A stretch of 64,000 bases of DNA from Pseudomonadota bacterium (GTDB taxonomy: Bacteria; Pseudomonadota; Gammaproteobacteria; Xanthomonadales; Ahniellaceae): positions 1 through 64,000 of the forward strand of contig JALHNO010000014.1 of the NCBI GenBank assembly GCA_022843465.1. Direction: 5' to 3'. The stretch's first letter is position 1; each line of letters begins with the position of its first letter. A program made the position numbers and the translations under genes. The notes beneath the pieces were generated by a model. The model did no database searches. It saw only the letters and a list, made by a program, of their open reading frames with translations, and was not told where the DNA came from. Shown piece by piece: positions 1-64,000 of this stretch.

Positions 1-194
1 GCAACACGATCGTTGGAAGCCAAAACCCCGCGCAGCGAAATCGATCATCAAGAGCGTCGCAAATGCCGTGTCATCAGTGTAAATTTGTGGGGAAACCTCA
101 GACTCTGACCCATGTTTTCACTCGGTGAATTTCGCAGACGACGATCAGAATGCAGGTCGAATGCCGCGCTGGCGGTATCCGGCGCCGCGCATTT

Positions 195-429
195 GTAGAG
201 CGGGGCAAGCCCCCCACCACGGTGCTCAGTGCCACGGTGCGCTCGAGCGCAAGGGGATATGAACGTGATCGGCCACCGAGTTGATCAGCACTGCCGGACA
301 ACAGATGTCTTTCAATACCGCGGCGAGATGCGCGTTCATCGGTTCACGTAGCTCTTCCTGCAACCAAGGCACACGGTTCTTCGTGCTGAATGCCAAATGC
401 ACTTGCGAACGCGCCAGCGATTGAGACAT
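195..429 (-). pseudogene. IS200/IS605-like TnpA remnant
   Basis: The first ~60 codons from the ATG at 427-429 read as the N-terminus of a Y1 (HUH) transposase of the IS200/IS605 or REP-associated type: the stretch STKNR is followed by a LxELREPMxAHLA-like helix and by SVADHVHI, which holds the HxH metal-binding pair. After that motif the frame is lost; the next recognisable piece (ERTVALSTVV) lies in another frame near 235-265, so there is a frameshift. The reading then runs into a GTAG palindrome at 195-213 and stops. The catalytic tyrosine region is absent, so the element is dead. It belongs with the hairpins at 441-453 and 477-495. Confidence 0.75.
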
Positions 430-440
430 CGATTTGACTC

Positions 441-495
441 GCCCTTTCAGGGCTTTTCGAGTGACGCGCGATCATACCCAGGGCGTTGCCCTGGG
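441..495. repeat. Paired hairpins at the end of the IS200-like remnant
   Basis: Two perfect hairpins lie just upstream of the transposase remnant: GCCCT-ttc-AGGGC at 441-453 and CCCAGGGC-gtt-GCCCTGGG at 477-495. IS200/IS605 elements carry subterminal hairpins recognised by their Y1 transposase, so these are probably the surviving element end. The family link is known biology; the assignment here is inference. Confidence 0.5.
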
Positions 496-507
496 CTGAA
501 TTGATGT

Positions 508-595
508 GCCCCTTCGGGGCGTAAGTCCTGGTGTGCCGCGCCAAAATTTAGGAACCAGCCATTAGGTTAACGCCTATGGGGCAAGCCCCGCTCTA
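508..595 (+). repeat. Dispersed repeat, copy 1 (ends in GTAG-type palindrome)
   Basis: This ~88-bp stretch includes a GCCCC-ttc-GGGGC type hairpin at its left and ends in GGGGCAAGCCCCGCTCTAT. The same sequence recurs in inverted orientation at 19824-19914, with only a few differences, and partly at 19971-20011. It flanks the transposase remnant, suggesting it was moved by that element family. 596-749 beyond it shows only a low-complexity ggcaac/gcggcc stretch and no gene. Confidence 0.7.
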
Positions 596-749
596 TGCAA
601 TCCCCTCGGGGACAACGGCAAAGGCAACGGCAGCGGCCGCGGCCGCGGCAGCGGGGCAGGTCTCGTTCTTGCGCCACGAGTGATCCACTTCGTAGTCGGC
701 AGCATCGGCGGAGCGGTACTCCCATGCCATGCCGCCCGGTGATCAGGCA

Positions 750-1169
750 CTACTTATGCAACACATCCCCATGCATCGGCCGGAACAGCGCCAGCAGGCG
801 ATTCTGCGCGCCGATGGATACACCGGCGCGGGTCATGCCGGTGCGGAGGTCGTCGACGAAAAAGTTGAAGTCGGTTTCGGTCAGTTGCATGCCGGAGTGG
901 GCTTCTTCCATGTCGAGGCCGGTGTAGCTGCAGCCACCGCCGCTGAGTTCGCAGATCTGTTCGAACAGGCGTTCCTTGAAGTAGGCGTCATCGGTGTCCT
1001 TGAACAGGGCATTGATGCGCGGGTCGGTGTGCAATTCATGGACGACTTCGTCGACCAGGCGGCGCACGCCGGGTTCGCCGCCGAGTGACTGGTAGAGGGA
1101 ATCGGGTGGCGTCGACGCGCAGGCGCCGAGGACGAGAGCGAGCATCGGGGCGAGCAGGCGGAGCAGCAT
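750..1169 (-). CDS. Group 1 truncated haemoglobin, lipoprotein form
   Basis: The 139-residue product starts with a lipoprotein signal ending in LGAC (Cys17 would be lipidated), followed by a single truncated-globin domain (SLYQSLGGEPGVRRLVDEVV, then the haem pocket with the probable proximal His91 in EEAHSG and a DFNFFVDDL helix). Group 1 globins bind O2/NO and often detoxify NO; membrane-anchored periplasmic versions are common in this bacterial group. The start overlaps the stop of the upstream DUF3034 gene (shared bases around 1169), so the two are probably co-transcribed and translationally coupled. Family assignment is firm; the ligand and physiological role are not visible from sequence. 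Confidence 0.85.
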   Translation of the reverse strand: MLLRLLAPMLALVLGACASTPPDSLYQSLGGEPGVRRLVDEVVHELHTDPRINALFKDTDDAYFKERLFEQICELSGGGCSYTGLDMEEAHSGMQLTETDFNFFVDDLRTGMTRAGVSIGAQNRLLALFRPMHGDVLHK

Positions 1170-2038
1170 CAGAAGTTTCCTGTCAGGGACAAATACACGC
1201 CGTTCTGGTGCGGTCGATTCGCGATGCTGCCGAGATCGGCGTAGGCCAGCACCAGGTTCATTCGTGGATTGGGGAACCAGCCGACGAAGACATCTTTCCA
1301 GTCGCTTTCCTTCACGCCGCTCAGGTTCTCCGGCTTCATGCGGTACTCGAGCCCCAGCGCCCAGTGCGGATTGAAGAACATCGCGGTCGAGAATTCGCCG
1401 AGCAGACGGTAGTCGTCATTGCGGCCGCCGCCGAATCCGAGCAATCCGGTTTCGTTGGCGCGGCTGGCGCGCAGGTTGCCATTGAACAACCAGTTGCGAT
1501 GGAACGGGCCGTTGAGCACGAGGCGGGAGACGCTGAAGTAGGCTTCGAAATCGGAATCGTCTTCGGCGCCGAGGGTATTGGCCAGGATGAAGTCGTGGTT
1601 CTTCTTCCACTGCAGGCCGGCACTCATCTGCGGCACCGAGCCGAAGATCAGATCGCCGCCGAGCTTGAACTTGGCGCCGGCGATGGTCTGGCGGATATTG
1701 CGGGGCACGCCCGGGCTCAGGTCGAAGTCGATACCGAACCGTTGCTCGGCCAGCGAGAATTCAACACGGTCATTGAACGAAGCGGCGACGCCGATGCTGC
1801 TCAGACGATAATCATCCACGCTCGTGTGCGATGCGCCGACGATCCAGTCCCAGCCAGGGTCGGTGCTCAGGCCGGCGAGCATGGCCGTCGGCACGATGCC
1901 GCCACCAGCGCTGCCTTCGGCCGTCATTACGCCACCGGTCGCCAGCAGGCGCCCCTCGTCGGCGGCCTGGACCGCAGGTGCGGCAGCAAGCGCCATAATG
2001 GCGGCTGCAGTCGCGCGGGCGAGTGGATTACGATTCAT
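1169..2038 (-). CDS. DUF3034 family secreted/outer-membrane protein
   Basis: The 289-residue protein begins with a Sec signal peptide (MNRNPLARATAAAIMALAAA, cleavage after AVQA) and ends in Phe (SLTGNF). The body has alternating hydrophobic residues and repeated YxLxxE/FxxxLxLxY strands that look like a beta-barrel. It matches the DUF3034 proteins of proteobacteria, whose function is unknown. The frame stays open upstream as far as 3067 over the cca gene, but the ATG at 2036-2038 gives the only sensible signal peptide and lies just before the divergent cca. Its TGA overlaps the globin ATG, so the pair forms an operon. Confidence 0.75.
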   Translation of the reverse strand: MNRNPLARATAAAIMALAAAPAVQAADEGRLLATGGVMTAEGSAGGGIVPTAMLAGLSTDPGWDWIVGASHTSVDDYRLSSIGVAASFNDRVEFSLAEQRFGIDFDLSPGVPRNIRQTIAGAKFKLGGDLIFGSVPQMSAGLQWKKNHDFILANTLGAEDDSDFEAYFSVSRLVLNGPFHRNWLFNGNLRASRANETGLLGFGGGRNDDYRLLGEFSTAMFFNPHWALGLEYRMKPENLSGVKESDWKDVFVGWFPNPRMNLVLAYADLGSIANRPHQNGVYLSLTGNF

Positions 2039-2128
2039 TGCACGATTCCGCCAAAGATGGCGGGCATAGTGTGCGCTGAATCGTATTGAAAACGTGAAAT
2101 TTGAGTGGTGATTGATGTGAAATTCACA

Positions 2129-3391
2129 ATGACCTCGGGTCAATGCTATCTGGTCGGTGGCGCGGTGCGTGATCGCCTGCTCGGGCGTGCGGTGCATGAC
2201 CGTGACTATGTGCTGGTCGGCGCTGATCCTGCCGAATTGCTGGCCCAGGGCTTTCGCTCGGTCGGCAAGGACTTCCCGGTGTTCCTGCATCCAAGCAGTC
2301 AGGAGGAGTACGCGCTGGCGCGGGTCGAGCGCAAGACCGCGCCGGGTTACCAGGGATTCGCGTTCATCGCGGATCGCTCCGTGACCCTGGAGCAGGATCT
2401 GGCGCGACGCGATCTGACCATCAATGCGATGGCCGAAGATGCCGAGGGTCGCCTGATCGATCCCTATGGCGGTGCTGCCGATCTTGAGGCGCGCTGGTTG
2501 CGCCATGTCTCGCCGGCATTTGCCGAGGATCCAGTGCGCGTGCTGCGCGTGGCGCGATTTGCCGCGCGCTATGCGCCGCTCGGTTTTCGTGTCGCCAACG
2601 AAACCCGCGATCTGATGCGCAGCATGGTGCGCAACGGCGAGGTGGCCCATCTGGTTGCCGAGCGGGTCTGGGCAGAAACCCGCAAGGCGCTGGCGGAACC
2701 GCGTCCCGCTGCCTTCCTGCGCACCCTGCGCGACTGCGGGGCATTGCAGGTCATCTTCCCCGAGCTCGATCGGCTCTACGGGGTGCCGCAACGCATCGAG
2801 TTTCATCCCGAATTCGATACCGGGGTGCATCAGGAGCTGGCCTTGAATGCGGCCGCCGCACTGGCGCCCGGCGATGAACTGATCGGCTGGTGTGTGCTCT
2901 GCCACGATCTCGGCAAGGGCCTGACCGAACGGTCCGCGCTGCCGCGCCACGTCGGTCATGAGGCAGCCGGTGTGCCGCTGGTGACCGCGCTGGCGCAGCG
3001 ACTGCGGGTGCCGACCGAATACGCCCAACTCGCCGAGCACGTCTGTCGCGAACACCTCAATGTGCACCGGCTGGGTGAGCTGCGTGCAGCCACGGTGCTG
3101 GCCCTGCTCGAACGCATCGATGGCTTTCGCAAGCCCGAGCGGGTGCGCGCACTGGTTCTAGCCTGCGCGGCCGACAAGCGCGGACGCGCCGCCGTGGCGA
3201 TGGACGACTATGCACCCGGCCAGCGTCTGCCCGCGTTGCACGCCGCCGCGATGACGGTTTCCGCCAAGGCTTTCGTGGCCCAGGGCCTGCAAGGCGAGTC
3301 GATCGGCGAGGCGGTCCGCGCGGCACGACGAGCGGCAATACAGGCAGCGCAGCAGACCGCGGATCAGGGCGGTTCGGGCTCAGCCTGCTGA
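2129..3391 (+). CDS. cca: Multifunctional CCA tRNA nucleotidyltransferase
   Basis: The enzyme adds or repairs the 3' CCA of tRNAs from CTP and ATP without a template. At the N-terminus are the [13 protein letters not shown] nucleotide-binding motif and the catalytic acidic pair in DRDYV, then the [13 protein letters not shown] motif of the polymerase beta superfamily. The C-terminal half has an HD phosphohydrolase domain (CHDLGKG), typical of the gammaproteobacterial bifunctional type (E. coli Cca is 412 residues; this is 420). An in-frame GTG lies at 2105, but the ATG at 2129 puts YLVGGAVRD at the usual distance from the start. The last 28 bp overlap the convergent exporter gene. Confidence 0.93.
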
Positions 3392-4248
3392 GTCTCGTGG
3401 CGCAGCAGGTAGATGCCGCTGGCGACGATGATGGCGGCGCCTACAAACACCCAGTAATCGGGAAAGGTCTGCCACAGCCACCAGTCGAGCGCGACACCCC
3501 AGGCCAGGGCGGTGTACTCCAGCGGCGCCACAACCGCGGCCTGAGTGCGCCGAAAGGCTTCCGTGATCGCGTACTGGCCAATCGAACCGGTAACCGCAAG
3601 GGCGAGCAGGATCTTCCAGTGTTCGGCATGCAGGGGTTGCCAGACCGGCCAGGCCAGCAGACTGGCACCCACGCTCAGCATTGCCACCATCCAGAACATC
3701 ATGCTGGCGGTGGAATCGGTACGCGCAAGGATGCGCACCGAAATTGCCGACAGCGCATAGCAGCCGGCCGCTGCCAGCACCATCAGGCCCGAGGTCGTCA
3801 GCATGCCGCTGGCGGTCGGCCGCAGGACCACCAGGACACCGGCAAACCCCACCGCAATGGCGATCCAGTGGGCGCGACTGACGCGCTCGCCGAGCAGGGG
3901 CACCGACAGCATCGTGATCATTATCGGCGCCACAAAGAACACCGCATAGGCTTCCGCCAGGGGCATGGCCTTCAGCGCATAGGCAAAGCTCGCCAGCATC
4001 AGGATCGACAGCAGGCCACGCCACAGGTGCAGTCCCCAGCGCACGCGGAACAGGGGCGCGTAGCCGCCGGAGAAGCCCACCCAGATGAAGACCAGCGGCA
4101 GTGCGGTGAGGCCACGCAAAGCCGCGACCTGCATCGGCGGATAGTGCGGCGTCAGGGACTTGAGCGCGGCATCCATCAGGGAGAAGGTGCCGACCGCGAG
4201 CAGCATGTAGGCGATGCCCTGCAGTTTGGCTTGACGCAACGTGGACAT
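3364..4248 (-). CDS. EamA/DMT superfamily transporter
   Basis: The 294-residue protein has about ten hydrophobic segments arranged as two EamA repeats (for example [16 protein letters not shown] at the start and a second copy beginning near [20 protein letters not shown]). Drug/metabolite transporters of this type export amino acids, nucleosides or other metabolites; the substrate cannot be told here. It stands alone on its strand, overlapping the 3' end of cca tail to tail. 4249-4395 downstream of the next gene holds nothing recognisable. Confidence 0.85.
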
Positions 4249-4395
4249 CGACGGAACCCAGGTGAATTCATCGGATGACGATCATGCCAGACGCGTCACT
4301 GCGGGGAAGTCGCACTACGATCAAGCGGCTGGCAGGCGCACGAGGTACCGCAGCTGCGCCAGCCGGAAGCGAGCATCCAGCGCGGCCGACTGGAT

Positions 4396-5709
4396 TCAGG
4401 ACTTCTTGCCGAACGGCCAGCCGAGCTTGCCGAGCAATCCGGATTTGCGATCTTCCTCGGCCGGCGATGGATCGTGGCGTCGCTGTCGCGGCGACCATTC
4501 GATCAGGCCGATCGCGTCGTAGGCGTTCACCAGATTGAACACGGCATCCATGCTGGTGCCGGCGTCGGCGGCTATTTCATTGAGCCGGGCCGGCTTCTGC
4601 ATGAACGGCACGATGGCACCGTGATCGCGGAATTCGGCCTCGGCCGAGACCGTCCCCTTGAGCCGGTAGGTGCCGCCGGGGTCCAGATGTCCGGCCAGTC
4701 GACCGGTACCCTTGAGCATGCTCTGCAACCAGATCAGTTCGGCATAGGGGCGTGCCGGCTCGCTCGTGCGCAGTTGCGTCAGTTCGCGGGTCGTCACCAT
4801 CTTCCAGTCCTTCGCTGGCAGCACCCGGCTGCAATACGGAATCAGCCGCGAGAGTCCACCCGCAGCATGGAAGACCTGGTTCTTGGGGTCCAGCGTCAGT
4901 GCGGGCGCCTCGCTGGCGAGAATCTGCGAGGGCGTGACGATGGCGCGCTCGCCGTCGAGATAATCGCGAATCGAGTGCTCGCTGTTGTCGGCGTCCAGGA
5001 TCCGGCGGATATTCGGGTTCTCGGCGGTCAGATCACCCTTGCGGGCGAGGGCGCCTACGCTGTCATTGATCCGGCTCTGTGCGCGTGCGCTCGGCGCCGA
5101 GGTGGCGGCGATGCTGGTATCGGCCGAAATCTGCAGACGCTTGATCGGAGGCGACTCGGCCTTCTGCTGTTCGGCCTTGATCAGGGCTTCCAGCCCTTCG
5201 GCGACCGGATTGCCGGCGGGTTTGGCCGCCTTGGCCTTGAGCATCTCGTCCAGACCCATGGCGACCGGGCCCGAGCCGGTGGGCTTGCCCCAGACGTCCG
5301 CGGCAGCGGGTTTGCTGTCGCTCTTGAAATCGGCGAGATCGCGAAAATAGAAGTCCTCGCTGGCGGCATTGACCTCGGCGGCCTTGAAGGTCGGCGCGCT
5401 GGCCTGCTTGAGCACGTCGATGACATTCTCGGCACGCAGCGGCTCACGCAGGATCAGGCCATCCTGTTCCGGATATTCGTTGTCGCAGAGGATCGCGCAG
5501 CGAACACCGCTCGACTGGGCGCGGGTGCGCGCCATGTGTCCGGCGAAATTGTTCGGGTCGACCACCACCAGATCGGCCTTGAGCTCATTGCCCCAGCGCC
5601 AGGTCTCGGGCACGTCCTTGGCGACCTTGCGCATCAGAAGGCGCAGATGCGCCACCTGTTCGTCCGACACGCCCACCGCTGCAACAATCAAGTCCTTGGC
5701 CATGTGCAT
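4396..5709 (-). CDS. Unknown protein with receiver-like N-terminus and winged-helix-like C-terminus
   Basis: I do not recognise the 437-residue product. The first ~110 residues (MAKDLIVAAVGVSDEQVAHL, then a DLVVVDP strand and a CAILCDNEYPEQDGLILREPL strand-turn) alternate like a Rossmann or response-regulator receiver fold, but the usual phosphoacceptor pocket is not obvious. The middle (about 110-250) is Ala/Lys/Glu rich and probably a flexible linker. The C-terminal part contains a compact helical region (LNEIAADAGTSMDAVFNLVN) like a helix-turn-helix. The end is very basic (FGKKS). ATGs occur at 5707-5709 and 5701-5703; either could be the start. A role in signalling or surface motility is conceivable but unsupported. 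Confidence 0.6.
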   Translation of the reverse strand: MHMAKDLIVAAVGVSDEQVAHLRLLMRKVAKDVPETWRWGNELKADLVVVDPNNFAGHMARTRAQSSGVRCAILCDNEYPEQDGLILREPLRAENVIDVLKQASAPTFKAAEVNAASEDFYFRDLADFKSDSKPAAADVWGKPTGSGPVAMGLDEMLKAKAAKPAGNPVAEGLEALIKAEQQKAESPPIKRLQISADTSIAATSAPSARAQSRINDSVGALARKGDLTAENPNIRRILDADNSEHSIRDYLDGERAIVTPSQILASEAPALTLDPKNQVFHAAGGLSRLIPYCSRVLPAKDWKMVTTRELTQLRTSEPARPYAELIWLQSMLKGTGRLAGHLDPGGTYRLKGTVSAEAEFRDHGAIVPFMQKPARLNEIAADAGTSMDAVFNLVNAYDAIGLIEWSPRQRRHDPSPAEEDRKSGLLGKLGWPFGKKS

Positions 5710-5786
5710 AGTGTGGGATCAGTGGTGCAGACAGTGCAACCTTGATATGCGGGGTGTCGTCAGCTGGCCCGATCAACTGCCGCGGA

Positions 5787-6092
5787 TCAGTCGGTGACGA
5801 CCTCGCGCCGCTTGGCAGTGTGCAACATCCAGAGGTTTCTGCTGTACACGAACAGGCCGGAAAACTGGCCGAGGGTAAATACCAGATCGCGCTTGTGGAT
5901 TGCATAGGCGGTCAGGATCAGGCCACCGAACAGGCTGATCCACCAGAAGATCGTCGGCACCACCACGCGTTTGGCGCGTTCGCTGTAGAGCCACTGGACG
6001 ATGAAGCGCGAGGCAAATACCGCCTGGCCGAGAAAGCCGATCGCCAGCCAGAAGTTGAAATTGTGCGCCCATGAATCGAAGAACTCAGTCAC
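5787..6092 (-). CDS. Lipid A biosynthesis N-terminal domain (Lab_N) membrane protein
   Basis: This 101-residue protein has three hydrophobic segments and the Lab_N signature FWLAIGFLGQAVFASRFIVQ, PTIFWWISLFGGL and SGLFVYSRNL. The Lab_N domain is found fused to LpxB in some bacteria and alone beside polyprenyl-phosphate sugar transferases. It is structurally grouped with PQ-loop/SWEET-like proteins, so a part in lipid-linked sugar flipping is possible (inference). The gene overlaps the end of the upstream GT2 gene by 8 bp and is the last of a four-gene operon. Confidence 0.85.
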   Translation of the reverse strand: MTEFFDSWAHNFNFWLAIGFLGQAVFASRFIVQWLYSERAKRVVVPTIFWWISLFGGLILTAYAIHKRDLVFTLGQFSGLFVYSRNLWMLHTAKRREVVTD

Positions 6093-6831
6093 CGGTAATT
6101 TCCTCAGTCAGGGTTCGGCGTGAACGACGGATCAGCCAGGCAACGCCGCGCAGATCGCTGATGCCCACCCACAGCCGGTTCCACATGCCGTACTTCGACA
6201 CGCCCGCCGAGCGCGCGCGATGGCGCACCGGTACGCTGAGCGTGCGGTAGCCGGCGCGCTGCATCAGGGCCGGCAGATAGCGGTGCATATGGTCGAAGTA
6301 GGGCAGTTCAAGAAACGCCGTACGCTCGAACAGTTTGATGCCACAACCGGTATCGGGTGTGGCGTCGCGCAGCAGGCGCGAGCGCACGCCATTGGCGATC
6401 CGCGAAGACAGCCGCTTGAGGGCATCGTCCCTGCGGGTCACGCGCCAGCCGGCAAACAGCTTGACGTCGGCGGCGGCACGCGCACGTTCATCGAGCAGGC
6501 CGGGAATATCGGCCGGGTCGTTCTGGCCATCGCCATCGAGGGTGGCGATCCAGCTGCCGCGTGCCGCCTTCACGCCATTGCGGACGGCTGTGCTCTGCCC
6601 GCTCTGGCTGAGATGACGGATCACCCGCAACTGCGGTGTGCGGCTTTGCGCGGCGCGCAGTTGTGCCAGCGTATCGTCCTGGCTGCAATCGTCGACATAG
6701 ACGATCTCGTAGACAATCCGCTGGTCCAGCGCCGCGACGATTTCGGCAATCAGGGGCGCAACATTGTCACGTTCGTTGTGCACCGGTACCACGACCGACA
6801 GCGCAATGGCGGACTGTGTACTGGCGTCCAT
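6085..6831 (-). CDS. GT2 glycosyltransferase, polyprenyl-phosphate sugar synthase type
   Basis: The 248-residue protein has the N-terminal GT-A fold of DPM1/ArnC-like enzymes: LSVVVPVHNERDN, the acidic YVDDCSQDD motif and TLDGDGQNDP, the metal- and donor-binding site. It lacks the long C-terminal membrane hairpin of ArnC, so it resembles the soluble DPM1 form. Such enzymes transfer a sugar from a nucleotide donor to undecaprenyl or dolichyl phosphate at the cytoplasmic face. The start shares one base with the epimerase stop and the end overlaps the Lab_N gene by 8 bp, which argues for coupled expression. Confidence 0.85.
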   Translation of the reverse strand: MDASTQSAIALSVVVPVHNERDNVAPLIAEIVAALDQRIVYEIVYVDDCSQDDTLAQLRAAQSRTPQLRVIRHLSQSGQSTAVRNGVKAARGSWIATLDGDGQNDPADIPGLLDERARAAADVKLFAGWRVTRRDDALKRLSSRIANGVRSRLLRDATPDTGCGIKLFERTAFLELPYFDHMHRYLPALMQRAGYRTLSVPVRHRARSAGVSKYGMWNRLWVGISDLRGVAWLIRRSRRTLTEEITGD

Positions 6832-7814
6832 CAGGCAGCGTCTCCATAGTAGTCACGGCACCAGCGCACCAGGGCCTCCAGGCCTTGCTCGATGCGGGTA
6901 TCCGGGTTGAATCCGAGATCGCGTTCGGCCATTGCGGTATCCGCCATGGTGGCGACCATGTCACCGGCCTGCATCGGCTGCAGGCGACGCTCGATCGGCC
7001 GACCGGCTGCCTGCTCGATCACGTCGATGAAGTGCATCAGCGACTCGGGTCGGTGATTGCCGAGGTTGTACACGCGATGCGCGGGCGTGCCGTCAACCGC
7101 TTGCGCGGGCCGATCATGGGCGGCGACAACGCCGGCCACGATATCGCCGATCCAGGTGAAATCGCGCTGCATCTGGCCATGGTTGAACACATCGATCGGA
7201 CGTCCCGCGAGCGCAGCGCGACTGAACAGGATCGGTGCCATGTCGGGCCGGCCCCAGGGACCGTAGACGGTAAAGAAGCGCAGACCGGTCAATGCGAGTC
7301 CGAACAGATGCGCATAGGCATGCGCCATCAACTCATTGGATGCCTTGGTGGCGGCGTACAGCGACAGCGGTTGATCGACACGCTGCTGCTCGTCGAACGG
7401 CGGCGTGGCGGAGCCACCGTATACCGAACTCGATGAGGCGTAGACCATCGCGCCGATCTGATGCTGGCGACAGGCTTCGAGCATGTTGCCGAAGCCGACC
7501 AGGTTGCTCTGGATATAGGTCGATGGCGATTCCAGCGAATAGCGCACACCGGCCTGTGCCGCGAGATGGATCACCGACTGCGGGCGCGCGCGCACGAACA
7601 GTGCATCCAGTGCGGCGGCGTCGGCAATATCCAGCGTCTCGATCGGCACGCCCGGACACAGCGCCTGCACCCGGTCGTGCTTGAGTTGCGGATCGTAGTA
7701 GGCATTGAAGTTGTCGAGTCCGATGACGGCCGTGCCGCGCGCCTGCAGGGCCTGACAGACATAGGCGCCAATGAAACCGGCGGCGCCAGTGACCAGTACG
7801 GGGCGGGAACTCAT
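6831..7814 (-). CDS. NAD-dependent epimerase, UDP-glucuronate 4-epimerase-like
   Basis: The 327-residue short-chain dehydrogenase-type epimerase starts at the ATG 7812-7814, directly giving VLVTGAAGFIGAYV (NAD-binding GxxGxxG). The catalytic YxxxK is in SLYAATKASNE. The string FFTVYGPWGRPDMA and VFNHGQMQRDFTWIGDIV are the hallmarks of UDP-glucuronate 4-epimerases, which make UDP-galacturonic acid for surface polysaccharide. The 5' end overlaps the GT39 stop by 4 bp and its stop shares a base with the GT2 start. Substrate assignment is from motif similarity, not biochemical proof. Confidence 0.88.
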   Translation of the reverse strand: MSSRPVLVTGAAGFIGAYVCQALQARGTAVIGLDNFNAYYDPQLKHDRVQALCPGVPIETLDIADAAALDALFVRARPQSVIHLAAQAGVRYSLESPSTYIQSNLVGFGNMLEACRQHQIGAMVYASSSSVYGGSATPPFDEQQRVDQPLSLYAATKASNELMAHAYAHLFGLALTGLRFFTVYGPWGRPDMAPILFSRAALAGRPIDVFNHGQMQRDFTWIGDIVAGVVAAHDRPAQAVDGTPAHRVYNLGNHRPESLMHFIDVIEQAAGRPIERRLQPMQAGDMVATMADTAMAERDLGFNPDTRIEQGLEALVRWCRDYYGDAA

Positions 7815-9493
7815 GGACGGCACTCCGGTAGTACGGCATCGATCTGGAAAATCACCCACTGGCGTCGATTGGCGGTGCCGATCCGCCGTAGTGCATCGGC
7901 ACGGGTACAGTGCCTGATGTGCCCTGATTGGGCGAACAGCCAACGCCGTTGCGGGGCCGCGTTCAGCCAGCTGATCCCGTCGCGCAACTGATCCTCGGGT
8001 GCGCGGCGGAATCCGAACTCGGCCACCTTGCGGTCGGCCTGCAGCAGATTCTGCTCGCGCCAGGCGACCAGGCCAAGCTCGGCATCCGGCCCGATGATGC
8101 GACCGGCCTCATGCATGACATCGCGCGCCGAGTTGCTGGCGTCGAGCAAGGGGAAACCCCAGAAGCCGAAGCCGATGATCCAGATACCGGCAAGACTTGC
8201 CCGGACCCCGATCCAGGCGCGCCGGACTCTGAAGATCAGCGCGCTGCTCAACGCGACGATGCCCAGACAGAGCACCAGCCACCAGTGGGCATCGCCGCCA
8301 GTATTGAGCCCGCGTGCCAGCTCCTGGCGAAGTTCGAAGCGCGGCTCGCCGGTCAGCGCGAGCACGCCGGCCAGCGTCATCGCGAGGCCCAGCAACAGGC
8401 TGAAGCCGAACAGCAGACGGCGACAGTTCGGCTGCGCCAGGGCAACCAGGATCGCTGGCGCAATCCCGACGCAGAGCATGGGCAGGGCCGGCAGGATGTA
8501 CATGTCGCGCTTGCCCGGCGACAGCGAAAAGAACAGCAGCACCAGCAGGGCCCAGCCGATCGGCAGCAGAATGCGGGCGTCGGCCTTTCGCCATGAATGG
8601 CGGGTGACCGCGCCGAGCGCCCAGGGCAGGGCCAGGACCAGGGGCAGCCAGCTGGTCGCAATGACCTGGATGAAGTACCACCAGGGCTGGAAATGATGAC
8701 TGGGATTGGCATAGCGGCCAGCGGTCTGGCCGAGCAGGATATTGCGGGCGTAGTCGTGCAGCAGTGGATCATCGCTGCGTAGCACGGCCGTCAGCATGGG
8801 CACCAGCCACAGCGCGATCGCCAGCAGCATCCAGAGTACGCCCAGCCACCAGCGCCCAGGCGCCGGCCCGATGACCGCCAGTCGCGAAACCTTGCGCGAG
8901 CGGGCGATGAAAAACGGGATCAGCATCAGCAGCGCGATGACGCCAACACCCTTGGTGATGATGCCGACACCGGCGGCGAAGCAGCCCAGCGCATACCAGC
9001 GCCAGTCCGGTCCCAGCAGCATATGCCGGAGCAGGGAGTAGCAGGACAGCGTCACCAGGAATACCAGTACTGGATCGATCTGGGCACGCTTGGCCTGATA
9101 GGTGAACTGCACAGTGAACAGCAGCATCCAGCCGGCGACTGCAGCGGCGCGGCGACCCCAGAGCCGCCGGCTGAGGTCGTAGGTCAGCGCGATGGTAGCG
9201 AGCGCCGCGAGCAGGGACGGCAGCAGGAAGGCGATATTCCAGTTTCCTGTCAGTCGATAGGAAAGCACCTGCAACCACATGAACAGCGGCGGCTTGTCGG
9301 GATAAAGCTCGGCACCGCGGTGTGGGAACAGATACTGGCCGGTCTCCACCATGGTGCGGGCGATCAGGGCGAAGCGTGGCTCGTCAGCGGGCCAGGGTTC
9401 GCGCAGACCGATGCCGGCGCCAATCACGGCGAGTGCCGCCAGCATCAGCCAGAGAAGCTGGCGCTCGTTCCATCGAAACTGCGGCTGTGCCAT
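7811..9493 (-). CDS. GT39/ArnT-like membrane glycosyltransferase
   Basis: The 560-residue polytopic protein has about a dozen hydrophobic segments and, in the first periplasmic loop, the acidic PADEPRFALIARTM motif typical of ArnT/PMT-family enzymes that move a sugar from a polyprenyl phosphate to lipid A or another periplasmic acceptor. A PDKPPLF motif follows, as in ArnT. It is the first gene of the operon ending at 5787. The combination with an epimerase, a GT2 and a Lab_N protein suggests a complete donor-making, flipping and attaching pathway for a uronic acid. 9494-9704 upstream is the divergent promoter region shared with the SMR gene. Confidence 0.85.
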   Translation of the reverse strand: MAQPQFRWNERQLLWLMLAALAVIGAGIGLREPWPADEPRFALIARTMVETGQYLFPHRGAELYPDKPPLFMWLQVLSYRLTGNWNIAFLLPSLLAALATIALTYDLSRRLWGRRAAAVAGWMLLFTVQFTYQAKRAQIDPVLVFLVTLSCYSLLRHMLLGPDWRWYALGCFAAGVGIITKGVGVIALLMLIPFFIARSRKVSRLAVIGPAPGRWWLGVLWMLLAIALWLVPMLTAVLRSDDPLLHDYARNILLGQTAGRYANPSHHFQPWWYFIQVIATSWLPLVLALPWALGAVTRHSWRKADARILLPIGWALLVLLFFSLSPGKRDMYILPALPMLCVGIAPAILVALAQPNCRRLLFGFSLLLGLAMTLAGVLALTGEPRFELRQELARGLNTGGDAHWWLVLCLGIVALSSALIFRVRRAWIGVRASLAGIWIIGFGFWGFPLLDASNSARDVMHEAGRIIGPDAELGLVAWREQNLLQADRKVAEFGFRRAPEDQLRDGISWLNAAPQRRWLFAQSGHIRHCTRADALRRIGTANRRQWVIFQIDAVLPECRP

Positions 9494-9704
9494 GGGCTAC
9501 GGTCAGTGTGAATGGCGCATTGTAAACGCGGCGCATGACGCCCGGCTGGTTGCCGCGTCCGGCTGGCGTCCGCAGCCGACGGCAATGTCGGAATTTTGTC
9601 GGAATCAGCGGGCGCCCGGAGGGCAGCAAGTGATCGATGCCTTGTTAGACTCGGAGCATGGGCGCAAGCCGGTGCTTGCGCAATGTCGTTGCCAAGGGAG
9701 CCTC

Positions 9705-10025
9705 ATGGCCTGGGTGCTGCTGTTTCTGGCCGGCTTGCTGGAGATCGGATGGGCGGTCGGGCTCAAGTATTCCGATGGGTTTACCCGGCTGTGGCCGAGT
9801 ATTGCCACCCTGCTGGCGATGATCGCCAGTATGGTTTTGCTGGCGGCGGCCATGCGCAGTCTGCCGGTCGGAACCGCCTACACGGTCTGGGTGGGCATTG
9901 GCGCCGTCGGCACGGTCGCCTGTGGCATTCTGCTGTGGAATGAGCCGATCAATGCCTTGCGCATGGCCAGCGTCGGATTGATCCTGCTGGGTGTGGTCGG
10001 ACTGAAACTGGCAACGCCGCCCTGA
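9705..10025 (+). CDS. sugE: SMR family efflux protein (Gdx/SugE type)
   Basis: The 106-residue protein has four transmembrane helices, with the conserved glutamate in FLAGLLEIGWAVGLKYSDGF and the PVGTAYTVWVGIGAVG motif in helix 3. These are typical of the SugE/Gdx branch, which exports guanidinium, rather than the EmrE multidrug branch. The ATG at 9705 follows a good AAGGGAG site at 9693-9699; the open frame further upstream lacks family similarity. A perfect 7-bp hairpin (GCGCAAG/CTTGCGC, 9662-9681) precedes the ribosome site. I do not see the paired ACGR loops of a guanidine-II riboswitch. Confidence 0.88.
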   Translation: MAWVLLFLAGLLEIGWAVGLKYSDGFTRLWPSIATLLAMIASMVLLAAAMRSLPVGTAYTVWVGIGAVGTVACGILLWNEPINALRMASVGLILLGVVGLKLATPP

Positions 10026-10231
10026 ATCTGCCCCGCTGCGGAAGGTCGCAGGCGGTAGAATGAGCCGGCGACTCAACGAGCGCGGCATGCACTCTGCGCC
10101 GGCTCTGCTTGAACGCTGCGGGCAGCTGCGATTGCAGCAATCGCGCTCCTTGAAAGTCGCTTCCGCCCACTGCGTGACCTCGATCAACGCACTTTGAGGA
10201 GTACCCGGTATCGCCAACCCAGGAGTCCAGC

Positions 10232-11938
10232 ATGCCGCATGACATCAGCCTGATCACCACATTGGCGGCAGCGCTGGGACTGGCCCTGCTGTTTGGCTTT
10301 CTTGCGGTGCGGGTTCGGCTGCCGGCCCTGGTGGGCTATCTGATCGCTGGCGTGCTGCTGGGTCCGGCAACCCCGGGTTTCGATGCCGATGTCGGCATTG
10401 CCAGCCAACTCGCCGAGATCGGCGTGATGCTGCTGATGTTCGGGGTGGGTCTGCATTTCTCGGTAAAGGACCTGCTTGCGGTGCGCCGCATTGCTCTGCC
10501 GGGCGCCCTCGTCCAGATCCTGGTGGCGACCGCGATGGGTGCGGCGCTGGCCTATTTCTGGGGCTGGTCGTTGGGTGCTGGGATTGTGTTCGGCCTCTCG
10601 CTCTCGGTCGCCAGCACCGTGGTTCTGCTGCGCGCCCTCGAGGCCAAGGGTGTGATCGAGTCGGTGAACGGCCGGATTGCGATTGGCTGGCTGGTCGTCG
10701 AAGACCTGGTGATGGTCCTGGTGCTGGTCATGCTGCCGGCGTTTGCGGTGATCGATCAGGGTACCCAACTGGGCGAGCGGGAGCCGCTCTGGGTCAGTCT
10801 CTCCCAGACCCTGGGCCAGGTGCTGGTGTTTGTCGTGCTGATGCTGGTGGTTGGCAAGCGCGTATTCCCATGGCTGCTCTGGCAGGTCGCGCGGACCGGC
10901 TCGCGCGAACTGTTCACGCTGTGCGTGGTCGCTGCTGCGGTCGGCATCGCCTGCGGATCTGCCGCCCTGTTCGGTGTCTCGTTCGCGCTGGGCGCGTTTT
11001 TCGCCGGCATGGTGTTGCGCGAATCGGCGCTCAGCTATCGCGCAGCCGAGGAATCGCTACCGCTGCGTGATGCCTTTTCGGTATTGTTTTTCGTCTCGGT
11101 CGGCATGCTGTTCGATCCGCGCGTGCTGTTGCAGCAGCCTCTGCATGTGCTCGCGGTGGTGATGGTGATCGTGCTCGGCAAGTCGATCGCCGCTTTCATT
11201 CTGGTGCTGCTGTTCCGCTATCCGCTCAATACCGCGCTGACGGTGTCGGCCAGTCTGGCCCAGATCGGTGAGTTCTCCTTCATCCTTGCCGGACTTGGCG
11301 TAGCCCTGGGGGTGCTGCCGGTCGAGGGCCAGAACCTCATTCTCGCCGGTGCGATCATCTCGATCGCGCTCAATCCGCTGGTGTTCCAGGCGATCGAACC
11401 CCTGCAGCAATGGGCGCGCAAACACTCGAAACTGGCGCGCGATCTCGAGCGCCGCGATGACCCGCTTTCCGAGTTGCCGATGTCGGTGGAGTCCAGCCAG
11501 CTGACCGGTCATGTCGTGGTGGTGGGCTATGGCCGGGTCGGCCGCCGGATTGTTGCAGCGCTGCGCGCCAGCAGTGTTCGTCTGGTCGTGGCCGATCAGA
11601 ATCGCGAACTGGTCGAGTCCCTGCGCGAGCAGGGCATTCACGCCGTGGTCGGTGATGCCGCTGAACCGGCGGTACTGATCCAGGCGCATATCGCGCGCGC
11701 GGCATCCGTGATCATCACCACGCCGGACACTTTCCGTGCCCGCCAGATGCTGGAGACGGCGCGCGCGCTCAATCCGGGCATTGACAGCATCGTGCGCGGT
11801 CGCAGTGAAGAAGAGGCCGCCCTCCTGCGCCACGAGAATGCCGGCAAGGTTTTCGTTGCCGAACAGCAACTTGTCGAGGGGATGGCGACCCACGTCCTGG
11901 CCCGGCTCGGCGAGCGCCATGGCGGCCCGAGCGTCTGA
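10232..11938 (+). CDS. CPA2-family cation:proton antiporter with TrkA-N domain (KefB/YbaL type)
   Basis: The 568-residue protein has an N-terminal Na+/H+ exchanger domain of about 12 membrane segments (LVGYLIAGVLLGPATPGF, FGVGLHFSVKDL, GLSLSVASTVVLLRAL) to about residue 390. A cytoplasmic linker follows, then a Rossmann RCK/TrkA-N domain starting at VVVVGYGRVGRRIV. The GHVVVVGYGRVG motif binds nucleotide. This is the YbaL/KefB-like arrangement used for K+ or Na+ extrusion and stress adaptation. The ATG at 10232 has AGGAG seven bases upstream. Confidence 0.9.
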   Translation: MPHDISLITTLAAALGLALLFGFLAVRVRLPALVGYLIAGVLLGPATPGFDADVGIASQLAEIGVMLLMFGVGLHFSVKDLLAVRRIALPGALVQILVATAMGAALAYFWGWSLGAGIVFGLSLSVASTVVLLRALEAKGVIESVNGRIAIGWLVVEDLVMVLVLVMLPAFAVIDQGTQLGEREPLWVSLSQTLGQVLVFVVLMLVVGKRVFPWLLWQVARTGSRELFTLCVVAAAVGIACGSAALFGVSFALGAFFAGMVLRESALSYRAAEESLPLRDAFSVLFFVSVGMLFDPRVLLQQPLHVLAVVMVIVLGKSIAAFILVLLFRYPLNTALTVSASLAQIGEFSFILAGLGVALGVLPVEGQNLILAGAIISIALNPLVFQAIEPLQQWARKHSKLARDLERRDDPLSELPMSVESSQLTGHVVVVGYGRVGRRIVAALRASSVRLVVADQNRELVESLREQGIHAVVGDAAEPAVLIQAHIARAASVIITTPDTFRARQMLETARALNPGIDSIVRGRSEEEAALLRHENAGKVFVAEQQLVEGMATHVLARLGERHGGPSV

Positions 11939-11972
11939 ACGAGCCGGGGTCGGGCGCGCTGCGGTGCGCGCT

Positions 11973-11991
11973 GTGACGCATTGCGTCACAT
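11973..11991. promoter_or_regulatory. Perfect 9-1-9 inverted repeat
   Basis: TGTGACGCATTGCGTCACA is a perfect palindrome around a single central T, 35 bp after the antiporter stop and 146 bp before the next start. Symmetry and size suit a dimeric regulator site. The half-sites resemble a CRP/Clp box, but the gap between TGTGA and TCACA is 9 instead of 6. Confidence 0.45.
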
Positions 11992-12087
11992 TGGACGGTG
12001 CCGGTGGCGAGCGCCCGGTCGAACTTTGCCCTGAATCGTCCCTAATTGACAAAATGTGACTCAGTGCGCAATTCTCCGGGCCGTCCG

Positions 12088-12106
12088 AAGGAACACTTTG
12101 TTCCTT
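12088..12106. promoter_or_regulatory. Perfect 8-3-8 inverted repeat before an unknown gene
   Basis: AAGGAACACTTTGTTCCTT lies 30 bp upstream of the ATG at 12137. It could be an operator or a 5'-UTR hairpin. A TTGACA hexamer sits at 12046-12051 with only a weak -10 match (CAATTC, 12069-12074), so the promoter is uncertain. Confidence 0.4.
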
Positions 12107-12136
12107 GAATAAGATGCACGCACCGGGGAAAGCGCT

Positions 12137-12589
12137 ATGTACGCGAAGATGGAAGCTGCCGTATCGATGACGCGCCGTGCCGTGCAGCGGACCACCGAAT
12201 TTGGTCGCTATCTGGTGCTGCTGCGCCAGTTCCAGAACATCAACAAGGTGATCTCGGGCCTCAGCCAGGATGAGCGCCGCAAGATCGCCCTGGTCGCGCT
12301 GACCGAAATGACCCAGGCCAATGCGGCGGCGGCCAAGCCTGGCGCGGTGGATGGCACCAACTGGGAAGAGGAAATCAATGCGGCCAGCGAGCGTGCCAAG
12401 TCGCCGCATGTGGCGGTCCAGGCCGGTGCCGTGCGGCGCTGGTTGGTCGCCGCCTATCGCATTACCAAGACTTCTCCGTACGGCGAGGTGCAGAGCCTGC
12501 ACCGTGCCGTGCTGCGCTCGCTGCGACTGATGCAGGGGCCCAATGCCAACAACAAGTCCAGCGATATCCATTGGGTCGAATCGATCTGA
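12137..12589 (+). CDS. Unknown 150-residue basic protein
   Basis: I recognise no family. The protein is predicted mostly helical, with many Arg and Ala residues, no signal peptide and no membrane segment. Segments such as FGRYLVLLRQFQNINKVISG and GAVRRWLVAAYRITKTS look amphipathic. It lies alone between the antiporter and the pseudouridine synthase, preceded by two perfect inverted repeats (11973-11991 and 12088-12106), so it may be specifically regulated. GGGGAAAGCG upstream gives a weak ribosome site. Codon usage matches neighbours, so it is probably a real gene. Confidence 0.65.
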   Translation: MYAKMEAAVSMTRRAVQRTTEFGRYLVLLRQFQNINKVISGLSQDERRKIALVALTEMTQANAAAAKPGAVDGTNWEEEINAASERAKSPHVAVQAGAVRRWLVAAYRITKTSPYGEVQSLHRAVLRSLRLMQGPNANNKSSDIHWVESI

Positions 12590-12605
12590 CCGCGCGGGAA
12601 GCCTG

Positions 12606-13526
12606 ATGGCGCGTGCAGCGCCACACTCGGCCCGCGGTGGCATGACTGACGCGAACGGCGTTTCCGCGAGCACACTGCATCTGCCCGCGGGGTCCTGGAT
12701 GACCTTGTTGCAGGCGCTGTGTGCGCACTTCCCGCAGATCGACGAAGCGGTCTGGCGCTCGCGGTTCGCCCGCGGTCGCGTCCACGACGAGCACGGCGCG
12801 CCGCTGGCAGCAGACGCGCCCTATCGCGAGGGCGCACGGATCCGCTATTTCCGCGAGGTTTCCGCTGAAGAACCGGTGCCGTTCCAGGCGCGAATCCTCC
12901 ACTGCGACGACGACATCCTGATCGCAGACAAGCCGCATTTCCTGCCCGTGGTTCCGGCCGGCCGGCATGTCGAGGAGACGCTGCTGACGCGCCTCATCAG
13001 GGAGACCGGCAATCGTGAGCTTGTTCCGCTGCACAGAATCGATCGCGCAACTGCCGGTCTGGTGATGTTCTCGACCCGGCTGGAGAGTCGCCGCCCCTTT
13101 CAGGACCTGTTTCGCAAGCGCCTGATCGAGAAGGAGTACGAGGCCTGGGCCGGGGCGCTGCCGGCGCTGTCATTCCCTTGCCGCGCAGAAATCCGGCTGC
13201 AGCCGGGCACGCCGTTTTTCCGCATGCAGGCGGTCGCGGGGACGCCCAATGCCTGGACCGAGATCGAACTGATCGCCCGCGGCCCGCAGTACTGGCACTA
13301 CCGACTGCGACCGATCACCGGTCGCAAGCATCAACTGCGGGTGCAGATGGCCGCGCTCGGCGCCGCCATCGTCAACGACGAGCTGTACCCGGAGCTGCGG
13401 CAGCGCGATGTCGCTGATTTCAGCCGGCCCCTGGCCCTGGTCGCACGAGCACTGCGCTTTCGCGATCCTTATTGCGGCAGGATGCGCGAATTCGTCAGCG
13501 CCTGCGCGCTGGCGACGCCAGCCTGA
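12606..13526 (+). CDS. RluA-family pseudouridine synthase
   Basis: The 306-residue enzyme isomerises uridine in rRNA or tRNA. The catalytic motif is HRIDRATAGLVMFS (Asp is the nucleophile), and the C-terminal RPITGRKHQLRVQMAALG motif is typical of RluA-type synthases. A YR-rich N-terminal region (to about residue 100) may be an S4-like RNA-binding domain. The ATG at 12606 has GGAAG five bases upstream; an in-frame ATG at 12642 is an alternative start. The exact target uridine cannot be told. Confidence 0.87.
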   Translation: MARAAPHSARGGMTDANGVSASTLHLPAGSWMTLLQALCAHFPQIDEAVWRSRFARGRVHDEHGAPLAADAPYREGARIRYFREVSAEEPVPFQARILHCDDDILIADKPHFLPVVPAGRHVEETLLTRLIRETGNRELVPLHRIDRATAGLVMFSTRLESRRPFQDLFRKRLIEKEYEAWAGALPALSFPCRAEIRLQPGTPFFRMQAVAGTPNAWTEIELIARGPQYWHYRLRPITGRKHQLRVQMAALGAAIVNDELYPELRQRDVADFSRPLALVARALRFRDPYCGRMREFVSACALATPA

Positions 13527-13593
13527 ACCATACGCTGCCAGCACGGCGGTTTCATCCATTGATCACATCTATCGACCTGATGACAACAATCGA

Positions 13594-13621
13594 TTGGAAA
13601 TATTGTGCAGTGCGGCATAAA
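13594..13621 (+). promoter_or_regulatory. Putative sigma70 promoter of the peroxiredoxin gene
   Basis: TTGGAA (13594-13599) and CATAAA (13616-13621) are separated by 16 bp, and would start transcription about 55 bp before the ahpC-like ATG. Assignment is by consensus match only. The AT-rich segment upstream (13560-13593) could hold a regulator site, but no OxyR box is clear. Confidence 0.45.
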
Positions 13622-13683
13622 ATGCCCGGGTTCGATGCCACGGCATCGTCAGTCCCCACCCCTGCAACCTCAAGGAGCTTCCC

Positions 13684-14229
13684 ATGTTGACCGTCGGAGA
13701 CAAATTCCCCCAGTTCAATGTCAAGGCCACCGTGTCGATCGAAAGTCTCGACAAGGCGTTCGCCAATATCGACAACAACACCTACGCCGGCAAGTGGCTG
13801 CTGGTGTTTTTCTACCCGAAGGACTTCACCTTTGTCTGCCCCACCGAGATCAAGGGCTTTGGTGATCTGAACACCCAGTTCGCCGATCGCGATTGTCAGG
13901 TTCTGGCCGCCAGCACCGACAGCGAGTTCGTCCACCTGGCCTGGCGCAAGGACCACAAGGACCTGCGCGGTCTGCCGTTTCCGATGCTCGCCGATACCAA
14001 CCGCCGGCTCAGCAGCGATCTGGGCATCCTCGACGCCGAAGAAGGTGTCGCCAAGCGCGCGACCTTCCTGGTCGATCCGAATGGCGTGATCCGTTTCGCC
14101 TACATCACCGATGGCAGTGTCGGCCGCAATCCGCAGGAAGTGCTGCGCGTGCTCGATGCGCTGCAGACCGACGAGCTCTGCCCCTGCAACTGGAGCCAGG
14201 GCGACGCCACGATCAAGCTCGCCGCCTGA
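13684..14229 (+). CDS. ahpC: AhpC-type 2-Cys peroxiredoxin
   Basis: The 181-residue enzyme reduces hydrogen peroxide and organic hydroperoxides in the cytoplasm. The peroxidatic Cys52 is in FTFVCPTE and the C-terminal ELCPCNW carries Cys166 and Cys168, the resolving positions. The short C-terminus and the ELCPCNW ending resemble the actinobacterial AhpC that is recycled by AhpD rather than by AhpF, and an ahpD gene follows 165 bp downstream. AAGGAG is present at 13671-13678. The pairing suggests a lipoamide-linked system rather than the AhpF type. Confidence 0.9.
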   Translation: MLTVGDKFPQFNVKATVSIESLDKAFANIDNNTYAGKWLLVFFYPKDFTFVCPTEIKGFGDLNTQFADRDCQVLAASTDSEFVHLAWRKDHKDLRGLPFPMLADTNRRLSSDLGILDAEEGVAKRATFLVDPNGVIRFAYITDGSVGRNPQEVLRVLDALQTDELCPCNWSQGDATIKLAA

Positions 14230-14394
14230 TCCTGCCTGCAAGCCGCCGGACGAGGATGCTGCTGGCCCTAGTGCGCAGCATCCCTCCGGATCGACCTGTT
14301 GTTGCGGCCGCGACCGCGGGCCATCGTGACCCGGAGCGGTGCGCCGCGGCGAACTCTGCTGCGCGTGCGGCTGCTGATCCACCCGGAGTACCCA

Positions 14395-14934
14395 ATGAAC
14401 ATCAATGACATCAAGTCCCTGCTGCCCGACTATGCCAAGGATCTGCGCCTGAATCTGGATTCGGTATTGAGCGAGTCCGGCGCACCGGGTCTGACGGCGA
14501 AACAGATCGCGATCATCGCGATCGCCAGCGCCGATGCCAGCCGCTTCGAACCGCTGCAGCGCGCCATCACGGCGCAGTTTTCTGGCCAACTCTCTGAAGC
14601 CGAACTGGCCGCCGCGCATGCTGCCGCGGCGATCATGGCGATGAACAACATCTACTACCGTTTCACCCATCTGGTTGGCGATGGCGAGTACCAGAATCTG
14701 CGCGCCGGATTGCGGATGAATGTACTGGCCAACCCGGGATGCGCGAAGATCGATTTCGAGCTGGCCTCGATTGCGGTGTCCGCCATCAATGGCTGCGGCA
14801 TGTGCATGGAGTCGCATGAGCGGACCCTGCGCAAGCACGAGGTTGCAGCCCAGACCATCCAGAGTGCTGTCCGCATCGCCGCCGTACTGCATGCGGTTGC
14901 GGTCACCGCTGAGCCACTGGCGCGCGCAGCCTGA
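14395..14934 (+). CDS. ahpD: AhpD-type alkylhydroperoxidase
   Basis: The 179-residue carboxymuconolactone-decarboxylase-fold protein has the full AhpD proton-relay set: Glu122, then CGMC (Cys134 and Cys137) and His141, with the E-x11-CxxC-x3-H spacing of the mycobacterial enzyme. AhpD passes electrons from dihydrolipoamide to AhpC. The ATG at 14395 has CGGAG 7 bp upstream. The 165-bp gap after ahpC holds no gene; the two are probably one transcript. Confidence 0.9.
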   Translation: MNINDIKSLLPDYAKDLRLNLDSVLSESGAPGLTAKQIAIIAIASADASRFEPLQRAITAQFSGQLSEAELAAAHAAAAIMAMNNIYYRFTHLVGDGEYQNLRAGLRMNVLANPGCAKIDFELASIAVSAINGCGMCMESHERTLRKHEVAAQTIQSAVRIAAVLHAVAVTAEPLARAA

Positions 14935-15063
14935 TTCCCTGGTCCAGCCAGCGCGCGGCTGCTGTCGGCGCCGCGCGAGTGGTTCGATGTGCGTCATCTG
15001 CGCCGGCCGGGGCGCTTCCCGCATGCGCCGCACACTGCCAGAATCGCGCGCTCTTGCAGCGAG

Positions 15064-16374
15064 ATGCCGATGACCTCCAGCGCAGTCCCCACCAATCCGC
15101 CCGGCCGCGTGCTGTTTGCGAGTCTGATCGGCACCACGATCGAGTTCTTCGATTTCTACATCTACGCCACCGCGGCAGTGCTGGTTTTTCCGAAGCTGTT
15201 TTTCCCCGCTGGCGATGCGATGACGGCAACCCTGCAGTCCCTGGCTACGTTCGCCCTGGCGTTTTTTGCACGGCCGGTGGGTTCGGCATTGTTTGGTCAC
15301 TACGGTGATCGCATCGGCCGCAAGGCGACCCTGGTCGCCGCGTTGTTGACGATGGGCCTGTCGACGGTGCTGATCGGCATGTTGCCGACCTATGCCACGA
15401 TCGGCGTCGCAGCGCCGGCCCTGCTGGCACTGTGCCGGTTCGGGCAAGGCCTGGGCCTGGGCGGAGAATGGGGCGGCGCGGTCTTGCTCGCGACCGAAAA
15501 CGCACCGCCGGGCAAGCGCGCCTGGTACGGCATGTTTCCACAGCTGGGTGCGCCGATCGGATTCGTCTGCTCGACCGGTGTATTCCTGGTGCTGACCCGC
15601 GTGCTCAGCGAAGCGGAGTTCATGCAGTGGGGCTGGCGCATTCCGTTTCTGGCCAGCGCGGTGCTGGTCTTCATCGGGCTCTGGGTGCGCCTGCGGATCG
15701 AGGAGACGCCCGATTTCCGCAAGGCGCTCGCCAACAACGAGCGCGTGCGCTTGCCGATGGCCGTAGTGATCATGCACCACCCGCGGGCCCTGATTGCCGG
15801 CACCTTTGGTGCCATGGCGACCTTCGTTCTGTTCTATCTGATGACCGTGTTCACGCTGAGCTGGGCGACCTCGAAGCTGGGCTATGCCCGCGAACAGTTT
15901 CTGCTGTTGCAGATGCTGTCGGTAATCGGATTTGCGCTCACGATTCCGATCTCGGCGGCGCTGGCCGACCGCTATGGTCGCCGCGTCACCCTGATTGTGG
16001 TGACCGCCCTGATCATGCTGTTCGGGCTGGGTTTTCAACCGCTGTTCGGATCCGGCAGCAACAGCGCCGTGCTGGTATTTCTCAGCCTCGGCATGGTCCT
16101 GATGGGTCTGACCTACGGACCGCTGGGTGCTGCGCTCGCCGAACTTTTTCCAACCGCGGTGCGCTACACCGGCGCCTCGCTGACGTTCAACATGGCCGGC
16201 ATCTTCGGCGCCTCGCTGGCCCCGTTCATCGCGACCAAACTGGCCGGGCTCTACGGACTCGGCGCCGTCGGCTGGTACCTGAGCATTGCATCGGGGATCA
16301 CCCTGGTTGCCTTGCTGGCGATCCCGAAAGCCACACCGCAGCGTGTTGAAGGCCGAGGCGCCGCTACACCTTGA
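15064..16374 (+). CDS. MFS transporter, metabolite:H+ symporter (MHS) type
   Basis: The 436-residue permease has twelve hydrophobic segments and the MHS-subfamily motifs TTIEFFDFYIYATAA in helix 1, GHYGDRIGRKATL in loop 2-3 and GQGLGLGGEWGGAVLL in helix 4. Relatives (ProP, ShiA, KgtP) take up compatible solutes, shikimate or dicarboxylates with protons; the substrate here is open. Two nearby ATGs (15064 and 15070) are possible starts. Confidence 0.87.
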   Translation: MPMTSSAVPTNPPGRVLFASLIGTTIEFFDFYIYATAAVLVFPKLFFPAGDAMTATLQSLATFALAFFARPVGSALFGHYGDRIGRKATLVAALLTMGLSTVLIGMLPTYATIGVAAPALLALCRFGQGLGLGGEWGGAVLLATENAPPGKRAWYGMFPQLGAPIGFVCSTGVFLVLTRVLSEAEFMQWGWRIPFLASAVLVFIGLWVRLRIEETPDFRKALANNERVRLPMAVVIMHHPRALIAGTFGAMATFVLFYLMTVFTLSWATSKLGYAREQFLLLQMLSVIGFALTIPISAALADRYGRRVTLIVVTALIMLFGLGFQPLFGSGSNSAVLVFLSLGMVLMGLTYGPLGAALAELFPTAVRYTGASLTFNMAGIFGASLAPFIATKLAGLYGLGAVGWYLSIASGITLVALLAIPKATPQRVEGRGAATP

Positions 16375-16404
16375 TTGCACACCCCTGCTGAAGGGTTGAC
16401 TCCG

Positions 16405-16590
16405 ATGAATTCAGGAATCGCTGTCGTGTTCACGCTGTTCTACTTCGTGATTGTCCTTGGAATCAGCGTGTATGTGCTGGTACTGCTGGCCCGGTTCGTA
16501 CGAGCCCACCAGCGCGGTGCGGATGCGCTGGAGACGATCGCGCGCAGGCTTCCGATCGCGCCGACCGTAAGGCCCGATCCCCGGCAATAA
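16405..16590 (+). CDS. Small single-span membrane protein
   Basis: The 61-residue product has one strong transmembrane helix (VVFTLFYFVIVLGISVYVLV) followed by a basic cytoplasmic-type tail. Function unknown. The ATG at 16405 has an AAGGG element at 16391-16395; an in-frame TTG at 16375 is less likely. It follows the MFS gene by 30 bp and may be co-transcribed. Confidence 0.6.
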   Translation: MNSGIAVVFTLFYFVIVLGISVYVLVLLARFVRAHQRGADALETIARRLPIAPTVRPDPRQ

Positions 16591-16745
16591 CGCGGACGAA
16601 TCCTTCGTCGCGGCCGGGTCTCGCTGGCCGCGCAGTTCCCGGAAGACTGCTTCGGATTTGCCGGCGCCGCGCGCGACGGGTTCACGCCCATCGCGCCGGC
16701 TTCCGGGCTAGACTTGGGACTGCCCATCCCCCGATCGGAAGTCGC

Positions 16746-18119
16746 ATGCTCGCTGCCTCACTGCTCCTGCTGACTGTGCCGTTCGCAGCACCTGATCAGA
16801 GCGTTGTCGTCGTGGACATCGGCCGCGCCGAGCCGGCTGCGGTCGATACCCTCAAGCAAACCGAAGGATGGTGGCTCGAACTCGGCGATCGTCTGGTGCT
16901 GGTGACGCCGAACAATGCTGCCATCGCCGAGGACGCGGCGGCGCCACTTTTGTCGCAGCGGCAGGGCATCGATCCGGAGCGCTTGTGGCTACGTGCGCGT
17001 GGCTGCAGCGAGCACGGCCCCGAGCTGGGCGCACTGATCAGTCGCGGCGGGCGTTGGGAGCTGCGATTGCTGGCCGAAGGGGAAGCGGGGCCCGCCGGAC
17101 TGATCGATGATCAGCACGGCGGCTGGCGCGCCGTCCAGCCCGACACTGTCATCGCCAGACAGTATCGCCTTGATGCCGGGGTCGCGGCGGCCGCCGATCC
17201 GCAGATCCAGCAGGTGGTCGATGCGATCACCCCAACACGCTGGTTTGCCGATGTGCAGACGCTCGCGGCCTGGGATCGTTCCAGTTATGCCACGACTTCG
17301 CTCAGTGCGGCGCGCGACTGGATTGGCACGCAATTCAGTGGACTCGGACTGAGCACCAGCTATCCGAATTTCACCATGCCGGGCAGTGGTGGCGCGGGCA
17401 CAATCACGCGGCAGAACGTCCTCGGCGTCTGGACCGGAAGCCGGCTTCCCGACGAGTGGATCGTGGTCGGTGGCCATTACGATTCGCGCAACAACAGTGG
17501 CAGCAGCACGTCGCCAACACCGGGTGCCGAGGACAATGCCACCGGCTGCGCCGGCGTCATCGAACTGGCGCGCGCGGTGCTCCCGCACAATCCCGAGCGC
17601 AGCATTCTCTTCATGTGTTACGCCGGCGAGGAGCAGGGGCTGCGCGGCAGCGCCGCGCATGTGCAGGCGCTCAATGCCTCCGGCGACATCGGCCGGATCA
17701 GCGCCGCCATCATCATGGACATGATCGGCTACAGCGCAGACGCCAATCTGCAGGTTCTGTTCGAGAGCTATGCCACTCACTCGGCCTACCTCAACCAGTT
17801 TGCTGCTGCTGCGGCGACCTATGTGCCGGCCCTCGATGTGCAGATCAGTACCAATCCGTTCGGCTCCGATCACATGCCCTATCTCAATGCCGGTGTCCGC
17901 GGTCTGCTCGCGATCGAAGCCGACTGGGCTCTCTATCCGCACTACCACAGGAGCACCGACACCCCGGCCAATATCGGGCCCAATGCGCAGGCCATGGGTG
18001 GCGCGATCCTGAAAACCAATGCCGCGATGCTGGCGACCCTGGCGGGTTTGCCGGCGACCGGATTCGGCGACGGTTTCGAAGACGCGATGGCAGCTCCGGG
18101 TCGCGGCGGCGCCCGCTGA
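16746..18119 (+). CDS. Secreted M28-family zinc aminopeptidase
   Basis: The 457-residue protein starts with a signal peptide (MLAASLLLLTVPFAAP). The C-terminal two-thirds is an M28 metallopeptidase: VGGHYDSRNN (first zinc His/Asp), GAEDNATGCAGV (bridging Asp), CYAGEEQGL (catalytic Glu pair), DMIGY and SDHMPYL for the last ligands. Peptidases of this family release N-terminal residues. The extreme C-terminus contains FGDGFEDAM, like the NGFESP end of the heparinase-like protein at 42615-44789. The ATG of the next gene overlaps its TGA. Confidence 0.88.
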   Translation: MLAASLLLLTVPFAAPDQSVVVVDIGRAEPAAVDTLKQTEGWWLELGDRLVLVTPNNAAIAEDAAAPLLSQRQGIDPERLWLRARGCSEHGPELGALISRGGRWELRLLAEGEAGPAGLIDDQHGGWRAVQPDTVIARQYRLDAGVAAAADPQIQQVVDAITPTRWFADVQTLAAWDRSSYATTSLSAARDWIGTQFSGLGLSTSYPNFTMPGSGGAGTITRQNVLGVWTGSRLPDEWIVVGGHYDSRNNSGSSTSPTPGAEDNATGCAGVIELARAVLPHNPERSILFMCYAGEEQGLRGSAAHVQALNASGDIGRISAAIIMDMIGYSADANLQVLFESYATHSAYLNQFAAAAATYVPALDVQISTNPFGSDHMPYLNAGVRGLLAIEADWALYPHYHRSTDTPANIGPNAQAMGGAILKTNAAMLATLAGLPATGFGDGFEDAMAAPGRGGAR

Positions 18120-19051
18120 TGCGGCTCACCACAGCGGATGGCATCGAGCTTGAGTACACCCTGGAGGGCAGGGCGGACGCACCCGTGGTGCTTCTGATCA
18201 TGGGGCTCGGCATGCAGATGATCGCCTGGCCCGAGGAATTCTGTAGCCGCCTCCTCGCTGCCGGTTACCGGGTGCTGCGATTCGACAATCGCGATATCGG
18301 GTTGTCCAGCAAGATCGACCAGGCACGTCCGCCCAATCTGGCGCTGGCGGCGATGCGCTACTGGCTGCGCCTGCCGGTGCATGCACCATATTGCCTCGAT
18401 GACATGGCGGCCGACAGCATCGGCCTGCTCGATGCACTGCAGATACCTGCCGCGCATGTGGTCGGCGTTTCCATGGGCGGCATGATTGCGCAGCAGATCG
18501 CAGCATTGCACCCGGCGCGTTGTCTGAGTCTGGGGTCGATCATGTCCACGACTGGTGCCCCATCCCTGCCCAGGCCCAGTCTTTCGGTCTTGCGACTGCT
18601 GCTCGCGAGACCACCGAACGGCGTCGAATTCGAGCGCGTCGTCGCGCATTTCGTGCGCCTGTACCGCCGGATCGGCAGCCCGGCGTATCCCGTCGAGGAG
18701 TCGGTGCTGCGCGAACGCGTGGTACTCAGTTTGCGGCGCAACTATCACCCCGCAGGAACCGCCCGCCAGTTGCTGGCGATCGTGGCATCAGGTGATCGCA
18801 GCCGTGCGCTCGGCAGGATCACCGCGCCCACCCTGGTCATCCACGGCGATGCCGACCCCTTGCTGCCGATCGCCCACTGCCGGGCCACGGTGCGCGCAAT
18901 TCCCGGGGCAGCCCTGCACGTCATCGCCGGCATGGGTCATGATCTTCCGGTGCCGCTGCTCGCAGAGATCTGCGCGCGGCTGGATGAGCACTGGCGTGCG
19001 GCCACGCGCGTTCAGGGCAGCTCGGGTGCGGCTTGTGCGGACACGACTTGA
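18119..19051 (+). CDS. Alpha/beta hydrolase
   Basis: The 310-residue enzyme has the alpha/beta hydrolase plan: LLIMGLGMQMIAWP (oxyanion hole), the nucleophile elbow GVSMGGM, TLVIHGDADPLLP for the acid and GMGHDLP for the catalytic His. Relatives act on esters or lactones. The start codon shares a base with the stop of the M28 peptidase gene, so they are translationally coupled. A TonB- or chitin-related role is not suggested by sequence; specificity is unknown. Confidence 0.85.
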   Translation: MRLTTADGIELEYTLEGRADAPVVLLIMGLGMQMIAWPEEFCSRLLAAGYRVLRFDNRDIGLSSKIDQARPPNLALAAMRYWLRLPVHAPYCLDDMAADSIGLLDALQIPAAHVVGVSMGGMIAQQIAALHPARCLSLGSIMSTTGAPSLPRPSLSVLRLLLARPPNGVEFERVVAHFVRLYRRIGSPAYPVEESVLRERVVLSLRRNYHPAGTARQLLAIVASGDRSRALGRITAPTLVIHGDADPLLPIAHCRATVRAIPGAALHVIAGMGHDLPVPLLAEICARLDEHWRAATRVQGSSGAACADTT

Positions 19052-19096
19052 TCCGCACAATGGTGGTCTGCGCCCGTTGGCTCCAGTGAAGATTCC

Positions 19097-19771
19097 ATGA
19101 TTGAGATCGTCAGTGCCACCCGGCTCGCCGAGGCCGAGTTCTGGGCGCGCTCCGCTCTCGGCATGTCCCTGCGCAGACTCGCCGGCGACAAACGCCTGCG
19201 TCACCACATCAGCTTCGAGAATCGCCGCGGCCTGCCCGAGGTCTATAACGCACGTATCGCCGAGGAAGGGGGTGGCGATATCGCCGTCTTCATCCATGAC
19301 GATGTCTGGATCGATGACTATTTCTTTGCCGATCACCTGATCGACGCGCTGGAACGCTTTGACGTGGTGGGTGTCGGCGGCTGTCGCAACCGGGTTCCTG
19401 GTCAGCCGTCCTGGTGCTTCGCCGATGAACGCATGGTGCAGTCCGACCCGACCACCCTGAGCGGTCGTGTGGCCCATGGCAAGCATCCGTTCGGTCGGAT
19501 CGGCTACTTCGGCGATGTGCCGGCGGAATGCGAACTGCTGGACGGCGTGCTGCTGGCAGCACGCAAGTCCAGGTTGCGCGCGCAGTCGGTGGCTTTCGAT
19601 CCGGTTTTCGATTTCCACTTCTACGATCTCGATTTCTGCCGGAGCGCGCGTCAGCGCCAGCTTCGACTGGGTACCTGGCGGCTGTGCATCACCCATCAGA
19701 GCGAGGGTGCATTCGGCTCGGATGCCTGGACCGCGCGCTATTACCAGTACATCGCGAAGTGGGGCGATTAG
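19097..19771 (+). CDS. Glycosyltransferase-like protein (StrF/GT-A type)
   Basis: The 224-residue protein has the DIAVFIHDDVWIDDYFFADH motif of the GT2-like StrF group: HDDVW takes the place of the DXD metal site. The C-terminal half has CELLDGVLLAARKS and FDFHFYDLDFC. It has no signal peptide or membrane segment. Probably a cytoplasmic sugar transferase; the donor and acceptor are unknown. Downstream lies a repeat (19824-20011). Confidence 0.75.
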   Translation: MIEIVSATRLAEAEFWARSALGMSLRRLAGDKRLRHHISFENRRGLPEVYNARIAEEGGGDIAVFIHDDVWIDDYFFADHLIDALERFDVVGVGGCRNRVPGQPSWCFADERMVQSDPTTLSGRVAHGKHPFGRIGYFGDVPAECELLDGVLLAARKSRLRAQSVAFDPVFDFHFYDLDFCRSARQRQLRLGTWRLCITHQSEGAFGSDAWTARYYQYIAKWGD

Positions 19772-19823
19772 TCCGACTGCGCGGCGGGCCACGCAGCGCT
19801 CCGCGGCGGCAGATTCCGCTCGT

Positions 19824-20011
19824 GTAGCTCAGGGCAAGCCCCATAGGCCTTAACCTGTTTGGCTGGTTCCTGAATTTTGGCACGGCACACCATGACTCGC
19901 GCCCCTTCGGGGCGAGCGCGAACCAATGCCGGATGATGGACAGTTGCGCGTTGGACAGGGCAATCATTCGCCAGGAAAAACAGGCTGACGCCTATGGGGC
20001 TTGCCCCGCTG
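19824..20011. repeat. MITE-like element with inverted copies of the IS200-flank repeat
   Basis: 19824-19914 is an inverted copy of 508-595, from GTAGCTCAGGGCAAGCCCC to the GCCCCTTCGGGGC hairpin. 19971-20011 repeats the outer ~35 bp in the opposite direction, so the element has imperfect inverted ends (GGGCAAGCCCCATAGGC and GCCTATGGGGCTTGCCC). No transposase is inside. It sits between the glycosyltransferase and the TPR-sulfotransferase, whose longer open frame begins inside it; 19772-20140 holds no other gene. Confidence 0.7.
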
Positions 20012-20140
20012 CCCTTGACCAGCTCCGCTGTTGCACAGGGCTTGGCACACACCAGGCGGGGCAGCGAAGTCTTTGCGATGACGCCTCCGGGGATTGCCGC
20101 ATTGTGCGGAGGATTACCGGCGCTGAAGTATACTTTTCGG

Positions 20141-21745
20141 ATGCACACTCCTCAGTATCCATCACCTTCAGTCTCTGCTGACGGCTCCGGTTCGGCGCGC
20201 CTGCGTCGGCTTCTGCAACGCGCGGAAAGCTATTCCGCCATGGGTGAGCGCGCGGCGGCGATCAACAGTCTGCAGGAGGCGCTGCAGTTGCAGCCTGATC
20301 ATGTTCCCAGCCTGCTGCAATTGGCCGAGCTGCAGCTCGCTGAAGGTCGTCACACGGCAGCCCGCGAGGCGACCTTGGCCGCGACCCGCGGCCACATCGA
20401 CAGTCCGCGCACTGCGCTGCAGTTGCTGCGTGTGCTCAATACGCTGAGTGAATCCGCCATGATGGTGCAGATGGCCCAGCAATTGCCGCCGCCGATGTGG
20501 GACTCGGCCAAGTCGCTGGCCGAAGTTGCGCAGGAACTCACCCTGATCGGCGCCCACGAGTTGGCCCGTCAGTTTGCCCAGGCCGCGCTGGCGCGCGATC
20601 CGAATCACCCGCCCAGTCTCTACATGTGCGCAACGCTCGATGTGTTCTACGGCGATCTAGCCGCGGCTGCCGCGCATGCGCAGCGTTGCCTCGATATCGT
20701 GCCGGAGGATCCAAGTTCACACTGGCTGCTTTCGCGCACCCGGCTGCCGGGTGCCGAGCAGCGCGTCGCGCGCATCGAAGCGGCGCTGACGCGGGTACCG
20801 ACGGGTGAGCCCGAGGCCTGGCTCGCCTACGCCCTGCACAATGAGCTGCATGATCTGCGCGAATACCCGCGTGCCTGGGCCGCGCTTGAGCGTGCCTGTC
20901 GCGCCAAGCGCAGTACCTTGAGTTACAGCACTGCCGAAGCTACGGCTCTGGTCGACGCCCTCTGCCAGTGGAAGATTGCGTTGACGGCAACCGGTGGCCA
21001 TGTCGATCCGCAGCTGACGCCCATCTTCGTGATCGGGCTGCATCGCTCCGGCACCACCCTGGCCGAGCGTATCCTCAGCGGCCATTCTGCGGTGACCGCA
21101 GGGGGCGAAACCTATGATGTGCGCGCGCAATTGCGGCGCGCGAGCGGGCTGCACTTTCCCGGTGAGATCGATCCGCGGGTTGTTCAGATGCGCGATCGGC
21201 TGGATTACCGTGCCATTGGTGCGGGCTATCTGCAGGGTATGGCTTGGCGGGCGCGCGGTGCCGCCATGGTGACCGACAAGCTGCCTTCGAATTACTTCAA
21301 TGTGGGCTTCATAGCGCAGGCCTTGCCGGCGGCGCGCTTCATCTGCCTGGATCGCGACCCGATCGATGTCGGCCTATCGTGCCTCCGGACCCTGTTCAGT
21401 GCCGCCTGCCCGTATTCCTATGATCAGCAGGAGTATGTTGCGCACTACCGCAATTACCAGCGCCTGATGGCGCATTGGCGCACGCAGTTCGGCGATCGCA
21501 TTCTCGATGTCGCCTACGACGATCTGGTCAACGCACCCGAGCAGACGGCGACCCGCATGGCGCAGTTCTGCGGACTCGATTATGAGCCAGGCATGGTCCG
21601 GATCGAGTCGCGCAGCGATGCCGTGGCGACCGCCAGCAGTGTGATGATGCGCGACGGCATCCGCCGCGATCGTGGTCGGGTCTGGGCTGCATACGAAGTC
21701 CAGTTGCAGCCGATGATTGCCGGCCTGTCGGCGGTGACAGGTTGA
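20141..21745 (+). CDS. TPR-sulfotransferase (tyrosylprotein sulfotransferase-like)
   Basis: The 534-residue protein has N-terminal TPR repeats (about residues 15-270) and a C-terminal sulfotransferase domain. PIFVIGLHRSGTTLAERIL is the 5'-phosphate-binding loop for PAPS, and LDRDPIDVGLSCLRTLF the 3'-phosphate motif. It transfers sulfuryl groups to an unknown acceptor, plausibly peptide or glycan. The frame is open from 19994, but that piece is repeat-derived; the ATG at 20141 starts a normal N-terminus. A second TPR-sulfotransferase lies at 27475-29478. Confidence 0.85.
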   Translation: MHTPQYPSPSVSADGSGSARLRRLLQRAESYSAMGERAAAINSLQEALQLQPDHVPSLLQLAELQLAEGRHTAAREATLAATRGHIDSPRTALQLLRVLNTLSESAMMVQMAQQLPPPMWDSAKSLAEVAQELTLIGAHELARQFAQAALARDPNHPPSLYMCATLDVFYGDLAAAAAHAQRCLDIVPEDPSSHWLLSRTRLPGAEQRVARIEAALTRVPTGEPEAWLAYALHNELHDLREYPRAWAALERACRAKRSTLSYSTAEATALVDALCQWKIALTATGGHVDPQLTPIFVIGLHRSGTTLAERILSGHSAVTAGGETYDVRAQLRRASGLHFPGEIDPRVVQMRDRLDYRAIGAGYLQGMAWRARGAAMVTDKLPSNYFNVGFIAQALPAARFICLDRDPIDVGLSCLRTLFSAACPYSYDQQEYVAHYRNYQRLMAHWRTQFGDRILDVAYDDLVNAPEQTATRMAQFCGLDYEPGMVRIESRSDAVATASSVMMRDGIRRDRGRVWAAYEVQLQPMIAGLSAVTG

Positions 21746-21794
21746 CGGCGGCCGGCAGGTGCTCGGGATCGCCGCTTCATTCTGGCGCGTGCAG

Positions 21795-22469
21795 CTATCC
21801 GATCGGTACATCCGCCGGTTGCGCACCATCGAGCCGGAAGCGCACGTTGAAGGCCACCGTGATGCGCACATCGTCTCCCTCGTAGGGCAAGACCTCATGC
21901 AGCAGCCAGGAGGGAAACAGCACCAGATCCCCGGCCTTGAGCCGCAGCATCCGGTTGCTCATGTGGAAGGGCATCTTCATGCTGGAATTCGCCATGTCGA
22001 TGAACATCGTGTTCATCGAATGCGGATTGATCATGGTCAACTTGCCACTGTCGCTGGCCGGATCATCGCCGGTATGACTGACGCAGTAGACACCCGACCA
22101 GGAATGCATGGGATGGTTATGCGGTCCGAAATAGCCACCCTTGCGGGTGACATGAAACCAGGCTTCCGAAGCCGCGTGCAGACGGCGCAGCATCGGCACG
22201 TCATAGCCGGAGAGTTCGCCGATGGCCTTGTACAGGCTGGCGTAACAGAAATCGCGCAGGCGTTGCACGCAGGGCTGGGGCCAGTCGAACAGGCGGAAAT
22301 TGCTTTCAAACAGCGCCGCGTTGCGATGCGTGTAAGGATCCGGGTTGCGGTAGCGGTCGTCACTGGCGCGGGCGAGAAAAAGTTCGCGCAATTCGGAGTT
22401 GAGCGCCTCACTGTCGGCGAGGCTGGCGAATACCATCGGAACCGAGAAGGCCGGCACTATCTGAAACAT
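21795..22469 (-). CDS. Putative 2OG-Fe(II) oxygenase (TIGR02466-like)
   Basis: The 224-residue protein has the double-stranded beta-helix features of 2-oxoglutarate/Fe(II) oxygenases: GPHNHPMHSWSGVYCV supplies His ligands, GDLVLFPSWLLHEVLPY the distal His, and DDVRITVAFNVRF a basic 2OG-binding strand. Proteins of this type are usually annotated putative 2OG-Fe(II) oxygenase and often lie near sulfotransferase/TonB-receptor genes. The ATG at 22467-22469 has AGGAAA upstream on its strand; the open frame reaches 22724 over the start of the divergent gene. It converges on the TPR-sulfotransferase gene. Confidence 0.7.
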   Translation of the reverse strand: MFQIVPAFSVPMVFASLADSEALNSELRELFLARASDDRYRNPDPYTHRNAALFESNFRLFDWPQPCVQRLRDFCYASLYKAIGELSGYDVPMLRRLHAASEAWFHVTRKGGYFGPHNHPMHSWSGVYCVSHTGDDPASDSGKLTMINPHSMNTMFIDMANSSMKMPFHMSNRMLRLKAGDLVLFPSWLLHEVLPYEGDDVRITVAFNVRFRLDGAQPADVPIG

Positions 22470-22686
22470 CAGGGAAGTTTCCTGCAGGAAAAGGCAAGTT
22501 TTCGCACAGTTTGCCGCAATCCACAACAGCAGCGGGGCAAACGACTCGGGCGGATGTCGGCGTACCCAGGGAGCGGCTGCGCCGACGCGAGCGCCGGCAT
22601 TTTCAGAGGTCCGCACCCAGGCTTGGGCGGGCCAGGCTCGAACGCAACCCACAAGCAACCGTGTGCAGGCCAGTGGGTGTTCCGCC

Positions 22687-24168
22687 ATGTCGGCTGACCC
22701 AGGCACGGGGTACCGCGTCAGCATGCGTGAGGCCGGGCGCGCATCGGGCTGGCCGGATCTGTACGCGCAACCCGAGCGGCTGCTGTATCTGCTCGCCGCC
22801 TGGCATCTGCTGTTCTGGGTGCTGGCACCGGCGCTGACGTATCGGATGCTGCCGCTGGATACGCTCGAACTGCTGGGCTGGGGCCAGCACTGGCAGCTGG
22901 GCTATTACAAGCATCCACCGCTCGGTGCCTGGCTGGGTGAACTGACCCTGCAATTGTCCGCCGGCCACCTCGCTGGCCTGTATGTACTGGCGCAGCTGTG
23001 CGTGCTGGTGACGCTGTTCTATGTCTGGAAAACCGCGCGTCTGTTTCTCGATCCGCATGCTGCCGTGATCGCCACTGCCCTGCTCGAGGGCGCGTACTGG
23101 TACACCTGGCTGACGCCGAACTTCAACATGAACACTTTGCAGTTGCCTGTGTGGGCGGGGCTCAGCTATCACTTCGTGCGTGCATTGCGTGGCGATCTCG
23201 GTCACTGGTGGGCCTGGGGTGTCTTCGTCGCGCTCTGCCTGTACACCAAGTACTCCGGGCTGCTGCTGATTGCCAGCTGTGCGCTGATCCTGGTGGCAAG
23301 TCCAGTGGGCCGGGCCAGTCTGCGCACCCGCGGGCCCTATCTCGCCGGCTTGCTGGCTCTGCTGTTGCTGGCGCCGCATCTGGCCTGGCTGAGCGATCAC
23401 TGGCGATTACCCTGGTCGTATCTGCGCGGGTTTGATCGTGGCGCCGCCGCCATCGCCTATCCGCATGTGCTGGAGCCACTGCGCTTCGCCATCGGTGCCC
23501 TGCTTGGCCTGTTGTTCAGTGCCCTGCTGTTGCTGCTGTTGATTGACCGTCGCGCGCAACTCGTGCGCCCACGCCGCGAGGCCTGGTTGATTCTGGCCCT
23601 CTGCCTGGGACCGCTGCTGATTTCGACCTGCTATGGCATTGTCAGCGGCAGCCGCTTGAAATCCACCTGGGCGTTCGGCTTTTTCAATCTCGCCGGCGTC
23701 GCCGCCTTGCTGCTGGTTCCTACGCGTATCGACACGCTGCGATTCAGGCGCTTCAGCTGGGGACTGGCGGCGGTGGCGCTGTTCGTCGCCGGTATTCATC
23801 TGGTCTACAAGACTCAGAGCGAGCGTTCCAAGACCCGGTTCGACGGCGCGGCACTGGCGGCCGCGATCGCCGACGACTGGCAGCAGACCATGCCCGGCCC
23901 GCTGCGCATCGTGATCGGCGATCACATCCTCAGCGCCATTGTCTCGGCCTACGCGCCAAGCCGTCCGGCGATGCTGATCCAGGGGGACTTTGCGATTTCG
24001 TTATGGCTGAGGCCCGAAGACCTCAGGCGCGACGGCGCGGTGATTGTCTGTGCCAGCGACTCGGCCTGCTTTCCTGAGCTGAGCGCTGGCGCCAGTGTGC
24101 AGCGCGAGCTGGAAATCGGTGGGCGTCGCTTCAGATATTTTTTCGTCGCGCCCAGCCCAGACCACTGA
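22687..24168 (+). CDS. GT39 family membrane glycosyltransferase
   Basis: The 493-residue polytopic protein has about ten hydrophobic segments and the early motif DTLELLGWGQHW, then GYYKHPPLGAWL, as in ArnT/GT39 enzymes that use polyprenyl-phosphate sugars. It is a second GT39 gene in the window, unlinked to the first. Several starts are possible (GTG 22663, ATG 22687, ATG 22723); 22687 is preferred. It is divergent from the oxygenase gene and convergent with the frameshifted TonB-receptor gene. Confidence 0.78.
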   Translation: MSADPGTGYRVSMREAGRASGWPDLYAQPERLLYLLAAWHLLFWVLAPALTYRMLPLDTLELLGWGQHWQLGYYKHPPLGAWLGELTLQLSAGHLAGLYVLAQLCVLVTLFYVWKTARLFLDPHAAVIATALLEGAYWYTWLTPNFNMNTLQLPVWAGLSYHFVRALRGDLGHWWAWGVFVALCLYTKYSGLLLIASCALILVASPVGRASLRTRGPYLAGLLALLLLAPHLAWLSDHWRLPWSYLRGFDRGAAAIAYPHVLEPLRFAIGALLGLLFSALLLLLLIDRRAQLVRPRREAWLILALCLGPLLISTCYGIVSGSRLKSTWAFGFFNLAGVAALLLVPTRIDTLRFRRFSWGLAAVALFVAGIHLVYKTQSERSKTRFDGAALAAAIADDWQQTMPGPLRIVIGDHILSAIVSAYAPSRPAMLIQGDFAISLWLRPEDLRRDGAVIVCASDSACFPELSAGASVQRELEIGGRRFRYFFVAPSPDH

Positions 24169-24263
24169 TCGCGACAGCTGCGCCAGCGCGCAGCCCGGTT
24201 CAACTGAAGCCCGGTCAATGCGCGAGGCGCCGACTGCGCGCCGCGCCCCGCTCCGCCGCTCGA

Positions 24264-26968
24264 TCAGAACCGCTGCGTGAAACGAATGTAGGGCACCCGT
24301 CCGTAGCCATCGTACAGCGCGTAGTCGAACGGCAAGCCACCGGCTGCGGATTGTGGATCGACGGGCGGGCCCTTGTCGGCGACATTGGTCACGCCCAGCG
24401 CAAGCTTGCCGTTCCACGGCGTACTCCAGGCCGCCTGCAGATCGTGCGTGGTCCAGGAGGGCAGGCGCCGCGGATTGCCATTGTCCTCGCCTCCATCCTC
24501 TATCAGCGCGCCACTTGCCGAAAGCGTGCCGTCGATGTGGTTGACGATCCAGTCAACGCTGAAGTCGCCGAGGTGCCATTGCGTCGCCAGGTAGGCGCGA
24601 TACTCCGGATAGCCGGGTCGGTCGACGATGTCGTCAAAGCCCAGGTGACTGAAGGTTCCGACGCGGCTGAGCTGGAGGCGATTGCTGAGCGCTCCCCAGT
24701 TGCCCAGTTCAAATTCGGTGCGCAGGTTCAGATCGATTCCGTCGCTGTCCTGGTCTCCAAAGTTGACCAGGCCGCGGTGGATGAACAGGATCTCTCCGGT
24801 GCTGGCACTGCGGGCGACGCCCAGGCCCAGATTCGGATCGCCGGGCACGGCATTGACGGGAAACGCCTGCACGCCAGGCGGGCAGCCGAGTTCGTTCGCC
24901 GCGCAGCTCACAAGCTGGGTCAGCGACAAGGAAGTGATCAGATCATGGATCGAGATATCGTAGTAGTCGATTCCCAGTGACAGCCAGGAGCTTGCCTGCC
25001 AGTCAAGACCCAGGCCCCAATGCCGGGACTGCTCCGCCTGCAGTTGCGGATTGGCAATGGTATAGACATCGACAAAGGACGCCTCGCAGATCGGCAGGCC
25101 AGCGATCAGGCAATACGTGGTATCGAAGACAAAGTCGCTGGAGCGCACCGGGCTCAGGTCAAGCGATCCCATAGCCGGCGCCTGGAAGCTCTCGCCGATG
25201 TGCGCGCGCACAGTCAGCGCAGGCAGTGCCTGGAAACGCACAGAGACCAGCGGCGAGAACTCGCTGCCGTAATCGCTGTAATCGTCGTAGCGAATTGCAA
25301 CTGCGACATCCAGCGCCTCGCTGATCGGCAGCAGTGCCTCGACGTGGAGCGCGCGTACATCACGCTCGCCCCGCGAACTGGTGCCGGCCGAACCGACAAC
25401 CTGTCCGGAAGACTGCAGGGTGTCGAAAATATCCGCGTACGACTCGCTGCGGTACTCGGCGCCGAAGGCGAATTGGGCAGCGCCGCCGCCCATATCAAAC
25501 AGATCGGTCGTCGCATTGGCGTAGATTTCCTGCAGCTGGCTGTCGGCGTCGCGATTGACCGTGGCGGTCATCGCGTCGAGGACCGAACGCGGCGTGCTGT
25601 ACGGATCGTAGAGGTCATAGCTGCCATCCGTGATGAGCTGCTGGGCCAGTCCGGTCACGATCGCGTTGCGGCCGAGGCTGTAGAACTGCTGTTCGTTGTG
25701 GCGCACGCCCGCATCGACGCTGAAATTGCCGATCTGTCCTTCAATGCCGATGTTCAGGCTGTAGTTGTTCTGTTCCGTCGAATCGGTGCGCGGTCCGACC
25801 GCGGCGAAACGATGACGCAGAAAATAGGGCAGGTCGGCGCGGTATCCGGCGTTGGGAAAACGCACCGCGGGATGATTGGGCGAGCCGACTGGAATGATCG
25901 GCGCGCCGCCCGGCCAGGGAAAACTGAGCGCCGGCGGCATCACCCCGAAACTTGTCGTGCGGCTGACGTCGGCGTCGAGATGGGTCGACCAGTCGTCATT
26001 GATCTGGAAATTTCCGCGCGCAAACAGGGCGCGTCCATGCAGCTCGGCCTCGTCGGCAGCGAGCGTAGTGAAGTCATAGAAGCAGCGCTGGTTTGGGCCC
26101 GCACCGGTGCTGAAGAACCCGTTGCGGTTGCAATCGAAGCCCGGCAGGATCGAACCGTAGGTCGGATTCGACAGCAGGCCACCGGCAACGAAGCCAGTGC
26201 CGGTGCCAGGGTTCGGGAATGCGCTCAGCAGATTGTTCGAAAACGTCGACGCGCCGCCGGATGAGTAATCACGCTCGCGCTGATAGACGATGCCACGTGT
26301 CGTATACGAAGCACCGGCGACCAGGCTGCCGCGCTCACCGCTGCTGCCAAAGATCACCGAGCCTTCCTCGGTCTCGCCGCCATCGCGACGCGGGCTGCCG
26401 GCGCCGATGGAGAGTTGCGCACCTTCGAACTGCTTGCGGGTGATGATATTGATCACGCCGCCCACGGCATCGGCGCCATATAGTGCCGATGCGCCGTGCG
26501 GCAGTACCTCGATGCGCTCGATTGCCGCGAACGGGATCGCGTTGAGGTCCTGACCCTGCACGGGTCCGACGATCGGGGATACCGCGAGGCGGCGGCCATC
26601 GACGAGGACAAGGGTGCGATCCTGACCAGGCCGCGCAGGTTCGCTGCGGAGAGCGGCTGCAAGGTGCTGGCTGATTGTGGGCGGATGGCGCCAAAGCTAT
26701 TCAGGCTGGTGCGTCGCAGGAAATCGCCGAGCGTGGTGGCTCCGGAAGCGTCCAACTCGTCCCGATCGAAAACGATAACGGTGGCAACCGGCTGGGTTGC
26801 AGGATCGGCGATTCTTGTCCCGGTGCGCCCGCTGACTGCGGCCTTGGGCTTGGCGACATCATCTGCATCGGATGGCGCCGCCATTGCGGCAACACCGATG
26901 CCAGCCAGCGTGCTGCCAAGCAGGCCCATCGCGATGACCTTGCTGAGTCCCTTGCGTGTTGTTTTCAT
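24264..26968 (-). pseudogene. TonB-dependent receptor with a single-base frameshift
   Basis: From the ATG at 26966-26968 the protein has a signal-like start and a plug region ending in SAANLRGL. The frame then goes wrong near 26621-26630. In the -1 frame the sequence continues as LVLVDGRRLAVSP, QGQDLNAIPFAAIERIEV and GVINIITRK through the beta-barrel to the Phe-terminated YGRVPYIRFTQRF at 24264. Total span is 2705 bp, one short of a multiple of three, as a one-base deletion (a missing C in cctgaccagg) would give. The intact paralogue at 29695-32379 reads LRGLGGSRTLILIDGRR at this point. Either a recent inactivating mutation or a sequencing error. Confidence 0.85.
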
Positions 26969-27097
26969 TCTTGATGCCCACCTTGTTGTTGTTGCTTGGA
27001 CGTAGTGTCGGAACCCCCATGAACTTGTCGAAACGTGCCGCAACTGAAGTACATGCACCATCGTCGTACCTCACTCCGCGAGTTCAATCGGTATCTT

Positions 27098-27129
27098 CCT
27101 TGCTGCCTTGCTGCCTTGCTGCCTTGATG
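27098..27129 (+). repeat. 8-bp short tandem repeat (CCTTGCTG, about four copies)
   Basis: Three exact CCTTGCTG units and one with a single change (CCTTGATG) lie 130-160 bp upstream of the frameshifted TonB-receptor start. The 27062-27474 interval holds no other gene; it includes a GTGCGCGC/GCGCGCAC hairpin at 27441-27465 just after the sulfotransferase stop. Confidence 0.7.
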
Positions 27130-27440
27130 TCGCCCTTCCAGTCCGCGGCGGGCGGGTACAGCAGGTGCGACCAGCTGCTTACTCCCGAACTTGCGCCCCA
27201 TGCGCTCAGCAGGCACCTGCAGATGCAGTCCGCCTGCGCACTTGATAAAAGCGATGGAACCCAGGTGCGACTTCTCTATCATGCGATAGCCGGCGAACCT
27301 TGTTGTGCGCCGTTCCCCGTTTACGCAGAATTCATTTCGCCGCGCCAATGCTGCAAGCGTCGAGCGATGAGGGATTCGGAGCAGAGCGCTACTGCGTATC
27401 CGCAAGGCGGAGCCGCGCATGCCTGTGCATGATCGAATCA

Positions 27441-27465
27441 GTGCGCGCGCTATTTCTGCGCGCAC
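27441..27465 (-). terminator. Hairpin after the TPR-sulfotransferase gene
   Basis: A perfect 8-bp GC stem with a 9-base loop begins 10 bp after the sulfotransferase stop. No T-run follows on that strand, so it would be a weak or Rho-dependent terminator at best. Confidence 0.3.
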
Positions 27466-27474
27466 ACTGGCACG

Positions 27475-29478
27475 CTATTCGCTGTATCCCAGCCACTCGA
27501 TATGAGGACGCAACAGGGGCAGCACCGGCTCGAGCCATGGCAGGTAGTTGCGCCAGCGGCCGGCCGCACGCCGGTAGATCGGTTCGGCCACCTGCTGATA
27601 GCTGTTGGTCTGGATACGGCTGCGGCCCTTGAGTCGCTGCGCCGAATCCAGCATCTCGGCGCGCACATCGAGGTCGAGCGCGGCGCAGACGGCGGTGAGC
27701 TCGGCTTCCGGATCGGCGACCAGGGATTCATAGCGTACCCAGTGCGCATCAATGGAAAGTTGTTCGAGCATCTGCCGCCAAAGCCGCATGATGCGGTCGT
27801 ACATGCGGGCCGAGTCGGCCAGAGTGTCGAAGTGCACGAAGGCTTCGTTCGGGGCGTACTGCTGCATGAAGTTGCTGAGTACCACATCGCAGGGATGGCG
27901 CACCGCAAAGATGATCGGGGCGGCAGGGAACAGGCGCCGGATCAGCGGCACGCGCAGCATGCGCAGCGGCAGTTTGTCGAGTACCAGACCTGGGAAACCC
28001 TCGGCGAGATAGGGTGCGGTGGCGGCGCGGTAATGGTCCTGCGCACGCGCGAGGCTCTCGGGGTTCAGCATCGACATGAACTGCGGATAGGCGCCGAGGG
28101 CGTCAACAGCGACCTCGATGGTGGCGCGTTCTTCGATCGAGCTGACCTGGGGATGCGCGTCCAGCATGGTGTCGAGCAGGGTGGTACCCGAGCGCGGAAA
28201 GCCGACCAGAAACGCTGGCCGGAAGCCCAGCGCTGCCGGCGGATCGCTGATCTGTGCCTGCGCGCCCGCGGCCCCTTGCGCAAGCCACTGGGCGATGGCA
28301 TCGCAGTGGCGCGGGAACGCAGCACGATCGATCTGGCGGCGCCTTGGGCTCTGTGCCGCCAACTGATTGCCGCGCTCGAACGCCGTCATCGCCGCCGAGA
28401 AGTTCCCTGCGCGATCCTGCAACTGGCCACACTCGAACCAGTACTGCTGGGCCAGTCGACTGGGCAGTGCTTCGACGGCAATCTGGGCGAGTCGCTCATC
28501 GGCTTCGGCCAGGCGCCCCTGACGACGCGCCAGTCGCGCGGCTTCGAGGTTGAGACCAGGATGTCGCGGTGATCGAGTCAGACCACGCTCGATGTGTACG
28601 GCTGCGGTTTCCAGATCATTGGTCTGTTCGAGCAGGCCGGCGAGTTCGGTCAGCGCATCGGCATCATCGGGATTGCCGGCCACCGCGGCTTCCAGGTGTT
28701 TGCGCGCCGGCGCCGTTGCCATCTGTTCGTTGAGCAGACAGCCGAGATAGAAATGCGCGAGCGGATGACCAGGCGCGGCTTGGAGCGCGCGTTCGTAGGC
28801 CTGTTGCGAGTCCTGCATCCTGCCGAGAATGTGCAGGCAGAGCCCCTTGTTGATCCAGGCATCGACATGTTCGGGATCGAGTTGCAGCAGTTGTTCGAAC
28901 GGGGCGAGCGCTGCATCGGCCTGCTCGAGTGCGCTCAGCGTGATCCCAAGATTGAGCAGGGCAACACGCAGGCCGGGCATCAGGCGCAGGGCCGCGCGGT
29001 AGGCAATCACCGCTTCATCAAGGCGACCGCTGGCGCGTTCGATATGGGCAAGGCTGTACCAGGCCTCGGCATAGTCGGGCTGCAGTCGCAGAGCGTGCTG
29101 AAGCGCGCGCCGTGCCTCATCGCCCCTGCCGAGATTCTGCAGGGCGCGGCCGGCATGATGGTGGGCGGTTGCGAGTTTCGGATGCGTATGCACAACGGCT
29201 TGCAGGATCGTCAGCGCCGCGTCGGCCTGCTGGCGCAACTGCAGATCGATGGCCCGGCCTACTTCGGCCTCAACGCTGGACCCGTGTGCGAGGGCTTGCA
29301 GGGCCTGACCGGCGATATCGAGACGGCGCTCGGTGATCGCCCACTCACGCAGACGCAGGGCGCTTGCGGCATCGGGCAGCGCGCGCAGCAGGATGCCGAC
29401 CGCGCCCTGGTCGTCGCCACGGCGGAAGCAGGCATCGGCGGCATGCAGTGGGTTCTGGTCTGGAGGTGCGGAAATCAT
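27475..29478 (-). CDS. TPR-sulfotransferase, large form
   Basis: The 667-residue protein has a long array of TPR units (roughly residues 10-390, such as AWYSLAHIERASGRLDEAV and AWINKGLCLHILGRMQDSQQ) and a C-terminal sulfotransferase domain from about residue 420. PAFLVGFPRSGTTLLDTML is the PAPS 5'-phosphate loop and FAVRHPCDVVLSNFMQQY the 3'-phosphate motif. TPRs probably recruit a protein or peptide acceptor. The gene lies between two paralogous TonB-receptor genes on the same strand; the ATG at 29476-29478 gives a sensible start. It differs in length and sequence from the other TPR-sulfotransferase. Confidence 0.87.
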   Translation of the reverse strand: MISAPPDQNPLHAADACFRRGDDQGAVGILLRALPDAASALRLREWAITERRLDIAGQALQALAHGSSVEAEVGRAIDLQLRQQADAALTILQAVVHTHPKLATAHHHAGRALQNLGRGDEARRALQHALRLQPDYAEAWYSLAHIERASGRLDEAVIAYRAALRLMPGLRVALLNLGITLSALEQADAALAPFEQLLQLDPEHVDAWINKGLCLHILGRMQDSQQAYERALQAAPGHPLAHFYLGCLLNEQMATAPARKHLEAAVAGNPDDADALTELAGLLEQTNDLETAAVHIERGLTRSPRHPGLNLEAARLARRQGRLAEADERLAQIAVEALPSRLAQQYWFECGQLQDRAGNFSAAMTAFERGNQLAAQSPRRRQIDRAAFPRHCDAIAQWLAQGAAGAQAQISDPPAALGFRPAFLVGFPRSGTTLLDTMLDAHPQVSSIEERATIEVAVDALGAYPQFMSMLNPESLARAQDHYRAATAPYLAEGFPGLVLDKLPLRMLRVPLIRRLFPAAPIIFAVRHPCDVVLSNFMQQYAPNEAFVHFDTLADSARMYDRIMRLWRQMLEQLSIDAHWVRYESLVADPEAELTAVCAALDLDVRAEMLDSAQRLKGRSRIQTNSYQQVAEPIYRRAAGRWRNYLPWLEPVLPLLRPHIEWLGYSE

Positions 29479-29644
29479 TGAACGCCAGCGAAGAGCAAGA
29501 GGCCGCAGTTTATCGGGGCGCGGACTTCGTCGCGCGGGATGCTGTGGATCGGTTGCTGCTGGCGCACGGGCAATATCAACAGGCGTCGATCCGCCTGCTC
29601 GCGGCATCAAGCGTTGCCAACGAACGGAATATTTTTCCCAAGGC

Positions 29645-29673
29645 AAAAAAGAAGGGCCCCGAAGGGCCCTTCT
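29645..29673 (-). terminator. Rho-independent terminator of the TonB-receptor gene
   Basis: On the minus strand a perfect AGAAGGGCCC/GGGCCCTTCT stem with a TTCG tetraloop is followed by five Ts. It begins 22 bp past the receptor stop, separating that gene from the downstream sulfotransferase. Confidence 0.9.
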
Positions 29674-29694
29674 GAAATTACCGCAGTGCCTGGA

Positions 29695-32379
29695 TTAGAA
29701 GCTCTGGGTGTAACGCGCGTACGGCACGCGGCCGTAGCCGTCGTACAGGTTGTAGTCAAACGGACGACCGGTCGGGGCAAACGGATCGAGAACCGGGCCC
29801 TTGTCGGTCAGGTTGGTCACGCCGAGCGAGAGCTTGCCGTCCCACGGGGTATTCCACGTGGCCTGCAGGTCGTGGGTGGTCCACGACGGCAGACGGTGGG
29901 AGTAGCCGTAGTCGTTGTTGCCAGCAGCTGCCTGAACACCGGCCGTCGACAGCGTGCCGTCGATGTGGTTGATGTTCCAGGCGAAGCTGAAGTCACCGAT
30001 GGTCCAGACCGTGCCGAGGTTGGCACGGAGTTCCGGAACCGACGGATCGTCGACCAGGTTGCGGGCGCCGTCGAAGCTGTAGTTGCCAACGCGGCTGATC
30101 TGCAACTGGTTGCTGATCGCACCCCAGCTACCGACGTCGAAGTTGGTACGCAGATTGACGTCGATACCGTCGGTCTCGAGGGTACCGCGGTTGGCGAAGC
30201 CACGCTGGACGTACAGGATTTCACCCTGCGGACCACGTGCGATACCGAGGCCGAGCGACGGCTGCGGCGGCGACACGTTGCCCGGCAGAACGCTGACGCC
30301 CGGGGGGCACGGCTGTGCACCGGACAAGCAGCTGATCATCAGGCCGGTCGAGATGGCGGCAACACGATCATCGATTTCGATATCGTAGTAGTCGACCGTC
30401 AGGCTCAGCCAGTCGGTGGCGTCCCATGCCAGGCCCGCGCTCCACTGGTCGGACTGCTCCGAGGCGAGGTTCGGGTTGGCGATCGAGTAGGCCGTGATCT
30501 GCGTGCTGCAGGTCGGGGCCAGGCCGAAGGCCAGGCAGGTTGCCGGATCGGTAACCGTATCGGCCGAGAACGCCGGCTGGGCGGTGACGATGTCCAGGGT
30601 CGGAGCGCGGAAGCCCTGACCGTAGGAAGCGCGCAGCGTCAGCTGGTCGATCGGCTGGAAGCGGACCGAGACCTTGGGCGAGAAGTCATTGCCGTAGTCG
30701 GAGTAGTCATCGAAGCGGCCAGCGACGGACACTTCAAGGTTGTCCATGACGGGCATCAGGAATTCGAAGAAGGCTGCCGTAACGTCACGGCCACCACCTG
30801 CGGAGTTGCCTGCCGAACCGACGATCTGACCCGAGGACTGCAGGGTGTCGTAGATGTCGGAGTAGGTCTCTTCGCGGTACTCGGCACCGAATGCGATGGC
30901 TGCGGAACCGCCGCCCATCTCGAACAGGTCGACACTGGCGTTGGCGTACAGCTCCTGGATCTGCGTAGCCGAGTCACGGTTGATCGTGGCGACCAGGCCG
31001 TCGAGAACGCTGCGCGGAACCGAGAACGGATCGTAGATGTTATAGCGGCCGTTGGCGATCGCTGCCTGGGCCAGACCACCGACCACATAGTTGCGGCCGA
31101 GATCGTAGTACTGCTGCTCGCTGTGACGCAGACCGAAGTCGACGAAGAAATCGCCGATGGTGCCTTCGAAGCCGACGTTCAGGTTGTAGCTGTTCTGATC
31201 CGTTTCGGTGTCACGCGGGCCGAGTGCGGCAAAGCGGTGACGCAGGAAGTACGGAACGTTCGGGTTGTAGCCAGCGCTCGGGAAGCGAACCGCCGGATGG
31301 TTGGGCGAGCCGACCGGAATGAACGGCAGGCCACCCGGCCACGGCGAGGACGGCACCGGCGCGTAACGGCCGAAGCTCTTGGAGCGGGCAACGTTACCGG
31401 CGAAGTAGGTCGACCAGTCGTCATTGATCTGGTAGCTACCACGGGTGAACAGCGACTGGCCATGAATCTCGGCTTCGTCAGCTGCTGCCGACGAGAAGTC
31501 GTAGAAGCAGCGGGTGGCGGTCGAGAAGAAGTTGTTGGCGTCGCAGTTGAAGCCCGGCAGCTTGGAGCCGAAGGTCGGGTTGTTGTGGAAACCGCCCGGC
31601 ACGAAGCCGTACAGGGTGCCCGGAGCCGGCGTGGCATTGAACAGGTTGTTCGAGAACGTCGAAGCACCGCCCGTCGAATAGTCACGCTCGCGCTGGAAGA
31701 TGATGCCGCGGCTGTTGTACGAAGCGCCAGCCAGCAGGCTGCCGCGCTCGCCGGACGCGCCGAAGATCACCGAACCTTCTTCGGTCTCGCCGCCCGCTGC
31801 ACGCGGGTTGCCAGCACCGATGGTCATTTCCGCGCCTTCGAAATCCTTGCGGGTAATGATGTTGATGACGCCGCCGATGGCGTCGGAACCGTAAATGGCC
31901 GATGCGCCGTCGGAGAGGATTTCGATGCGCTCAACAGCTGCGAGCGGAATCGAGTTCAGATCCTGGCCCGAACCGGTATTCGGCGAAACCGGTGCACGGC
32001 GGCCGTCGATCAGGATCAGGGTACGGCTGCCGCCCAGACCACGCAGGCTGACTTCGGCAAACGACTGCGCCGAAGAACCCGACTGCGGACGGAACGAGCC
32101 GAACGAGTTGAAGGTGGTGTTGCGGAGGAAATCGGCAACGTTGGTGTCACCCGAAGCGTCGATGTCCTGACGATCGATCACGGTGATCGGCAGCGAACCT
32201 TCGACATCGGCGCGCTTGATGCGTGAGCCGGTGACTTCGATGCGCTCCATCGTGGTGTCGGAGCCCTCTTCCTCATCCTGCGCGAATGCAGGGGCGGAAA
32301 CGAGTCCCAGCAGGCCCACGGTACCGGCCGCGAGGCCGAGACGAACGGCGTTACTGAGCAAATTACGTTTGATCTTCAT
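29695..32379 (-). CDS. TonB-dependent receptor
   Basis: The 894-residue outer-membrane receptor has a signal peptide (cleavage after SAPAFA), then an acidic stretch and MERIEVTGSRIKRAD, the plug entry motif. The plug domain (DFLRNTTFNSFGSFRPQSG, LRGLGGSRTLILIDGRRAPV, GVINIITRKDFEGAEM) is followed by a 22-strand-type barrel ending YGRVPYARYTQSF with the terminal Phe. It belongs to the group without an N-terminal carboxypeptidase-like domain. Paralogous to the frameshifted gene at 24264-26968. Such receptors import siderophores, glycans or peptides; the ligand is unknown. A strong terminator follows. Confidence 0.92.
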   Translation of the reverse strand: MKIKRNLLSNAVRLGLAAGTVGLLGLVSAPAFAQDEEEGSDTTMERIEVTGSRIKRADVEGSLPITVIDRQDIDASGDTNVADFLRNTTFNSFGSFRPQSGSSAQSFAEVSLRGLGGSRTLILIDGRRAPVSPNTGSGQDLNSIPLAAVERIEILSDGASAIYGSDAIGGVINIITRKDFEGAEMTIGAGNPRAAGGETEEGSVIFGASGERGSLLAGASYNSRGIIFQRERDYSTGGASTFSNNLFNATPAPGTLYGFVPGGFHNNPTFGSKLPGFNCDANNFFSTATRCFYDFSSAAADEAEIHGQSLFTRGSYQINDDWSTYFAGNVARSKSFGRYAPVPSSPWPGGLPFIPVGSPNHPAVRFPSAGYNPNVPYFLRHRFAALGPRDTETDQNSYNLNVGFEGTIGDFFVDFGLRHSEQQYYDLGRNYVVGGLAQAAIANGRYNIYDPFSVPRSVLDGLVATINRDSATQIQELYANASVDLFEMGGGSAAIAFGAEYREETYSDIYDTLQSSGQIVGSAGNSAGGGRDVTAAFFEFLMPVMDNLEVSVAGRFDDYSDYGNDFSPKVSVRFQPIDQLTLRASYGQGFRAPTLDIVTAQPAFSADTVTDPATCLAFGLAPTCSTQITAYSIANPNLASEQSDQWSAGLAWDATDWLSLTVDYYDIEIDDRVAAISTGLMISCLSGAQPCPPGVSVLPGNVSPPQPSLGLGIARGPQGEILYVQRGFANRGTLETDGIDVNLRTNFDVGSWGAISNQLQISRVGNYSFDGARNLVDDPSVPELRANLGTVWTIGDFSFAWNINHIDGTLSTAGVQAAAGNNDYGYSHRLPSWTTHDLQATWNTPWDGKLSLGVTNLTDKGPVLDPFAPTGRPFDYNLYDGYGRVPYARYTQSF

Positions 32380-32668
32380 TCACTTATCTCCAACATTCAG
32401 TGTGTCTAAACACAGTTCGGGACATCCGTCTTCCATGTCCTAGGAAGGGCCTACGGCGCAGGCGCACGCCTACGCGGTGAGCGTAAAACCAGAATAGCAA
32501 CAACTCTTTAACAAGGGAATAGCGCAAAATTAACGATGTTGCGCTGCCGCAACAAGCTGCCCGCGTTCACAAAGGGCATTGATTCCAAGGTAGTGAGCTG
32601 CATCGAGGCCGCGGTCTTGCGGTAGCGCTGCGCAAGCCTGCCGGCGGGGCACACTATATGATGTGCGG

Positions 32669-33706
32669 ATGAATTCCGATCCACAGACAAAGCGACCGCC
32701 ATCCGGTGCAACCGGCATGGAAGCGCGCCGCAGCAGCTGGTCGCAGTACTGGGCCTCTGGCCTGCTGCATTCCTGCCCGGGCTCGTTCGCCGGCAATTAC
32801 GACGGCGCCATTGCCCAATTCTGGGCACAATCGTTTGCGCGGCTTGGGCCTGGTCAACGCGTGCTGGATATCGCCACCGGCAATGGCGCGTTGCCGCGCC
32901 TGCTGTTCGGGGTGGACGGCGGCAACGACTTCGACGGCGAGATCGACGCCATTGATCTGGCCCGAATGGCCCCGGACTGGCTGGGCCGCCTGCGCCCGGC
33001 ACAACGCAGTCGCCTGCATTTTCATCCGGGCACCGATGCCGAGGCACTCCCGTTCGCCGATGGTCAATTCAATCTGGTGATCAGCCAGTACGGCATCGAG
33101 TACGCCGATCTGGATCGTGCCCTGGTCGAGGCGGCGCGTGTACTGGGCGTGCAGGGCAGCCTGTGTCTGCTCATGCATCATCGCCAGTCGCTGCCGGTGC
33201 AGAAGGCCGAAGCCGAGCTGGAAATTCTTGCGCAATTGCGCGGCGATGCCGATCTGCTCGCCTGCGCGCACCGCATGCTGCCCTGGATCGCATTGGCAGC
33301 GAGCGCCGAGGGCCGCAGCAAGTTGGCCGGCAATGCCCAGGCACAGGCCGACCGTACACGCTTCAATGTCTGCCAGCAGGCGATCGATGGCTTGATCGCA
33401 GGTGCGACCGCCGAGAGCGAGGCCGTCGTGGAACTCCGTGATGACGTGCAGCAGGTGCTGGCGCTGGCGCAGACCCGCGGTCGTGCGTCAGCCGAAGCCG
33501 CACTGCAGGCGCTTGCCCAGCGGCAGGCGGACCAGCAACTGCGGGCACGCGAGCTGATCGCGCACGCGCTCGATCAGGAGCGCATGCAGGCGGTGCTGCA
33601 CTTGCTCGCCAGCCTGGGCTTCGCTTCGGTGCGCGCGCAGCCGCTGCACTATCAGCAGCATCTGATGGGGTGGACGCTGATCGCCGAGCGCCCGCCGGCG
33701 CGATGA
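32669..33706 (+). CDS. Class I SAM-dependent methyltransferase
   Basis: The 345-residue protein has motif I VLDIATGNGALPRLLFG, an acidic DAIDLAR, and LVISQYGIEYADLDRAL, typical of class I methyltransferases. The C-terminal ~140 residues are helical and have no clear match. It starts at ATG 32669, divergent from the TonB receptor with about 290 bp between. A TGTGTctaaACACA repeat lies at 32401-32414 in the receptor leader. The methyl acceptor is unknown. Confidence 0.78.
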   Translation: MNSDPQTKRPPSGATGMEARRSSWSQYWASGLLHSCPGSFAGNYDGAIAQFWAQSFARLGPGQRVLDIATGNGALPRLLFGVDGGNDFDGEIDAIDLARMAPDWLGRLRPAQRSRLHFHPGTDAEALPFADGQFNLVISQYGIEYADLDRALVEAARVLGVQGSLCLLMHHRQSLPVQKAEAELEILAQLRGDADLLACAHRMLPWIALAASAEGRSKLAGNAQAQADRTRFNVCQQAIDGLIAGATAESEAVVELRDDVQQVLALAQTRGRASAEAALQALAQRQADQQLRARELIAHALDQERMQAVLHLLASLGFASVRAQPLHYQQHLMGWTLIAERPPAR

Positions 33707-33848
33707 TCTCGCCTGCTGCCCTGCAGGGGACGGACACTGTCTCTCGCAAGCTGGCGGCAGCGCGGACTCTGCCGGCAATGAGTCTCTGTCATCGGCATGA
33801 TCGTCACTGCCACTCCTGAATGGCACCAATCCTCAGCAGCCGCTGGAC

Positions 33849-34699
33849 TTGCGACACCGGACATGACGAATGGAGGGCGTCGCTCCTGCGACGCCTGCTT
33901 GCGACACCGGACACGACGAGTGGAGGACGTCGCTCCTGCGATGCCTGCGGGCTACCGCCAGGCCATCCGCGAGAATCCATCGGGGTTTCATCAGCAGCGA
34001 GAGATCAGGGCGGCGCCGCAAAAGAAGCCCGAGCGGCCGCGCAGGAGCGCGGCCCTCCGTCCCATGCGCCCTCCCGATTCGCAACAATCCTCATCAGTCG
34101 CTGAACCTTCGACATCAGCCGCTGTGAATGGAGGGCGTCGCTCCTGCGACGCCTGCTTGCGACACCGGACACGACGAGTGGAGGACGTCGCTCCTGCGAT
34201 GCCTGCGGGCTACCGACAGGCCATCCGCGAGAATCCATCGGGGTTTCATCAGCAGCGAGAGATCAGGGCTGCGCCGCAAAAGAAGCCCGAGCGGCCGCGC
34301 AGGAGCGCGGCCCTCCGTCCCATGCGCCCTCCCGATTCGCAACAATCCTCATCAGTTGCTGGACCTTCGACATCAGCCGCTGCGAATGGAGGGCGTCGCT
34401 CCTGCGACGCCTGCTTGCGACACCGGACACGACGAATGGAGGGCGTCGCTCCTGCGATGCCTGCGGGCTACCGACAGGCCATCCGCGAGAATCCATCGGG
34501 GTTTCATCAGCAGCGAGAGATCAGGGCGGCGCCGCAAAAGAAGCCCGAGCGGCCGCGCAGGAGCGCGGCCCTCCGTCCCATGCACCCTCCCGATTCGCAA
34601 CAATCCTCATCAGTCGCTGGACCTTCGACATCAGCCGCTGCGAATGGAGGGCGTCGCGACTGCGACGCCTGCGGGCTGCCGACAGGCCATCCGCGAGAA
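33849..34699 (+). repeat. 258-bp tandem repeat array built of REP-like TCCT-loop hairpins
   Basis: Three near-identical units (about 98% identity between copies one and two) with a period of exactly 258 bp start at 33901, 34159 and 34417, flanked by partial units. Each unit holds three hairpins with a TCCT or AGGA loop: GGCGTCGC-tcct-GCGACGCC, a less perfect GACGTCGC version, and GGCCGCGC-agga-GCGCGGCC in the opposite orientation. About ten such hairpins occur in the array. Because 258 is divisible by three, several frames are open throughout, but no protein is credible. The region 33707-34864 holds no other gene. Confidence 0.9.
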
Positions 34700-34864
34700 C
34701 CCATGGAGCGTGGCACTCCCTGCGTCAGCAACAGCACGACCCGAGCACTCGCTCAGACAGGGAGGGAACCGAGACGTGATGAGGATTGCAACGAATCAGG
34801 TCGTCGCTAACCCCGAATTCGATCTTGCACGTTTCATTGCTCACCCCCACGAAGGAGTGCCGAC

Positions 34865-36739
34865 ATGAAACGCCTGGTCCTGAGTTCCGCCATCGCCCTC
34901 GCATTGAGCCTGACCGCCTGCAGCACCGCACCCGACGCGACACGCGATGCGCGCCAACAGTCGCAATTGCGCGACCTCGATGAAGTCGCCGCCGACCGCG
35001 TGGTTCTCGCGGAAAAGGAGGATGAACTCGGCCGATCCGAAGACATCCCGATCGTGCTGATGGAACCCGCGCCCGAACAGAAGCGTGAGCTCGAATCTGT
35101 CGATGTCACCGGATCGCGGATCAGCGCGCCCAAGGAAGCGCGCCGGGCCGATGTCCGTGGCGCGGCAGGTGCATTGGCACAACAGCCGATGGCCGCGCCG
35201 GAGTCGAAGCCGGTACCGCATGCTCGGCAGGATGCGACCGCAATCGTTTTCGAGAGTGCCTTGCCACCGCCACCGCCGCCGCCGCCGATGGAAGAGGCCA
35301 ATCGCGAAGGCTACGCCGCCTTGGTCGACAACCAGGTCATCCGCGTTGCCGACAACGCGGTCTCCACGTTCTCGATCGACGTTGACACCGGCAGCTACAG
35401 CAATGTGCGGCGGATGATCGAGCAGGGCCAGTTGCCGCCGGCCAATGCCGTGCGTGCCGAGGAAATGATCAATTACTTCGACTACGGCTACCAGCCGCCG
35501 GCCGCCATCGAGACCCCGTTCAGCGTGACGACCGAGCTCGCTCCAGCGCCATGGAATCCGGCGCGCGTGCTGATGCAGATCGGCATCAAGGGCTTTGAAG
35601 TGCCGAAGGCGCAGACACCGCCGGCCAATCTGGTGTTCCTGATCGATACCTCGGGCTCGATGCAGTCGGCCGACAAGATCGAATTGCTGAAGGCGGCGTT
35701 CAAGGAAATGTTGCCTGGGTTGCGCGCGCGCGATCGGGTTTCGATCGTTGTCTATGCTGGCTCGGCCGGCCTGGTATTGGCGCCGACGCCGGGTGATGAG
35801 CGCGAGCGGATTGCCGAAGCACTCGATCAGCTCGCTGCCGGTGGCTCGACCAATGGTGCGGCGGGCATTGAACTGGCGTACCAGATGGCGCAGCAGAACT
35901 ACATGGACGGCGGCATCAACCGCGTGATCCTGGCCACGGATGGCGATTTCAATGTCGGCACTGTCAGTATCGATGCGCTCAAGACCCTGGTCGCCGACAA
36001 GCGCAAGTCGGGCATCGCGCTGACCACGCTCGGATTTGGTCAGGGCAACTACCAGGACGTCACCGCCGAGCAACTGGCCGATGTCGGCAATGGCAACCAC
36101 GCCTATATCGACTCCCTGCAGGAGGCGCGCAAGGTGCTGGTCGAGGAAGTGGGTTCGACCCTGATGACCATTGCCAAGGACGTCAAGATCCAGGTCGAGT
36201 TCAATCCGGCGCAGGTGAGCGAGTATCGATTGATCGGCTACGAGAATCGCATGCTGCGCCGTGAAGACTTCAACAATGATCGCATCGATGCCGGTGAGAT
36301 CGGGGCCGGCCATGATGTCACCGCGATCTATGAACTGACCCTGGTCGGCAGCGGTGCCGAGGCCAGCGACCCGCTGCGCTATGGCAAGGCAGTCGCGGTG
36401 CCGGTGGACAGGAGCGGCGAACTGGCCTGGCTGAAACTGCGCTACAAGCAGCCGACGTCCACGGTCAGCACCCTGATCGACAAGCCGATCCAGCGCAGTC
36501 AGATCAAGGCCGAGCCGAGCAATCGACTGGCGTTTGCCGCTGCGGTGGCGGCCTATGCCGACCTGCTGCGTGGTGGCAGCCATTCGGCCGAATTCGACTA
36601 TTCCGATGTGATCCGTCTGGCCCGCCGTGGGCTCGCCGATGATGCCCGCGGCTACCGGCGCGGATTTGTCTCCCTGGTCGAGCGGACCGCAGCACTCAGC
36701 ACCCCCGAGCCGGGTCCGCAGATCAGCATGGAGCACTGA
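34865..36739 (+). CDS. VWA-domain lipoprotein (YfbK type)
   Basis: The 624-residue protein starts with a lipoprotein signal (SLTAC, Cys at about 19), then an unstructured segment with ESVDVTGSRIS and a run of eight prolines near residue 140. From about 150 comes the YfbK N-terminal domain (STFSIDVDTGSYSNVRRMI), then the VWA domain with a MIDAS motif FLIDTSGSM and DGDFNVG, and a C-terminal DUF3520 region. VWA proteins bind ligands through a metal. The ATG has AAGGAG at 34852-34857. The VTGSRI motif is otherwise seen in the TonB receptor here; see findings. Confidence 0.87.
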   Translation: MKRLVLSSAIALALSLTACSTAPDATRDARQQSQLRDLDEVAADRVVLAEKEDELGRSEDIPIVLMEPAPEQKRELESVDVTGSRISAPKEARRADVRGAAGALAQQPMAAPESKPVPHARQDATAIVFESALPPPPPPPPMEEANREGYAALVDNQVIRVADNAVSTFSIDVDTGSYSNVRRMIEQGQLPPANAVRAEEMINYFDYGYQPPAAIETPFSVTTELAPAPWNPARVLMQIGIKGFEVPKAQTPPANLVFLIDTSGSMQSADKIELLKAAFKEMLPGLRARDRVSIVVYAGSAGLVLAPTPGDERERIAEALDQLAAGGSTNGAAGIELAYQMAQQNYMDGGINRVILATDGDFNVGTVSIDALKTLVADKRKSGIALTTLGFGQGNYQDVTAEQLADVGNGNHAYIDSLQEARKVLVEEVGSTLMTIAKDVKIQVEFNPAQVSEYRLIGYENRMLRREDFNNDRIDAGEIGAGHDVTAIYELTLVGSGAEASDPLRYGKAVAVPVDRSGELAWLKLRYKQPTSTVSTLIDKPIQRSQIKAEPSNRLAFAAAVAAYADLLRGGSHSAEFDYSDVIRLARRGLADDARGYRRGFVSLVERTAALSTPEPGPQISMEH

Positions 36740-36874
36740 GCGCGCGCAGGCTGTCCACGAAACCCAGTGCCGGCGCTTGCCTCGCCGGCGCTGCGGCGTG
36801 CGCGAACTGCCCGTCCCGCGATGCATGCCCGGCGACCGCTACAATGCCCGCTTTCCTGGTAGTGGTGATTGCGG

Positions 36875-38110
36875 ATGAACACGGATGGAGCGCGCGAACC
36901 CGGTGTGGTGATCGTCGGTGCCGGTCAGGCCGGTGCCGAGGCGGGTTTTGCGCTGCGCAGCGCCGGCTACACCGGTGCGATCGACCTGATCGGCCGCGAG
37001 ACCTGGCCACCGTATCGGCGGCCGCCGCTGTCCAAGCAGTTCATTGCCGGCGATGGCGCGCCCGAGCAACTGCTGATCAAACCGGCGGCGGCGTATCACA
37101 AGGCCGACATCACACTGCACACCGGCGATGGCGTCAGCAGCATTGATCGCGCTCGGCATGAGGTCGTGTTCGCCGATGGCCGGCGCCTGCGTTACCGCAC
37201 GCTGATTCTCGCGACCGGTGCCGAAGCGCGGCGATTGCCGCTGCCGGGAAGCGACCTGGCTGGCGTGCATGTGCTGCGCAGCATCGACGACGCCCTGGCT
37301 CTGCGCCGGCATTTCCGCTCCGAGCAACGTCTGGTGATTGTGGGCGGTGGCTTCGTCGGCCTCGAGGTGGCCGCGCTCGCGCGTCAGCATGGTCTGCAGG
37401 TCACCGTTCTCGAGGCAGCACCGCGGCTGCTGGCGCGAGTGGTCACGCCCCTGCTGTCCGGATTCTATGTCGATGTGCATCGCGATGCCGGCGTGCGTAT
37501 CGAACTTGGCGCTGAAGTGCGCGGCTTCGTCGGTGCTGCCGGCCAGTTGACAGCGGTCGAATGCGCCGGCGAACAGATCGCCGCCGATCTGGTGCTGATT
37601 GGTGTCGGCGCCCGCATTGCCGACGAGCTGGCCGCCGCCGCCGGGCTCGAAGTCGAGCATGGCGTACGCACCGATGCGGATTGTCGTACCGGCGATCCGG
37701 ACATCTATGCCATCGGTGATTGCGCATGCAGCTGGCGACCCTATGCGGAACAACATCTGCGCCTGGAATCGGTGCCCAATGCGATCGAACAGGCACGCCA
37801 TGTCGCCCAGTTGATCGCCGGCAAGCCGGCGCCCGCATCGGCACCACCGTGGTTCTGGTCGGACCAGTACGACCTCAAGTTGCAGATGGTCGGCATCTCG
37901 GGTGCGGACGACCAGGAGGTGGTGCGCGGCGATCTCGCCGCGCGTTCCTTCATGGTGTTTTATCTGCGCGCTGGGCGCCTGATCGCCGTGGTCGCGGTCA
38001 ACCGGGTTGCCGAATTCAATGTCGCCAAGAAGCTGGTGGCCGATCAGGTGACGATCGACGCCTGTGTGCTGGCCGATGAGGCGCGCGCGCTCAAGGATTT
38101 CTGCAGCTGA
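36875..38110 (+). CDS. NAD(P)/FAD-dependent oxidoreductase, ferredoxin reductase type
   Basis: The 411-residue flavoprotein has two Rossmann motifs: VVIVGAGQAGAEAGFALR for FAD and LVIVGGGFVGLEVAALAR for NAD(P)H. DIYAIGDCACSW is the second FAD motif and WFWSDQYDLKLQMVG the C-terminal domain typical of putidaredoxin/rhodocoxin reductases. These pass electrons to a [2Fe-2S] ferredoxin, for example for a P450 or dioxygenase, but no such partner is adjacent. The ATG at 36875 is preferred to an in-frame TTG at 36869. Confidence 0.87.
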   Translation: MNTDGAREPGVVIVGAGQAGAEAGFALRSAGYTGAIDLIGRETWPPYRRPPLSKQFIAGDGAPEQLLIKPAAAYHKADITLHTGDGVSSIDRARHEVVFADGRRLRYRTLILATGAEARRLPLPGSDLAGVHVLRSIDDALALRRHFRSEQRLVIVGGGFVGLEVAALARQHGLQVTVLEAAPRLLARVVTPLLSGFYVDVHRDAGVRIELGAEVRGFVGAAGQLTAVECAGEQIAADLVLIGVGARIADELAAAAGLEVEHGVRTDADCRTGDPDIYAIGDCACSWRPYAEQHLRLESVPNAIEQARHVAQLIAGKPAPASAPPWFWSDQYDLKLQMVGISGADDQEVVRGDLAARSFMVFYLRAGRLIAVVAVNRVAEFNVAKKLVADQVTIDACVLADEARALKDFCS

Positions 38111-38209
38111 GCCAACCCGCTCACGTTGGCCGCTGGTGTGGGCTGCGCGTTGATCCACACAGAACCCGCAACCCGCGACGACATGCCGCGGTCCAGTGCT
38201 TGAAGAAAC

Positions 38210-38229
38210 CAGGGGGCCGAAGCCCCCTG
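38210..38229 (-). terminator. Terminator hairpin of the BNR-protein gene
   Basis: CAGGGGGC/GCCCCCTG with a CGAA (TTCG on the minus strand) tetraloop lies 26 bp past the stop of the secreted BNR protein, followed on that strand by GTTTCTT. It is between convergent genes and could serve both. Confidence 0.65.
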
Positions 38230-38254
38230 TGTGCAGGCGACTGAAAGTAACTGC

Positions 38255-40636
38255 CTACGGCGCCAGCTCCCAGAAGCCGCGACCGTAGGTGGCCACGCGG
38301 ACCAGGCTGGAGTCGGCGGCGATGTACATGTCCATGACATTGACCAGGGGCATGCCGGCGCCGAATCGGGTCCAGGTCGAGCCGCCGTTGGTCGACTTGT
38401 AGACACCCAGGTGGGTGCCGGCATACACCACAGCGGCGTCCCCCGGGTCGGTCGTCACGGTATTCACCGGCACCCCGGTCGGGAATCCGGCGCCATCGAT
38501 GGCGACGAAGCTGGTGCCGCCATTGGTCGATTTCCACAGGTGCGACTTGCTGGCGTCCGGTGCGACCGAAGCCACGTAGACAATGCTCGGGTTGATCCGG
38601 TCAAAGTGCACATCACTGATCGACAGTCCATTGTTCGGCAAGGCGCCGGACTGGGTCCAGGAAGTACCCCCATTGCTGGTCAGGAAGACCCGGCCACCGC
38701 TGGCTGCGACACCGATCGTGCTGGAGCTGCTCTGGGCGACGCCAACCTGGCGAATCGCGAAGCTGGTGGTGGGAAGCCCGCTGACACCCAGTGCCGTCCA
38801 GCTGCCAGCGTAGTTGGTCGACTTGTATACCTTGGCGTTGACGTGGGTAAACACCGTGTTGCCGGTGGTATCGCCGTCCCAGGCCTCGATATGCGTGATG
38901 AAGGGCGCGCTCGCCGAATTGTTCGACTCGGTAATGCCCGAAGAGGCTGTTGCAAAAGTCGAGCCCGCGTTGGTGCTCTTGTAGATGCGGGCGTAGTACA
39001 GGGAGCCGAGCATCAGGTTGGCATTGCTGCGATTGATGTTGGAACCGAAGCCATCGCCGCCGAGTGACTGATTGAAGGTGCCCGTCGTGCCCACGCGCAC
39101 CCGAGTGCCATTGTCCTGGAAGCCGCCGACTACCGCGCTGCGGTTGTTGGTAGAAGAGCCCACCGAGTACAGCAGGTGCGAGATCAGACCAACGTTCAAA
39201 TCATCGGTCCAGCTGGTTCCGGTATTGCTCGACTTGAAGATGCCGCCGTCGGTGCCGACGTAGAAATTGCCGAGCGAATCAAATGCGGCCGCGTGGAAGT
39301 CGGCATGGATGTAGGGCAGACCGTACTGCGCGAGCCAGTTGCTCTTCATCGTGTAAGTCCAGGTGCTGCCGGACAGCGTGGCCGAGGCCAGGTGCAAGGC
39401 GCCGCCGAAGAAGAACTGGTTGGCATTGCCGGGATTGACGATCAGCGCATGGTTGTACCAACCCTGGCCGTTCAACACGCATTTGGGAGCGGTGCATTCG
39501 GTGTTCTGATTGGAGTATTTCCTGGAATTGGCGGTGGCGCTGAGCGCGGTCCAGGTGCTGCCGCCGTTGCTGGACTTGAACAGGTCCGCAAGATCATTGG
39601 CGGTGCCATTGTTGGGGATCGCCGCCATCGCGTAGATCGTCGTACGCAGACTCGGTGCCGAAGCCAGCGAAATGCGGCCGACGCCGGTGGTCTTGGTGGG
39701 GCCGCTGGCCTTGGTCCAGGTCTGGCCATTGTTTGACGAGTAGAACACCTGGCCATTGGTGGTGCCGGTGGTGACCGTGGGCGTGGCTTCGAGTGAAAGC
39801 GCAAAGCCGCTGCCCCCGGTGAACTCGATATCCCAGGTCGCAGGAGCATCGGCAAAGCCGGTAGCGAGCGTGACCGGTGCAAAACTGGCGCCGCTGTCGG
39901 TTGATCTAAACAGCCCGATATCCGTTGCCGCGAGCACGATCGTGCTGTCGCCAGGCGCGACATACAGGTCGCGAATGGACGTCGAACTGCCCAGATAGAC
40001 CGGGCCGCTCCAGTTCTCGCCGGCATTGGTCGACTTGTAGAGCCCGAGGCCGGTGCCATCGAAGGCGTCGCCCATTCCCAGATACAAGGTGTTGACGTTG
40101 TTCGGATCCATCGTCAGTGCGCCCGCGGACAGCGAGCCCAGCGTTTCAGTCTTGGGCGACCAGCTCAAGCCGCCATCGGTGGTTTTCCAGACGCCGCCGC
40201 CGGCCATTGCGATGAAGATCTGATTGGCATTCCCGGGCGTGGTGACGATGGCGTTGGGCCGCCCGGCGTCGGTGAGGTTGTTGAGTACCACCGAGCCATT
40301 CTTGATGACGGTGGCATTGTTGGGACCGAGATTGAGCCAGTTGCTGCCGACCGCTGCCAGCTTGGCATTGAGGTCGAGCAGTTCGCTCATCTTGCCGACG
40401 TTGCCGCCCGGCATCAGCTGTGCGTAGCGGGAGCGTTCCCGCTCCGCGGCTTCATTCATCGCGCGGGCAAAGCCCTTTTCCGGTTTGGATTCGTACCACC
40501 ACTCACTGATGCCCTTGCGTCGCTCGTTGGCGTTGTCGGACTCCGGCTTGGAGTCGGCGCCATTGGCGTGAGCGTTCCCCGAACACACAGCAACGAGCAA
40601 CAGCGCCACCAGTGGCGCCTGTCTGACGATGGACAT
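38255..40636 (-). CDS. Secreted BNR/Asp-box beta-propeller protein
   Basis: The 793-residue protein has a signal peptide (MSIVRQAPLVALLLVAVCSG) and many sialidase-type Asp-box repeats, such as WKTTDGGLSW, YKSTNAGENW, FKSSNGGSTW and YKSTNGGSTW. These indicate one or two beta-propellers, as in VPS10/Ycf48-like or exo-sialidase-like proteins. No catalytic residues of sialidases are evident, so it may be a binding or scaffold protein. An AGGGGA site precedes the ATG at 40634-40636. The sequence is much richer in Ser/Thr/Asn than neighbours, usual for secreted propellers. 40637-41248 upstream (612 bp) shows no gene or RNA I can recognise. Confidence 0.8.
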   Translation of the reverse strand: MSIVRQAPLVALLLVAVCSGNAHANGADSKPESDNANERRKGISEWWYESKPEKGFARAMNEAAERERSRYAQLMPGGNVGKMSELLDLNAKLAAVGSNWLNLGPNNATVIKNGSVVLNNLTDAGRPNAIVTTPGNANQIFIAMAGGGVWKTTDGGLSWSPKTETLGSLSAGALTMDPNNVNTLYLGMGDAFDGTGLGLYKSTNAGENWSGPVYLGSSTSIRDLYVAPGDSTIVLAATDIGLFRSTDSGASFAPVTLATGFADAPATWDIEFTGGSGFALSLEATPTVTTGTTNGQVFYSSNNGQTWTKASGPTKTTGVGRISLASAPSLRTTIYAMAAIPNNGTANDLADLFKSSNGGSTWTALSATANSRKYSNQNTECTAPKCVLNGQGWYNHALIVNPGNANQFFFGGALHLASATLSGSTWTYTMKSNWLAQYGLPYIHADFHAAAFDSLGNFYVGTDGGIFKSSNTGTSWTDDLNVGLISHLLYSVGSSTNNRSAVVGGFQDNGTRVRVGTTGTFNQSLGGDGFGSNINRSNANLMLGSLYYARIYKSTNAGSTFATASSGITESNNSASAPFITHIEAWDGDTTGNTVFTHVNAKVYKSTNYAGSWTALGVSGLPTTSFAIRQVGVAQSSSSTIGVAASGGRVFLTSNGGTSWTQSGALPNNGLSISDVHFDRINPSIVYVASVAPDASKSHLWKSTNGGTSFVAIDGAGFPTGVPVNTVTTDPGDAAVVYAGTHLGVYKSTNGGSTWTRFGAGMPLVNVMDMYIAADSSLVRVATYGRGFWELAP

Positions 40637-41248
40637 CTGTTTTCCCCTGAAGGCAGAGTGGCAAGAACCGGATGCGCTTCCCCGAACGATGTGGCGCTCC
40701 CGGCGAAATCTTCCCGCACGGTGGCCTGACCGGCGTTGAAGGTGCGCGGATCGTAGAGCAAGCGCGCTGCATGTCATGGCGCAACGCAACAGACGTTCTG
40801 GACAGGCAGATCGGCCGCGGGAACACCGTGCTTCCCCAGCTGGCGACAGGCCATGCCACCAGGTAGCGCCAACGCAAGTCATGGCCGCAGTATTGGCATG
40901 GCGCAGATTGTGGCCGTTTTCCAGCCCGCGGCAGCAGTCCGGATACTTTGGCCTGAGCGATCAGGTTGCCGAGATCACAGCATGTCGCGGCGCAATCCTG
41001 CTCCGACAGCAGGTCTGGCGAAGCCCAAAAAGCCGCTGCGATCGGGCTGCAAAGGCAGCTGGTGCGCGCCGCGTAAGAATAGTTCACAGACAAGCCGGTT
41101 GACGTCTGCGCACGGCAAAGCCCGTCCATGTACTCGGTCTGCCCTGGTCGATTGCACCATGGTGCATTGCAGCAGTCGACGAATAGGCACAGAATCGGGC
41201 GCTGGGTCGTCGTCGTCCGGCGGTGACCGCAGACTCGGAGGTGCAGGC

Positions 41249-42493
41249 ATGCTCTATCAGATGGTCGAATGGCAGCGCGCGATGGCAGCGCCGATGACCG
41301 CGGCGGCAGGCAGCTTCGCCAAGGCCTTTGCCAACCCCGCCAGCCCGCTTGCGCTCTGGCCGGGCGCCGCGCGTATGGCCGCTGGCCTCGAGCTGGCCTA
41401 CCGCCTCGGCAAACACTACGAGAAGCCGGAGTTCAATATCACCTCGGTGCAGGCCGGCGGTCGTGAGATTCCGGTGCTTGAGCGCATCGAGATTCAGAAG
41501 CCGTTCTGCCGGCTGATCCGCTTCGACCGCTATTCCGATGACGCCGCGACCATCGAACGCATGGGCAGGGACCCGGTCGTGCTCCTCTGTGCGCCGCTGT
41601 CGGGACATCATTCCACCCTGTTGCGCGATACCGTGCGTACCCTGCTGCCCGATCACAGAATCTATCTGACCGACTGGATCGACGCCCGCATGGTGCCGGC
41701 CGATCAGGGCGGTTTTGGCCTCGATGACTACGTCCACTACATCCAGGAATTCATCCGCCATCTCGGCGCCGGCAACCTGCATGTGATCTCGGTTTGCCAG
41801 CCCACTGTGCCGGTGCTTGCGGCCATCTCGTTGCTGGCCTCGCGCAAGGAGGCGACGCCGGCGACGATGACGATGATGGGTGGCCCGATCGACGCCCGAC
41901 TCAGCCCGACCTCGGTCAACTCACTGGCCACCCAGCGGCCGCATGAGTGGTTCGAGCATAGTCTGATCTACTCGGTGCCGAGCAACTATCCCGGTGCCGG
42001 ACGTCGCGTCTATCCCGGCTTCCTGCAGCACAGCGGCTTCGTCGCGATGAATCCGAGTCGCCACTTCAAGGCGCACTGGGACTACTTTCTGGATCTGGTC
42101 CGCGGCGACAAGGAGGACGCCGCCGCACACGTGGCGTTTTACGATGAGTACAACGCCGTGCTCGATATGGACGCCGATTTCTATCTCGACACGATCCGTA
42201 CCGTCTTCCAGGAATTCCAGCTGCCGCTCGGCACCTGGCAGGTCGATGGTGAACTGGTTCGGCCGCAGGACATCCGCGGCACCGCCCTGCTGACCATCGA
42301 AGGTGAGCTCGACGACATCTCCGGCAGCGGCCAGACCGAAGCTGCCCACACGCTCTGCACCGGCATCGCCGCGGCACGCCGACAGCATTACGTTGCGGCA
42401 GGTGCTGGCCATTACGGAGTGTTCTCGGGCCGGCGCTGGCGCGAGAAGGTCTACCCGGAAGTGCGCGCCTTTATTCGCAAGTACGCGCGCTGA
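41249..42493 (+). CDS. phaZ: Intracellular polyhydroxybutyrate depolymerase
   Basis: The 414-residue protein matches the PhaZ of Ralstonia eutropha type, which degrades native PHB granules to 3-hydroxybutyrate. The nucleophile is Cys183 in VISVCQPTVP, the same residue number as in that enzyme, followed by HEWFEHSLIYSVP and GAGHYGVFSGRRW (the catalytic His). AGGAGG-like bases (41236-41243) precede the ATG at 41249. No PHA synthase is in the window. Family membership is firm. Confidence 0.92.
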   Translation: MLYQMVEWQRAMAAPMTAAAGSFAKAFANPASPLALWPGAARMAAGLELAYRLGKHYEKPEFNITSVQAGGREIPVLERIEIQKPFCRLIRFDRYSDDAATIERMGRDPVVLLCAPLSGHHSTLLRDTVRTLLPDHRIYLTDWIDARMVPADQGGFGLDDYVHYIQEFIRHLGAGNLHVISVCQPTVPVLAAISLLASRKEATPATMTMMGGPIDARLSPTSVNSLATQRPHEWFEHSLIYSVPSNYPGAGRRVYPGFLQHSGFVAMNPSRHFKAHWDYFLDLVRGDKEDAAAHVAFYDEYNAVLDMDADFYLDTIRTVFQEFQLPLGTWQVDGELVRPQDIRGTALLTIEGELDDISGSGQTEAAHTLCTGIAAARRQHYVAAGAGHYGVFSGRRWREKVYPEVRAFIRKYAR

Positions 42494-42614
42494 TTGCATC
42501 CGCGCCGGCGGCGACCGGCCGGGCGCAGGAATGCGCCAGCGTGGCCCGTGTCGCAAACCTGTGCCAAATCTCGCCTGCATACTGGCTACTCGCAATTTCG
42601 GGGAACCTGCCTGC

Positions 42615-44789
42615 ATGCCCAGTCCATTCGATCGCCGCGCCACCCGTCACACCCCGGTGTGCAACGACACACCAGCGCCGGGTCCCAGGTTCTGCCTGCA
42701 CCTGCTGTTGCTGCTCGCCCTGCTGTTGCCTGTGACGGCGTTCGCGGCACAGCTGCAGATTCCGGCCAGCCACCCGCGGCTGTTCTATGCCAACAGCGCA
42801 AGGCTGACCCAGACCCAGTCCTGGCTGACCGGCCATCCGCTCAATCCGGTCGGCACCTCCAGTACCGCGATGATGGAGCGCGCATTGCGCGGCCTGTTGA
42901 CCGGCAGCAATAGCGACTGCGATCAGGCCGTCGCCTATCTGGTTGGCTGGGAGGCTTCGGCCCAGGGCAGTGGTGTGCGCGATGCGCTGCGCCAGCAGGG
43001 CGAGGATGTACTGCTGATCTACGACTGGTGCCATCACCGCTTGTCTGCCGGCCAGATCAGCACCCTGGTCACGCGCTGGAACGGTTATCTCGATGTCGAG
43101 TTTGCCGATGACTTTGCCAATCACGGCGCCGAGGCCAACAACTACTGGTGGGGCCGCACGCGCAACAGCCTGCTCTGGGGCATCGCCAGTTTCAACGACA
43201 ATGCGCGCGCGCAATACTTCATCGATCAGGCGCTTGATGTGCGCATGGATCAGTGGTTCGCCGGCTGGTATCAGGATTTTGGTCGCGGCGGTGTGTTTGC
43301 TGAAGGCACCGACTACGGCGTCACCATGCTCGCCTATCCGCTGATTGCGTTCGCAAGCGCAGCCGACTTCGGTCACGACGCCTTCGCACAGACGCCGTTT
43401 TTTCGCGAAGCGATCTACGCGTTGATTTACGGCACCACACCCGGCCCGACCACCACGACGGGCGGCAGCAGTGGGGTCCCGATGGTGATTCCGTTCAACG
43501 ACGACGAACACTTCTTCGAGGGCGGCGTGATCAATGCGCGCGATTACCTCGGCGACTTCGCTGCCTTCTTCGGTCAGCGCGATCCGAGCAGTGGCAATGC
43601 CCGCCATATGCGCACCTGGCTTGCCAGTACCAATGCCGGCCGACGCTGGATGTTTGATGCAATCCGCTCGACGGCGAATACCGGGCAAGCCGATCTTCCG
43701 CTCGATTATTTTGCGCCCGGTGCCGGTGTGTTCGACATGCGCAGCGCGCATGATGCCAATGCCATGCAGGTGCATCTGCAACTCAACACTCCGGGTGGCA
43801 TCGAACATCGTCACTACGATGGCGGCAGCTTCCAGATCTGGCGCAAGGGCCGCTGGCTCAGTCGCGAGAGCGTTGGCTATTCCGACATGCTGGTGGGCCT
43901 CGCCGGCATGGGCGAGACCACGACCGAGTCGGCATTGGCACACAATACGTTGATGTTCGAAGGCAAGACCACCGGGCTCTGGATCGGCAGCGGACCGCGG
44001 GTGATTCCGCCGGGCCAGGGTCGCGACGACAATCCCGATGGCCTGCCCGAAGTCACCCGTCTGCAGCATCATCCGGAGTTCGCCTACGTCGCGGTCGACT
44101 ACTCCGATGCCTATCGCAATACCGATGGTCCACGCGTCGACTGGCCCTATGCCGATCGGGTGGTGCGCGAGTTCATCTTCCTGCGCTCGTTGCAGGCCCT
44201 GGTGGTGCTTGATCGCATGCGCGCCAGCAGTGATTCCCTGCTGCCGTTCTATCAGACCGGCAGCTGGGTGATTCCGGGTCCGCATCTGGCTGCCGAGCAG
44301 GTACGCCGCACCTTCGCGATGCACTTCGAGACCCTGCCCGTAGTTGCCGGCCCGCGCGTTCAAGCTGTGAACGGCAACCAGACCACCGAGCTGATCACCC
44401 TCGTACCTGCCGCACCGACGTACCGCGTGATAAATGAGGACCGACCCGGTGACGAGCAGGCCGGCCAGTATCGGCTTGAGCTTGATTCGATCGGGACCGC
44501 GGAAAGCTATTTCCTGCAAGTCATCCATGGCCGCGACAACGGCGCCGCCGCGCTCGCCGCAGTGCTCACCGACAACGGCAGCAGCTGGACCCTGCAACTC
44601 AGCGCCCCCGGTCAGAGTGCCAGCCTGATCCTCAACAAGGGCATGAGCAGCAGCGGTGGCACCATCGCCATCAACGGCGGTTCCGCGGAGCCCCTGCGCG
44701 TCAATGTGCAAGGCATCAGCGTCACCAGCGAACGTCCGGTCTGGGAGGCCGGAGACAGCTTCTTCGTGAACGGTTTCGAGTCGCCTTGA
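42615..44789 (+). CDS. Heparinase II/III-like secreted polysaccharide lyase
   Basis: The 724-residue protein has a signal peptide (FCLHLLLLLALLLPVTAFA) and the toroid-plus-beta-sheet plan of alginate/heparinase II-III lyases: NNYWWGRTRNSLLWGI in the toroid, and a C-terminal sheet with IEHRHYDGGSFQIWRKGRWL containing the catalytic His/Tyr. It would cleave an acidic polysaccharide by beta-elimination. The extreme C-terminus ends SFFVNGFESP, like the C-terminus of the M28 peptidase. Start chosen at ATG 42615 because the frame upstream is the phaZ gene on another frame. Confidence 0.8.
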   Translation: MPSPFDRRATRHTPVCNDTPAPGPRFCLHLLLLLALLLPVTAFAAQLQIPASHPRLFYANSARLTQTQSWLTGHPLNPVGTSSTAMMERALRGLLTGSNSDCDQAVAYLVGWEASAQGSGVRDALRQQGEDVLLIYDWCHHRLSAGQISTLVTRWNGYLDVEFADDFANHGAEANNYWWGRTRNSLLWGIASFNDNARAQYFIDQALDVRMDQWFAGWYQDFGRGGVFAEGTDYGVTMLAYPLIAFASAADFGHDAFAQTPFFREAIYALIYGTTPGPTTTTGGSSGVPMVIPFNDDEHFFEGGVINARDYLGDFAAFFGQRDPSSGNARHMRTWLASTNAGRRWMFDAIRSTANTGQADLPLDYFAPGAGVFDMRSAHDANAMQVHLQLNTPGGIEHRHYDGGSFQIWRKGRWLSRESVGYSDMLVGLAGMGETTTESALAHNTLMFEGKTTGLWIGSGPRVIPPGQGRDDNPDGLPEVTRLQHHPEFAYVAVDYSDAYRNTDGPRVDWPYADRVVREFIFLRSLQALVVLDRMRASSDSLLPFYQTGSWVIPGPHLAAEQVRRTFAMHFETLPVVAGPRVQAVNGNQTTELITLVPAAPTYRVINEDRPGDEQAGQYRLELDSIGTAESYFLQVIHGRDNGAAALAAVLTDNGSSWTLQLSAPGQSASLILNKGMSSSGGTIAINGGSAEPLRVNVQGISVTSERPVWEAGDSFFVNGFESP

Positions 44790-44928
44790 TCTTGCTTTTC
44801 ATCTCCCGCATGCGGGAGACAGGACCGCAGGGCCGGATGAGGGTGGTCCCGGTTGGCGTTGGCGCCGATGTTGCGCCGTTGTGTCCATTGCGCGATGATG
44901 CATCGCAATTGCAATGCATTGGATCGCC

Positions 44929-45198
44929 ATGAAAACGGCCACGATTCCCTCGTTACGCGTCGACCCGGCCTTGCGCAAGGCCGCCGAGGAAGTGCTGCAT
45001 GCCGGCGAAAGTCTTTCCAGTTTCGTCGAACAGTCGGTGCGCGCCCTGGTCGAGCGGCGCCGTAGCCAGGACGCGTTCATTGCGCGCGGGCTGGCCGCGC
45101 GCGGCTCGGCACAGCGCGAAGGTGTCTATCTGTCATCAGCCACGGTGCTGAAGAAACTCGAATCGCGTCTTGCCAAAGCCAAGAAAAAGCCGGCATGA
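44929..45198 (+). CDS. Antitoxin of a ParD/ParE-type module (YlcI/YnfO-like)
   Basis: The 89-residue protein has a ribbon-helix-helix-like start (TIPSLRVDPALRKAAEEVLH) and GESLSSFVEQSVRALVE, typical of YlcI/YnfO family antitoxins. It probably binds its own promoter and the toxin. MKTATIP at 44929 is the likely start; an ATG at 44914 is in frame. It overlaps the next gene by 4 bp (ATGA). Confidence 0.8.
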   Translation: MKTATIPSLRVDPALRKAAEEVLHAGESLSSFVEQSVRALVERRRSQDAFIARGLAARGSAQREGVYLSSATVLKKLESRLAKAKKKPA

Positions 45199-45503
45199 GA
45201 TTCCGCGTCCGCTTCACACCCGAGGCGGAAGATGACCTGGTCCGGCTCTACGACTTTCTGCTGCAGCGTGATGATGGTGACTGGACCATCGCCGAACATG
45301 CGCTCGACGCCATCCGCAATGGAATCGCCTTGCTGGAATCCTCGCCGTTCAATTGCCGCAAAGCGACATCCGCAAACAGCTTTCTGCGCGAACTCATCAT
45401 CCCGTCCGGCGCTGCCGGCTATGTGGCACTGTTTGAAATCGAAGACGCCAAGACCGTCACCGTGCTGGCAGTTCGGCATCAGCGCGAAGACGACTATTAT
45501 TGA
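45195..45503 (+). CDS. ParE/RelE-superfamily toxin
   Basis: The 102-residue protein starts FRVRFTPEAEDDLVRLYDFL and ends in VLAVRHQREDDYY, the pattern of ParE toxins, which poison DNA gyrase. RelE-like members cut mRNA instead, so the target is inferred. It is the second gene of a translationally coupled pair with the antitoxin. Confidence 0.82.
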   Translation: MRFRVRFTPEAEDDLVRLYDFLLQRDDGDWTIAEHALDAIRNGIALLESSPFNCRKATSANSFLRELIIPSGAAGYVALFEIEDAKTVTVLAVRHQREDDYY

Positions 45504-45731
45504 ATCCGTGGGCAGACGGTCAGCGGGTCGCAGAATCGAGTGTGTCGCACCTGTACCCGCCGAGACGGAAGCGTCGGCGGCTGTGGCCGATTGGATCAAA
45601 ATGCACAAACACATCGCGCAGCTGTTGCCGAGGCTCGGAGGCTGACGAGGCCTTGTCTACCAGGCGCCGCCTTCGTCCTCTGGCTTGCACGGTCTGGCAA
45701 AGCTGGCGCCAATTGCCGGAATCCGCGCGTC

Positions 45732-46272
45732 CTGCAATATCCGGCGCGCACGGTCACGCCCAGGTAGGGCAAATACTGTGTGGCGGGCTTTCAACTGCTG
45801 AGCGCGTCATCCACCGTGTGGTCGCGACGACGCAGCGTTCGCGCATGGGAGGTGCATAGCGTGATGTTGCTGCGATCGGGGCAGCGGACATGCCGATGTC
45901 GGGTACCGCTGCGCGGGACCCGACCTACGCGCTGCAATATCCGGCGCGCACGGTCACGCCCAGGTAGGGCAAATACTGTGTGGCGGGCTTTCAACTGCGG
46001 AGCAAGTCATCCGCCCTGTGGTCGCGACGACGCAGCGTTCGCGCATGGGAGGTGCATAGCGAGATGGTGCTGCGATCGGGGCAGCGGACATGCCGATGTC
46101 GGGTACCGCTGCGCGGGGCCCGACCTACTCGCTCTGCGGGGGACGTCATCCGCCGTGTGGTCGCGACGACGCAGCGTTCGCGCATCGGAGGTGCATAGCG
46201 TGATGTTGCTGCGATCGGGGCAGCGGACATGCCGATGTCGGGTACCGCTGCGCGGGACCCGACCTACTCGCT
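45732..46272. repeat. 200-bp tandem repeat array with GTAG-type hairpins
   Basis: Two full copies of a 200-bp unit begin at 45732 and 45932. A third copy lacks its first ~60 bp and ends at 46272. Each unit has a hairpin that reads on the minus strand GTAGGTCGGGTCCCGCGCAG followed by CGGTACCCGAC, at 45898-45928, 46098-46128 and 46237-46267. GTAG-led palindromes are typical of REP elements mobilised by IS200-like transposases. 45504-46303 contains no gene. Confidence 0.85.
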
Positions 46273-46303
46273 GTTGGCTGCTGTGTCCGGACGGACGATC
46301 GAA

Positions 46304-46380
46304 TGGTGGCTATGGGTGGGCTCGAACCACCGACCCCGGCATTATGAGTGCCGTGCTCTAACCGGCTGAGCTACATAGCC
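46304..46380 (-). tRNA. tRNA-Met(CAT), elongator
   Basis: The minus strand reads a complete 77-nt cloverleaf: GGCTATG acceptor paired with CATAGCC, D-arm GTAGCTCAGCCGGTTAGAGC, anticodon loop CTCATAA with CAT, TPsiC arm GGTTCGAGCCC, and an encoded CCA (46304-46306). The closing pair G-C at the acceptor and the sequence GGCTATGTAGCTCAG match elongator tRNA-Met of gammaproteobacteria, not initiator tRNA (which has a mismatched first pair) or tRNA-Ile2. Confidence 0.95.
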
Positions 46381-46461
46381 ACGAGGGGGCCGGCATTCTT
46401 GTTAGTGGGGGCGGGAATGTCAAGTGATTTCGCCGTCGATGCCCGCCTAAGTGCTTATGAA

Positions 46462-46881
46462 TCAATCGAATGGATTGAGCAGGCGGGCGCCGGTGGGGTG
46501 CATGTGCAGGGTGTTGCGGGTGACCAGGGTCAGGTCATATTCCAGCGCGGAGGCGGCGATCTGCTTGTCGATGGCATTGGTGCCATCAGGCGCCATCAGA
46601 CGCGCCCAGATGCGCGCGGTGTGCCCGCTGAACGCCAGGATGCGATCTTCAAATTGCGCAATGAGCTGTTTGCTCAGCCAGAGACGCAACCGACCAGCCT
46701 GCAACTCGTCGCCTCGGGCCGACAAGCAATCTACCCCTCGCCACAGTTCACCGAGGCAGATCGCAGCAAGGTAAAGCTGGGCGTCGGTTTTGCGCGCCTC
46801 GGCAAAAAATCTGCGCACACCGGGGTTGCAGCGCTCACCCTTGCGGGATTCGCTGATCACATTGGTGTCGACCAAATACAC
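46462..46881 (-). CDS. vapC: VapC-type PIN-domain toxin (FitB-like)
   Basis: The 139-residue PIN-domain protein starts at GTG 46879-46881 with YLVDTNVISE, the first acidic residue of the metal site, then AICLGELWRGV and a conserved IDKQIAASALEYDLTLVTRN motif. PIN toxins cut RNA. It lies 12 bp downstream of its antitoxin on the same strand. Confidence 0.87.
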   Translation of the reverse strand: MYLVDTNVISESRKGERCNPGVRRFFAEARKTDAQLYLAAICLGELWRGVDCLSARGDELQAGRLRLWLSKQLIAQFEDRILAFSGHTARIWARLMAPDGTNAIDKQIAASALEYDLTLVTRNTLHMHPTGARLLNPFD

Positions 46882-46893
46882 GGGTGACCGTGC

Positions 46894-47118
46894 TCAGGCG
46901 GTTCGCCCGCTGCTTTGGGCGCGCGCGAAGTCGTCCTCCTTACCCACATCTGGCATCGAAGCCAGTACTTCGGCAAAGCTGCGTCGCCGTGGCTTGGCAA
47001 TCGCAGCAGCCAGCAAGGCGCGTACCTCGGCCTCCATGCTGCGGGCATTGCGCGCGGCACGTTCGCGCAGGCCTTGCGCCACGTCGTCGTCAAGATCTCG
47101 GATATGCAGAGTGGCCAT
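46894..47118 (-). CDS. vapB: VapB/FitA-type antitoxin
   Basis: The 74-residue protein is an Arc/MetJ-type ribbon-helix-helix DNA-binding antitoxin (ATLHIRDLDDDVAQGLRERA) with an alanine-rich tail (FAEVLASMPD) that would wrap the PIN toxin. The ATG is at 47116-47118. It is the first gene of the pair. Confidence 0.87.
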   Translation of the reverse strand: MATLHIRDLDDDVAQGLRERAARNARSMEAEVRALLAAAIAKPRRRSFAEVLASMPDVGKEDDFARAQSSGRTA

Positions 47119-47171
47119 GGCGCGGATCTCCAACTGGATGCAAGCAATGCTAGCATTGCTCAAACCCGCCC

Positions 47172-48560
47172 TCAAGGCAGCAACTTGCCCGGGTTCAGGA
47201 TGCCATCGGGATCGAACTGGCCCTTGATCGCCTGCATCATGGCCAGCGTAGCCGGGTCGATTGCCTTGCTCATGAACGGGCGCTTGGCGATGCCGATGCC
47301 GTGTTCGCCACTGAGCGTGCCACCGAGGGCGATCACCTGATCGAAGACCTCGGCGAGCGCGCTCGGCGCATTGCCTGCCTGCGCCGAATTCGCGGGATCG
47401 AACATCAGGTTCACGTGCAGATTGCCATTGCCGGCATGACCAAAGCAGACGATGGGAATGCCGCTGCGTCGGGAGATCGCGCCGACCGTGGCAACCAGAT
47501 CGGGCACGCGTGAAACCGGCACCACCACATCTTCGTTGATCTTCTCCGGCGCGATGCTGCGCAGCGCTGGCGACAGCGCCTTGCGGGCGGCCCACAGCTG
47601 GCGCACCTCGTCCTCGTTGCCGGCGCTGTCCAGGCTGATCAGACCATCGCCGTGCGCGGCTCTGGATACCGCGTCGACGCTGGCCTGGATGGCGGCGTGG
47701 CTGCCATCAACCTCGATCATCAACAGGGCACCGGCAGCTGGAATGTCGGCACCGCCGATTTCGCGAGCCAGACGCACGGCTTCGCCGTCCATGAACTCGA
47801 GCGCGCACGGCGTTGCCGGCTGGCGCATGATGCGTGCCACCGCAGCGGCGGCGCTGGCGACGTCGCGGTAGAGCGCGCGCAGCGTGCGCACGGTCTCGGG
47901 CAGTGGCGTCAGTTTCAGTGTCGCCTGGGTGATGATCGCCAGTGTGCCTTCGGAGCCGACCAGGAAGCGGGTCAGGTCATAACCGGTTGCGCCCTTGGTC
48001 GTGCGCGTGCCACAGCGCAGCAGCGCGCCGGTACCGGCCACGGCATCGAGGGCCAGCACATTGTCGCGGCAGGCACCGTACTTGACCGCGCGCGGTCCGC
48101 CGGCATTGCAGGCGAGATTGCCGCCGATCGATGAGTACGCGGCGCTGGTGGGATCGGGTGGCCAGAACAGACCATGCGGGCGCAGCGCGGCCTGCAGATC
48201 GCCATTGAGCACGCCCGGCTCGACCACGGCGGCGCGGTTGTCGGGATCGATCTCGATGATCCGTCGCATGCGTTCGAGACTGAGCACGATGCCGCCGGCC
48301 AGTGGCACGGTGGCACCCGTTGTATTGGTTCCCTGGCCACGGGCGACCAGTGGCACCCGATGCGCGCGGCAGGCGGCGACGATCGCGATTACGTCATCCT
48401 GGTTGTGGGCCCAGGCCACCGCCTGCGGCAGGGCTTCAATACGCGAGTTGTCGTAGGCATAGCTCAGTCGATCTGCCTGCGCGGTGCTGAAGCCCTGTGG
48501 CGCAAGCTGCCTCTCCAGTGCGCGCTGCAATTCCACCGGCAGGGGCGTCTGCTCGCTCAT
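47172..48560 (-). CDS. FAD-binding oxidase, GlcD/D-lactate dehydrogenase type
   Basis: The 462-residue flavoenzyme has a VAO-type FAD-binding domain (ARGQGTNTTGATVPLAGGIV, SSIGGNLACNAGGPRAVKYG, GATGYDLTRFLVGSEGTLAI) and a C-terminal FAD-oxidase domain ending GIGIAKRPFM and DPDGILNPGK. Relatives oxidise D-lactate, glycolate or D-2-hydroxyglutarate. It is not next to GlcE/GlcF-like subunits, so it is probably a single-subunit D-2-hydroxyacid dehydrogenase. The start shares a base with the yraN stop. Confidence 0.87.
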   Translation of the reverse strand: MSEQTPLPVELQRALERQLAPQGFSTAQADRLSYAYDNSRIEALPQAVAWAHNQDDVIAIVAACRAHRVPLVARGQGTNTTGATVPLAGGIVLSLERMRRIIEIDPDNRAAVVEPGVLNGDLQAALRPHGLFWPPDPTSAAYSSIGGNLACNAGGPRAVKYGACRDNVLALDAVAGTGALLRCGTRTTKGATGYDLTRFLVGSEGTLAIITQATLKLTPLPETVRTLRALYRDVASAAAAVARIMRQPATPCALEFMDGEAVRLAREIGGADIPAAGALLMIEVDGSHAAIQASVDAVSRAAHGDGLISLDSAGNEDEVRQLWAARKALSPALRSIAPEKINEDVVVPVSRVPDLVATVGAISRRSGIPIVCFGHAGNGNLHVNLMFDPANSAQAGNAPSALAEVFDQVIALGGTLSGEHGIGIAKRPFMSKAIDPATLAMMQAIKGQFDPDGILNPGKLLP

Positions 48561-48925
48561 CAGGACAACCGGAAGGCATCGCGGATCCACTCGACCTCGG
48601 GTTTGTCGAGTGAGCCGCCGACCGCAAAGACATCGAAGCGGCAGGGCAGTCGCGCCATTGCTGGCTGGGCCTGCAGAAAAAACTGGGCAGCGGCGACCAG
48701 ACGCGCCTGCTTGCGCGGATCGACCGAGGCGATGGCGCCGCCGTAGTTCCGGCTGTTGCGAAAGCGCACTTCGGCGAACACCAGGACATCGGCGTCGCGC
48801 AGTATCAGGTCGATCTCGCCATGGCGGCAGCGCATATTGCGTTCGACCAGTCGCAGGCCATGGGCCAGCGCATGCGACTCGGCAAGCGATTCGAAGGCGA
48901 GGCCACGGGCACCGGTGGCGGCCAT
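48560..48925 (-). CDS. yraN: YraN family (UPF0102) endonuclease-like protein
   Basis: The 121-residue protein has the RMRCRHGEIDLI-type region (here RNMRCRHGEIDLILRDADVL) and VFAEVRFRNS, the signature of the YraN family, which has a restriction-endonuclease-like fold. It sits immediately after lppC (1 bp gap) and before the GlcD-like gene, as in many proteobacteria. Function is not established. Confidence 0.87.
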   Translation of the reverse strand: MAATGARGLAFESLAESHALAHGLRLVERNMRCRHGEIDLILRDADVLVFAEVRFRNSRNYGGAIASVDPRKQARLVAAAQFFLQAQPAMARLPCRFDVFAVGGSLDKPEVEWIRDAFRLS

Positions 48926-48926
48926 C

Positions 48927-50819
48927 TCAATTGCCGGGCGCTGCGATGACAGGTTCCAGCCGCACGCCCGAAGCAGACAGCAGGGACTCCGACAGGATCG
49001 GCAGACCATTGTGGAAACGATAGCCACTGGGCAGGCGACGCACGCGACCAAAGCCGTCGATCAGCAACTGCCCGCTGGCGCCGGCCAGATAGCTGCCGGG
49101 CTGCCCGCGCAGATGTGCCAGATAGGGCAGCAGGCGACAGGCGTCCATGCCAAAGGCAAACAGGCGTGAGCTGCTGGTGGCGCTTGGCAGGGCCGCGCTC
49201 AGTTGTTCGCGACTCACGCCGATGGCAGTGCTGCTGTCAAAGAGAAAGGGTGCGTCAAGAAAGCTCAGTCCATCGAGGTCGCGGTCGGCGGTGATCGTGC
49301 TGCTACCCGAGCCGATATGCGAGGTCGCCAGCACGATCAGGCCATCCTGTCCGCGTACGCGCAACTGCGGCATCAGCATGCGACCCTGGGCGCCACGCAG
49401 CGCGACGAACAGGGCCTGCGGACCATCCGGCCTGAGCACCGGAATCAGGCGTGGCTTGGGCGCCGGCAGCGGATTGCCAATCTCGTCGAGTGCAACGGTT
49501 GGCGAGACCGGTTCGGCCTCGAAACGGGGTTCGCCGACCAGGGCGTCGAGTTCCTCATTGAATTTCACGGTGCCCGGTGCGACCCGGCGTTCGCCCAGCA
49601 TAGTCCCGCCGAGTGCGCGGAACTGGGCCGAGAAGGCGCGGCCGGCGCGTTCCGCCCAGTCTTCCTGCGAGATGATGACGGCGGCGCGCTGGATGCCGGA
49701 CTCGAACAGACGCTCAGCCGCCAGTGCGGCTTCCTCTTCGGGCGCCAGGCCAAACTGGAACTGTCCCGCGGGCGGTATCACACTGGCTTCCGACTGATTC
49801 AGCGCCAGTACCGTCACCGCTTTCGGGACCGCCGCAAAAACGGCTTCAACCTGACTGCGCTCCAACGGACCGACCAGGGTATTGGCGCCCTCTGCCACCG
49901 CACTCGCGACCGCTTGCTGCAGGGTCGCCAGATCGGCACCGGTGTCGTAGATGCGCAACTCGCTGCGGCTGCCGGCGTCGGCGGCAAACCATCCCGCCAT
50001 GAAGCCATCGCGCACCGCCGCGCCCGCCGCTGCAAAGTCGCCACTGAGCGGCAGCAGCAGCCCAATGCGGCCGGGGTCCTGGTAGCCCTCGGCCGTCGCC
50101 ACGCCGTCGGCACCGGTCAGCCACGCGCCGACCGGGTTGCTTGCGCGCAGTTCGGCACGGGCCGGGAAGGCACCGTGTTCACGCAGTGAACGCTCAAGCC
50201 AGGGACGGCGCAGATCGGATGCATTGACAGCACGCAGGGTTTCGCTCAAAAGCTCGACGTTCAGCGGCTTGAGCAATTCGATGACTGCCGCCTCGTTATC
50301 GCTGCGCTCCCGGGCATCGAGCAGGGCATGCAGTCTTGCGCGTTCGTTCATTGCCTCGATCGGGCGGCCATTGCCGGCGAGTGCCTTGGCGCGCAGTTCC
50401 AGTACCCGGCTGCGCTCGGAATCCGGAATCTGCTCATCCGGCAGGGTAAGCAGGGCATCGGCTTCGGCAAACTGCCCCTGCACCAGCAGGGCTTCGGCGA
50501 GCAGCAGATCGATCTGCAGATTCTGCGCGGGATCGAGATCCTTGCGCTTGATGCTGTCGAGCACCCGGCGTACTTCACCGAACTCGCCTTCGTCGCGCCA
50601 GGCCTCGGCGGCCAGCAATAGATAGTGCGCGCGCTGGCTGCGCTTGCTCTTGGCAAGTCGCTCGTACTCCTGCGCGGCGAACACCAGATTGCCCGAGGCA
50701 ATCGCCGCCTCGGCTTGGGTGGCCGGTTCCGGCTTCGTCTGCTTCGGTGCGCTGACGCAACCGGCAAGGGTCAGGGCCGCCAGCAGCGGGACCAGGAACG
50801 GGCCTACGATATTTCGCAT
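48927..50819 (-). CDS. lppC: LppC/LpoA-like outer-membrane lipoprotein, PBP activator
   Basis: The 630-residue protein has a lipobox LTLAGC near residue 20, an N-terminal TPR-like half (to about 270) and a C-terminal half with a type I periplasmic-binding fold (GRIGLLLPLSGDFAAAGAAV, then AVIISQEDWAERAGRAF). This is the LpoA plan, which stimulates the peptidoglycan synthase PBP1a from the outer membrane. It is divergent from rsmI with 46 bp between starts, the usual arrangement in proteobacteria. Confidence 0.88.
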   Translation of the reverse strand: MRNIVGPFLVPLLAALTLAGCVSAPKQTKPEPATQAEAAIASGNLVFAAQEYERLAKSKRSQRAHYLLLAAEAWRDEGEFGEVRRVLDSIKRKDLDPAQNLQIDLLLAEALLVQGQFAEADALLTLPDEQIPDSERSRVLELRAKALAGNGRPIEAMNERARLHALLDARERSDNEAAVIELLKPLNVELLSETLRAVNASDLRRPWLERSLREHGAFPARAELRASNPVGAWLTGADGVATAEGYQDPGRIGLLLPLSGDFAAAGAAVRDGFMAGWFAADAGSRSELRIYDTGADLATLQQAVASAVAEGANTLVGPLERSQVEAVFAAVPKAVTVLALNQSEASVIPPAGQFQFGLAPEEEAALAAERLFESGIQRAAVIISQEDWAERAGRAFSAQFRALGGTMLGERRVAPGTVKFNEELDALVGEPRFEAEPVSPTVALDEIGNPLPAPKPRLIPVLRPDGPQALFVALRGAQGRMLMPQLRVRGQDGLIVLATSHIGSGSSTITADRDLDGLSFLDAPFLFDSSTAIGVSREQLSAALPSATSSSRLFAFGMDACRLLPYLAHLRGQPGSYLAGASGQLLIDGFGRVRRLPSGYRFHNGLPILSESLLSASGVRLEPVIAAPGN

Positions 50820-50865
50820 CAGCAACTCGCATTTCGCCGCAATGACCGCGATGATAGCGAAAGCC

Positions 50866-51855
50866 ATGTCCAAACCTCGCAAACCGATCACAGGCCGCAC
50901 CAAGCGGGCTCCGCAGTCGCCTTCACAAGTCGTCAGCGCAAGCGCAAGCGGGCTGCCACTGCGCTCCGATACGCCGTCGCCGGAGCCGGACTCGACCGGC
51001 GTGGCTGCAGGCGGCAACCCGACTGCGGCCGGCTGTCTGTACGTGGTCGCCACCCCGATCGGCCACCGCGATGATCTGAGCCAGCGCGCGATCGCCACCT
51101 TGCGCGCGGTCGACGTGATCGCCTGCGAGGATACCCGTCACAGCGCGGTGCTGCTCAATGGCATTGGCGCCGACGGCAAGCGCCTGGCGCTGCATGATCA
51201 CAATGAGGATGCTGCCAGCCACGGACTGATTGCCCAGATGCTGGCCGGAACCCGGGTGGCGCTGATTTCGGATGCTGGCACACCACTGGTCAGTGATCCC
51301 GGATTCCGACTCGTCCGCGCCGCCGCCGCAGCCGGTGTGCGGGTGGTGCCGATCCCGGGACCGAGTGCGCTGATTGCGGCGCTCTCGGTAGCGGGGCTGC
51401 CGACCGATCGCTTCAGTTTCGAGGGTTTTCTGCCGAACCGGTCTGGCGCACGCCGGGAATTGTTGCGTGGTCTGCGCAGTGATGCACGGACCCTGGTGTT
51501 TTACGAGGCGCGCCATCGCATCGTGGAGTCGCTGCGCGATATGCGCGACGAACTGGGCGCCGAGCGTGCGGTCGTTGTCGCCCGCGAGTTGACCAAGACC
51601 TTCGAGACCGTGCTGCGCGGAACCCTCGGCGAGGTACTGCGAAGCATCGAGTCCAATCCCGAGCAGCAACTCGGCGAGTTCGTGGTGATGCTCGCGGGCA
51701 TCGCCAGTGTCGATCACGAGCAGGCCCGGCTTGACGAGGGTGCCCGCATCCTCAAGCTGCTGCTGGCCGAGCTGCCCGCCAGCCGCGCGGTGCGGCTGGC
51801 GGCTGAGATTTCGGGCGCTCCGAAGAACGCCCTGTACAAACTCGTCGACGGCTGA
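50866..51855 (+). CDS. rsmI: 16S rRNA (cytidine(1402)-2'-O)-methyltransferase
   Basis: The 329-residue tetrapyrrole-methylase-fold enzyme has CLYVVATPIGHRDDLSQRA, CEDTRHS and SDAGTPLVSDPG, all typical of RsmI, which methylates the 2'-OH of C1402 in 16S rRNA. There is an unusual ~50-residue Ser/Pro-rich N-terminal stretch before the core compared with E. coli; ATG 50866 is the only in-frame ATG there, but a downstream GTG could be the true start. Divergent from lppC. Confidence 0.9.
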   Translation: MSKPRKPITGRTKRAPQSPSQVVSASASGLPLRSDTPSPEPDSTGVAAGGNPTAAGCLYVVATPIGHRDDLSQRAIATLRAVDVIACEDTRHSAVLLNGIGADGKRLALHDHNEDAASHGLIAQMLAGTRVALISDAGTPLVSDPGFRLVRAAAAAGVRVVPIPGPSALIAALSVAGLPTDRFSFEGFLPNRSGARRELLRGLRSDARTLVFYEARHRIVESLRDMRDELGAERAVVVARELTKTFETVLRGTLGEVLRSIESNPEQQLGEFVVMLAGIASVDHEQARLDEGARILKLLLAELPASRAVRLAAEISGAPKNALYKLVDG

Positions 51856-51888
51856 TCGTCGCGTGCCTGGGTGCTGCCAGTGCGCCAT

Positions 51889-53022
51889 TCAATCGCTGGC
51901 CAGCGTCGGCAGCCAGGCCCGCGCCGCCGAGATCATATCGCTGAACATGCCGGCTGCTGTCACCGCCGGGCCGGCGCCAGGGCCGCGGATACAAAGGGGC
52001 AGGGCGTCGTGGTACTCGCTCTGGATGCGCACGATGTTCTCGCCGCCGGCCAGACTGGCCAATACCGAATCAAGTGGCTCGGCGCGCACCGAGATTCGCG
52101 CCTGCCCGGCCAGTTGCCAGCTGGCGACCGCGACCAGCTTTTGCCGATGGGCCAGCGCGCGCGCGGCCCGCTCCGACCATTCGGCATCCAGCGTCCCGGC
52201 CAACAGTGCGTCGAGCGAGACGTCATCGGGCAACAAGGCGTCGACGCGAATCTGCTCGGGCTCCAGCCGCTGTCCAGCTTCGCGTGCGAGGATCAGCAGC
52301 TTGCGCCGAAGATCGCTGAAGCCGATATCTTCCAGCGGATCGGGTTCGGTGTAGCCGAGCCGGATCGCCTCGGCGACGGCGGCTGACAGGGGTGTGCCCT
52401 GTTGCACCCGCGTCAGGATGAATGACAGCGATCCCGACAGCACGCCTTCGATGCCAAGGACACGTTCGCCGCGCGCCGCCAGACTGTGCAGGGTACTGAT
52501 CACCGGAAGTGCCGCGCCGACCGTGGTTTCGTAGTGCAGTGGTGCCTTGCCGGCGGCGGCGCGCAATGCCAGCCAGTCGGAATAGCGCGCCGAATGCGCG
52601 CGCTTGTTGGCGGTCACGATGCCGATGCCTGCGTTCAACAGTGGAACATAGGCATCCGCCCATTGCTGGCTGCCGGAGGCGTCGACCAGGATGCAGGGAC
52701 CGGCAAGATCGTGCAGCTGCTGCAGCGGATCGCTGTGCGTCAGCGTCGCCTGCGCCATACGGGTTGGCGCTGCGAGCGGTGCCATGCCGGCGGCGTCGAA
52801 GCAGCTGCCATGACGATCAAAGGCGCCCGCCAGCACCAGCCGAATGCCGCAGCGGTCTTCCAGTGTCGGCTGTTCGCGCGCGAGCTGGGCACGCAGCGCC
52901 GAGGCAACCCGGCCGCGGGCGCCGGCAATTACCAGGCTGACGCGATTGCGTTCGATCCGCGTTGCCGGCGGCGGCCGGGCCTCGTCGGCGAGGGTGACGA
53001 TGCTGCGCAGAGCGGCGTTCAT
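51889..53022 (-). CDS. hom: Homoserine dehydrogenase
   Basis: The 377-residue enzyme makes homoserine from aspartate semialdehyde with NAD(P)H, at the branch to threonine and methionine. It has VSLVIAGARGRVASALRAQL (nucleotide site, a variant GxxGxVG), GIVTANKRAHS, and the substrate region GIEGVLSGSLSFILTRVQQG, then GYTEPDPLEDIGFSDLRRK. It is a monofunctional form without an aspartokinase or C-terminal ACT domain, closest to the C-terminal half of ThrA/MetL. AGGAG precedes the ATG at 53020-53022 on its strand. A 24-codon ORF overlaps the start, and an attenuator with a leader peptide lies further upstream. Confidence 0.93.
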   Translation of the reverse strand: MNAALRSIVTLADEARPPPATRIERNRVSLVIAGARGRVASALRAQLAREQPTLEDRCGIRLVLAGAFDRHGSCFDAAGMAPLAAPTRMAQATLTHSDPLQQLHDLAGPCILVDASGSQQWADAYVPLLNAGIGIVTANKRAHSARYSDWLALRAAAGKAPLHYETTVGAALPVISTLHSLAARGERVLGIEGVLSGSLSFILTRVQQGTPLSAAVAEAIRLGYTEPDPLEDIGFSDLRRKLLILAREAGQRLEPEQIRVDALLPDDVSLDALLAGTLDAEWSERAARALAHRQKLVAVASWQLAGQARISVRAEPLDSVLASLAGGENIVRIQSEYHDALPLCIRGPGAGPAVTAAGMFSDMISAARAWLPTLASD

Positions 53023-53093
53023 TGCCGTCGCTCCTGGCCACATCGCGCGGCAAATTCTGCATTCGGTGCCATTGCGGGCGGCTGGATCTTCAT
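53019..53093 (-). CDS. Small 24-codon ORF overlapping the hom start
   Basis: An ATG at 53091-53093, after AAGGAG with six-base spacing (the best ribosome site in the region), opens a 24-residue ORF (MKIQPPAMAPNAEFAARCGQ...) whose TGA overlaps the hom ATG by 4 bp. It lies between the attenuator terminator and hom, so it is on the hom transcript only when the terminator is read through. It could couple translation or be a real small protein. Confidence 0.5.
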   Translation of the reverse strand: MKIQPPAMAPNAEFAARCGQERRQ

Positions 53094-53145
53094 GCGGGGC
53101 TCCTTGGTGTATGAGTCCCGATCCGCTTTGCTGTCACACCGAAAC

Positions 53146-53179
53146 AAAAAACCCGCTCCGGTGCTGCCGTCGCGGGTTT
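53146..53179 (-). terminator. Attenuator terminator of the hom leader
   Basis: On the minus strand, ACCCGC-GA-CGG-CAGCA-CCG-GA-GCGGGT forms a stem with a tandem GA internal loop followed by TTTTTTG, between the leader peptide and the coding part of the transcript. It is a good Rho-independent terminator, 26 bp after the leader stop, as in thr/ilv attenuators. Confidence 0.85.
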
Positions 53180-53204
53180 CGGGGTTTGACTGGATTCACT
53201 CAGT

Positions 53205-53294
53205 TCAGGCAAGACCTCGATCCACGCGCGTTCGCATGCACATGGTAATGGGCATGGAGGACGTGGTGAGCGAGCGGCTGCCGAACAGATTCAT
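53205..53294 (-). CDS. Threonine/methionine-rich leader peptide of hom
   Basis: A 29-residue ORF begins MNLFGSRSLTTSSMPITMCM and ends in RTRVDRGLA. Within 14 codons (LTTSSMPITMCMRT) there are four Thr, three Met and one Ile codons, all end products downstream of homoserine. This and the terminator that follows are the layout of a transcription attenuator. There is no obvious Shine-Dalgarno, and the ATG falls near the predicted +1 of the promoter at 53301-53329, so it may be translated from a leaderless transcript. Confidence 0.75.
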   Translation of the reverse strand: MNLFGSRSLTTSSMPITMCMRTRVDRGLA

Positions 53295-53300
53295 GTCTCG

Positions 53301-53329
53301 ATTTAACGGCCCAGCTGAACCCAGGTCAA
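53301..53329 (-). promoter_or_regulatory. Promoter of the hom leader transcript
   Basis: On the minus strand TTGACC (53324-53329) and TTAAAT (53301-53306) are 17 bp apart, a good sigma70 match. The predicted start is about 53294, at the leader-peptide ATG. Confidence 0.65.
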
Positions 53330-53357
53330 GCACGAATCGCCTATCCGTATATAAGAA

Positions 53358-53387
53358 TTGGGAATGAGCCCGCGGCGTGACTACAAT
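53358..53387 (+). promoter_or_regulatory. Promoter of rnpB
   Basis: TTGGGA (53358-53363) and TACAAT (53382-53387), 18 bp apart, place the start near 53393-53395, matching the 5' end of the P1 stem. Divergent from the hom promoter; the two -35 elements are 29 bp apart. Confidence 0.65.
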
Positions 53388-53392
53388 GGCGG

Positions 53393-53763
53393 GCGGAGTC
53401 GGCCAGGCGATCGCGGTGTGCGCGAGTGCATCGAGGAAAGTCCGGGCTCCATAGGGCAGAGTGCCAGATAACGTCTGGGCGGCGCGAGTCGACGGAAAGT
53501 GCAACAGAGAACAGACCGCCGAACGGCATCGCAAGATGCGCGTGGCAAGGGTGAAACGGTGCGGTAAGAGCGCACCGCATGCGGGGCTAACGCCGCATGG
53601 CACGGCAAACCCCACTCGGAGCAAGATCAAATAGGGGGACGATACGGCGGCCCGTCGTGTTCCCGGGTAGATTGCTTGAGGCGTACGGCGACGTATTGCC
53701 CAGAGGAATGATCGTCGCTGGTCTTCGGGCCAGAACAGAACCCGGCTTATCGGCCGGCTCCGC
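53393..53763 (+). ncRNA. rnpB: RNase P RNA, bacterial class A
   Basis: The catalytic RNA of RNase P, which removes tRNA 5' leaders. P1 pairs GCGGAGTCGGCC with GGCCGGCTCCGC. Conserved blocks are present in order: GAGGAAAGTCCGGGCTCC, GGAAAGTGCAACAGAGA, AGGGTGAAACGGTGCGGTAA, the GGCAAACCCCACTCGGAGCA block, then ATAGG, and GGTAGATTGCTTGAG and ACAGAACCCGGCTTATCGG at the 3' end. About 371 nt; ends are set by P1 and are approximate to a few bases. Confidence 0.95.
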
Positions 53764-53830
53764 ACTTCTTCTCCAGCCGACGCGCTCGCGATCGCGTTGC
53801 TGTCGTCGTTGTCCCCACGGGGATTTCATG

Positions 53831-54015
53831 GTGCGGGGCTCGCCCCGCTGTGGTTGACGTTGCTCTTGCCGTTGTAGAGCGGGGCTTGCTCCGCTGTGTT
53901 TGATTTTTTCAATGCGGTTCGAAGCGCCAAGCGCAGCGGGGCAAGCCCCGCTACAAACGCGACGGCAGCCGCGAAGTCGAGTTCAACGCCGAGGACCGCG
54001 GGGGCAAGCCCCACT
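53831..54015. repeat. Cluster of GTAG/GCGGGGC palindromes (REP-like)
   Basis: Four copies of one palindrome family stand here: GCGGGGCTCGCCCCGC at 53833-53848, GTAGAGCGGGGCTTGCTCCGC from 53874, AGCGGGGCAAGCCCCGCTAC near 53935-53953, and GGGGCAAGCCCCA near 54001. They repeat the palindromes at 195-213 and 575-595 and flank the rnpB region. 53764-54051 has no gene. Confidence 0.75.
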
Positions 54016-54051
54016 CTTGCCGAGGGTGCCCGGCGAGTCGACGATTCGCGC

Positions 54052-54531
54052 TCAACACTGCCATAGATAGAGCACGCGCGGAACCGATTCGCTGTCGACG
54101 AAGCGCTCGGTCCGGGCCGGAGCCCAGTCCTTGATCGGGAAGCTCAGGGATACGATGCGCGCGCCGGGAGCGAGCTGGCTGCGCAGTCGCGCCGCAACCA
54201 TCTGCACCGACCAGTCGACCAGATAGATGAAAACGACGCTTGCCCCGGAAAGATCGAAATGCAGGGCATCGCCAAGCTCGAAACGCACGCGATCGGAAAC
54301 ACCCGCGGCAAGTGCCGCTTGTTGCGCCTGATCGATCCACCAGGATTCGATGTCGACGCCGAGGCCGCGCGCAGCGTAGTCGCGGGCCGCGGCAATCGCG
54401 ACCCGACCATCGCCGCAGCCCAGATCCAGCACGGTATCCTGCGCCCCCACTCCTGCCAGACGCAGCATGCGGTCGACCACGTCAGCCGGCGTCGCTACGT
54501 ACGGCGCGAGAATGTAGCGCAGTGGTTCCAT
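54052..54531 (-). CDS. Small class I SAM-dependent methyltransferase
   Basis: The 159-residue protein has motif I VLDLGCGDGRVAIAAA and an acidic GVDIES, then GDALHFDL. The N-terminal PYVATPADVVDRMLRLAGV resembles a substrate-binding lead-in found in small methyltransferases of this kind. The acceptor is unknown. Downstream is a REP cluster. No neighbour suggests a pathway. Confidence 0.78.
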   Translation of the reverse strand: MEPLRYILAPYVATPADVVDRMLRLAGVGAQDTVLDLGCGDGRVAIAAARDYAARGLGVDIESWWIDQAQQAALAAGVSDRVRFELGDALHFDLSGASVVFIYLVDWSVQMVAARLRSQLAPGARIVSLSFPIKDWAPARTERFVDSESVPRVLYLWQC

Positions 54532-54672
54532 GGTGCTCGTTCGCTGGTATCGAGGAATCGGGTCAGACTTTCCATTCTACGTCGGCGTCAGCAATTGCGG
54601 GAGCTGCTGTGCCCAGAGATCGACGGCGGCTGGCCTGTGCTAGCCTCAAGACTTCAACCGGAGGAGTCGGCC

Positions 54673-54933
54673 ATGTCCATGTCACTGGAATCCCTGATCA
54701 TTGTTCTGCTGATTGGCGGTATCGCCGGCTGGCTCGCCGGTCTGATCATGAAGGGTCGCGGTTTTGGCATACTCGGCAATATTGTTGTCGGCATACTCGG
54801 CGCCTTCGTCGGCAGCTGGCTGCTCGGTCTGTTCGGCGTGGTGATCGGTGGAGGCATCATCGGCGCGATCCTCAATGCGATGATCGGCGCGATCTTCCTG
54901 CTGTTCGTGATCAGCCTGATCAAGCGTGCCTGA
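54673..54933 (+). CDS. GlsB/YeaQ/YmgE family small membrane protein
   Basis: The 86-residue protein has three hydrophobic glycine-rich segments (IIVLLIGGIAGWLAGLIMKG, GFGILGNIVVGILGAFVGSW, GGGIIGAILNAMIGAIF) of the transglycosylase-associated/YeaQ family, of unknown function and often stress-induced. GGAGGAG precedes the ATG. It may be in one transcript with the next gene (61-bp gap). Confidence 0.87.
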   Translation: MSMSLESLIIVLLIGGIAGWLAGLIMKGRGFGILGNIVVGILGAFVGSWLLGLFGVVIGGGIIGAILNAMIGAIFLLFVISLIKRA

Positions 54934-54994
54934 ATCGGTCCACTCAACGTCTGCCGCGGTCGCCGCAGTGACGCGTATCCATAAGGAATAGCTC

Positions 54995-55612
54995 ATGTCT
55001 GAAGATCCTGGCCGTCCCGTTGACGCGAATGATCCAATGGAAAAAGTGAAGGCGGCATCGCGGGATGCGCTGACCACCTTCATGAGCCTGATCTACAACC
55101 CGGTGGGTGCCTTGCCGGGTGCCTATCAGGCCTTGCCTGGCCAGCAGGCGCTGGCGGTGGGCGTGGTCTTCATGGTGGTCTGGCTGCTGTGCTCGCTGGT
55201 CGGCGCGAGTCTCGGCATTGGCGGCCTGGGGCTGCCGATCTCGATCAACCAGATGTCATTTGGCTACAAGGTGCGCGGCATGCTGGTGATGCTGTGTATT
55301 CCGCTTGGTCTCACCCTCGGCCTGTTTCTGGCACGCACGGTGGCGCGCGGCACCGGTGCCCTTGCGCTGGATATCTTCGTCGCCGGCTCCGCCCTGCTGA
55401 TGGTCGGATTTGCCGCGCTGATCGGCGGTCTGCTTGGCTATCAGGTGCAAATGCTGCTGACCCTGGTGGCGCTGACGCTGGCGGTGCTGGTGATCTTCAC
55501 TTCGCTGACGAGAATCTCGGGAATTGCCGAGGGTCTTGCTGCGTATCTGGTCGCTGGCGTGCTGGTGATCGCGGCGCTGGTCTTGCGGGTCGCCACCGCG
55601 ATCATCTTCTGA
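54995..55612 (+). CDS. Unknown membrane protein with Yip1-like layout
   Basis: The 205-residue protein has a short polar N-terminus (MSEDPGRPVDANDPMEKVK) and five hydrophobic segments. I do not recognise a family with confidence; a Yip1-like layout is a guess from topology. AAGGA lies upstream of ATG 54995. A strong hairpin follows. Confidence 0.6.
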   Translation: MSEDPGRPVDANDPMEKVKAASRDALTTFMSLIYNPVGALPGAYQALPGQQALAVGVVFMVVWLLCSLVGASLGIGGLGLPISINQMSFGYKVRGMLVMLCIPLGLTLGLFLARTVARGTGALALDIFVAGSALLMVGFAALIGGLLGYQVQMLLTLVALTLAVLVIFTSLTRISGIAEGLAAYLVAGVLVIAALVLRVATAIIF

Positions 55613-55620
55613 TTCGACGG

Positions 55621-55648
55621 GGTCGCACCGGGACCATCCGGTGCGACC
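55621..55648. terminator. Hairpin between convergent genes
   Basis: GGTCGCACCGG/CCGGTGCGACC is an 11-bp perfect stem with a 6-base loop between the convergent membrane-protein and metB genes. There is no T-run on either side, so it may act with Rho or only as a structure that protects 3' ends. Confidence 0.5.
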
Positions 55649-55678
55649 ATCCGCAAGATGGCGCCAGGTAGCGCCCGA

Positions 55679-56911
55679 TCAGGCCCGCGCGACATCACCC
55701 ACGATCGGCTCCGCCAGAGCAGCCCGCTCCAGTGCACGTGACAGATCGGCGGCGAGATCATCAAGCCCTTCAATGCCGACCGACAGGCGCAATAGTCCGT
55801 CGCCGATGCCGGCAGCGACGCGCGCCTCGACACTCATCGCGGCATGCGTCATCGAGGCCGGATGCGCAATCAGGCTTTCGACACCGCCAAGCGACTCGGC
55901 CAGGGTGAAGTGCTGCAGGCCGTCGATGAAGCCGCGCACTGCTGTCTCGCCACCTTCAAGTTCAAAGCTGATCATGGCGCCGAAGCCGCGCTGCTGGCGT
56001 GCTGCCAGGGCATGACCTGGATGGTCGGGAAGACCCGGAAAGTACACGGCGGAAACCGCCGGATGGGCAGCGAGCAGGGGCGCCAGCGCAGAAGCATTCT
56101 CCTGGTGCACACGCAGGCGGGCATCGAGGGTGCGCAGGCCGCGCAGGGTCAGAAAGCTGTCGAACGGCGAGCCGGTCAGTCCGAGTGCATTGGCCCACCA
56201 GGTCAGTTGCTCATGCAGGGCGCGCTCGCGGCAGACCACGGCGCCGCCGACGACATCGCTATGGCCATTGATGTACTTGGTGGTCGAGTGCACCACGATA
56301 TCGGCGCCCAGCGCGATCGGCGTCTGCAGGGCCGGTGACAGGAAGGTATTGTCGGCCACGACCAGGGCACCGACCTTGTGCGCGGCTTCGGCTGCGAAGC
56401 GGATGTCGGTGATGCGCAGCAGGGGATTGGACGGCGTCTCGATCCACACCAGTCGCGGCGACTTCGCCAGCGCTGCCGCCAGTGCCCGCGGATCGGTGAA
56501 GTCGATGGTGTCGAGGGTGAAGTGGCCCTTGCGTGCCAGCGCGTTGAACAGGCGCCAACTGCCGCCATAACAGTCGTGCGGCACTACCAGGCGATCGCCC
56601 GGCTCGAGCAGGGCCAGCACCAGGGTGATCGCCGCCATGCCGGTGGCGACCACGATGCCGCCTTCGCCGCCTTCGAGATCGGACAGCGCTTCGCCGAGCA
56701 GATCGCGGGTCGGGTTGCCGCTGCGGGTGTAGTCGTAACGACGCTTGCCACCGTAGCCATCGAAGCTGAAGTTGCTCGACAGCACGATCGGCGGCACCAC
56801 CGCGCCATGCGCCGAGTCGCAGTCGATGCCAGCGCGTACCGCGGCGGTGGCGCTCTGGCGCTGCGCGCGAACCGCTTCGGCGGTGTGGATGAATCCGCGG
56901 TTGCCGTTCAT
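55679..56911 (-). CDS. metB: Cystathionine gamma-synthase / PLP-dependent trans-sulfuration enzyme
   Basis: The 410-residue enzyme joins O-succinylhomoserine and cysteine to cystathionine. It has the Cys/Met-metabolism PLP fold: YDYTRSGNPTRDLLGEAL, ATGMAAITLVLALL, VADNTFLSPALQTP, and the PLP lysine in VVHSTTKYINGHSDVVGG. It overlaps the metX stop by 4 bp, so the two are translationally coupled. A hairpin follows at 55621-55648. Confidence 0.9.
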   Translation of the reverse strand: MNGNRGFIHTAEAVRAQRQSATAAVRAGIDCDSAHGAVVPPIVLSSNFSFDGYGGKRRYDYTRSGNPTRDLLGEALSDLEGGEGGIVVATGMAAITLVLALLEPGDRLVVPHDCYGGSWRLFNALARKGHFTLDTIDFTDPRALAAALAKSPRLVWIETPSNPLLRITDIRFAAEAAHKVGALVVADNTFLSPALQTPIALGADIVVHSTTKYINGHSDVVGGAVVCRERALHEQLTWWANALGLTGSPFDSFLTLRGLRTLDARLRVHQENASALAPLLAAHPAVSAVYFPGLPDHPGHALAARQQRGFGAMISFELEGGETAVRGFIDGLQHFTLAESLGGVESLIAHPASMTHAAMSVEARVAAGIGDGLLRLSVGIEGLDDLAADLSRALERAALAEPIVGDVARA

Positions 56912-57996
56912 ACCAGTGCCTCCGGCACGGGCAGCGCATTCAAGGGTCGATCCAGTACGCGGTGCAGGATTGCGGCGATTGCGTCCACTTCCTTCAGGAA
57001 GGCATCATGGCCGTACAGCGAGGAGATCCGGTGCAGCAGGCGCGGGCCGGCGAGACGTGCCGTGAGTTCCTCAAGATCGGCCAGTGGAACGATCTGGTCC
57101 TGATCAATCGCCACCACATCGGTCGGCACGCTGATCGACTCCGGCGCTACCTGCTGGAAATCGATCGACTCCGAAAGCCGCAGGTAGGCCGTGGTCGAAA
57201 AGCGGGTAACGAAGCGGGAACCGACTGCGTCCAGATAGTCCTCGACCGGGAAGCGTGGTGTGTTGTCCTGGATGCTCGCCGGCGCCGCGAAGCGCTGCTG
57301 GAATTCGCTCGGGCTGCGATAGCCGATGACGGCGAGCGCGCGCGCCAGTGCCAGTGCCTCATTGGCCGCCGAATGATCGACGCCGAGCTTGACGATGCGG
57401 CGCTGGATCACCCGCAGTGCCGTGGTCTGCGCGTGCGTGCGATGGGCGCCGCTGATGGCGATCAGTCGTCGCAGCCGCCGCGGATGTCGTGCGGCGAACT
57501 GCAGGCCGACCATGGCGCCGTAGGAAGCACCGACAAAGGCCGCAGCGCAATCAATCTGCAACTGGTCCAGCACCGCGGCGATGGCATCGGCCTGATCGGC
57601 CGGATCGATGCAGACATCCAGATGACCATCGGCAGCCAGCCAATCGATCGCCAGCAGCCGATAGCGGCGTGTATCCAGTGGTCCGCCATCACCGGCCTGG
57701 GCCTGCCACCAGCCGGACTCCGGAAACTGGGTGCTGGCGCAGATATGCCGATTGGCCGAGATGCCGCCCTGGACCAGGATCACCGGTGCATCGACCGGCC
57801 CGATCGACTCCCAGCGAATCTTCAGTGTCCGCACTCCGGCATGCCGCAATTGCAGGCGCGTCGTGCAGGTTCCGCGGGCGGCACCGGTCTGGCCGATCGC
57901 AGTGCGGTAGGGCAGGGGTGCGTTCTGGAACTCGGGCGCGGGCGAACAGGGGGCGAAACTGGTTTCGGTCGGGGTAGGACAGTGCTGCAGACTCAT
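56908..57996 (-). CDS. metX: Homoserine (or serine) O-succinyltransferase, MetX-type
   Basis: The 362-residue alpha/beta-hydrolase-fold acyltransferase activates homoserine for trans-sulfuration. ILVQGGISANRH begins the fold, GASYGAMVGLQFAARHP is the nucleophile elbow, and LYGHDAFLKE holds the catalytic His. The elbow GASYGAM differs from the usual GGSMGGMQ, as in the gammaproteobacterial MetX enzymes that use succinyl-CoA, or related serine O-succinyltransferases. ATG 57994-57996 is the start; a SAM-I riboswitch lies in the leader. Confidence 0.87.
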   Translation of the reverse strand: MSLQHCPTPTETSFAPCSPAPEFQNAPLPYRTAIGQTGAARGTCTTRLQLRHAGVRTLKIRWESIGPVDAPVILVQGGISANRHICASTQFPESGWWQAQAGDGGPLDTRRYRLLAIDWLAADGHLDVCIDPADQADAIAAVLDQLQIDCAAAFVGASYGAMVGLQFAARHPRRLRRLIAISGAHRTHAQTTALRVIQRRIVKLGVDHSAANEALALARALAVIGYRSPSEFQQRFAAPASIQDNTPRFPVEDYLDAVGSRFVTRFSTTAYLRLSESIDFQQVAPESISVPTDVVAIDQDQIVPLADLEELTARLAGPRLLHRISSLYGHDAFLKEVDAIAAILHRVLDRPLNALPVPEALV

Positions 57997-58081
57997 GGCG
58001 GGCTCCGGGACAGTGTCTGCCCACCTTGAATCCGCGGTCCGGCCGATGCGATGTCGTGGGACGCAGGCGCTGCGATCACGA

Positions 58082-58194
58082 CCCATCTTCCGGTAAGCAG
58101 CAAGCTGCCACCGCAGGATTTGGCACCAGGCGACGTGTTCTGTCGCAGGTTGCCCCGGCTTCAAAGGGCCTGTCCCTCTGCCGGTCATGATGGG
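58082..58194 (-). promoter_or_regulatory. SAM-I (S-box) riboswitch
   Basis: On the minus strand the leader shows the S-box core in order: GAGGGACAGGCCCTTTGAAG, then CCGGGGCAACC, GGTGCCAAATCCTGCGG, and a closing GGAAGATG. P1 is CCCATC (58189-58194) with GATGGG (58082-58087), P3 lies around CCGGGGCAACCTGCGAC, and the kink-turn and SAM-binding asymmetric bulge bases are present. It would sense S-adenosylmethionine and turn off metX-metB. No T-run follows P1, so translational control is more likely than termination; a GTCGTG/CACGAC stem (about 58051-58080) is a candidate expression platform. Confidence 0.92.
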
Positions 58195-58206
58195 ATTTCG
58201 GAACCG

Positions 58207-58235
58207 AGTGTGCGCCGGATTGGCCGATCCGTCAA
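58207..58235 (-). promoter_or_regulatory. Promoter of metX-metB
   Basis: On the minus strand TTGACG (58230-58235) and CACACT (58207-58212) are 17 bp apart. The predicted start, near 58200, falls six bases before the first base of the riboswitch P1 (58194), which supports both assignments. Confidence 0.65.
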
Positions 58236-58258
58236 TCTTTCTATCCGCATAGAAAGAT
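58235..58258. promoter_or_regulatory. Perfect 10-4-10 inverted repeat upstream of the metX promoter
   Basis: ATCTTTCTAT-ccgc-ATAGAAAGAT is perfectly symmetric and abuts the -35 hexamer (overlap of one base), lying at about -36 to -59. This is an operator for a dimeric regulator, in a position usual for activators. Methionine regulators of proteobacteria (MetR, SahR, SamR) are candidates; I cannot assign one. The half-site is AT-rich, unlike the surrounding GC-rich DNA. Confidence 0.7.
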
Positions 58259-58280
58259 ATTTCATATGCCCGGGGCCGGC

Positions 58281-58814
58281 CTATCCGCTCAGCGCCACCT
58301 GCCACTGGCGCAGCTTTTCAGCGAACGGCATGCCGGCATGGGCCGGGCTGGTCGAAGGCAGGCGCTGGTAGTGCGCGATGCTGGCCTGAGTCTGGCTGTC
58401 GACGTGACGGCGAAAGCAGTGCTCGGCGGTGGCCCCGTTGAACAGCACGCGCGCCAGCCCGGGACAGCCCGCGAACAGCCCGGCGAAGTCGTTGACCACG
58501 ACCGAGTCAGCTTCGATATCGGCATCCAGGCTGCCGCGACGTTCACAGCTTGCCAGCACATCCCAGAGCGCGATGCCGTGCCCTTGCAGGATCTGCAGTC
58601 GAGCCGGATACGGCAGGTCGGGCGCGATCGCGAACACGTGTGCCATGATCGGCCAGAACGCATTGCGCGGGTGTGCATAGTATTGCTGGGCACGCAGCGA
58701 GGCCTGGCCGGGCATGCTGCCGAGGATCAGGATGCGGGGCTTGCCCGCGACCACGGGCGCGAAGCACTGCGCCGCGAACGCTTGCCCAGTTGCTGCGGAG
58801 ATCGCGTGCCTCAC
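58281..58814 (-). CDS. Hypoxanthine-DNA glycosylase of the uracil-DNA glycosylase superfamily
   Basis: The 177-residue protein has ILILGSMPGQASLRAQQYYA and HPRNAFWPIM, the signature of the DNA-deoxyinosine glycosylases (TIGR04274 family) of the UDG superfamily. A catalytic VNDFAGLF and a C-terminal LPSTSPAHAG complete the pattern. It would remove deaminated adenine (hypoxanthine) from DNA. The start overlaps the stop of the kinase gene by 4 bp. It is upstream of the metX promoter. Confidence 0.87.
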   Translation of the reverse strand: MRHAISAATGQAFAAQCFAPVVAGKPRILILGSMPGQASLRAQQYYAHPRNAFWPIMAHVFAIAPDLPYPARLQILQGHGIALWDVLASCERRGSLDADIEADSVVVNDFAGLFAGCPGLARVLFNGATAEHCFRRHVDSQTQASIAHYQRLPSTSPAHAGMPFAEKLRQWQVALSG

Positions 58815-61693
58815 AACGACTGCAGACGTGCGCTGAGGGTTCGCGCACGCGGTGACAGTGGCTGTCGGTGTGGATTGAATGATTCGGCGCGGGCAAGGCT
58901 GGCGCGCGCCGCTGAAGTTTGCCCGCTCAGCCGTTGTATTTCAGCAAGCTCGATGGCGATCTCGGCGACCAGGCGATGACCCTCGGGATACTCGCTGCTG
59001 CCGATCTCAAGCGCTTCGGCGAGGGCCGCTGCGGCGGCCTTCAGATCGCCCTGCTGCGCCAATGCCCGCGCCTGCAGGCTCAGCAGCTCGGCACGCAAGC
59101 GGCGTCCCTGGCGGGCGTCCAGATTGATCCGCCGCAACAGATTGGCCACGGTGGCGAGGACGGCGGCCGGATCGCCGCCGCCATCTAGCTGGAGACCGGC
59201 ACGGGCCTGGCGTACCCGCAGCAACTGCGGGTGCGATTCATCGTAGACGCTGGCGAAAATTTCTTCGGCACGCTCGAATGCCGTCGCAGCGGAGCGGTCA
59301 TCACCGGCATAGCGATGGAAGCGCCCGAGTGCAAACAAGGACAGGGCATAATCGGAACTTGCCGTGCCGACGCTGGCGGCGCTGACCTCCAGCGATCGCT
59401 GCTGACTGGCGATGGCCTCGTCAAAGCGTCCCTGCTCGAACAGCGCATTGGCCAGATTGGCGATGGCGACCGCAGTGTCGGCGTGCTGCGGACCGTAGGT
59501 CTGCTCGAATGTGCGCAGGGCCGCGCGGAAGCCGCCTTCGGCGCCGGCATAGTCGCCGTCACGCAGATCGAGCGTGGCCAGTGAATTGGTGATCTCGGCG
59601 GTGAGCAGGTCATCGGCACCGTAGCGGGCACGGGCATCGGCGCGCACCTGCTCGAGCAGAACGCGGGCGGCCGCCGGGTCGCCGAGTTCTTCAACTACGT
59701 CGGCAAGCAGACGACGCGCGACCAGGGTGGTGCGGTGATCGGCACCGAGCGATTTGCCGAGCAGGGCAACGGATTCCTGCAGGTGATCGTGCGCGGCACG
59801 GCGGTCACCGAGGGTCAGCTCGCTCATGCCGAGTTGGTAGAGCGCACGTCCGAGCACGGCAGGCAGGGGCGGATTGAGCACGCGCAGGATGGTGATCGAT
59901 TCGTTGAGCGTCGCAATGGCGGCTTCGGCCTGATCGCTGCTGTCGAGCACGAAGGCCTGCCCGATCAGGGCCGAGGCCAGGGCGCGTTGCTGGCCGAGGC
60001 CGAGTGCGCGCAGGGCCTGCACACCCTGCTGATACTCGGCAATGGCTTCCGGGTATCGTGAAGTCTGGCCCAGGGCATTGCCGAGGCCCAGATGCGCCTG
60101 CGCGGCCAGGACGCTGTCGGCGGGTGCGTGCCGAATGACCAGGGCGAGTTCCTGCTCGGCCTCGTCAAAGCGATTGGCACCCAACAGCGCGGCGGCAAGA
60201 TCAAGCCGGATCTGCAGTTTCGCGGGATCCGATTCGGCTGCCGTCTGATAGCCCTGCATGGCCTGTCTGAGCACGGGTTCGGCGCGGGTGTAGTCGCCGA
60301 CGTCGGTCATCAACCGACCAATCAAGCCATGCAGCCGGTTCTGCAGCACCTGGCTTGTACCAAGGTCACGCTCGACCCGCGCCGCGCCGCGGGCGAGGAT
60401 GTCGCGTACGCTGAGGTCGGCGCTGCCGCCGTGATCGGGTCCGGCTTCCTCGAACAGACCGATCAGGAAATCCTGGGTCGCCTCGGCGCGCTCAGCGGCA
60501 TCCTGCGCCCGGTTGCGTTCCGTCAGCACGACCAGCAGTGCCGCAATCAGGACTACCAGAACCAGGCCGCCGACGCCCGCCGCGAGCGCGTGTCGACGCA
60601 ACCACATGCGCAGGCGGTAGGCCACCGAGGGCGGCCGCGCGTCGACCGGTCGACCATCGAGAAAGCGCTCCAGATCGGCAGCAAATGCCTCGACCGAAGC
60701 GTAGCGATGTTGCGGATCCTTGCGCATCGCCTTGAGCAGGATCAGTTCGAGATCGCCCGCCAGTTCGCGTCGCAGCCGCGCGAGGTCGATGCCGCGCTCG
60801 AAGCGTTCGCGGGCAGGCGCAAGGTCCAGTTCGGTGCTCGCCTGATTCAGCGAAAGCGCGGGCTTTTGCGGCTCGGTATGCAGGATCGCTTCTTCGACAT
60901 CGCGCGGGCGCCAGGATCGCAACGGATAGGGCGTACGTCCGGTCAGCAGCTCGAACAGCGCCACGCCGAGCGCGTAGACGTCGGTGGCCACCGTGATCGG
61001 ATCGCCGCGGATCTGCTCGGGGGCGGCGTAGCGCGGTGTCATCGCGCGATCGCCGACCTGGGTCATCGCGGCCGCCTCGGAAGGATGCTGCAGCAATTTG
61101 GCGATGCCGAAGTCCAGCAGCTTGACCACGCGTTCGCGGGTGACCAGGACATTCGAGGGTTTCAGATCGCGATGCACGATCAGCCGCTGATGGGCATGCG
61201 CGACCGCCCGCAACACTTGCAGAAAAAGCCGCACACGTTCGCGGACGCCGAGCTTCTCCTCGTCGCAGTATTCGTTGATCGGCCGACCATCGACGAACTC
61301 GAGCGCAAAGAAGGGTCGGCCATCGCCGACCACGCCACCATCAAACAGTGCCGCGATATTGGGATGCTGCAGATTGGCCAGAATCTGGCGCTCCTGCAGG
61401 AATCGGGCGCGCAGATCGGCCTGTTCGGCGCCGGCATTGACCAGCTTCAAGGCGACCTGCTTGCGGAACTGGCCATCGTGACGCTCGGCCAGCCAGACCG
61501 TGCCCATGCCACCGCGACCGAGCAGGCGCAGCAGCCGATAGCTGCCAATCACGGCGCCGGGTTGATCGGGCCCATAGCCGCTGACCGGCTCCTGTACGCG
61601 GGTGTCCTGCTGCGGTCCGGTCGGCGTGGTCTCGGCGTTGGCCAGCGACTCGGCGGCAGTGGCGCTGGGGATTTGGCGGTCGGCACCTGACAT
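58811..61693 (-). CDS. Ser/Thr protein kinase with C-terminal TPR domain
   Basis: The 960-residue protein has an N-terminal Hanks-type kinase domain: GRGGMGTVW glycine loop (59-67), invariant Lys83 in ALKLV, catalytic HRDLKPSNVLV, and DFGIAK, with the PRYAAPEQIRGDP activation segment. A single transmembrane helix near residue 380-400 (AAGVGGLVLVVLIAALLVVL) separates it from a large periplasmic TPR domain. This is the PknB-like plan common in Lysobacterales; TPRs may sense a ligand. It is the first gene of a pair with the glycosylase. Confidence 0.88.
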   Translation of the reverse strand: MSGADRQIPSATAAESLANAETTPTGPQQDTRVQEPVSGYGPDQPGAVIGSYRLLRLLGRGGMGTVWLAERHDGQFRKQVALKLVNAGAEQADLRARFLQERQILANLQHPNIAALFDGGVVGDGRPFFALEFVDGRPINEYCDEEKLGVRERVRLFLQVLRAVAHAHQRLIVHRDLKPSNVLVTRERVVKLLDFGIAKLLQHPSEAAAMTQVGDRAMTPRYAAPEQIRGDPITVATDVYALGVALFELLTGRTPYPLRSWRPRDVEEAILHTEPQKPALSLNQASTELDLAPARERFERGIDLARLRRELAGDLELILLKAMRKDPQHRYASVEAFAADLERFLDGRPVDARPPSVAYRLRMWLRRHALAAGVGGLVLVVLIAALLVVLTERNRAQDAAERAEATQDFLIGLFEEAGPDHGGSADLSVRDILARGAARVERDLGTSQVLQNRLHGLIGRLMTDVGDYTRAEPVLRQAMQGYQTAAESDPAKLQIRLDLAAALLGANRFDEAEQELALVIRHAPADSVLAAQAHLGLGNALGQTSRYPEAIAEYQQGVQALRALGLGQQRALASALIGQAFVLDSSDQAEAAIATLNESITILRVLNPPLPAVLGRALYQLGMSELTLGDRRAAHDHLQESVALLGKSLGADHRTTLVARRLLADVVEELGDPAAARVLLEQVRADARARYGADDLLTAEITNSLATLDLRDGDYAGAEGGFRAALRTFEQTYGPQHADTAVAIANLANALFEQGRFDEAIASQQRSLEVSAASVGTASSDYALSLFALGRFHRYAGDDRSAATAFERAEEIFASVYDESHPQLLRVRQARAGLQLDGGGDPAAVLATVANLLRRINLDARQGRRLRAELLSLQARALAQQGDLKAAAAALAEALEIGSSEYPEGHRLVAEIAIELAEIQRLSGQTSAARASLARAESFNPHRQPLSPRARTLSARLQSL

Positions 61694-61807
61694 TCCTTGC
61701 GGGCTCGATCTCGGCTGTGACGTGGCAAGTGTGACGGTAACGCCGGCAACGCGATAGCCGTCGCGGTCGCATCCATTATGCTGGTGGCCTGCCCTTGGAG
61801 TCTGCCC

Positions 61808-62266
61808 ATGCTCGATCGTGTTTCAAGATGCTGCCTGCTTCTGCTGTTGACGGCTCTGCTGCCGGCCTGTGCCTTCGATGGTGCCAAGGTGGTCGAGCTC
61901 AAGGGCCACCGCTTTCTGGTTGAACTCGCCCTCGATCCTGAAACGCGGACCAAGGGCCTGATGCACCGCGACAGCATGCCGGAGCGGCACGGGATGCTGT
62001 TTGTGTTTCCCTATGAAGCCCGGCAGGCGTTCTGGATGAAGAACACGCGGATTCCGCTCGATATCATGTACTTCAATCGCGACCGCGCCTTTGTCAGTGC
62101 CGCCTACCGCACCCCCGCCTGCAGCGCCGGCGATCGCTGTCCCAGTTATCCGAGCGAGGGTCCGGCTCTTTATGTGCTCGAACTCAATGCCGGCGTCGGT
62201 GCCGCGCTGAATCTGAGTCCCGGCGACCGCATCGAATTGCCGAGCCAGATCGGACCGGTGCGCTGA
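61808..62266 (+). CDS. DUF192 lipoprotein
   Basis: The 152-residue protein has a lipoprotein signal (LLPAC) and a DUF192 domain with MHRDSMPERHGMLFVF, FWMKNTRIPLDIMYF and TPACSAGDRCPSY. Function unknown; a periplasmic ligand-binding fold has been reported for the family. TTGGAG precedes ATG 61808; a longer frame from TTG 61778 is less likely. Confidence 0.82.
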   Translation: MLDRVSRCCLLLLLTALLPACAFDGAKVVELKGHRFLVELALDPETRTKGLMHRDSMPERHGMLFVFPYEARQAFWMKNTRIPLDIMYFNRDRAFVSAAYRTPACSAGDRCPSYPSEGPALYVLELNAGVGAALNLSPGDRIELPSQIGPVR

Positions 62267-62331
62267 ACCAGCGCTCAGCGCCTGCCCTTCTGCTACTTGA
62301 TCTTTCGGCGTCCAGGCCTTATCAATCAGGC

Positions 62332-63195
62332 ATGGACAGCTCGATCAATGCACTGCCACTCGATGTGGAGCAGGGTTGGCGCTACCTGAAGGTGGCGCGC
62401 GATGAGGATATCCCTCTGCTCTGGGCATCTCTGCTGATTGCGCGCGACGAATACGCCGAGCTCGATCTCGGCGCCGCGCTGGCGCCGGTCAAGGACTGGT
62501 GCGATCGTCTGCGGCCCAGTCTCGCCGGGATTGCCCATCCGGTGCAGGCGGTGCATGCCCTGAATCGATTCGTCTTTGATGAACAGGGCTTCGCCGGCAA
62601 CAACGACGATTATTACGATCCCCGCAACAGCTACCTCAACGAAGTGCTCAGCCGTCGGCTGGGCAATCCGATCTCGCTGGCCATCGTGCAGCTGGAGATT
62701 GCCCATCAGCTCGGTCTGCCGATGGAAGGCGTTTCATTTCCGGGACACTTCCTGCTGCGGTTCCCGGTCGACGATGGTCTGCTGATTCTCGACCCTTACC
62801 ATCGTGGACGCTCACTCGATCTCGATGAGCTGCGCAGCCGTGCCAGCCCACATCTGCCCGGCCGCCGGATCGGCGATGAGCAATTGGGCCGCATGCTCGA
62901 GCCGGCGCCGCGACGGGTGATCCTGATGCGCATGCTGCGCAATCTCAAGCAGCTCTATATCGAGCGCGAGGATTTTGCCCGCGCGCTGCGTTGTGCCGAT
63001 CGCCTGCTGCTGCTGGATGACCGTGATCGCGACGAATTGCGCGAACGCGGCAAGCTGTACTGGCGCGTCGGTCATGTCCAGGCGGCGCGCGCCGACTTCA
63101 GTCATTACCTTGCCGAAGCGGTGCAGGCCGAGGATGCCGATCAGGTGCGGCAATGGTTGATCGAACTGGGCAGCGAGCGGCAGCGGCTGAACTGA
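62332..63195 (+). CDS. SirB1-like transglutaminase-fold/TPR protein
   Basis: The 287-residue protein has the SirB1/YchA plan: a transglutaminase-like core (HPVQAVHALNRFVFDEQGF, DYYDPRNSYLNEVL, GNPISLAIVQLEIAHQLGLP, GHFLLRF) followed by a TPR-like C-terminal half (LKQLYIEREDFARALRCADR). Function is not settled. It lies 65 bp after the DUF192 gene. Confidence 0.85.
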   Translation: MDSSINALPLDVEQGWRYLKVARDEDIPLLWASLLIARDEYAELDLGAALAPVKDWCDRLRPSLAGIAHPVQAVHALNRFVFDEQGFAGNNDDYYDPRNSYLNEVLSRRLGNPISLAIVQLEIAHQLGLPMEGVSFPGHFLLRFPVDDGLLILDPYHRGRSLDLDELRSRASPHLPGRRIGDEQLGRMLEPAPRRVILMRMLRNLKQLYIEREDFARALRCADRLLLLDDRDRDELRERGKLYWRVGHVQAARADFSHYLAEAVQAEDADQVRQWLIELGSERQRLN

Positions 63196-63230
63196 TCTGC
63201 ACAGCCGCGACTTCCCGGATGCGGAGCGGA

Positions 63231-63422
63231 TCAGGCGAGTTCGAAGTCTTCCTTGCCAACGCCGCAGTCCGGGCACATCCAGTCGGCCGGAATGTCCTCG
63301 AAACGGGTGCCCGGTGGAAAACCATCCTCGGGCAGACCCTTGGCCTCGTCGTAGACAAAGCCGCAAACCACGCAGACATACTGACGGAAGGGCGCTGAGG
63401 GCGCCGTGCTGGAGCTGGACAT
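63231..63422 (-). CDS. Rubredoxin
   Basis: The 63-residue protein has the two CxxC pairs of rubredoxin ([15 protein letters not shown] and [13 protein letters not shown]), which hold a single iron for electron transfer. It is divergent from thiE, with 75 bp between starts. ATG 63420-63422. Confidence 0.92.
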
Positions 63423-63497
63423 GGGGGATGACTCGGAAAAAGGGAAGCAGGGGCGTATTCTTGCAGGCTGGCCGCCAGACACCAAGCCTCGCAACAT

Positions 63498-64000
63498 ATG
63501 TCCAGTTCACCTTCCAGCAGGATTGCCGGTCTCTACCTGATCACGCGTGAAAGCGCGGACACTGCCGCACTGTTGCGTGTCGTCGGCGCCGCGATCAGTG
63601 GCGGCGCGCGGCTGATCCAGTATCGCGACAAGTCCGGCGACCCGCGGCGCCGGATGCAACAGGCGCAGGCATTGCGCGCGCTCTGCCGCGAGCAGGAATG
63701 CCTGCTGATCGTCAACGATGATGTCGCGCTGGCCGCAGCGGTCGATGCCGACGGCGTGCATCTGGGCGCCGACGACGGCAGTGTGGCCGAGGCACGTGCC
63801 GTGCTCGGACCCGAGCGGATCATCGGTGTCTCCTGCTACAACCGGCTCGAGCTCGCCACGGCAGCCGCAGGCGCCGGCGCCGATTACGTCGCCTTTGGCG
63901 CCTTCTTCAGCTCTGCTACCAAGCCTGGCGCCGTCACTGCCGCGCCGCAACTGCTGTGCGAGGCGCGCTCTCTGGGGGTTCCGCTGGTCGCAATCGGCGG
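63498..64000 (+). CDS. thiE: Thiamine-phosphate synthase (5' part)
   Basis: The frame from ATG 63498 runs to the window edge (167 codons). It matches Thi[65 protein letters not shown] and PLVAIGG. It joins hydroxymethylpyrimidine pyrophosphate with thiazole phosphate. The C-terminus is outside the window. Confidence 0.92.

Follow-up and report, generated by a model that had tools for sequence, protein, structure and literature searches.

TonB receptors of many proteobacteria adjoin TPST-like sulfotransferases, which suggests an unreported decorating system

The window analysed here is a 64,000-nt stretch of DNA, and the block under study covers nt 19994-32379 together with its flank to nt 33706 (Table 1). 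Two TPR-sulfotransferases, one 2OG-Fe(II) oxygenase and two TonB receptors had been claimed in a sequence-only reading of the block, and all five genes were confirmed by their Pfam domains. The coordinates also bear out the claim that the larger sulfotransferase (ST2) lies directly between receptors A and B, all three genes being on the minus strand. That gene list was incomplete, however, as it overlooked the PMT_2 gene placed between the oxygenase and receptor B, and the adjoining methyltransferase, to which the cassette extends beyond the block as earlier drawn. The true starts of three genes are likely to be internal, judging by sequence: near nt 20141 in ST1, near nt 22469 in the oxygenase (leaving nt 21795-22469) and near nt 29478 in ST2. 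A strong terminator-like hairpin separates receptor A from ST2, so the receptors and ST2 need not form one operon; six terminator-like sites were found in the scan, fewer than in shuffled sequences (mean 8.9). PMT_2 was not matched by tblastn (1e-6) in any of the other loci fetched for comparison and probably lies outside the cassette. It was rejected as a cassette part along with a weak glycosyltransferase-like ORF (nt 19097-19771), also unmatched in the fetched loci, and an M28 peptidase (nt 16746-18119) with one weak match elsewhere (L058).

Table 1. Genes and features of the block and its flank (window coordinates).
Feature	Position (nt)	Strand	Evidence and remarks
ST1, TPR-sulfotransferase	19994..21745	+	PF13469 (Sulfotransfer_3) E 1.1e-43, TPR
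2OG-Fe(II) oxygenase-like protein	21795..22724	-	PF13759 E 6.2e-20; HxH...H...R signature
PMT_2 glycosyltransferase-like membrane protein	22663..24168	+	PF13231 1.9e-29
TonB receptor B	24264..26980 (main ORF 24264-26561)	-	PF00593 1.4e-38; frameshift in plug
ST2, larger TPR-sulfotransferase	27475..29646	-	PF13469 3e-31, many TPR
Terminator-like hairpin 3' of receptor A	29650..29673	-	10-pair stem then T run (match to the consensus only)
TonB receptor A, 894 aa, signal peptide + plug	29695..32379	-	PF00593 8.3e-48, PF07715 1.8e-23
Class I SAM methyltransferase, divergent from receptor A	32663..33706	+	Methyltransf_11 5.7e-8

Scarce nutrients cross the outer membrane mainly through TonB receptors, which phages often exploit as a way in. 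The two receptors of the block had been described as paralogous and do share 61% identity, but receptor B is frameshifted in the assembly: its ORF begins within the plug domain, what precedes it (signal peptide and initial part of the plug) is found upstream in another frame, and the genome match of receptor B starts at residue 116 of receptor A. Plug (PF07715) and barrel (PF00593) domains score above cut-off in both proteins, the plug of B being partial because of the frameshift. Gene decay and assembly error are both possible causes of the break. Relatives of receptor A occur in other families of the order, at identities of up to 73%.

When the sulfotransferase profile was compared with PDB structures, the protein-tyrosine sulfotransferases (TPST) were the best match (1.3e-28 vs 5e-18 for CurM), and heparan enzymes (2e-7) and SULTs (8e-7 or weaker) matched less well. 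The domain of ST2 alone, searched as a single sequence, also returned TPST1 as best (1.5e-8). AlphaFold models (pLDDT 92.6 for ST1, 83.8 for ST2) and Pfam TPR matches show consecutive TPR repeats, seen as helix pairs in both models, before the transferase domain; the first Foldseek match was the OGT TPR domain for ST2 and designed TPR proteins for ST1. The search with whole ST2 was dominated by TPR, and the sulfotransferase fold was therefore assessed on ST1. A comparison with VIA-align, made against the structures in Foldseek's match rows only, placed TPST first, above CurM and the heparan enzymes (Z 20.3, 16.7 and 13.1), with 233 residues of TPST1 aligned at an rmsd of 2.6; the last of these scores shows that heparan 3-O-sulfotransferases also fit the fold. 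By likeness of sequence and predicted fold, the enzymes thus appear closest to the protein-tyrosine-sulfotransferase type, which means closest of few, since few PF13469 enzymes have solved structures. Residues R15, E36 and K88 are invariant in 34 sulfotransferase sequences and S212 is present in at least 90%. The TPST signature residues (5'-PSB arginine, glutamate and 3'-phosphate-site) are present in these sequences; by our reading of the profile alignment, E36 corresponds to the second Glu in the EE pair of TPST, reportedly the catalytic base according to the TPST2 structure paper. An ortholog of ST1 (69% identity over 178 aa) stands beside the same receptor subfamily in another genome (locus L145, genome G110), and the own genome carries an APS kinase gene, which would supply the PAPS donor.

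The oxygenase scores 71.9 bits against PF13759 (cut-off 27). The nearest known enzymes are aspartyl/asparaginyl beta-hydroxylase and the PF13759/TIGR02466 2OG oxygenases, and in the loci compared here 2OG oxygenases adjoin TPR or are fused with it; the window protein differs in falling just under the TIGR02466 cut-off (60 bits vs 62.5) and in having HxH instead of HxD, the usual motif of such oxygenases. Among solved structures it has two clear relatives, both of them uncharacterized proteins. The methyltransferase family has the motif W-S-x-Y-W-x-S-G ... NYDG, and the window protein, itself included in the family profile, matches it at 2.1e-113, a score clearly separated from those of generic methyltransferases. 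The solved matches of that profile include many small-molecule methyltransferases.

Gene neighbourhoods were then compared across genomes. The order-level set consisted of 80 hand-picked loci, the first usable of the best 150 PF13469 matches, excluding the own family, the edges of contigs and already included neighbours; genes were called with a script based on GC by codon position, and the absence of a called sulfotransferase in two loci (L069, L133) reduced the set to 78. A receptor was found within 700 bp of the sulfotransferase in 51 of these, using profiles built from receptors of the same and earlier loci, which may miss other receptors. Receptor counts per successive kb from the sulfotransferase were 64, 4, 2, 10, 0, 3 and 1, and many pairs are on the same strand with gaps of 3-200 bp and no gene called between them. 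In the named loci, a receptor lies no further than 700 bp away in 38/80 and is lacking from that range in 42/80. Co-occurrence in other genomes, the lack of which was to count against the sequence-only reading, is therefore strongly conserved. Fourteen of the 78 order-level sulfotransferases have no receptor anywhere in the locus. In the loci that are sphingomonad by title (L256, L260, L261, L269, L295 and L297), a receptor lies at 700 bp or less in two and at 1 kb or less in one. TPST-type partner enzymes beside receptors were found in at least two classes, the Gamma- and Alphaproteobacteria. The own genome (5.18 Mb) has 22 PF00593 places and eight PF13469 genes, three of which directly adjoin a receptor (ST2, one on C17 and one of two on C18), while none of the other five lies next to a receptor; ST1 and receptor B stand three genes apart. 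The modifying enzymes very probably have a dedicated link to the receptor.

The same gene set was recovered from three other starting genes, namely the receptor, the methyltransferase and the oxygenase. A receptor, sulfotransferase or oxygenase lies within 1.5 kb of the methyltransferase in 28/30 family loci, and 14/16 of those outside profile building have a partner gene (L317 being counted among the loci not used for methyltransferase profile A3). Around the oxygenase, cassette genes recur in 21/30 loci and in 11/20 of those outside profile building, one of the 11 (L349) showing no more of a receptor than 60 residues at the edge of the locus. An oxygenase profile iterated through TPR proteins was contaminated by TPR; its place was taken by a query with the single domain and, later, by a profile of the domain. 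Twenty receptor-A-type loci were hand-picked from the top receptor-A matches, and at least one partner enzyme is present in 15 (methyltransferase 14, oxygenase 9, sulfotransferase 7), as scored with methyltransferase and oxygenase profiles built from proteins of overlapping loci and with L190 taken as sulfotransferase-carrying although over 3 kb separate its sulfotransferase from the receptor. The other five carry none of the enzymes, so their presence close by is not a general requirement of the receptor. The oxygenase, named as a member of the block in the sequence-only reading, is supported as a receptor partner in that its linkage recurs in other families, in both receptor- and oxygenase-centred loci; a 70% identical ortholog lies between sulfotransferase and receptor in locus L174. 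An unrelated locus of the own genome (C18) combines a receptor only 27% identical with a TPR-sulfotransferase, a 2OG oxygenase, a methyltransferase and two TPR-Asp/Asn hydroxylases. In Pseudoxanthomonas kalamensis, a cultivable environmental species, locus L234 contains a sulfotransferase, a receptor, a methyltransferase and a further sulfotransferase, and an oxygenase was not observed there.

Sulfotransferase and receptor trees are seen to co-vary (Mantel rho 0.79 over 66 pairs, reached by 0/2000 permutations), a mirror-tree correlation that may partly reflect shared species history. The nearest locus from another genome in the sulfotransferase tree was also first by receptor distance in 37/66 cases and within the first two in 48/66. 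Receptors linked to a sulfotransferase are richer in tyrosine overall (5.1 vs 4.0%, unmatched control) and, among profile-chosen ORFs, in acidic-flanked tyrosines (5.44 per 1000 in 66 linked vs 3.09 in 28 unlinked receptors); the latter difference is not relied on because the control is unmatched and the difference is absent within one receptor subfamily. The 28 control receptors are high-scoring, shorter and unmatched by subfamily, L201 having been dropped as linked and L207 as lacking a profile hit. Within the receptor-A subfamily (10 sequences with and 14 without sulfotransferase), no tyrosine column was present with the enzyme and absent without it, acidic-flanked tyrosines showed no difference (6.66 per 1000 with vs 7.09 without, p 0.93), and the share of all tyrosines differed weakly (4.24% with vs 3.68% without, p 0.065). 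No receptor column set carriers apart from non-carriers more clearly than the strongest of 60 label permutations, the best column and permutation maximum being 0.70/0.76 for the sulfotransferase, 0.76/0.82 for the methyltransferase and 0.76/0.76 for the oxygenase. No receptor tyrosine tied to the sulfotransferase emerged from the column, acidic-flank or permutation tests. The search for a small precursor gave no convincing recurring ORF among 4613 ORFs (25-110 codons, outside called genes): clusters present in at least four loci look like antisense fragments of sulfotransferase or receptor, ORFs of low complexity or an upstream stretch conserved in a few close relatives. Beyond apparent shared synteny, no other gene family recurs beside the sulfotransferase-receptor pairs of the order-level loci.

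The sulfotransferase domain resembles metazoan TPST1 and TPST2 (PDB 3AP1, 5WRJ, 8W5Z) in sequence and fold, and the PAPS motif arginine, the aligned glutamate and the DK/NK lysine are conserved. The enzymes of the block differ in being bacterial and fused to a TPR superhelix, in sharing only 17-21% identity over the aligned part, and in having no signal peptide or membrane anchor visible in their sequences. They share with OGT and SPINDLY a TPR superhelix ahead of the transferase domain, but the catalytic domain and donor are different. According to excerpts of two sources (PMC9372746, PMC6637879), RaxST of the Xanthomonas raxX-raxSTAB system performs TPST-type tyrosine sulfation of RaxX in the cytoplasm, before export. 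The enzymes studied here are likewise bacterial sulfotransferases of TPST type and would also act in the cytoplasm; in contrast to RaxST, they are TPR-fused and their partner is a TonB receptor. No RaxX-, RaxA- or RaxB-like gene was found among the scanned window ORFs by Pfam domain and small-ORF recurrence, and the Pfam scan of the ten ORFs at nt 14989-32379 revealed no ABC exporter or adaptor. Among the matches listed for titles and abstract openings of the open-licence PMC literature, there was no description of TPR-sulfotransferase/TonB receptor units.

Our tentative reading, to which we give somewhat less than an even chance in its full mechanism, is a modification cassette dedicated to the receptor, with the receptor precursor as substrate. 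The TPR superhelix, as in OGT, would bind an extended polypeptide before export, and the C-terminal domain would move sulfate from PAPS onto a tyrosine of the bound chain; the oxygenase and methyltransferase would act on the same chain, which would then be exported. The cassette would be cytoplasmic, and the receptor precursor would be its simplest substrate, since it is the only polypeptide seen recurring beside these enzymes. The earlier suggestion of a sulfated peptide or glycan is narrowed by the TPST likeness in sequence and fold, which favours a polypeptide. That TonB receptors are sulfated, and partly hydroxylated or methylated, in the cytoplasm by TPR-guided enzymes before export, as a widespread Gram-negative system, is a bolder and rather doubtful proposition.

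The enzymes might instead sulfate, methylate and hydroxylate a peptide or small-molecule ligand made elsewhere in the genome, with the neighbouring receptor taking this ligand up or recognising the version of it made by a neighbour. This is possible, if on the unlikely side: uptake is what such receptors do, some loci have peptidases nearby (M28 in the window, an X-Pro dipeptidyl-peptidase in C18), the comparisons gave no sulfotransferase-specific receptor tyrosine, and the methyltransferase has small-molecule enzymes among its solved matches. Against such a ligand speak the lack of a recurring small ORF or other gene family beyond apparent shared synteny, the single weak match elsewhere of the window's M28 peptidase, and a sulfotransferase that resembles protein-tyrosine more than small-molecule sulfotransferases. 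A surface glycan, LPS or several exported proteins as substrate, with receptor adjacency arising from outer-membrane co-regulation, is a distinctly unlikely explanation. The fit of heparan 3-O-sulfotransferases to the fold, the PMT_2 and weak glycosyltransferase-like genes of the window and the 14 sulfotransferases without a receptor are consistent with it, yet neither of those two genes was matched in the fetched loci, and the many close two-gene units and the subfamily-to-subfamily co-divergence with the receptor argue against it. Both gene families are numerous (12-71 receptor matches in each of eight genomes of the order, up to 16 PF13469 matches), but adjacency by chance alone is extremely improbable, as about 1.4 pairs would be expected (276 receptor matches in 8 genomes, ~33.9 Mb) against the 51 observed, receptors drop from 64 to 4 between the first and second kb, and the linkage was recovered again from the three other starting genes.

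Excerpts of a 2022 review (PMC9372746) describe protein sulfation as sparse in bacteria, with one plant-pathogen peptide as the worked example, and call bacterial TPST sparse, whereas PF13469 proteins of all kinds are present in 176/200 genomes of the order studied here. The finding that receptors in many proteobacteria adjoin TPST-like enzymes, often with a methyltransferase and an oxygenase, suggests a system, so far unreported, that decorates the receptor or its cargo. The question of what bacterial TPST-like enzymes act on becomes directly testable on a two-gene unit. If the receptor-precursor reading is true, protein sulfation would be common rather than sparse in bacteria, and modification of the receptor, by three enzymes that may share this substrate, would tune ligand binding or hide the receptor from phages and bacteriocins.

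In this part of the window, the sequence-only reading had described two TPR-sulfotransferases (ST1 and ST2), one 2OG-Fe(II) oxygenase-like protein and two paralogous TonB receptors (A and B), with the larger sulfotransferase between the receptors. All five genes were found, the gene order agrees, and receptors A and B share 61% identity.

Gene content of the sulfotransferase/receptor block
Gene	Coordinates (nt)	Strand	Remarks
ST1	19994-21745	+	TPR-sulfotransferase
2OG oxygenase	21795-22724	-	PF13759
PMT_2 membrane protein	22663-24168	+	absent from the sequence-only reading
TonB receptor B	24264-about 26980	-	frameshifted
ST2	27475-29646	-	TPR-sulfotransferase
TonB receptor A	29695-32379	-	
Class I methyltransferase	32663-33706	+	absent from the sequence-only reading

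The frameshift in the assembly affects the plug of receptor B (24264-26980), with the barrel ORF open through to its end, and reflects either recent pseudogene formation or an error in the assembly. A terminator-like hairpin 3' of receptor A suggests that ST2 is probably transcribed separately. The usual iron triad of 2OG oxygenases, HxD...H, is replaced by an invariant HxH...H...R in the oxygenase family (nt 21795-22469 and the family alignment, A4). A tandem array (nt 33823-34672; 3.3 copies of a 258-bp unit, 95% matches) separates the methyltransferase from the following gene, and the window also encodes a TPR-fused protein kinase (nt 58811-61693; PF00069, 1.6e-43).

The genome carries eight PF13469 genes and 22 receptor barrels, and three of the eight (ST2, one on contig C17 and one on contig C18) have a receptor as direct neighbour; on C17 the sulfotransferase precedes the receptor on the same strand, and the C18 pair is convergent. 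Adding 20 loci of relatives within the family gave 26 ST-centred loci outside the window, with 10 receptors, all directly adjoining an ST; the receptor profile detected none in 16 of the 26, several of which are on short contigs. Across the order, PF13469 matched in 176 of 200 genomes, and an ST was called in 78 of 80 loci drawn from the best-scoring rows. A receptor was present within 700 bp of the ST in 51 of these 78, many pairs being separated by gaps of 3-200 bp, and anywhere in the locus in 64; receptors per successive kb from the ST numbered 64, 4, 2, 10, 0, 3 and 1. Since eight genomes of the order gave 276 receptor matches over about 33.9 Mb, we calculate that chance alone would place about 1.4 receptors next to 78 STs. 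The co-occurrence also held in 38 of 80 named loci taken from genome_contigs (within 700 bp; 28/56 where at least 3.5 kb was available on both sides), including loci of Xanthomonas, Pseudoxanthomonas, Lysobacter, Steroidobacter, Paraglaciecola, Rheinheimera, Sphingomonas, Novosphingobium and Phenylobacterium. The fetched stretches of Rhodopila, Ruegeria, Xanthobacteraceae, planctomycetes, Sphingobium and Dyella contained no receptor. At one locus (L117, G181:C6), six consecutive ORFs matching the sulfotransferase profile adjoin a single receptor.

The partners also diverge together. Distance matrices from the two trees, compared over 66 ST-receptor pairs, gave a rho of 0.79, uncorrected for shared species history; the largest rho in 2000 permutations was 0.22. 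In 37 of the 66 pairs, the closest locus from another genome in the ST tree also had the closest receptor, and in 48 its receptor ranked first or second.

Other families of the order contain close relatives of receptor A (at most 73% identity). Among 20 of their loci, 14 include a methyltransferase, nine an oxygenase and seven an ST; all three are absent from five, and in one (L190) the ST and methyltransferase lie more than 3 kb from the receptor. Locus L174 has all three enzymes together with the receptor, and the corresponding window genes are likely orthologous to its ST (69% identity over the 178 aa covered) and oxygenase (70%). Over 200 genomes, the methyltransferase profile set family members clearly apart from generic enzymes by score, and a receptor, ST or oxygenase lay within 1.5 kb in 28 of the 30 best methyltransferase-centred loci (14/16 outside the profile-building set), the exceptions being L326 and L333. 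Oxygenase-profile loci had cassette neighbours in 21 of 30 cases (11/20 outside the profile-building set). By coordinates, receptor, oxygenase and methyltransferase form a one-strand tandem in genomes G033, G127 and G137, with one stop codon within the oxygenase match in G033 and G137. A locus of the same genus (L047 of G001, nt 6447-16323) carries an ST, a methyltransferase, a TPR-2OG oxygenase fusion, a second ST and a receptor in 10 kb, an example of TPR fused to an oxygenase and not just to sulfotransferases. A second block of the window's own genome, distantly related to the first (L012, C18:67800-87700, nt 6311-18311), contains a receptor, a TPR-ST, a 2OG oxygenase, a methyltransferase and two TPR-Asp/Asn beta-hydroxylases flanking an X-Pro dipeptidyl-peptidase. 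The theme of receptor plus modifying enzymes therefore recurs with distantly related receptors. Outside the order, PF13759-type oxygenases were seen near TPR-STs in L275 (Pirellulales), L290 (Alphaproteobacteria) and L293; the fetched stretch of L293 includes a receptor, those of L275 and L290 none.

A profile of 34 ST domains, compared with solved structures, best matched metazoan protein-tyrosine sulfotransferases (TPST; 1.3e-28 to 3e-24), followed by polyketide-pathway (CurM, 5e-18), mycobacterial (2e-11), heparan (2e-7) and small-molecule SULT enzymes (8e-7 and weaker); the ST2 domain alone matched TPST1 at 1.5e-8. In structural alignments of the ST1 model (pLDDT 92.6), TPST1 reached Z 20.3 over 233 residues (rmsd 2.6), the polyketide-pathway enzymes 4gox and CurM 16.7 and 16.6, and a heparan enzyme 13.1. 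These comparisons draw on few solved PF13469 enzymes. The TPR part resembles O-GlcNAc transferase and designed TPR proteins. Three residues are invariant: the PAPS arginine, the DK lysine and a glutamate that lines up with the EE pair of TPST. The genome encodes an APS kinase for PAPS supply.

The simplest candidate substrate is the receptor precursor, which would be sulfated, hydroxylated and methylated in the cytoplasm before export. In the loci examined, it is the only polypeptide observed to recur beside the enzymes, and a small-ORF scan of the fetched loci returned no recurring small ORF. The main rival is that the enzymes modify the receptor's ligand. Evidence against the receptor as substrate comes from the receptor-A subfamily: no tyrosine column distinguishes ST-carrying loci from the others, acidic-flanked tyrosines do not differ between the two groups, and for ST, methyltransferase or oxygenase no column separates carriers more strongly than did the most extreme of 60 label permutations. 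One report describes raxST homologues in diverse bacteria without raxX, presumably with other substrates (PMC6637879).

The sequence-only reading knew of no described system of this make-up, and in searches of the open-licence literature no description of TPR-sulfotransferase/TonB receptor units was found among the matches listed. As far as searched, the receptor/modifying-enzyme system is undescribed. The genomic system is real and conserved; its enzyme types are already known, and their combination is new.
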